IMG/VR virus record: IMGVR_UViG_3300048597_000140 | Location: 1-20,264 of that record | DNA: 20,264 nt | Reading direction: 5' to 3' (one strand) | DNA from: a virus | Shown here: positions 1 through 20,264 of the stretch, one piece after another | How positions within the stretch are numbered: the first letter of the stretch is position 1 | How the letters are laid out: each line of letters starts with the position of its first letter | Notes under the pieces: generated by a model | The model's input: only the letters and a program-made list of their open reading frames with translations | Told to the model about the DNA's origin: nothing | Database searches by the model: none | Program-made: the position numbers and the translations under genes

Positions 1-32
1 CCGCCAGGACTCACCACACACCGGAGATCGAC

Positions 33-230
33 ATGACCGACCAGACCCGCTCCCTCCGCCAGGAGGACGCCACCGAGGCCCTGATCGCAGAGGCCGAGGC
101 GGCACTCGTGGCGTACGGGGCCTCCATCGATCGGGGGCTGGCGCTGGCTGCAGAGATGCAGCTGGTGGCCGACTCGATCGACGCCGGCATGGGTGACGCC
201 CACGCCGAGCTGATGGAGTGGCTCCCCTGA
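33..230 (+). CDS. Small acidic helical protein, unknown function
   Basis: The 65-residue product is acidic, alanine- and glutamate-rich and predicted almost wholly helical, with no cysteine motif, signal peptide or membrane segment. I do not recognise a family. The start is supported by a GGAG Shine-Dalgarno-like sequence at 23-26, six bases before the ATG, which is unusual here because most genes in the window lack one. It is the first of three plus-strand small genes. A GC-rich stem-loop follows directly after its stop codon. It resembles the small accessory proteins found in phage early regions. Existence as a gene is likely; function is unknown. Confidence 0.6.
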   Translation: MTDQTRSLRQEDATEALIAEAEAALVAYGASIDRGLALAAEMQLVADSIDAGMGDAHAELMEWLP

Positions 231-231
231 G

Positions 232-250
232 GGCGCCCGCCGGGGGCGTC
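232..250 (+). other. GC-rich stem-loop just after the first stop codon
   Basis: GGCGCCC (232-238) pairs with GGGCGTC (244-250), seven pairs including one G-U, around a five-base loop. It begins two bases after the stop of the preceding gene. No run of T follows, so it is not a classical intrinsic terminator. It could slow ribosomes or protect an mRNA end, or be chance in GC-rich DNA. Confidence 0.3.
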
Positions 251-281
251 ACCCCGGCACCTCACTTCACAGACACACCCC

Positions 282-482
282 ATGGACACCACGACGATCA
301 CGGCCGCCTGGCGCAACGACATGGAGGAGGCGCACGAAAACGCCATCGATGCGTTCGATGCCATCGAGGCGCTGCAACGCACCGACACTTGGCGTGCCCT
401 GCCCCGGTCGGTGCAGCGCACGCTCTGCGCCTCCCACGCCGCCCTAGGCGCCATCGCTGACGGCCTGGCCGAGGTGTTCTGA
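282..482 (+). CDS. Small helical protein, unknown function
   Basis: The 66-residue product is helical and acidic in its first half (an NDMEEAHENAIDAFDAIEAL stretch at about residues 12-31), with one cysteine and no membrane segment. No family is recognised. Its stop overlaps the next start in a TGATG arrangement at 480-484, so it is probably co-translated with the zinc-finger gene that follows. No Shine-Dalgarno sequence is visible before the ATG. Overall composition recalls its 65-residue neighbour, but I see no alignable similarity. Confidence 0.55.
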   Translation: MDTTTITAAWRNDMEEAHENAIDAFDAIEALQRTDTWRALPRSVQRTLCASHAALGAIADGLAEVF

Positions 483-724
483 TGGCCACCAGCGCCGCCC
501 GCACCCGCCGCTACCGGGCCCGCCTTGCCGGCCTGCCTGACCCAGACGCCCCGCAGCCATGCCCCCTGTGCAGCCGCCTGGTGCGCAGCAGCCGCACCGC
601 ACCGCTCTGCAGCCAGTGCTGGAAGCGCTCACCAGCAGGGCGCGAGGTGAACCGGCTCAGAATGCAGGCACGACGCGCCGCCCTGGGTGTTGCAACCGAT
701 TCTCAGGAGCGCCCCGCCGCCTGA
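482..724 (+). CDS. Small four-cysteine zinc-finger protein
   Basis: The 80-residue protein has an Arg-rich N-terminus (RTRRYRARLAGL at residues 7-18) followed by a probable zinc knuckle, C27-x2-C30 and C43-x2-C46, then a basic helix (REVNRLRMQARRAAL). The layout suggests a small DNA- or RNA-binding protein. I associate similar 'RRYRARLAG...CP.C...LCS.CW' proteins with cyanobacteria and their phages, from memory only. The ATG overlaps the preceding stop (TGATG). Its 3' end overlaps the 3' end of the convergent minus-strand gene by 22 bases. The last part of its coding DNA (683-709) is a near-copy of non-coding DNA at 5938-5964. Confidence 0.7.
   Translation: MATSAARTRRYRARLAGLPDPDAPQPCPLCSRLVRSSRTAPLCSQCWKRSPAGREVNRLRMQARRAALGVATDSQERPAA
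683..709. repeat. 27-bp dispersed repeat, copy 1
   Basis: This segment matches 5938-5964 at 23 of 27 positions; the first 13 bases (CTGGGTGTTGCAA) and the internal TTCTCA are identical. Here it encodes the end of the zinc-finger protein (LGVATDSQE). In the other copy it is non-coding, just after the primase gene. Its minus strand contains TGAGAATCGGTTGCAA, loosely dyad. Function unknown. Confidence 0.45.
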
Positions 725-930
725 TCCTCCAGGTCCGACGCCATGAATGCCGCCGACCGCAGCAGCTGCGACAGCGGCACCGGCTTCGCATCACGCCTTG
801 CGCATGACCGCAGCGCCCGCCGGATCCCCGCCGCCGCCGACCCGCTGCCCAGCTCGCGGGCGATCTCCATCAGCTCCGGATCCAGGCGGATCGAGTAGCT
901 GAACCCACTCGGGATCTTCCGGCCCTTCAT
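703..930 (-). CDS. Ribbon-helix-helix-like small protein
   Basis: The 75-residue product begins MKGRKIPSGF, then a short strand-like segment (FSYSIRLDP) and two helices (ELMEIARELG, AAAGIRRALRSCAR). This is the pattern of ribbon-helix-helix DNA-binding proteins such as those in the Arc/CopG fold, so a transcriptional regulator or antitoxin-like role is possible. The start at 930 is chosen because its ATG forms an ATGA overlap with the upstream gene's stop; an upstream in-frame start at 948 would overlap more. It is the last gene of the leftward operon and converges on the zinc-finger gene. The fold assignment is by pattern only. Confidence 0.6.
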   Translation of the reverse strand: MKGRKIPSGFSYSIRLDPELMEIARELGSGSAAAGIRRALRSCARRDAKPVPLSQLLRSAAFMASDLEDQAAGRS

Positions 931-1220
931 CGCACGAACGCCGAGCATTCACAGGCGGCCTGGATCACCCCCACCTCTTCCGGGTCAGGGAAGTCCAGGT
1001 GGCACCGGCCGACCCAATGCCCGCACCTCTCACAGCTGCGCGTCCACCTGGGCAGGTCGGGCCGCACTCCCTTGTGGTTGGCACCGCGGCGGATGTTGCC
1101 GATGCAGCCGCCTGAAACGCCGAACTCCTCCCCGACGTGCCGTTCAGGGATCCCCCAGCTGGTGAGTGCCCGGGTGACCATCATCTCCAGCATCTGGGGC
1201 TTGAATGTGCGGGAGGCCAT
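927..1220 (-). CDS. Small HTH plus cysteine-cluster protein
   Basis: The 97-residue protein has a helix-turn-helix-like segment near residues 14-45 (alternating helices around HVGEEFGVSGGCIGNIRRG, resembling resolvase or NUMOD-type HTH repeats). A C-terminal cysteine/histidine cluster follows (C-E-R-C, then R-C-H, then C-E-C), probably binding zinc. This suggests a small DNA-binding regulator; no specific family is assigned. The start at 1220 is preferred because ATG and the upstream TGA share bases as TGATG; a GTG three codons earlier (1229) is the alternative. It sits in a tightly packed leftward operon and is coupled to the RHH-like gene by ATGA. Confidence 0.6.
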   Translation of the reverse strand: MASRTFKPQMLEMMVTRALTSWGIPERHVGEEFGVSGGCIGNIRRGANHKGVRPDLPRWTRSCERCGHWVGRCHLDFPDPEEVGVIQAACECSAFVR

Positions 1221-1708
1221 CAGCTCCACACCCCCTCAAGGCACTTTCTGCTCCGACCCGGCCTGACCTTCGGCTTCTCCTGCACCTGGTCCAGCAGTGG
1301 GAACACCGTGCCGCTCACCGCGATCGGCTCCTCCACATCGGCCGCGGCGATCGTCTCAAGCAGCTGCTGGCGCTCCTCGCTGGTGAGCATCGCCACCGGC
1401 TCAACGATCTGCGCCGCCGGGCCCTTACCCCAGTCGTCTCGCTCGCACCCGCGCCACCAGCTGCAGGGCTTCAACGCCTCCGGGCAGCAGGCCTCCTGCA
1501 CGGTGAGCTCGCCATCCACCCACGACAGCAGCAGCCGCCACACGCCGAAGCTGGCCCACACGCTGCCGGTGCGCAGCTGGGGCGGGTCGGTGTCCAGCAC
1601 CAGGCGGTGGGGGCGGCTGATCACGTCCCGCAGGATTCGCGCCAGCGTCTCGGCGGTGCACCGCACCGGCAGGTCGTCCGTCTCGGCAGAGGGATGGGTG
1701 GTGGTCAT
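1220..1708 (-). CDS. Hypothetical protein, unrecognised
   Basis: The 162-residue protein is soluble, with mixed strand and helix. The central part (residues 30-85) looks like a compact beta-rich domain (RLVLDTDPPQL, VWASFGVWRLLLSWVDGEL) with two adjacent cysteines and a further cysteine in WWRGCERDDWG. A helical segment (LTSEERQQLLETIAAADV) and a basic tail follow. I do not recognise a family. The ATG at 1708 overlaps the upstream stop (ATGA) and its own stop overlaps the next start (TGATG), placing it firmly in the leftward operon. A large plus-strand frame lies opposite but has no protein-like composition. Confidence 0.6.
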   Translation of the reverse strand: MTTTHPSAETDDLPVRCTAETLARILRDVISRPHRLVLDTDPPQLRTGSVWASFGVWRLLLSWVDGELTVQEACCPEALKPCSWWRGCERDDWGKGPAAQIVEPVAMLTSEERQQLLETIAAADVEEPIAVSGTVFPLLDQVQEKPKVRPGRSRKCLEGVWS

Positions 1709-1968
1709 GGTTGCGGATCTTCGTCGTTAAGCGCACGCCGGATTTGTTCGTCACGCCATCTGCAGTAGCGAATGAAATCAGCCGTCAGCGGTTGAGTCCG
1801 CGGCGGGGCTGGCGGCGCTGTCGCCTTGCTACCGGGCGGAGGTGGGTTGCTCCCTCGACGGATTGTCCGGGAAGGCCGCCAGAAGGGAGGCCCATAAAGA
1901 CCGATGCAGTAGCTGATCAGCATGCCGACACAGCCGCCGACCAAAGAGGCAAACACTGGGTTGTCCAT
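1705..1968 (-). CDS. Small membrane-anchored protein with proline linker
   Basis: The 87-residue product has an N-terminal hydrophobic segment (residues 4-25, around FASLVGGCVGMLISYCIGLY), a basic and proline-rich linker (about 30-60) and a helical charged tail (LTADFIRYCRWRDEQIRRAL). This predicts one membrane span with the charged tail on one side. The start at 1968 lies in a 34-bp sequence that is nearly identical to the one at the start of the gene at 2584. That shared initiation region is why I prefer it over the longer frame opening at 2121, whose N-terminus is low-complexity arginine and serine. Function is unknown. Confidence 0.55.
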   Translation of the reverse strand: MDNPVFASLVGGCVGMLISYCIGLYGPPFWRPSRTIRRGSNPPPPGSKATAPPAPPRTQPLTADFIRYCRWRDEQIRRALNDEDPQP

Positions 1969-1998
1969 CACCGGCAGAGAGCAGCGTGAACATCGGCC
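1965..1998 (-). repeat. 34-bp initiation-region duplication, copy A
   Basis: Identical to 2581-2614 at 33 of 34 positions (only 1980/2596 differ). On the minus strand both copies end with the ATGG of a gene start. In this copy the upstream part is intergenic. Confidence 0.85.
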
Positions 1999-2008
1999 AC
2001 TGTGGGGC

Positions 2009-2254
2009 TCAGAATCGCAGGCCGCAGCGCTTCGCGTACCGCTGCAGCTCCGCCCGCTGCTCCGCCGTCGCCGTCCCATAGATCGCCGGGTTGTTCGCCG
2101 CCACAATGGCGATCGACACATTCGAGCAGCCGTTCTGCCCCGTCCGGAAGAGCCCGTCCGCAGCGTTCAGGTTGTCGTTCACCGTCGTGTTCGGTCGCGC
2201 CTGGGCCACTCCGCTGGTCAGCACCAGCACCATGGCGGCAAGGGTTCGGAGCAT
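2009..2254 (-). CDS. Small exported protein
   Basis: The 81-residue product has a convincing signal peptide: MLRT, a hydrophobic core (LAAMVLVLTSGV), then AQA as a signal peptidase I site near residue 19. The mature part is about 62 residues with two cysteines (in NGCSNVSIA and KRCGLRF) that could form a disulfide, and a helical end (TAEQRAELQRYAKRCG). The mature protein would be periplasmic or secreted. No family is recognised. A phage-encoded periplasmic protein could serve superinfection exclusion or lysis control, but nothing in the sequence shows that. It is the only clearly Sec-exported protein of the leftward operon. Confidence 0.6.
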   Translation of the reverse strand: MLRTLAAMVLVLTSGVAQARPNTTVNDNLNAADGLFRTGQNGCSNVSIAIVAANNPAIYGTATAEQRAELQRYAKRCGLRF

Positions 2255-2278
2255 CGGGCGCAGGGGTCGCTGGAGCGC

Positions 2279-2584
2279 TCATTGTCTCTTCTGCCCACGA
2301 CGGATGGCGTTCAGCAGTCCAGATCGTTCGTCAGCCGAACACTCGAAAGGAGCCCTCAGAAGGTCTCCCCTTCGAAATGCTGCCACCCGCTGCTTCCAGG
2401 CCAGCCGTTGCAGGTCGTCGTTGCTGATGCCTAATGCGTAGGCCAACGCCGCCACCCCTTGGTCGAATCCCCTTCGGTAGCCGATCTCCTCGTCATGGGT
2501 TCGCGCCAGGCCTTGAGGCTCAAACGCCAATCGCTCTGCAGTGGTAAGGCGGCGTCCGCCTGGCGTAACAAAGAGTTCGCCCAT
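2279..2584 (-). CDS. Small soluble protein, unknown function
   Basis: The 101-residue product has a helical core with a YRRGFDQGVAALAYALG segment, then DDLQRLAWKQRVAAFRRGD and a C-terminal SADERSGLLNAIRRG. It is mixed charged and has no membrane segment. I recall 'YRRGYDQG' style helices in small phage and cyanobacterial proteins but cannot name a family. The ATG at 2584 is preferred: it overlaps the stop of the 51-residue gene upstream as TGATG and lies at the end of the 34-bp duplicated sequence. A GTG immediately before it (2587) is also in frame. The next gene starts after a 24-base gap. Confidence 0.6.
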   Translation of the reverse strand: MGELFVTPGGRRLTTAERLAFEPQGLARTHDEEIGYRRGFDQGVAALAYALGISNDDLQRLAWKQRVAAFRRGDLLRAPFECSADERSGLLNAIRRGQKRQ

Positions 2585-2614
2585 CACCGGCAGAGGGCAG
2601 CGTGAACATCGGCC
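2581..2614 (-). repeat. 34-bp initiation-region duplication, copy B
   Basis: Partner of 1965-1998, one mismatch. Here the same bases also encode the last residues (ADVHAALCR) of the 51-residue gene, whereas in copy A they do not encode a plausible protein end. Confidence 0.85.
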
Positions 2615-2739
2615 GCGGCCTGCGTCACGATCGGCGCCGGCCGCAACGCATCCAGACCCTCCACACGCAGCTGGTGGCCAAGGTGCACACCAGCCGCCAA
2701 CACAGCCGGCGGCAGCAGGAACAACAACAGGCGTTTCAC
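2584..2739 (-). CDS. 51-residue single-span or exported peptide
   Basis: The frame begins with GTG at 2739 and encodes a basic N-terminus (VKR), a strong hydrophobic stretch (LLLFLLPPAVLAAGV) and a polar tail with a final cysteine. This is a signal anchor or uncleaved membrane segment. No ATG exists in this frame nearby, so GTG is the probable start. The stop overlaps the next ATG (TGATG), which supports translation through this frame. It would be the first gene of the leftward operon, immediately beside the divergent control region. A larger antisense frame spanning 2584-3351 contains it but the rest of that frame is a shadow of plus-strand genes. Confidence 0.45.
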   Translation of the reverse strand: MKRLLLFLLPPAVLAAGVHLGHQLRVEGLDALRPAPIVTQAAADVHAALCR

Positions 2740-2821
2740 AGTGGAGACAGATCGGGGACGCCTATGACCATACCACTCCGTAGAGGGATGGTCTACTTTG
2801 TGTTGGCCCATCCGACACCAC
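2740..2821. promoter_or_regulatory. Divergent control region with imperfect dyad
   Basis: This short gap separates the leftward operon from the rightward replication operon, so it should hold both promoters. ACCATACC (2767-2774) and GGGATGGT (2785-2792) form an imperfect inverted repeat with seven of eight positions complementary, a possible operator. Inside it lies CACTCCGTAGA (2774-2784), found again before the connector-portal genes at 14174-14184. No consensus -35/-10 pair is convincing. Both operons begin near small RHH- or HTH-like genes, which could be the regulators. Confidence 0.45.
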
Positions 2822-3016
2822 ATGCTCCACCGCAACCCCATCCCCTGCCGCCTCACCGAGCAGCAGATCGCCTGGCTGGACGCCCAGCGCGTCGGCGCCG
2901 TCTGCTCACGCTCTGAGGCCATCCGCCACGCCGTCCAGTACGCCATGGAGCACCAGCACCGCATCAACCAGCGCGCCATCCGCCGCGCGCAGCGCAACGA
3001 CGCCACGGCCCAGTGA
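2822..3016 (+). CDS. Small ribbon-helix-helix-like DNA-binding protein
   Basis: The 64-residue product has a strand-like start (NPIPCRLTEQQ), helix one (QIAWLDAQRVG) and helix two (SRSEAIRHAVQYAMEH), then a basic tail (RINQRAIRRAQRND). This is the ribbon-helix-helix arrangement, where SRSEAIR marks the N-cap of the second helix. It is well placed to autoregulate the rightward operon from the divergent region upstream. Start 2822 gives the compact fold; 2798 is an alternative adding eight unstructured residues. Its stop overlaps the next GTG start by GTGA. Fold assignment rests on pattern recognition. Confidence 0.65.
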   Translation: MLHRNPIPCRLTEQQIAWLDAQRVGAVCSRSEAIRHAVQYAMEHQHRINQRAIRRAQRNDATAQ

Positions 3017-3339
3017 GCACCTTCCTCACCCGCTGGGGCCGCCTCACCGGGCCCGAGTGGATCCGCCGCCGCTTCGATGAGGCCTCCCGCGAATGGCTCA
3101 CCCCCGAGGTGCTCCATCACGCCTTCCTTCGCCTGCCCTACCACGACAGCAACGGCCAGGAGATCGTCGACCTCGACTTCATCCGTCTGCTCAGCGACGA
3201 CCCCGCCGCCGCCCGCCAGCAGCTGGAGCACGAGTGCACCGCCTACCTGAACCACCTCGCCATCTGTGATCGCCGCCGCGCTGAACAGCAGGCACGCCAG
3301 CACCAGCAGACCACCGCCACGCAGCACTCCCCCCTCTGA
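3013..3339 (+). CDS. Helical protein preceding primase, unknown
   Basis: The 108-residue protein is mostly helical: PEWIRRRFDEASREWLTPEVLHHAF in its first third, and a C-terminal charged helix (AAARQQLEHECTAYLNHL to about residue 93), ending in a Gln/Thr-rich tail. No family is recognised. The GTG start overlaps the preceding stop, and its stop overlaps the primase ATG (TGATG at 3337-3341). It is therefore translated in register with the primase-helicase, and a replication accessory role such as a loader or origin-binding partner is possible, though only context suggests it. Confidence 0.6.
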   Translation: MSTFLTRWGRLTGPEWIRRRFDEASREWLTPEVLHHAFLRLPYHDSNGQEIVDLDFIRLLSDDPAAARQQLEHECTAYLNHLAICDRRRAEQQARQHQQTTATQHSPL

Positions 3340-5921
3340 TGCCTGCACCATCCCTGCCCCTCGACGAGGCGCAGGTCACACGCTTCATGGCGATGCTCGG
3401 CAAAACCCCGGACACCGCCCGCTTCCGTGCCTTCCCGCACGCCGAAAACCCCCGCCGGGTCACCATCGGCCCGCGCAAAGGGCCCTACGACCTCAAGGCC
3501 TTCGGCTTCTGGCAGGCCCAGGGCCGCGGCGTCTACATGGTCATCAACGACGGCGGCGACACCAAGGCCTCGATCACCGCCTGCCGGGCCTTCTTCTGCG
3601 AATGGGACGATCGGCCCATCACCGACCAGCTCACCGCCTGGAAGGCCCTCGGCTACGGCGAACCGACCTTCATCGTCCTCACCGGCGGCAAGTCCGCTCA
3701 CCTCTACTGGGTGCTCGCCGATCCCATCGCTCCAGACCAGTGGGAGCCGGTGCAGTCGGCACTGGTTGATCACGCCGGCGCCGACCCGAAGTGCAAAGAC
3801 CTCCCCCGCGTCATGCGCCTCCCCGGCGGCCGCTACATCGGCCCCGATTGCACACCACAGGGCGAGACTGTCATCACCGCGGCAGCCGGCCGCCGCTACA
3901 CCCTCGAGGAGGTGCTCAGCTGGCTGCCCTCCACCCAGAGCCCACCACCGCAGCGCCAGGGGATCGACATCAGCGACCCCCGGCCGCCGCTGGTGGATCG
4001 CCCTCGTCCTCTCGATCAGGTGCGCGAGGCGCTCGCCGCCATCCCCCCCATCCTGCCGAAGACCGGACAGCGCGAGACCTTTCGCGCCATCGCATGGGGG
4101 CTCCTCGGCGCCGTGCGTGAAGCCGGTGGATCCGATGCCCTCGCCCTCCAGCTGCTGCAGGCCCACAGCCCCGCGGTGACCGACGCCGCCGAGTACCTGC
4201 AGAGCGAACCCCACACCATCCGCCCCAGCACCCTCTGGTATCACGCCAGGCAGCACGGCTGGCGCCCTCAGGAGGAGCGCACCACCAGCGCCACACCGGT
4301 GCCATCCCGGGCCCACCCCGACGCAACTCCGGCCGAACAACCCGCCGCCCCGCCGCTGCTCACCATCCACCAGGTGCGCAGCCAGCTGGCCGCGGCCGTC
4401 GCCAGCGGTGCTTCCGAGACCGATCTGGAGGTCCTAAAGATCGAGCTGGCCATGGCCAGCGACATGAACCCCGCCGCCCTCGGTGGGCTCCTTCGCTCCA
4501 TCACCAAGGAACACGAGGCCGCCCAGTCGATCGCCGTCGAGACCCGTGGTCTCCGCGACGCTGCCGACTGGAAGGATGTCGGCGCCGCCATCACCCTCGA
4601 GGCCATCCTCCCGCCCTCCATCGCCGCTGCCCTTCGCTGCCGTTGCAAGGCCCTCCCCACCGACGATGTGTCGGCGCTCATGCCCTTCCTCGTCACCATC
4701 TCCAGCGCCCTGAAGCTCGGCAGCGAAGTCGTCGCCTCTGAAGCCGCCGACTACCGCGTACCACCCAATCTCTACGCCGCCCTCGTCGCCCGCTCCGGCG
4801 CCAAGAAGTCCCCCGTCTCCCGCCTCCTCGTCACCGCTCCCACCACCACCATCCGCCGCGAGCTCGCCAAGGCCCACACCCGCGCTCTTCAGGACTGGAC
4901 CGAGCAGAACCGCAACGTCAAACCATCCGAACGCCCCGACCCGCCCCAGGCGGTGTTCATGTCCATCAGCGACACCACCGCCGAGGCCCTCGCCTCACAG
5001 CTGCAGGCCCAAGAGGTGCGCGGCCTTTCACTCCTCCTCCACCGCGATGAGCTCGCCGGCATGTTCGGTTCCCTCAACGCCTACCGCTCCGGCCGCGGCG
5101 GTGATGAGGAGCAGCTGCTCGAGGCCTACGACGGCAGCGGCTTCCACTCCCTTCGCGTGGCGGCCACCGGCGGCGGACGCTTCTACGAACGTTGCCAGCT
5201 CTCGGTGTGGGGCACCATCCAGCCGGCCATCCTCGAGCGCCTGGTGGCCAACGGCGACGCCTCCGGCCTCTGGGCCCGCTTCATGTTCATCCCACTCCCG
5301 GAGAAGGTGGTGCCGATCGCGGCCACCGAATCCAGCAGCGAACGCGATGCCGCCGCCGATGCCGCCCTGCGCCTCACCAAGATCTGCCAGCTGATCTACA
5401 AGCTGCCCCGCTCCTCCCTCTTCCTCACCGACGACGCCCGGCGGGTGTTCTTCGACTACGAGGCCCGCTGCCAGGCCGACGCTCTCGCCGCTCTTATCCC
5501 CGCCCAGGGCGCGCTGTGGGGTAAGGCCCCGGGGAAGGCACTCCGCCTCGCCGGCCTCCTTCACACCATCCACCAGGTCGCTGGTGATGGTGATCACTCG
5601 CCGCTGATCGAGGAGCAGACCATCCGGAACGCGGCCACTCTCGTCGATCACGTCAACAGCTGGACGATGAGCCTCCACGCTTCCGTTGAGCAGGGCCCGG
5701 CCACTCAGCTGATGCGCACAGTCCATCGGATTGCGCAGTCGCATGGCGGCTTCGTCGGCTCGCGCGACATCTGGTCGGCCATGAGCCGTCAGCAGAGGAA
5801 GGAGATCGACTCGGCGGCCATCACTCAGGCGATGCAGGCCCTGCAGGAACTGGGTTCTGGTGAGATTGAGCAGAGCCGGCGCGGCTCCATCCGGTACCAG
5901 GCGAACGGCGTTCTCCCGTGA
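3339..5921 (+). CDS. Primase (RepB/AEP-like)-DUF3987 helicase-like protein
   Basis: The 860-residue protein is the probable replication initiator or primase-helicase. The N-terminal third resembles archaeo-eukaryotic-type RepB-like primases: an acidic motif E88-W-D-D91, T-G-G-K-S-A-H-L-Y-W at residues 115-124, and P-R-V-M-R-L-P-G at 156-163. A helical PriCT-like segment covers about 235-310, followed by an Ala/Pro linker. The centre matches the DUF3987 family: a P-loop-like S-G-A-K-K-S-P (486-492), an acidic Walker B-like L-L-L-H-R-D570-E571, the Y-R-S-G-R-G-G-D-E-E-Q-L-L-E-A-Y-D-G-S-G segment and L-S-V-W-G-T-I-Q-P. The C-terminus (about 795-860) looks like a winged helix. It is coupled to the upstream gene and followed by the iteron-like array. 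Domain calls are from motifs; primase activity is inferred. Confidence 0.85.
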   Translation: MPAPSLPLDEAQVTRFMAMLGKTPDTARFRAFPHAENPRRVTIGPRKGPYDLKAFGFWQAQGRGVYMVINDGGDTKASITACRAFFCEWDDRPITDQLTAWKALGYGEPTFIVLTGGKSAHLYWVLADPIAPDQWEPVQSALVDHAGADPKCKDLPRVMRLPGGRYIGPDCTPQGETVITAAAGRRYTLEEVLSWLPSTQSPPPQRQGIDISDPRPPLVDRPRPLDQVREALAAIPPILPKTGQRETFRAIAWGLLGAVREAGGSDALALQLLQAHSPAVTDAAEYLQSEPHTIRPSTLWYHARQHGWRPQEERTTSATPVPSRAHPDATPAEQPAAPPLLTIHQVRSQLAAAVASGASETDLEVLKIELAMASDMNPAALGGLLRSITKEHEAAQSIAVETRGLRDAADWKDVGAAITLEAILPPSIAAALRCRCKALPTDDVSALMPFLVTISSALKLGSEVVASEAADYRVPPNLYAALVARSGAKKSPVSRLLVTAPTTTIRRELAKAHTRALQDWTEQNRNVKPSERPDPPQAVFMSISDTTAEALASQLQAQEVRGLSLLLHRDELAGMFGSLNAYRSGRGGDEEQLLEAYDGSGFHSLRVAATGGGRFYERCQLSVWGTIQPAILERLVANGDASGLWARFMFIPLPEKVVPIAATESSSERDAAADAALRLTKICQLIYKLPRSSLFLTDDARRVFFDYEARCQADALAALIPAQGALWGKAPGKALRLAGLLHTIHQVAGDGDHSPLIEEQTIRNAATLVDHVNSWTMSLHASVEQGPATQLMRTVHRIAQSHGGFVGSRDIWSAMSRQQRKEIDSAAITQAMQALQELGSGEIEQSRRGSIRYQANGVLP

Positions 5922-6276
5922 CCTCGCGCGCGGTGTGCTGGGTGTTGCAAGCGGTTCTCAAGTGGCCCGCATACGTGGGCGAATGTGGGCTGTGTGGGCT
6001 TCTGTGGGCTGGCGAGCCTACATTCACTTCCCTTCCAGCGCAGCGGGTTTCGGCAAAAAACGGCCGTTTGTGGGTTTGTGGGCTGCTTCGAGCGTGGGCG
6101 CGTTCGCGTGGCCCCTGAAAAGGGGAAAAAGAGAGGGCGAAAAGGGAAGGGCAACCCACAAACCCACACATATATATATTTCTTTCTAATCCCTTCCAGG
6201 GCAGTGGATCTGACTGTGGGCTGCCCCAGCCCACAAACAGCCCACAAACCCACACTCACGAGCCAGTGCCACCGAC
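5922..6276. other. Candidate replication origin: TGTGGG(C/T)T iteron array
   Basis: This 355-base gap has no credible gene. It carries TGTGGGCT or TGTGGGTT at 5984, 5993, 6003, 6069, 6077 and 6215, and the reverse complement at 6153, 6161, 6228, 6239 and 6247. There are also CGTGGGC at 5974 and 6093 and a one-mismatch reverse copy at 6015. The 6215 and 6228 copies form a perfect eight-base-pair hairpin with a five-base loop. An AT-rich tract (ACACATATATATATTTC at 6167-6183) lies inside, and TCCCTTCCAG is repeated at 6029 and 6190. Iterons flanking an AT-rich tract beside a replication gene are the known layout of plasmid and phage origins; the assignment is inference. Confidence 0.6.
5938..5964. 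repeat. 27-bp dispersed repeat, copy 2
   Basis: Non-coding copy of 683-709 (23 of 27 identical), starting 16 bases after the primase stop. It contains TTGCAAGCGGTTCTCA, whose reverse strand has TGAGAACCGCTTGCAA. It directly precedes the iteron array. Confidence 0.45.
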
Positions 6277-6939
6277 ATGCTCCGCCGCCACCCCACCGAC
6301 TGGCTCCCGCGCCTTCCTGGCCTCTACCGAGACGCAGAGCACCGCTACCACCTGAACGGCCAGACCTTTCCGGTGTCGGTCACCGGCGTGCTCGCCGCCG
6401 GCAAATCCACCTACGCCATGAAGGCCATCGAGGCCACCCGTGAGCAGTGGGAGCCCCGCGGCAACACCGTGCACCGCGCCCTGGAGCTGGCCTGCACCGA
6501 CCCGGCCTTCCACCCCGACCACTGGGGCCCCTGCTGGCGATGGATCAACTGGGTGTGGCCGCTGCTCACCCACCCGCTGTGGGATGGCGTGGAGATCATC
6601 GCCAGCGAGATGGGGCTCTACGCCACCGACGGCAGCGTGGCGGGCACGTTCGACGGCGCCTACCAGCTGCCGGGCGGCGAGCGGATCCTGTTCGACCTGA
6701 AGACCCAGGCGCGCGCGGATGACGGCGCCTACGACACCAGAGCGCAGCTCGGCGGGTACCTGTGGATGGCGGCGCAGCACGGCATCACCTTCGACGGGGC
6801 CGCAACGCTCTGGGCGCGGCCCGGGAAGACCACTCCGCAGTGCTTTGGGGTTGATGAGTGCCTGGAGGCGTGGGCGGCTGCCTGGGAGGCGTACAGGGCC
6901 CTCTCGCGGGGTGGGCGCCGGCCCCTGCTCATTGGCTGA
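6277..6939 (+). CDS. RecB/Cas4-like PD-(D/E)XK exonuclease
   Basis: The 220-residue protein shows the ordered active-site residues of RecB-family nucleases: H66 in RGNTVHRALELA, E111 in ASEMGLY, D126 in AGTFDGAY, D140-L-K142 and Q157-L-G-G-Y161. All are intact, so it should be an active metal-dependent DNA nuclease, probably the phage 5'-3' exonuclease for recombination. The N-terminal SVTGVL segment is also typical of the family. There is no cysteine tetrad for an iron-sulfur cluster as in canonical Cas4. No single-strand annealing protein is recognisable beside it. No Shine-Dalgarno is visible; the ATG follows the iteron array by about 20 bases. Confidence 0.85.
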   Translation: MLRRHPTDWLPRLPGLYRDAEHRYHLNGQTFPVSVTGVLAAGKSTYAMKAIEATREQWEPRGNTVHRALELACTDPAFHPDHWGPCWRWINWVWPLLTHPLWDGVEIIASEMGLYATDGSVAGTFDGAYQLPGGERILFDLKTQARADDGAYDTRAQLGGYLWMAAQHGITFDGAATLWARPGKTTPQCFGVDECLEAWAAAWEAYRALSRGGRRPLLIG

Positions 6940-7206
6940 TGCTGGTAGCCCATACGGCTACGTAGTGCTATCGTTCCGTCGTGGCACGGCGAAGAGACCC
7001 GCCGGCCTGCCCTCCCCTCTGATGCCATGCACTGTCCGGACCACACGGTGTTTTCCACGCGTGTAGTAGCGCGTGGAATGGCCTCTCAGAAGAAGCGGGA
7101 CCCGTCGAGGTCTGCCGGTGGCTCCAGGGTTCGCAAGGCTCCTCTCATGGCCGGCAGCAAGGGCAGCAGCCACACCAACCACGTCCCATCACCCCCTGAT
7201 CAGCCC
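6940..7206. promoter_or_regulatory. Intergenic control region with two dyads
   Basis: No convincing gene lies here, although a frame open from 7027 runs through it. Two inverted repeats are present: GTAGCC/GGCTAC (6945-6950 and 6956-6961), and a perfect nine-base one, TTCCACGCG/CGCGTGGAA (7053-7061 and 7070-7078) with an eight-base spacer. The second is a plausible dimeric operator. The region precedes the long coupled accessory operon and should contain its promoter, but no consensus -35/-10 stands out. The HIP1 octamer GCGATCGC sits just beyond, at 7209. Confidence 0.4.
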
Positions 7207-7296
7207 ATGCGATCGCTTCTCACCCACCCCGACACCCCGGCGTGGTTCCTCTTCACTTTCATCTTCGCCGCGGTGGTCTCCCATGTCGGTCGCTGA
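7207..7296 (+). CDS. 29-residue membrane micropeptide (tentative)
   Basis: A short frame encodes MRSLLTHPDTPAWFLFTFIF followed by AAVVSHVGR. The segment from about residue 12 to 26 is strongly hydrophobic and aromatic, consistent with one membrane span, with a basic end. It overlaps the next gene's start by 14 bases, matching the overlapping style of all later genes in this operon. A longer version opening at 7027 (89 residues) is possible, but its added part is low-complexity Ser/Arg/Lys. Function unknown. Hydrophobicity and packing are the only support. Confidence 0.35.
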   Translation: MRSLLTHPDTPAWFLFTFIFAAVVSHVGR

Positions 7297-7630
7297 AGCT
7301 CCCTCGCGCATCGACGCCACCATCGAGTCGCTCATCGACGTTCAGCGGGACATCGCCAACCTCGAAGACCTCAAGGCCAAGCTCCTCGCCGAGATCACCG
7401 ATGCCCACGACCTAGGCCTGATTGCCGACAAGATCACCACCCACGACGGCTGGACGATCTCCCACTCCCCCGGCCGCAAGCTCTACGACTACCCAGACGA
7501 CGTGACAGCCCTGGAGACCAGCCTCAAGGCCGCCAAGGAGGCAGCCGTCGCCACCAGGCGCGCCACCCTCAAGCCCTCCACCCCCTACTGGTCGGTGCGC
7601 GCCCCCAAGCCGCCGAAGGAGGCCGTATGA
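7283..7630 (+). CDS. Coiled-coil phage protein, unknown function
   Basis: The 115-residue protein starts with a coiled-coil-like helix (ATIESLIDVQRDIANLEDLKAKLLAEITDA, residues about 12-41). A small domain follows (KITTHDGWTISHSPGRKLYDYP), then a helix (VTALETSLKAAKEAAVATRRA) and a tail ending YWSVRAPK. I recall similar proteins near recombination nucleases in phages and cyanobacteria and see a Gp157-like flavour, but would not assign it. Start at 7283 gives the coil directly; the longer frame upstream is low-complexity. Its stop is coupled to the next gene by ATGA. Confidence 0.65.
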   Translation: MSVAEAPSRIDATIESLIDVQRDIANLEDLKAKLLAEITDAHDLGLIADKITTHDGWTISHSPGRKLYDYPDDVTALETSLKAAKEAAVATRRATLKPSTPYWSVRAPKPPKEAV

Positions 7631-8067
7631 GCTCGCAAGATTTCAGCGATCTCACTCCGCCACGCAATCTGGTGGAGGAATGGCTTGAGCAAAGCAGATC
7701 CGACGATTGCGTTGGCGCCTATGACGACGTGAGGTTCGCCACCATCGCCTATCGAGCTGGCGCAGAGCAGGCCGCCAAACAACTGGAGGATCAGTGGCCT
7801 AAGCCCATCACCGACAGAGTGCCCACCAAGGAAGACGCAGACGAAGCGGGGTACGTGCAGTTCCACACTCCAAACGGCAGATGGGATTATGGCAACTGGG
7901 AAAGTGCCGCACGAGGTGGCTATCCCTGGCGCCACACACCCCTGTGGCGGCCGCCCGCTCCGCCGACGTTGAAGGAGCAGGCCATTGCCGCACTGGACAT
8001 TCACGTGATCACGGGCAAGCCGCTAGACACGCATCTGATCCGCCGCGCCCTGGAGGCCGACTCGTGA
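7627..8067 (+). CDS. 'PIT.R.PT..DAD' family protein (DUF551-like), copy 1
   Basis: The 146-residue protein has an acidic N-terminal region (PRNLVEEWLEQSRSDD), an AYRAGAEQAAKQLED helix and a core motif W-P-K-P-I-T-D-R-V-P-T-K-E-D-A-D-E-A-G-Y-V-Q at about residues 57-78. A Trp-rich segment ends G-Y-P-W-R-H-T-P-L-W. The core is shared with the gene at 10132 (W-P-x-P-I-T-x-R-x-P-T, D-A-D, G-Y-V-Q, P-W-x-H-T), so the two are paralogues. The fold resembles DUF551-type small phage domains; no biochemical role is known to me. A helical C-terminus (LKEQAIAALDIHV...) is absent from the second copy. Coupled to the next gene by GTGA. Confidence 0.65.
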   Translation: MSSQDFSDLTPPRNLVEEWLEQSRSDDCVGAYDDVRFATIAYRAGAEQAAKQLEDQWPKPITDRVPTKEDADEAGYVQFHTPNGRWDYGNWESAARGGYPWRHTPLWRPPAPPTLKEQAIAALDIHVITGKPLDTHLIRRALEADS

Positions 8068-8279
8068 AGCCCTCCATCCATCGCGCGCAGGCTGAACTCC
8101 TCCGTCGCTACGAACACCAGCCCGCCGCCGAATCAGCCCCCGTCTCTGCCGCCCAAGCCGAACGCGATCGGATCCTCTCCCTCCTCCACATCCGTCGCAC
8201 CACCCTTCAATCCCTCGGCCAAGGCTGGACCGCTCGCCTTCGTGAGGTGCAGACCATCATCGACATCATCCAGCCATGA
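8064..8279 (+). CDS. Small helical protein, unknown function
   Basis: The 71-residue product starts with GTG overlapping the upstream stop (GTGA). It is helical and basic: HRAQAELLRRYEHQP, then AAQAERDRILSLLHIRR and WTARLREVQTIIDII. No cysteine or membrane segment is present and no family is recognised. The heptad-like leucines in the second half could support a short coiled coil. Its end overlaps the next start by ATGA. A longer frame from 7881 exists but overlaps the preceding gene almost wholly, so I use 8064. Confidence 0.55.
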   Translation: MKPSIHRAQAELLRRYEHQPAAESAPVSAAQAERDRILSLLHIRRTTLQSLGQGWTARLREVQTIIDIIQP

Positions 8280-8512
8280 CGAAGTTCGTACCCAACTACA
8301 ACTTCGCTCCCACCGACTTCGACCGGCCCCTTGAATCAGGCGAGGGCATCACCCGCACCAGCGCACCACACGCCCGCCACTTCCGCTTCATCATCACCTT
8401 CACCCACGCGCGCCCCATGCGCACCACCATCCTGTCCACCTCACGATCGGAAGCCGAGAAGTTCGCCCGGGCCCGCCACCCAACCCTCATCAGCCTGCAC
8501 CCCGCCGACTGA
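8276..8512 (+). CDS. Small basic beta-rich protein, unknown
   Basis: The 78-residue product has a polar N-terminus, then HFRFIITFTHARPMRTTILS, which reads as two strands, and a helix (SEAEKFARARHP). Such strand-strand-helix miniproteins with Arg/His on the strands often bind nucleic acid, but no family is recognised. Both its start (ATGA) and stop (TGATG) overlap neighbours, which supports it being translated. It immediately precedes the nuclease-fold gene. Confidence 0.55.
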   Translation: MTKFVPNYNFAPTDFDRPLESGEGITRTSAPHARHFRFIITFTHARPMRTTILSTSRSEAEKFARARHPTLISLHPAD

Positions 8513-8847
8513 TGAGCAACCCGCAAAAGCGCAAGGGTGACGCCGCCGAGCTTGAGGCCGCCCGCCTCATTCACGATCTCACCGGCTTCCCGGCACGTCG
8601 CAAGCTCGGCGCCGGTCGCACCGATGACACCGGCGACATCGACGGCATCCCCTCCACCGTCATTCAGGTTGCCAACTGGCGGGACGTGACCGCCGCTCTG
8701 CGGGCTAAACCCCTCGGTGCTGAGGCCCAGCGACTCAACGACCAGGCCACCTTCGCCGCCACCTTCCTCCGCCTCCGCGGCGGCCTCTGGCGCGTCGCCC
8801 TCACCCCCGAGCAATGGGCCGTTTACGCCCGCGAATCCCTTCCATGA
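8512..8847 (+). CDS. PD-(D/E)XK resolvase-like protein, active site altered
   Basis: The 111-residue protein looks like a small Holliday-junction-resolvase/endonuclease fold: KRKGDAAELEAARLI (E13 or E15 on the first helix), RRKLGAGRTDDTGDIDGIP (D42) and a strand V-I-Q52-V-A54-N-W-R-D. In active relatives the strand normally reads V-(E/D)-x-K. Here Gln and Ala occupy the acidic and lysine positions, so catalysis by the standard mechanism is doubtful. The rest, including Q68-type helix LGAEAQRLNDQATFAATF and the final strand-helix, fits the family. It may be a DNA-binding relic, use moved residues, or be misassigned. Coupled by ATGA to the lipoprotein-like gene. Confidence 0.6.
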   Translation: MSNPQKRKGDAAELEAARLIHDLTGFPARRKLGAGRTDDTGDIDGIPSTVIQVANWRDVTAALRAKPLGAEAQRLNDQATFAATFLRLRGGLWRVALTPEQWAVYARESLP

Positions 8848-9335
8848 AACGCTGCCTCGTCCTTCTCAGTCTCAGCAGCCTGATGGCCTGCCAGACGCTC
8901 CCCGCCCACGCCGACGCGCCACCCCCAGGCGCACAGCCCGGCCGAGTCTTCCCCGGTGAGCAGTACTCCCCCCCAGCCAGCATCACCCGCACCGATCCCC
9001 TGGGCTACCTCCCGGCGCCCGTCCGGCGCATCCCCGGGGGAGTCTCGGCGAGCCGCATCTTCGACGCCCCCATCACCGGCGGCGGCCGCTTCAGCTCACC
9101 GCCCTGGGCCCCGGGCCGCGGCGCGCTGGTGAGCTTCGTGGTGCCTGGCCTCGATCTGCCGCCCGGTGACGGCGGCGACGGCGGCGACGGTGAGCCGCCC
9201 TACATCCCTCCGCCCCACCCCGAGCCACCCTCGCCTCACGATCACCAGCCCGCCGTCCCTGGGCCGCTGCCTCTGGCCGGCGTGGCTGCGGCATGGGGGT
9301 GGGCAAGACGGCTGCGGAGGAGGGTTCAGCGATGA
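8844..9335 (+). CDS. Pro-rich envelope protein: lipobox-like start, VPGPLPL tail
   Basis: The 163-residue protein begins with a signal peptide (MKRCLVLLSLSSLMAC); L-M-A-C16 is a near-lipobox and AHADA offers an alternative signal peptidase I site. The mature part is Pro/Gly-rich with a GDGGDGGDGEPP stretch near residues 109-119. It ends with VPGPLPL (138-144), a short hydrophobic segment and RRLRRRVQR. That ending resembles PEP-CTERM-type sorting tails, in the VPGPLP form I know from cyanobacteria. The same architecture (N-terminal lipid anchor, Pro-rich middle, C-terminal membrane span) also describes phage unimolecular spanins such as T1 gp11. The start at 8844 is fixed by the ATGA overlap. 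No holin or endolysin is seen nearby. Confidence 0.6.
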   Translation: MKRCLVLLSLSSLMACQTLPAHADAPPPGAQPGRVFPGEQYSPPASITRTDPLGYLPAPVRRIPGGVSASRIFDAPITGGGRFSSPPWAPGRGALVSFVVPGLDLPPGDGGDGGDGEPPYIPPPHPEPPSPHDHQPAVPGPLPLAGVAAAWGWARRLRRRVQR

Positions 9336-9556
9336 ACGTGCGGATCAACTTTGGAGCGCTCAGCCCGCCGATCGGTGAGCAGCTTCAGGATCAGGGCCTA
9401 AAGCTCGACATGGACACTCTCCAGCGGCAGTACCTGCAGCGTGATGCGGATGAAGTGTCACGGCTCCGGGTTCGCGGGGTGCTCACAGAATCCGAATCCG
9501 ATAAAGCTCGGAAACGCATCATGCAAGTCATCAAGAAACAAGCGAGGCCGTTATGA
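9332..9556 (+). CDS. Small helical protein, unknown function
   Basis: The 74-residue product has an N-terminal strand-like piece (NVRINFGALSPP) and then long charged helices (IGEQLQDQGLKLDMDTLQRQ and ADEVSRLRVRGVLTESESDKARKRI) with a basic end. It could be an assembly or DNA-binding protein; no family is recognised. The ATG at 9332 overlaps the preceding stop (ATGA); the upstream in-frame ATG at 9293 is rejected because it would run through the sorting-tail coding region. Its stop is coupled to the next start by ATGA. Base composition is less GC-rich than the gene before it. Confidence 0.55.
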   Translation: MNVRINFGALSPPIGEQLQDQGLKLDMDTLQRQYLQRDADEVSRLRVRGVLTESESDKARKRIMQVIKKQARPL

Positions 9557-10032
9557 CCCACCACCCCGACTTCCGCGCCGAACTTCAGGCGCTCCTTAAT
9601 GCCGTCCACGATCTACGGATTGAGAGTGGCGAGCCGAAACACGGTGCATTCAGAGCAGCGCTCGACCGCGCCCGCACCGCGCTGGCCGCGCCGCAGCAGG
9701 GGGCGCCCACCGAAGAACAGATCCTCGCCTGTCGTTCGTGGAGTTCACACGGCCCGGCCCTTGATTCCGACCTTGTGGACTTCGGGCGCCAGCTCCTCAC
9801 CCGCTACGGCGCCCAGGCCGTGCCGGTGGCGGTGGCGAAGAGGTTGCCGGGGGAGGGGGATTGCATGGCCAACCCACGCAACGGCGAGGGGCTGTGGTGC
9901 TGGGCTTGGATTCAGCACGATCCGAGCCTGTTCACCGGCCGCTGGCGCATGGTGCGCCGCGAATGGTTGGCCGAAGAGGCCACCCACTGGCTTCCCCACT
10001 GGGCGCTGCCGCTGCCGGAGGCCCAGCCATGA
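9553..10032 (+). CDS. DUF551-like C-terminal domain protein
   Basis: The 159-residue protein has a helical N-terminal half (FRAELQALLNAVHDLRIE, FRAALDRARTALAAP). Its C-terminal domain starts V-A-V-A-K-R-L-P-G-E-G-D-C, continues with G-L-W-C-W-A-W and ends T-H-W-L-P-H-W-A-L-P-L-P. That Trp/Pro ending is typical of DUF551-like domains. It is a more distant relative of the two PIT.R.PT proteins in the same operon (x-R-x-P, acidic, Trp motif in the same order). Function of such proteins is not established. Coupled at both ends by ATGA. Confidence 0.65.
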   Translation: MTHHPDFRAELQALLNAVHDLRIESGEPKHGAFRAALDRARTALAAPQQGAPTEEQILACRSWSSHGPALDSDLVDFGRQLLTRYGAQAVPVAVAKRLPGEGDCMANPRNGEGLWCWAWIQHDPSLFTGRWRMVRREWLAEEATHWLPHWALPLPEAQP

Positions 10033-10142
10033 CCGGCCTCGCATCCGTCGCCGTTGCCGTGCTGATCGCTTTCAGCAGCGGCACTGGCGGCATCGTCATC
10101 GCCTCCGCATACACCCAACTGGTAACAACTCATGACCGCTGA
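10029..10142 (+). CDS. 37-residue single-span membrane peptide
   Basis: The frame encodes MTGLASVAVAVLIAFSSGTG followed by GIVIASAYTQLVTTHDR. Residues 4-26 form a small-residue-rich hydrophobic helix. It starts with an ATGA overlap and runs 11 bases into the next gene. Its length and position are compatible with a small membrane regulator, for example holin- or antiholin-like, but there is no motif to support that. The longer frame from 9861 is a shadow of the preceding gene. Confidence 0.45.
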   Translation: MTGLASVAVAVLIAFSSGTGGIVIASAYTQLVTTHDR

Positions 10143-10449
10143 TCTTTACCCACCTCGGGAGCTGCAGCGACTGTGGGGCTACGAGTCTCACCAGCACCCC
10201 AACCCAGAGCTTTACATGCGCAAGCGGATCGCCGCATGGTGCGCTGAGCAGGCAGGAAAATCGGCTGCTACTGCATGGCCCGAGCCAATCACCCATCGGC
10301 CGCCGACAGAAATGGATGCCGATCGCCTTGGTTACGTTCAATATCTTGACGAAAGAGGATTCTGGTCCATTCGCTATTGGTACAACGTGGCTCTGCATGG
10401 CCAGCCTTGGCTTCACACGCTGAGCTTCACCATGGACGGCAACGCGTGA
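10132..10449 (+). CDS. 'PIT.R.PT..DAD' family protein (DUF551-like), copy 2
   Basis: The 105-residue protein carries W-P-E-P-I-T-H-R-P-P-T-E-M-D-A-D-R-L-G-Y-V-Q around residues 46-67, then a Trp/Tyr-rich region and P-W-L-H-T. This matches the same blocks of the gene at 7627 in order and spacing, so they are diverged paralogues within one operon. It lacks the C-terminal helical extension of copy 1. Its third codon positions are markedly more AT-rich than in copy 1, suggesting separate histories rather than a recent tandem duplication. Role unknown. Coupled by GTGA to a 19-residue micro-ORF. Confidence 0.65.
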   Translation: MTADLYPPRELQRLWGYESHQHPNPELYMRKRIAAWCAEQAGKSAATAWPEPITHRPPTEMDADRLGYVQYLDERGFWSIRYWYNVALHGQPWLHTLSFTMDGNA

Positions 10450-10505
10450 GGCTTCCCGTATACTGGCTCGCCATCGCCGCTGCCATCCTCATGGTCTGCA
10501 TCTGA
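10446..10505 (+). CDS. 19-residue hydrophobic micro-ORF
   Basis: A GTG-started frame fills the gap between two genes exactly: GTGA overlap at its start and TGATG at its end. It encodes VRLPVYWLAIAAAILMVCI, a single hydrophobic helix after one arginine. Because both junctions follow the coupling pattern of the operon, it could be a real membrane micropeptide, or a translated leader that carries ribosomes between the flanking genes. No family can be assigned at this length. Confidence 0.45.
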   Translation: MRLPVYWLAIAAAILMVCI

Positions 10506-10693
10506 TGGACGCCGAATATCGGGAGTACCTCGTCACTGTTCGGCACGATGAACACCGAACCCAGGACTTCCCGATCATCTCCCATTGCGCTTGGGCCGCT
10601 GGTGCTCAACTCCTGCAGAAACGCCCCGGCTCGCGCATCGTCGCCATCCGCCGCCGCTACCGTGACATCAGCACACCTCAGGATCAGGGCTGA
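10505..10693 (+). CDS. Small protein, unknown function
   Basis: The 62-residue product looks like a compact strand-helix-strand protein: EYREYLVTVRHDEH, then HCAWAAGAQLLQKRPGSRI and VAIRRRYRDIS. It is basic and soluble, and the spacing recalls small DUF-type phage proteins with an Arg-rich final strand. No family is recognised. It starts in TGATG with the 19-residue frame and ends in TGATG with the virion protein. Confidence 0.55.
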   Translation: MDAEYREYLVTVRHDEHRTQDFPIISHCAWAAGAQLLQKRPGSRIVAIRRRYRDISTPQDQG

Positions 10694-11454
10694 TGGCTGA
10701 CATCACCTTCGAGGCCGACACCAGCCAGCTCACTGCCCTCCAAGGTGCCTTGCTGACCCTCAGCGGCAAGATGAACCGCGTCACGGCCGTCGCCATGACG
10801 CGATCCGCCAAGGCGGCCCAGGCCGAGCTTCGCCGGCGCACTCCCGACTACATCGATAGGCCCACACCCTGGACCCTCAACGGCACATTCGTCAGGCCAG
10901 CCACTGAGGCCAAGCTGGTAACCACCGTGGGTTTTAAGGACGACACCATTGGGATTAGCACACCAGCGGCCAAGTATCTCCAGTTACAGGTATCCGGGGG
11001 CAGGGCGAAGCACAAGCCTTTCGAGAAGCTTCTCCAGAGACGTGGCATCCTTCGGTCGGGGGAGTTCGCCATACCGTCGGGTGCTGCTCCATTCACTTTC
11101 AACAGCTACGGGAACATCCCCTCCAGCAAGTACGTTCAGATGCTCTCTCGGCTCAACGCGCTGCGTGAGGCGGGTTCAACAAGCAACCGCACCGGCTCGC
11201 CTCGATCCCGGGCTGCCAGGCGCAAGGAGGACTTCTTCGTGGCAGAGATCAACGGGCACCGCGCCATATGGGCCAGGGTGGGGCAAGACAAGCGGGACAT
11301 CCGCCCAGTGTTCCACTTCGTGAACGCCCCCCCGAAGTTCAGCTCGCGCTTCCCTGTGCCCAGCATTGTCACCAAGGCATTCCATAAAGCATTCCCTGGA
11401 GAGCTAATAAGAGCTGTTGATGAGCAGATCAGATATAATCGTAGACTCAGATAG
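10693..11454 (+). CDS. Putative virion protein (neck/minor tail, GpZ-like)
   Basis: The 253-residue protein starts with a helical Ala-rich part typical of minor tail Z/neck proteins (SGKMNRVTAVAMTRSAKAAQ). Then comes a conserved-looking block I know from phage structural genes beside terminase loci: D55-R-P-T-P-W, F-V-R-P-A-T, a strand with T-V-G-F-K-D-D, Y-L-x-L-x-V-S-G-G, and later F-F-V-A-E-I and F-H-F-V. I read it as a neck or minor tail component; no experiment-based assignment is implied. It closes the coupled operon. Codon use is more AT-rich than upstream, especially the last 60 bases with rare ATA and AGA codons, suggesting different ancestry. Confidence 0.5.
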   Translation: MADITFEADTSQLTALQGALLTLSGKMNRVTAVAMTRSAKAAQAELRRRTPDYIDRPTPWTLNGTFVRPATEAKLVTTVGFKDDTIGISTPAAKYLQLQVSGGRAKHKPFEKLLQRRGILRSGEFAIPSGAAPFTFNSYGNIPSSKYVQMLSRLNALREAGSTSNRTGSPRSRAARRKEDFFVAEINGHRAIWARVGQDKRDIRPVFHFVNAPPKFSSRFPVPSIVTKAFHKAFPGELIRAVDEQIRYNRRLR

Positions 11455-11690
11455 TATAAGAAACTTAAGCTAACCCTTGGCCATCGCGCAACATTTATGA
11501 CTAGCAATCTTTGGCCTTCAATTACACCTTTGGGTCCTCCCCTGTTATATTTAGTGGGGTTAATTCGACCCTCGCTTTTCCGCTAGCGCCAGAGTCGCAA
11601 CTTAGTTACCGCAATCGATTTCAGCCGCACCGTCCCCGCTCCCATGCCTCTCGGTAACCGGATGCTGCCATCTTCGGTAACCTAGACGCA
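11455..11690. other. Lower-GC intergenic region before terminase
   Basis: This gap is among the least GC-rich DNA in the window. It has a nested fold-back: GGGTC (11532-11536) with GACCC (11567-11571), and CCCC (11539-11542) with GGGG (11556-11559), around a TTATATTT tract. A CGCTAGCG palindrome lies at 11581-11588. A 29-codon frame (11497-11586) encodes a partly hydrophobic peptide with no other support. GGTAACC sites begin at 11604. Position and structure fit a packaging (cos or pac) region or a late promoter. Confidence 0.5.
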
Positions 11691-11720
11691 TTGGTTACCG
11701 CCCGGGTGCAGCTGGTTACC
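11604..11720. promoter_or_regulatory. Cluster of GGTAACC sites beside small terminase
   Basis: GGTAACC occurs at 11653-11659 and 11676-11682, and its complement GGTTACC at 11693-11699 and 11714-11720. A one-mismatch copy (AGTTACC) lies at 11604-11610. Four perfect sites fall within 68 bases; the only other GGT(A/T)ACC I found is at 10917. Four of five are preceded by C on the GGTAAC(C/T) strand. The last two sites are inside or at the start of the terminase gene. Candidate small-terminase binding (cosB/pac) sites or an operator. Confidence 0.5.
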
Positions 11721-12248
11721 TTCACGGAGTTCGCGCAGCGCGTCGGGGTGAGCCGGCCGGCGATCAGCAAGGCGGTGAAGACCCGCCTGATGGATGCCGT
11801 GAAGGAGCGCCGCGGGAAGCCGATGCTGGATCTCGATCGGGCCCTGCAGCTCTGGAACGCCGGCAACCAGCGCCAGGCCCGGGGCCGTGCTGCCGTCGCC
11901 ACGACACCAGCCGAAGGTCAGCCGCTGAGCACGCGGAAGGCGCTGGCCGAAACGGTGCTCGACCTGCCTGACGACGCCATCCCGAAGCTGGGGGAGTCGT
12001 TGGAGCGGAAGGAGTTCTACCTGGCCGAGCTGGCGAAGATCAAGGCGAAGCAGCAGTCGGGAGAGCTGGGCAGCGTCGCCGAGATGAAGCGGGAGGCCTT
12101 CGGCCTGGCGAAGTCGGTGCGGGAGGCGGTGCTTGGCATCGTGCCCAGGGTGAGCGCAGACCTGGCCGCGGCCGGCGATCGCTTCGAGGTGGAGCGGCTC
12201 CTCGAGGCCGAGCTGGTGGCGGCGCTGCGGGTGCTGGCGGATGGCTGA
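11691..12248 (+). CDS. Terminase small subunit (DNA recognition)
   Basis: The 185-residue protein has an N-terminal helix-turn-helix (F-T-E-F-A-Q-R-V-G-V-S-R-P-A-I-S-K-A-V, about residues 11-29). A linker, a helical oligomerisation region (KEFYLAELAKIKAKQQSGEL) and a C-terminal helical part ending FEVERLLEAELVAALRVL follow. This is the Nu1-like architecture of small terminases, which bind the packaging site and recruit the ATPase. It overlaps the large terminase start by eight bases. The start is uncertain: TTG at 11691 or GTG at 11706, neither with a Shine-Dalgarno. The GGTAACC cluster overlaps its 5' end. The KRE-rich helix resembles phage DNA-packaging Nu1 homologues by pattern. Confidence 0.75.
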   Translation: MVTARVQLVTFTEFAQRVGVSRPAISKAVKTRLMDAVKERRGKPMLDLDRALQLWNAGNQRQARGRAAVATTPAEGQPLSTRKALAETVLDLPDDAIPKLGESLERKEFYLAELAKIKAKQQSGELGSVAEMKREAFGLAKSVREAVLGIVPRVSADLAAAGDRFEVERLLEAELVAALRVLADG

Positions 12249-14163
12249 CGCGGCCGCGGCCTACCGGGAGGCCTTCCTCGACGGCCTGCGGCCCGAGTCG
12301 CTGGGGACGGTGAGCGAGTGGGCGGACCAGCACCGGGTGCTGGGTGGGATCGGGTGCCCGGAGCCGGGCCCCTGGCGCACCAGCCGGACGCCGTACCTGC
12401 GCGAGCCGATGGACTGCCTGAGTGCCAGCAGCAGGGTGCGGCGGGTGGTGCTGGTGTTCGGCAGCCAGCTGGGCAAGACCGAGGCCGGGCTGAACTGGCT
12501 GGGCTACACCATCGATCAGCGGCCGGCGCCGACCCTTCTGGTGCAGCCGACGATCGAGATGGCGAAGCGGCTGAACCGGCAGCGGCTGGAGCCGTTCATC
12601 CGCGAGACGCCACGGATCGCCGAGAAGATCCCGCCGCCGCGGAGCCGGGACAGCGGGAACACCATGTTCATGAAGGTGTTCCCGGGCGGCCTGTTCGTCC
12701 TCACCGGCGCGAACAGCGGCAGCTCGGCGCAGTCGATGCCGGCGGCGAACCTCTTCGCCGACGAGGTGAGCAGCTATCCGCTGGATGTGGACGGCAAGGG
12801 CGACCCGCTGGAGAACTTCGAGGCCCGGACGGCCAACTTCCCCAGAGGGAAAATCCTGATCACCAGCACCCCGGGCGAGGTGGGGTCGTGCCGGGTGACG
12901 AAGGAGTACCGGACCCGCAGCGACCAGCGCCGGTACGAAGTGCCCTGCCTTGCGTGCGGGGCCCGGCAGGCGCTGCTGTGGCCCAACTTCAAGTGGGACC
13001 GGCCGGACGGGGAGGTGCGCTACGAATGCGCCCACTGCGGCGAGCGCTTCGAGGAGCGGCATAAGAGCCGGTTTCTGCCGGAGGGGCTGTGGGTGCCGCA
13101 GGCGGCGGGCGATGGGGTGACGGCTGGCTTCCACCTGCCAGCCTGGTACGCGCCGCTCGGGTGGCTGAGCTGGGGGGAGATCCGCGACCAGTTCCTGCGG
13201 GCAGGCCACGACCCCCAGCTGCTGATCGGGTGGGTGAACAAGCGGGCGGCGCAGGCGTGGGAGGACACCCTGGCGAACCAGTTCAGCGCGGAGGGCTTGG
13301 CGAAGCGGCGGCAGAACCTGGCGGCGGGCAACGGCTACGCCGAGGGTGTGGTGCCGGCCGGGGTGCTGACGCTCACCGCCGGCGTGGATGTGCAGGGCGG
13401 CGGCGGCTCGATCGGCGAGCGGCTGGTGGTGACGGTGTGGGGCTGGGGCCGCGGCGAGGAGGCGTGGCACCTGTTCCACGGCGAGATCCATGGCGACCCC
13501 CAGGCCGACGAGGTGTGGGAGCAGCTCGACACCGTGCGGCTGACGAAGTGGCGGCGCGAGGACGGCGCCGAGCTGATGATCGCCAAGGGCGGCATCGATG
13601 ACGGCGGGCACGCCACCCACCGGGTGCGGCGGTACTGCAAGGCGACGCCAGGGTGGGTGCCGGTGAAGGGCACCAGCACGCGCGGGAAGCCGATCATCGG
13701 CAAGGGTTCGGCGGTGGATGTGAACCACCGGAACCAGTCGGTGACGAAGCGGGGCGTGCTGCTGTACATGATGGGCACCGACACCTCCATCACCCACCTG
13801 CAGGGGCGGCTGCGGAACGATCAGCCGGGCCCGGGCTACATGCACCTGGGCCAAGCAGCGAGCGACCAGTTCCTACGGGAGCTGTTCCCGTGGAAGCGGC
13901 GGCCGCGGAGCGTGAAGGGCTTCACGGTCTACGACTGGGAGCTCCCCCAGGGCGAGCGTGACGAGGCGGGGGACTGCACGCGGATCGCGTACGCGGCGCT
14001 GCAGCTGCTGGCGCGGCAGTTCCCGAAGACGACGATGTGGAAGCAGCTCGAGGAGGCGGCGCTGGCCACGGTGAAGAAGCCCGAGGGTGGGGCGTTGGCG
14101 GCGCCGGAAGGCAAGCGCAAGGCGCGGCAAAGGCCAGCGATCAACCCCGTAACGACTTGGTGA
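12241..14163 (+). CDS. Terminase large subunit (GpA family)
   Basis: The 640-residue protein matches lambda gpA-type terminases in length and order. The ATPase has a P-loop G-S-Q-L-G-K-T at 74-80, a Walker B segment N-L-F-A-D174-E175 and a coupling motif S-T-P-G at 209-212. A zinc ribbon follows (C236-x2-C239 and C263-x2-C266), as is usual in GpA. The nuclease domain has D383 in T-A-G-V-D-V-Q and D453-D454 in G-G-I-D-D-G. It cuts concatemers and drives DNA into the head through the portal. All key residues appear intact. A basic, Ala-rich tail (residues about 610-635) could contact the portal. A 604-residue antisense frame is a composition artefact. Confidence 0.95.
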   Translation: MADAAAAYREAFLDGLRPESLGTVSEWADQHRVLGGIGCPEPGPWRTSRTPYLREPMDCLSASSRVRRVVLVFGSQLGKTEAGLNWLGYTIDQRPAPTLLVQPTIEMAKRLNRQRLEPFIRETPRIAEKIPPPRSRDSGNTMFMKVFPGGLFVLTGANSGSSAQSMPAANLFADEVSSYPLDVDGKGDPLENFEARTANFPRGKILITSTPGEVGSCRVTKEYRTRSDQRRYEVPCLACGARQALLWPNFKWDRPDGEVRYECAHCGERFEERHKSRFLPEGLWVPQAAGDGVTAGFHLPAWYAPLGWLSWGEIRDQFLRAGHDPQLLIGWVNKRAAQAWEDTLANQFSAEGLAKRRQNLAAGNGYAEGVVPAGVLTLTAGVDVQGGGGSIGERLVVTVWGWGRGEEAWHLFHGEIHGDPQADEVWEQLDTVRLTKWRREDGAELMIAKGGIDDGGHATHRVRRYCKATPGWVPVKGTSTRGKPIIGKGSAVDVNHRNQSVTKRGVLLYMMGTDTSITHLQGRLRNDQPGPGYMHLGQAASDQFLRELFPWKRRPRSVKGFTVYDWELPQGERDEAGDCTRIAYAALQLLARQFPKTTMWKQLEEAALATVKKPEGGALAAPEGKRKARQRPAINPVTTW

Positions 14164-14186
14164 GAACGATTATCACTCCGTAGACT
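14157..14186 (+). promoter_or_regulatory. Candidate promoter with Fur/Zur-like dyad
   Basis: TTGGTG (14157-14162) and TAGACT (14181-14186), 18 bases apart, are weak matches to -35 and -10 boxes. Between them lies TGAGAACGATTATCA (14161-14175), which fits the 7-1-7 Fur/Zur-box form at most positions. CACTCCGTAGA (14174-14184) is shared with the divergent region at 2774-2784. It lies immediately after the large terminase stop and before the connector start. Confidence 0.35.
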
Positions 14187-14209
14187 GAGGGGAAGCACGG
14201 ATAGGGCAG

Positions 14210-14785
14210 GTGAACATCCCGCGAAGCCTCACGGCCGGCGACTCGCTGACGTGGAACGACCCACCCGCCGTCGATGGCCAGGGCAACCCGGTGCGGTCGT
14301 CCACTTTGACACTCACCTACTTCCTGAGGGCACCAGTCGCCAGCGAGGGCGCCACGATCGTGGGCGTGGCCGATGCCGTCGGCGGGTGGGACTTCACGCT
14401 GGCCGCGGCGGAGACGGCGGGCCTGAATGCCGGGACCTGGTACTGGACGGCGCAGGCCACCAGCGGCGCGCTGGTGCTGACGCTCGGAAGCGGATCGCTG
14501 CAGGTGCTGCCGTCGCTGGCGTACACCGGCACCCCGGCGGCGTTCGATGGCCGCAGCGAGGCGGAGAAGGACCTCGAGGCGGTGCAGACCGCGATTCGCA
14601 CGATCGTGGCCGGCGGGGTGAGCCAGTACGCGATCGGCAGCCGGCAGGCGACGAAGCTCGACCTAGGGGCGTTGATGAAGCGGGAGGCCTACCTGAAGGG
14701 CATCGTGGCGCGGGAGAAGGCGGCGGAGAAGATCGCCGCCGGCATGGGTGACCCGCGGAACCTGTTCGTGAGGTTCGGGCGATGA
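14210..14785 (+). CDS. Head-tail joining/adaptor protein
   Basis: The 191-residue protein has two parts. Residues 1-105 are beta-rich and Ig-like (LTAGDSLTWNDPPA, STLTLTYFLRAP, WDFTLAAAETAGLNAGTWYW, GSLQVLPSL). Residues 112-191 are helical with E-A-E-K-D-L-E-A-V-Q-T-A-I, then Y-A-I-G-S-R-Q-A-T-K-L-D, L-M-K-R-E-A-Y-L and a final L-F-V-R-F-G. I recognise this combination from proteins encoded between large terminase and portal in lambda-like phages, where a gpW-type connector lies. The GTG start has an AGGG just upstream (14203-14206). The last bases overlap the portal ATG (ATGA). Confidence 0.65.
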   Translation: MNIPRSLTAGDSLTWNDPPAVDGQGNPVRSSTLTLTYFLRAPVASEGATIVGVADAVGGWDFTLAAAETAGLNAGTWYWTAQATSGALVLTLGSGSLQVLPSLAYTGTPAAFDGRSEAEKDLEAVQTAIRTIVAGGVSQYAIGSRQATKLDLGALMKREAYLKGIVAREKAAEKIAAGMGDPRNLFVRFGR

Positions 14786-16362
14786 ACGACACCGAGAAGC
14801 GGCTGCAGGAGAGGCAGCTTCGGGCGCTGCGGCTGCAGATGAAGCGGCTGTACGAGGGGGCGAAGTTCGACCGGCTCACCGCCGACTGGCTGGCGGGGGG
14901 TACCAGCGCGGACGCGGAGATCCGCAGCAGCATGGCCCGGCTGCGGAACCGGGCGCGGCAGGTGATTCGCGATTCGGATCACGCCAAGGCGGCGAAGCGC
15001 ACGATCGTCAACAACGTGATCGGCACCGGCGTGCGGATGCAGGCCCAGCTGCTGATGGCCCGCTCGCGGGATGGGAAGCCCCGGTTGGACAAGACGAAAA
15101 ACGCGACGATCGAGCGGAAGTTCGCCGCTTGGTGCGCTGCCGAGGTGTGCCACACCGGCGGGACGCTTGCGTTTCAGGACATCGAGGAGCAGGTGGTGGG
15201 CGCGCCGGCGGAGAGCGGCGAGGTGTTCGTGCGGCTGGTGCCAGAGGCCTTCGGCGGCGGGCGGATCCCGCTGGCGCTGGAACTGATCGAGGCCGACCAG
15301 ATGGACGAGACGGTGGACGGCTACGCCAGCGTGCCCGGGCAGATGGCGCCAGGCGGCGAGTGGCGGCTGGGGGTGCATGTGGACGAGTGGGGGCGGCCGG
15401 TGGAGTACGCCTTCCTCACCCGCCACCCGGGCGACATCCGTGGCGGCGGGCCCATGGCAGGCCAGCGGGTGATCGTGCCGGCCGAGCAAATCATTCACTG
15501 CTTCATCCCGGAGCGGCCCGGGCAGACGCGCGGTGTGACGTGGTTCGCTTCGGCACTGAAGCAGCTCCATCACCTGGTGGGCTACCAGGAGGCGGAGGTG
15601 GTGCGGGCCCGGGCGGCGTCGCAGCTGATGGGCTTCATCGTCACCGACACCGGCGCCGGCGAGGAGCTGGGCGAGGAGGTGGTCGACGGGGAGCACGTCA
15701 CCACGTTTGAAGCTGGGGTCTACAAGACCCTGTTCCCTGGACAGCGGGTGGAGGTGCCCGACCTGAAGGCACCGAACGGGCAGTTCGAGACCTTCGTGCG
15801 GGTGATGCTGCGCGCCATGGCCGCCGGCCTGGGGGTGAGCTACGAGAGCATCAGCCGAGACTTCAGCCAGACGAACTACAGCTCCAGCCGGCTGGCGCTG
15901 CTGGAGGACCGGGAGAACTGGCGGGCGCTGCAGCAGCGGACCATCCGGACCTTCCACCAGCGGGTCTTCCGGGCCTGGCTGCGGGCGGCGGTGAGCGTGG
16001 GCGAGGTGTCGCTGCCTGGGTATCAGCAGGAGCCGGAGCGCTACGAGACGGCGGTGAAGTGGGTGGCCCGGGGCTGGGAGTGGGTGGATCCGGAGAAGGA
16101 GGGCAAGGCCTACCGGGACGCGGTGCGCGACGGCTTCATGACCCAGGCCGAGGTGGTGATGTCCCGCGGGGCGGACTACCACGAGCTGATCGAGCAGCGG
16201 GCCGCCGAGCTTGCCGAGCAGGAGGCCCTGGGGCTGGTGTTCGACACCAACCCGGCGAAGGTGGACCAGCGCGGCGCCGACAACACTCCGCCGGCGCCTG
16301 AGCCGCCCCCGGCCGAGGATCCGCCGACCGATCCGCCCTCCGACCCGTCGCCGGTGGAGTGA
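14782..16362 (+). CDS. Portal protein (lambda gpB type)
   Basis: The 526-residue protein has the length and pattern of lambda gpB-type portals. A basic N-terminal clip/stem region (RLRNRARQVIRDSDHAKAAK, then TIVNNVIGTGVRMQAQ) is followed by a beta-rich wing (SGEVFVRLVPEAF, LALELIEADQMDE, HVDEWGRPVEYAFLTRHPGD). Next come RVIVPAEQIIHCFIPERPGQ and R-G-V-T-W-F-A, and the helical stem and crown (LGVSYESISRDFSQTNYSSSR, LEDRENW). It ends in a Pro/Asp-rich low-complexity tail (about 500-526). The dodecameric ring is the packaging motor dock and the head-tail vertex. Codons strongly prefer G in third position, unlike the capsid gene after it. It is coupled to the connector by ATGA. Confidence 0.9.
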   Translation: MNDTEKRLQERQLRALRLQMKRLYEGAKFDRLTADWLAGGTSADAEIRSSMARLRNRARQVIRDSDHAKAAKRTIVNNVIGTGVRMQAQLLMARSRDGKPRLDKTKNATIERKFAAWCAAEVCHTGGTLAFQDIEEQVVGAPAESGEVFVRLVPEAFGGGRIPLALELIEADQMDETVDGYASVPGQMAPGGEWRLGVHVDEWGRPVEYAFLTRHPGDIRGGGPMAGQRVIVPAEQIIHCFIPERPGQTRGVTWFASALKQLHHLVGYQEAEVVRARAASQLMGFIVTDTGAGEELGEEVVDGEHVTTFEAGVYKTLFPGQRVEVPDLKAPNGQFETFVRVMLRAMAAGLGVSYESISRDFSQTNYSSSRLALLEDRENWRALQQRTIRTFHQRVFRAWLRAAVSVGEVSLPGYQQEPERYETAVKWVARGWEWVDPEKEGKAYRDAVRDGFMTQAEVVMSRGADYHELIEQRAAELAEQEALGLVFDTNPAKVDQRGADNTPPAPEPPPAEDPPTDPPSDPSPVE

Positions 16363-16402
16363 TCCATCCGTCTGCTGAGAGTGGCGAGCGGCTGTAGCAT
16401 GG
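16363..16402 (+). promoter_or_regulatory. Intergenic leader before capsid gene
   Basis: The 40-base gap contains CCGTCTGCTGAGAG (from 16368), partly like CCGTAGACTGAGGG before the connector gene (from 14178). TAGCAT (16395-16400) could be a weak -10 box. No good -35 is seen. The adjoining hairpin 16405-16423 overlaps the coding start. Confidence 0.3.
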
Positions 16403-18256
16403 GTGGGAATGGTTCTCATTCCCTTGCCTCACACTGCCCACGACCTGCGCGACATCGCCGGCCAGGAGCTTCGCCGCTTCGAGCCGACCGAGTTCCGCGC
16501 CCAGGACGAGGAGCGCACGATTGAGTTTCCCTTCTCCAGCGAGCTGCCAGTCGCCCGGTGGTTCGGTGAAGAGGTGCTCGATCATTCGCGCGAAGCGGTG
16601 AACCTGTCGCGTCTGAATGACGGCGCCCCGCTGTTGTTCAACCACGACCCCGACCGCGTGATCGGTGTGGTGGAGCGTGCATGGGTGGACGAGGAGAAGC
16701 GGCGCGGCATGGCCCGGGTCCGGTTCTCCCGTAACGACTTCGCCCAGCAGGTGCTGGCCGACATCACCGACGGGATTCTCCGGAACGTGAGCGTCGGCTA
16801 TGCGATCGGCGATGCAGAGAACCGCGGGGATTCGATCGTCGTCACGTCGTGGGAACCCCACGAGGTTTCGGTGGTCTCGATCCCTGCAGACCCCACTGTC
16901 GGCATCGGGCGATCGCTCGACGCTGGCGCCCCGGCTCCGGCCGTCACCCCTCCATCCTCCACCCCCATGGAAGACAACACCCCCAATCTCGAGGAGGTGC
17001 GTGCTCAGGCCAAGGCCGATGAGCGCGCCCGCTCCGCCACGATCACCAAGCTCTGCCGGGAGCACCAGCTGGAAGACAAGCTCGAGGGCTACCTCGCCAG
17101 CGAGCAGTCCGTCTCCGAAGTCCAAGGCGAGGTCCTGGCGGAGATCGCCAAGCGCTCGAAGGCGCCCCAGCACGCCGCCCCCGCCCAGCGCGCGGTGCCC
17201 ATCGCCGGTGCCGCCCCGATGTCCGCGGACATCGGCATGAGCGACAAGGAGATCCGCTCCTACAGCTTCCTGCGGGCCATGCGCGCGCAGCTGATGCCCA
17301 ACGACCCGACCGTGCGCGAGGAGGCCGGCTTCGAGCGTGAGGTGTCCCAGGCGGTGGCCCAGCGGATGGGCATCTCGCCCAAGGGCATGCTGATCGCCCA
17401 CGACGTGCTCAGCGCCCGGACTCTGACCGTCGGCAGCCCCACGTCCGCTGGTGATCTGGTGTTCCCCGACGCCCGGCCCGAGAGCTTCATCGAGCTCCTG
17501 CGTCAGCGGAACGTCCTGACCAGCCTCGGCGTGCAGACACTCACCGGCCTGGTGGGGCCTGTGGCGATTCCTCGCCAGACGGGTTCGGTGACCGCTTATT
17601 GGGTCGGCGAACAGGGCGAGGCCCTCGAGTCCGAGATGACGGTGGATCAGGTCAACCTGACTCCGAAGACCGTCAGCGCCTGGACCCGCTTCAGCCGGCT
17701 GCTGATGATGCAGTCCAGCCTCGATGTGGAGATGCTGGTCCGGAACGATCTGGTGACGAAGATGTCGCTGGAGATGGCCCGCGCTTCGCTCTATGGCACC
17801 GGCTCCAGCTCCCAGCCCCAGGGCCTGAAGTTCGTCACCGGCATCAACACCGAGGACTTCGGCGCGAACCAGCCCACCTATGCCGAGCTGGTGAGCATGG
17901 AGACGAAGATCGCCGCCGACGACGCCGACATCGGTGCCATGGGCTACGCCACCAACGCCACCATTTACGGCGGGTTCAAGACCACCGAGAAGTTCGGCTC
18001 GACGGGCTTCACCGTGCTTGAGCCCGGCAACACGGTGAACAGCTACAGCGCGGTTCGCTCCAATCAGGTGGAGTCGGGCGACGTGTTCTTCGGGGTCTGG
18101 AACCAGATGCTGATCGGCATGTGGGGCGCCCTGGATCTGCAGGTCAACCCCTACTCCGAAGACAAGGCCGGGAACATCCGGGTGGTCGCCTACCAGTCCT
18201 GTGACGTGGCGGTGCGCCATCCCGAGGCCTTCTGCCGCGGCAACAACACCCTCTGA
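16403..18256 (+). CDS. Prohead protease-major capsid protein fusion
   Basis: The 617-residue protein joins two head functions. Residues about 30-165 are an HK97-type (S78/U35-like) protease with H81 in LLFNHDPDRVIG, S130 in LRNVSVGY and E154 with S-I-P-A-D-P. A Pro-rich linker (177-188) and a coil (193-250, scaffold- or delta-like) follow. Residues about 340-617 are an HK97-fold major capsid protein: SARTLTVGSPTSAGDL, LGVQTLTG, WVGEQGEALESE, LVTKMSLEMARASLYGTGSS and VRHPEAF near the end. Self-processing would separate the parts during head maturation. Such fusions are known in some phages. The start may be GTG 16403 or ATG 16409, which lies in a hairpin. ATG at 16967 (residue 189) could allow an internal capsid-only start. 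Confidence 0.92.
   Translation: MGMVLIPLPHTAHDLRDIAGQELRRFEPTEFRAQDEERTIEFPFSSELPVARWFGEEVLDHSREAVNLSRLNDGAPLLFNHDPDRVIGVVERAWVDEEKRRGMARVRFSRNDFAQQVLADITDGILRNVSVGYAIGDAENRGDSIVVTSWEPHEVSVVSIPADPTVGIGRSLDAGAPAPAVTPPSSTPMEDNTPNLEEVRAQAKADERARSATITKLCREHQLEDKLEGYLASEQSVSEVQGEVLAEIAKRSKAPQHAAPAQRAVPIAGAAPMSADIGMSDKEIRSYSFLRAMRAQLMPNDPTVREEAGFEREVSQAVAQRMGISPKGMLIAHDVLSARTLTVGSPTSAGDLVFPDARPESFIELLRQRNVLTSLGVQTLTGLVGPVAIPRQTGSVTAYWVGEQGEALESEMTVDQVNLTPKTVSAWTRFSRLLMMQSSLDVEMLVRNDLVTKMSLEMARASLYGTGSSSQPQGLKFVTGINTEDFGANQPTYAELVSMETKIAADDADIGAMGYATNATIYGGFKTTEKFGSTGFTVLEPGNTVNSYSAVRSNQVESGDVFFGVWNQMLIGMWGALDLQVNPYSEDKAGNIRVVAYQSCDVAVRHPEAFCRGNNTL
16405..16423 (+). promoter_or_regulatory. Hairpin over the capsid start codon
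   Basis: GGGAATG (16405-16411) and CATTCCC (16417-16423) are a perfect seven-base inverted repeat with loop GTTCT. In mRNA it would bury the ATG at 16409. The loop strand reads GGTTCTCA, whose complement TGAGAACC recurs in other intergenic elements of the window. Could regulate initiation or bind a repressor on DNA. Confidence 0.45.
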
Positions 18257-18267
18257 ACGGTGACGTG

Positions 18268-18486
18268 ATGCTGATCGAGATCCTCCGAGACACCTCCATC
18301 GCCGGGAAGGCTGCCCTGATCGGTGAGTTGGTGGATGCTGACGAACCCACGGCCCGGTACTTCCTGGCCACGGGGAAGGCGCGGAAGGTGATCGATCAGC
18401 CCACGGCCCCTGAGCCCCCGGCGATGGAGCCGGCGCCTGAGGCGCGAAAGCCTCGCCCCCGTCGTAACCCATCCGCCAAGGACTGA
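18268..18486 (+). CDS. Small post-capsid protein, unknown
   Basis: The 72-residue protein starts MLIEILRDTSIAGKAALIGE, a pattern common in small phage proteins downstream of capsid genes, where a short strand, a G-x-x-x-x-x-G-E turn and A-R-Y-F-L-A-T-G-K-A-R follow. Its tail (44-72) is Pro-, Glu- and Arg-rich and probably disordered, ending PRPRRNPSAKD. ATG 18268 is chosen; GTG 18265 precedes it in frame. It probably functions in head completion or assembly, by position. No intact enzymatic motif. Confidence 0.6.
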   Translation: MLIEILRDTSIAGKAALIGELVDADEPTARYFLATGKARKVIDQPTAPEPPAMEPAPEARKPRPRRNPSAKD

Positions 18487-18491
18487 CCGCC

Positions 18492-18869
18492 ATGATGCAC
18501 CAGTACGCGCTGGAGAAACTCCAGCACTTCTCTCTCCTCGCCACCACCACGATCACCGCCATCGGTGACCAGACCGGTGTGGACCTCGCCAACTACGAAG
18601 GCGACATCCAGATCATTCTCAACGCCACCGCCGCCGGTTCGGGCGCCACCTTCGATTGCCGGATCGAGGAAGCCGACACCCTGGGCGGCAGCTACACCGC
18701 CGTCACCGGTGGTGGCTTCACCCAGATCGGCAACGCCGCCGCGAAGCAGGTGATCACCCTGAACTCCGACAACCTGAAGCGGTTCATCCGGTTCAGCGTG
18801 ACGGCCGAGGGTGGCACCGCCTCGAGCGCCATCACCGTGAACGGCTACGGCCTGCTGAAGTACGGCTGA
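18492..18869 (+). CDS. Beta-rich virion structural protein
   Basis: The 125-residue protein is Thr/Ala/Gly-rich and strand-dominated (TTTITAIGDQTGVDLANYEG, IQIILNATAAGSGATFDCRI, GGSYTAVTGGGF, NLKRFIRFSVTAEGG, AITVNGYGLLKYG). It has the look of a small beta-sandwich. Proteins with 'gvDlanYEG...RF.vt..G' are frequent between capsid and tail genes of phages in my recollection, as decoration or connector components. Start may be the first or second of two consecutive codons (18492 or 18495). It follows the previous gene after five bases and ends in a TGATG overlap with the next. Confidence 0.6.
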   Translation: MMHQYALEKLQHFSLLATTTITAIGDQTGVDLANYEGDIQIILNATAAGSGATFDCRIEEADTLGGSYTAVTGGGFTQIGNAAAKQVITLNSDNLKRFIRFSVTAEGGTASSAITVNGYGLLKYG

Positions 18870-19207
18870 TGATCACGGAAGATCTCGACATCTTCCTTTC
18901 CGACTTCGGCGTCAGCATAACTGCTGGCGCCGTTTCTGGTTTGGGTATTCTGGACATGCCGGGAGAGGTGGTGTTCGACGGCGTGCGCGAGTCGTATACG
19001 GGCGCCATCTCCAGCCAGTACATGCTGACGTGCCGCACGGATGAGTTCGGATGGCTGGGATATGGAGATCAAGTGAACGTTGATGACGTGGGTTATCGGG
19101 TGCAGGAGAAGTTAGACATCACGGATGGCCGCTTCTGCCGGCTGTTGATGGAGAAAGTGGCTGGCGATGATCCGGTCGAGTTCGTGTTTGACGGGGACTT
19201 TGAGTGA
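18869..19207 (+). CDS. Head-tail joining protein, lambda FII-like
   Basis: The 112-residue protein resembles the lambda gpFII/Phage_attach family. It has an N-terminal helix ([14 protein letters not shown]), a segment with [12 protein letters not shown], then [17 protein letters not shown] and [12 protein letters not shown], and a final strand CRLLMEKV. The 'RTDE...GD.v.v....Y.V' block is the family signature I rely on. It would complete the head before tail attachment. The ATG overlaps the previous stop as TGATG, and its own stop overlaps the tail-fibre ATG. Codon use is less GC-biased than in the capsid gene. Confidence 0.65.
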
Positions 19208-20264
19208 TGGCTATCCAGGTTTTCACGGGGCGAGTTCAGCAGCGATTTTCGACGCTGGCCGCAATCACGCTGACGAATCCGATTCTTCTTGAAGGTGAAG
19301 TCTGGACGGAGAAGGACGCGAGCACCGGCCGCAGCACCGGCCGCCGGAAAGTCGGCGATGGTGTGCTGAATGCAGACCGCACAGCGATCACTGGCACGGC
19401 GTTCAATGACCTGCCCTTTGAGCCTGGTGTGGGCGGCGACGGATCAGGCGATGTCGTCGGTCCCAGCAGCAGCGTTAACGGGCGGGTGGCGTTGTTTGAT
19501 GGAGCGACCGGCAAGCGTCTGAAGCAGGCCGACGCGGACGCGTTTCAAGGGCCTGCAGGCCCGGCCGGGCCGCAGGGCATCCAGGGGGAGGCGGGTCCCG
19601 CTGGGCCGACTGGGCCGCAAGGCCCAGAAGGGCCGCAGGGGCCGCAAGGAGACACTGGCCCGGCTGGCCCGCAGGGGCCGCAAGGAGACACTGGCCCGGC
19701 TGGCCCGCAGGGGCCGCAAGGAGACACTGGCCCGGCTGGCCCGCAGGGGCCGCAAGGAGACACTGGCCCCGCTGGCCCGCAGGGGCCGCAAGGAGACACT
19801 GGCCCCGCTGGCCCGCAGGGGCCGCAAGGAGACACTGGCCCCGCTGGCGCAACGGGCGCCACTGGCCCGGCAGGGGCGACCGGCCCGCAAGGCCCTCAAG
19901 GCGACACAGGGCCGGCCGGCCCCACTGGTGCAACAGGGCCGCAAGGACCTCAGGGTGACCCTGGCCCAGCCGGCGCCACGGGGCCGCAAGGAGACACTGG
20001 CCCGACAGGAGCCACGGGGGCCACTGGGGCGACAGGCCCTGCAGGTGAGGGCGTCCCCACAGGTGGCACCACAGGGCAGATTCTGCGAAAGGTTGATGGC
20101 ACCGACTACAACACCGAATGGGCCAATCCGGCCGGCGGCGGTGATGCTCTTACCTCTGGCACGTTGGCCCAGTTTGCCAGCACCACTAGCGACCAGCTCC
20201 GTGGAGTCATCAGCAACGAAACAGGCACCGGGGCGCTGGTTTTTGGGACGGCCCCAACGATCAC
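19207..20264 (+). CDS. Collagen-like tail fibre protein (3' end missing)
   Basis: The open frame continues to the window end (352 codons present). Residues 1-115 are a globular N-terminal domain with TFTG-like strands ([34 protein letters not shown]) and [13 protein letters not shown]. Then comes a Gly-X-Y collagen-like region (about 117-285), including six 12-residue [12 protein letters not shown]-type units. After it the typical phage fibre sequence [18 protein letters not shown] leads into [16 protein letters not shown]. This makes it a trimeric tail fibre or receptor-binding protein. It follows the FII-like gene by TGATG. The receptor-binding tip lies beyond the window. Confidence 0.85.
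19633..19860 (+). repeat. 36-bp tandem repeats in collagen region
   Basis: The unit beginning CAAGGAGACACTGGCCC recurs at 19645, 19681, 19717, 19753, 19789 and 19825, exactly 36 bases apart, giving 12-residue in-frame repeats. The first three units carry GGCCCGGCT and the next three GGCCCCGCT at the same place. The last unit diverges in its second half. Near-identity at DNA level suggests recent expansion by recombination or slippage. Confidence 0.9.

Follow-up and report, generated by a model that had tools for sequence, protein, structure and literature searches.

A putative iteron origin directly behind a PrimPol-DUF3987 helicase gene in a probable picocyanobacterial phage

The 355-bp gap at positions 5922 to 6276 of the virus contig IMGVR_UViG_3300048597_000140 is likely to be a phage replication origin, part of a rep-ori module read by the PrimPol-DUF3987 protein encoded immediately upstream. 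The window analyzed here, 20,264 bp long, comprises the entire IMG/VR record, which may be a fragment. Origin activity of the gap is inferred from its array of iteron-like repeats, the position of that array, the diversity of motifs found at the same place in related phages, and natural recombinants in which the winged helix and the array were replaced jointly. Related phages have an array of this kind in the same place with different words, and in two cases the word changed with the C-terminal tail of the protein, so it is very probably the site where this protein starts replication. In the proposed mechanism, the protein would bind the TGTGGGYT iterons behind its own gene via its C-terminal winged helix, the helicase domain would assemble on the two iteron blocks, which are roughly inverted, and then open the purine- and AT-rich center, and the AEP domain would begin DNA synthesis. 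On origins read by PrimPols, the open-access literature describes a stem-loop in pRN1 and a pair of 8-nt sites in NrS-1, and otherwise only suggests recognition by the C-terminal winged helix. An iteron origin directly 3' of the gene for a self-loading helicase is a known arrangement; what appears to be new here is its presence in PrimPol phages, with many specificities and with the reader and the array swapped jointly.

The original prediction, made from the sequence of this stretch, described eleven TGTGGG(C/T)T octamers in both orientations, plus variants, in a non-coding gap between genes for a primase/DUF3987 protein and a RecB-like nuclease, and all of this is borne out by counting and by the domain matches (Table 1). 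The gap is non-coding by position and its two flanking genes are on the same strand. Six exact octamers are on the plus strand (starting at 5984, 5993, 6003, 6069, 6077, and 6215) and five on the minus strand (6153, 6161, 6228, 6239, and 6247), all within positions 5984 to 6254 and arranged in mostly opposed blocks, the first of them 62 bp from the PrimPol stop codon; the variant CGTGGGCG is found at 5974 and 6093. The rest of the window contains no further exact copy. The chance expectation for the whole window is 1.37, none of 100 shuffles reached 11 copies, and dinucleotide shuffles of the gap gave a mean of 0.05 and a maximum of 2 in 2000.

One octamer pair forms the perfect hairpin that had been predicted. 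The gap folds as a single strand more stably than shuffled sequences (z of -2.6) because its iterons are inverted. An AT tract of about 17 bases had also been noted; the tract is real and its length needs correction, as the longest unbroken A/T run is 12 nt (6170 to 6181) within a 21-nt stretch that is short, lies inside the array, and is off-center. Purine-rich or TAGGGGGG tracts recur in the relatives. The predicted repeated sequence was recovered as TCCCTTCCAG at 6029 and 6190, inside a second element, an 18-nt repeat with copies that are 89% identical and located one on each side of the purine and A+T tracts; TCCCTTCCAG adjoins a word common to other arrays (CCAGCGCAG in copy 1). Elsewhere, this second element (also written TCCCTTCCAGCGCAGYGG) recurs next to different iteron words, with GGTATGACTGGG or ATAGGGGGG in place of the window form CCAGCGCAG. 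The gap has no Rfam match and no tRNA, and blastn against named phages returned no relevant match to it. A turning point of GC skew mapping elsewhere was named in advance as evidence against an origin, and neither the window nor its near-identical relative G001 shows a turn at the array; skew follows the gene blocks in both records and both are incomplete, so the missing turn counts only weakly against an origin.

Table 1. Positions of the initiator gene, the candidate origin, and the downstream gene in the window
Feature	Coordinates	Strand	Evidence
Initiator gene, 860 residues: PrimPol (AEP), middle domain, DUF3987 helicase, C-terminal winged helix	3339..5921	+	Domain matches
AEP primase-polymerase domain, residues 1-200	3339..3938	+	phmmer to 6zp9 (S-2L PrimPol), E 3e-26
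DUF3987 helicase domain, residues 446-770	4674..5648	+	PF13148, E 2e-38; helicase-like ATPase
C-terminal winged helix, residues 786-860, proposed iteron reader	5694..5918	+	Predicted fold; covaries with motif in swaps
Iteron-like array, proposed origin core	5974..6254	.	Counts and shuffles; conserved in G001 and L122
Left block, TGTGGGCT x3 at 5984, 5993, 6003; spacing 9-10 bp	5984..6010	+	
Second element, copy 1, TCCCTTCCAGCGCAGCGG	6029..6046	.	
Tandem TGTGGGTT TGTGGGCT	6069..6084	+	
Purine tract (one C) between both iteron blocks	6117..6151	.	Sequence
Tandem TGTGGGTT TGTGGGTT, reverse orientation	6153..6168	-	
A+T-rich tract, candidate unwinding element	6170..6190	.	19 of 21 A/T
Second element, copy 2, TCCCTTCCAGGGCAGTGG	6190..6207	.	
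Inverted pair TGTGGGCTG-CCC-CAGCCCACA	6215..6235	.	Perfect hairpin, 9 bp: 6215-6223/6227-6235, 3-nt loop
Tandem TGTGGGTT TGTGGGCT, reverse orientation	6239..6254	-	
Downstream exonuclease gene (RecB-like)	6277..6939	+	PHROG 298, E 1e-14

Relatives were collected via the AEP domain; those from IMG/VR were the best 80 of 212, and 45 PrimPol relatives from this source entered the first comparison. In these 45, the densest 6-mer cluster was mostly found directly behind the PrimPol stop codon and consisted of lineage-specific words. The position was tested on 72 dereplicated loci (66 to 72 usable per offset), using 350-bp windows that contain one 7-mer at least 5 times: the fraction of array-bearing windows was 0.35 to 0.39 at offsets between -100 and 0 bp relative to the stop codon, with 0.39 directly behind it, and 0.00 at +400 to +1000, with a background of 0.022. 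About 40% of the dereplicated PrimPol loci have no array of at least 4 copies behind the gene; in several of them the reading frame is short or broken, or it contains the array itself. The different motifs that occupy this place number more than a dozen, including TTGCGTCCG, TTGCCTTCG, TTGCCTCCG, TTGGACAC, AATTCCCGC, TGTTCCCAC, TGTAACGG, AAGTTTCC, ATTCTTTGG, TGTTGGYC, TTGCCGAT, AGGTAGGT, GTAGGGCT, TGTCCCCC, TGTCCTAC, and TGTGGGYT. Besides DUF3987, the helicases of array-bearing PrimPols belong to the D5/DUF5906 (relatives L005 and L037), VapE-like, and AAA_25 types. Outside cyanobacteria, an inverted TTATTGACA array was identified directly behind the PrimPol-VapE gene of Moraxella phage Mcat17 (L251:6455-6670), and the PrimPol phages Enterobacter Mulvp2, Aeromonas KLEA5, and Vibrio 1.194.O have no array directly behind the gene. 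In one relative, the PrimPol gene is followed by a AATTCCCGC array and, next to it, by a second array, of AGTGCTACC (L171:4634-4900).

The TGTGGG word itself was found, among the loci examined, only with a helicase and tail homologous to those of the window, that is, in G001, a 35.6-kb near-identical phage contig (97% identical), and in the Synechococcus Baikal-G1 MAG (L122), where the PrimPol is 55% identical over the whole protein. The expectation that TGTGGGYT would be dense beside DUF3987 homologues thus holds for these two, and the other relatives carry other motifs in the same place; equal density elsewhere, which would have spoken against an origin, was seen nowhere in the window, and the array is the sole TGTGGGY cluster in G001. 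The G001 array is kept with one octamer (AGAACCCACA) changed by an inserted base and with the hairpin stem intact and its loop 1 base shorter. At its left end, G001 has TGTGGGT twice more (126 and 138), in sequence that looks coding, and both copies were taken as chance occurrences. A search of IMG/VR with the pattern TGTGGGYTTGTGGGYT returned 67 stretches, nearly all of them single chance matches without an array, and was set aside.

These comparisons bear on the possibility that the iterons are an operator or autoregulatory site devoid of origin function, through which either the PrimPol itself or a different regulator of the phage would control transcription of the downstream exonuclease or of the replication operon. 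The longest downstream reading frame has the same direction in 26 of the 27 loci tested, so a promoter could lie in the gap, and winged helices, such as the one predicted for the tail with Zur/Fur as its closest folds (see below), are common in regulators. Against this, the gap has no terminator-like site, and no promoter-like site was detected in it in a search limited to the sigma-70 consensus, which cyanophage promoters need not match. A homologous-looking exonuclease gene is located 3' of the array in L122, L124, L184, L224, L220, and L169 to L171, but among the loci as a whole the downstream genes vary, whereas the array remains with the PrimPol. In the filamentous cyanobacteria L131, L135, L136, and L161, the array lies inside the PrimPol reading frame (7923-11312, 1352-4885, 7977-11393, and 7911-11912, respectively), toward its C-terminal end, where its words (TTAGACA, GCCGACA, GATCAACA, and GGTTACC, in both orientations) also encode a low-complexity linker. 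Finally, at least 11 copies, in two opposed blocks that together span 280 bp, are more than a usual operator contains. An operator without origin function is considered unlikely.

If the gap is an origin, the domain that reads it is probably the C-terminal winged helix, as suggested by two recombinants, the predicted fold, and precedent. The window protein combines an AEP primase, a DUF3987 ATPase, and a C-terminal winged helix, matching the PrimQH/all3500-like architecture; the paper that describes PrimPol proteins with DUF3987 only suggests that their C-terminal winged helix recognizes the origin (PMC5862659). The full-length AlphaFold2 model, built with seven sequences, was poor (pLDDT of 48) and unreliable, so the model of the tail alone (the last 75 residues) was used; it has a pLDDT of 84.5 and the order H-H-H-H-E-E, and its best Foldseek matches in the PDB are the winged helices of Zur/Fur (probability of 1.00, TM of 0.6 to 0.7, E of about 3e-3). 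As a single-sequence query, the C-terminal part matched solely the near-identical contig, and an alignment was required to find more.

The first recombinant pair consists of L122, with TGTGGG, and L124 from Cyanobium Cruz-8D1, with TTGCCGAT. Their proteins are 93% identical in the AEP domain, 88% in the middle domain, and 97% in the helicase, as opposed to 62% in the tail; their DNA is 82 to 100% identical up to about -200, 48 to 76% over the end encoding the winged helix, about 45% over the array, and again 86 to 94% from +300 to +500. In an independent case, L169/L173 and L170/L172 differ in their iterons (GGAAACTT vs GGATTCTT), with DNA identities of 91 to 94% in the helicase, 75 to 80% in the tail, 61 to 67% in the array, and 84 to 90% downstream. 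In both swaps, the motif and the C-terminal winged helix changed while the helicase and the downstream gene remained about 90% identical. Conversely, the middle helical domain was exchanged with the word unchanged in L007/L037 (TTGCCTTCG) and L171/L220 (AATTCCCGC), which argues that it is not the reader. Among 29 arrays, the motif (labeled by eye) correlates with the AEP domain, the helicase, and the tail alike, and in 24 relatives of the helicase family the tail predicts the motif no better than the helicase does (partial rho of 0.09, p of 0.15); such a correlation cannot separate the two domains, and the case for the tail rests on the two swaps, the fold, and precedent. By tying the motif to the winged helix, the swaps lend support to the initial guess that this primase-helicase recognizes TGTGGG.

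The same data can be set against a different assignment, in which the array would mark an origin or a zone of priming, and it would be mainly the AEP and helical domains that read it, as single-stranded starts. Phage NrS-1, which also has a PrimPol-helicase with a sequence-specific start, uses two TTTGGTTA sites, one per strand (PMC7102993), and GTGG is an efficient start word for its PrimPol (PMC8718748). GTGG is present in every iteron of the window, and the S-2L and TGTTCCCAC arrays have GTG on one strand. Unlike NrS-1, the window has an array instead of two sites, and TTTGGTTA has no match in it; many arrays, such as those of TTGCGTCC, TTGCCTTCG, TGTTGGCT, and AATTCCCG, lack GTG; the exchange of the middle helical domain leaves the motif as it was; and the motif changes where the AEP domain and the helicase hardly do. 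Reading by the PrimPol part is accordingly judged improbable, and the winged helix remains the preferred reader. Repeated terminase sites occur in phage genomes, and a packaging element had been named from the start as an alternative to an origin, but a packaging (pac/cos) or recombination element appears most improbable, given that the terminase genes lie about 5.5 to 6 kb from the gap (11691 to 14163), that the array in relatives follows the PrimPol stop codon whatever the neighbors, and that cyanobacterial genome contigs also carry arrays behind the same helicase family.

The chances are about even that the winged helix and the array beside it make up an exchangeable cassette of specificity, in which reader and iterons are swapped or diversified jointly while the primase, helicase, and flanks are left intact. 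If they do, the cassette would give each lineage, mostly cyanobacterial phages and mobile elements, a private origin and would avoid cross-initiation in coinfected cells. In the genome of Cyanobium Cruz-8D1 (G002), the AEP part and the DUF3987-tail part are found separate or joined and with other partners (loci C18, C23, and C51), which is domain shuffling of PrimPol replicons. For dozens of phages and mobile elements, the comparison points to a candidate origin with its specific motif and to a domain that may read it, and the natural swaps provide ready-made controls, making origin recognition by PrimPol-helicases directly testable. For metagenomes, it suggests a simple rule for finding such origins, namely, to inspect the sequence directly behind the PrimPol stop codon.

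Among the known systems, the closest in layout are the staphylococcal ones. The C-terminal domain of SaPI Rep recognizes iterons directly downstream of its gene, and SCCmec Cch2 likewise uses its C-terminal domain to bind, in vitro, repeats that lie downstream of its gene (PMC7581432). The window shares with both a self-loading-type helicase initiator and a set of short repeats placed immediately 3' of the helicase gene, and SaPI5 Rep also has a primase domain; the window differs in its S-2L-like AEP PrimPol joined to a DUF3987 helicase, in its iterons, and in being a tailed phage. SaPI origins have an AT-rich region between the repeat sets; in the window, the A+T tract is off-center within the array, and the purine tract lies between the blocks. 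With a different initiator, this layout fits the SaPI plan, so the gap may work like a SaPI-type rep-ori module, with iteron binding predicted; it is not classed as a SaPI replicon, since the SaPI helicases belong to other families (DUF927 or Primase_Cterm/D5) and the iteron binding is a prediction.

The archaeal plasmid pRN1 encodes ORF904 (PrimPol-SF3-winged helix) and has its origin directly 3' of that gene, as in the window, in the form of a 100-nt stem-loop without iterons (PMC4234260). A stem-loop origin of this type was considered for the gap and rejected, as iterons are present and the folding follows from their inversion. Stem-loops have also been proposed for phage PrimPols, e.g., that of BPP-1, called BIP-1 there (PMC4234260). 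In this Bordetella phage, inverted TTTGCCTCG pairs around a short spacer lie on the 3' side of the PrimPol gene bbp29, at a distance of about 470 bp (L254:2605-2713); short, inverted pairs that resemble iterons thus occur near this gene as well, not far from the proposed stem-loop. The alpha protein of phage P4 is a multifunctional primase-helicase with a winged helix that binds origin repeats (as described in PMC4234260); its primase is of the Toprim type, in contrast to the AEP of the window protein. The closest characterized AEP domain is that of the S-2L PrimPol. The gap behind the S-2L PrimPol gene likewise carries a repeated word, TGTGCC, in both orientations, but in a weaker array and with a VapE-like helicase; the paper on this PrimPol (PMC8065100) contains neither "iteron" nor "repeat" and mentions no array.

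The arrays also share features of geometry. In 44 arrays with at least 6 copies, neighbors are mostly spaced by 8 to 11 bp, and lesser peaks lie at 21 and 30 bp; these distances would match one, two, and three turns of the helix. An arrangement in opposed halves accounts for 0.87 of the copies vs 0.77 in permutations, and nine arrays fit it perfectly. The words ATAGGGGG, GGTATGAC, CAGCGCAG, and ACCCCTTG are common to arrays with different iterons, each occurring in 9 to 14 of 50 dereplicated arrays vs 0.2 to 1.4 expected.

The window probably belongs to a phage of picocyanobacteria: most of the PrimPol relatives identified in the collection of bacterial genomes are cyanobacterial, and those sharing the helicase and tail of the window come from Cyanobium and Synechococcus records. 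Elsewhere in the window, the densest 6-mer cluster is formed by the DNA repeats of a gene for a tail-fiber protein with a collagen-like repeat (19204 to 20262), and a single reading frame (16403 to 18256) fuses a prohead protease (S78) to an HK97-type capsid protein.
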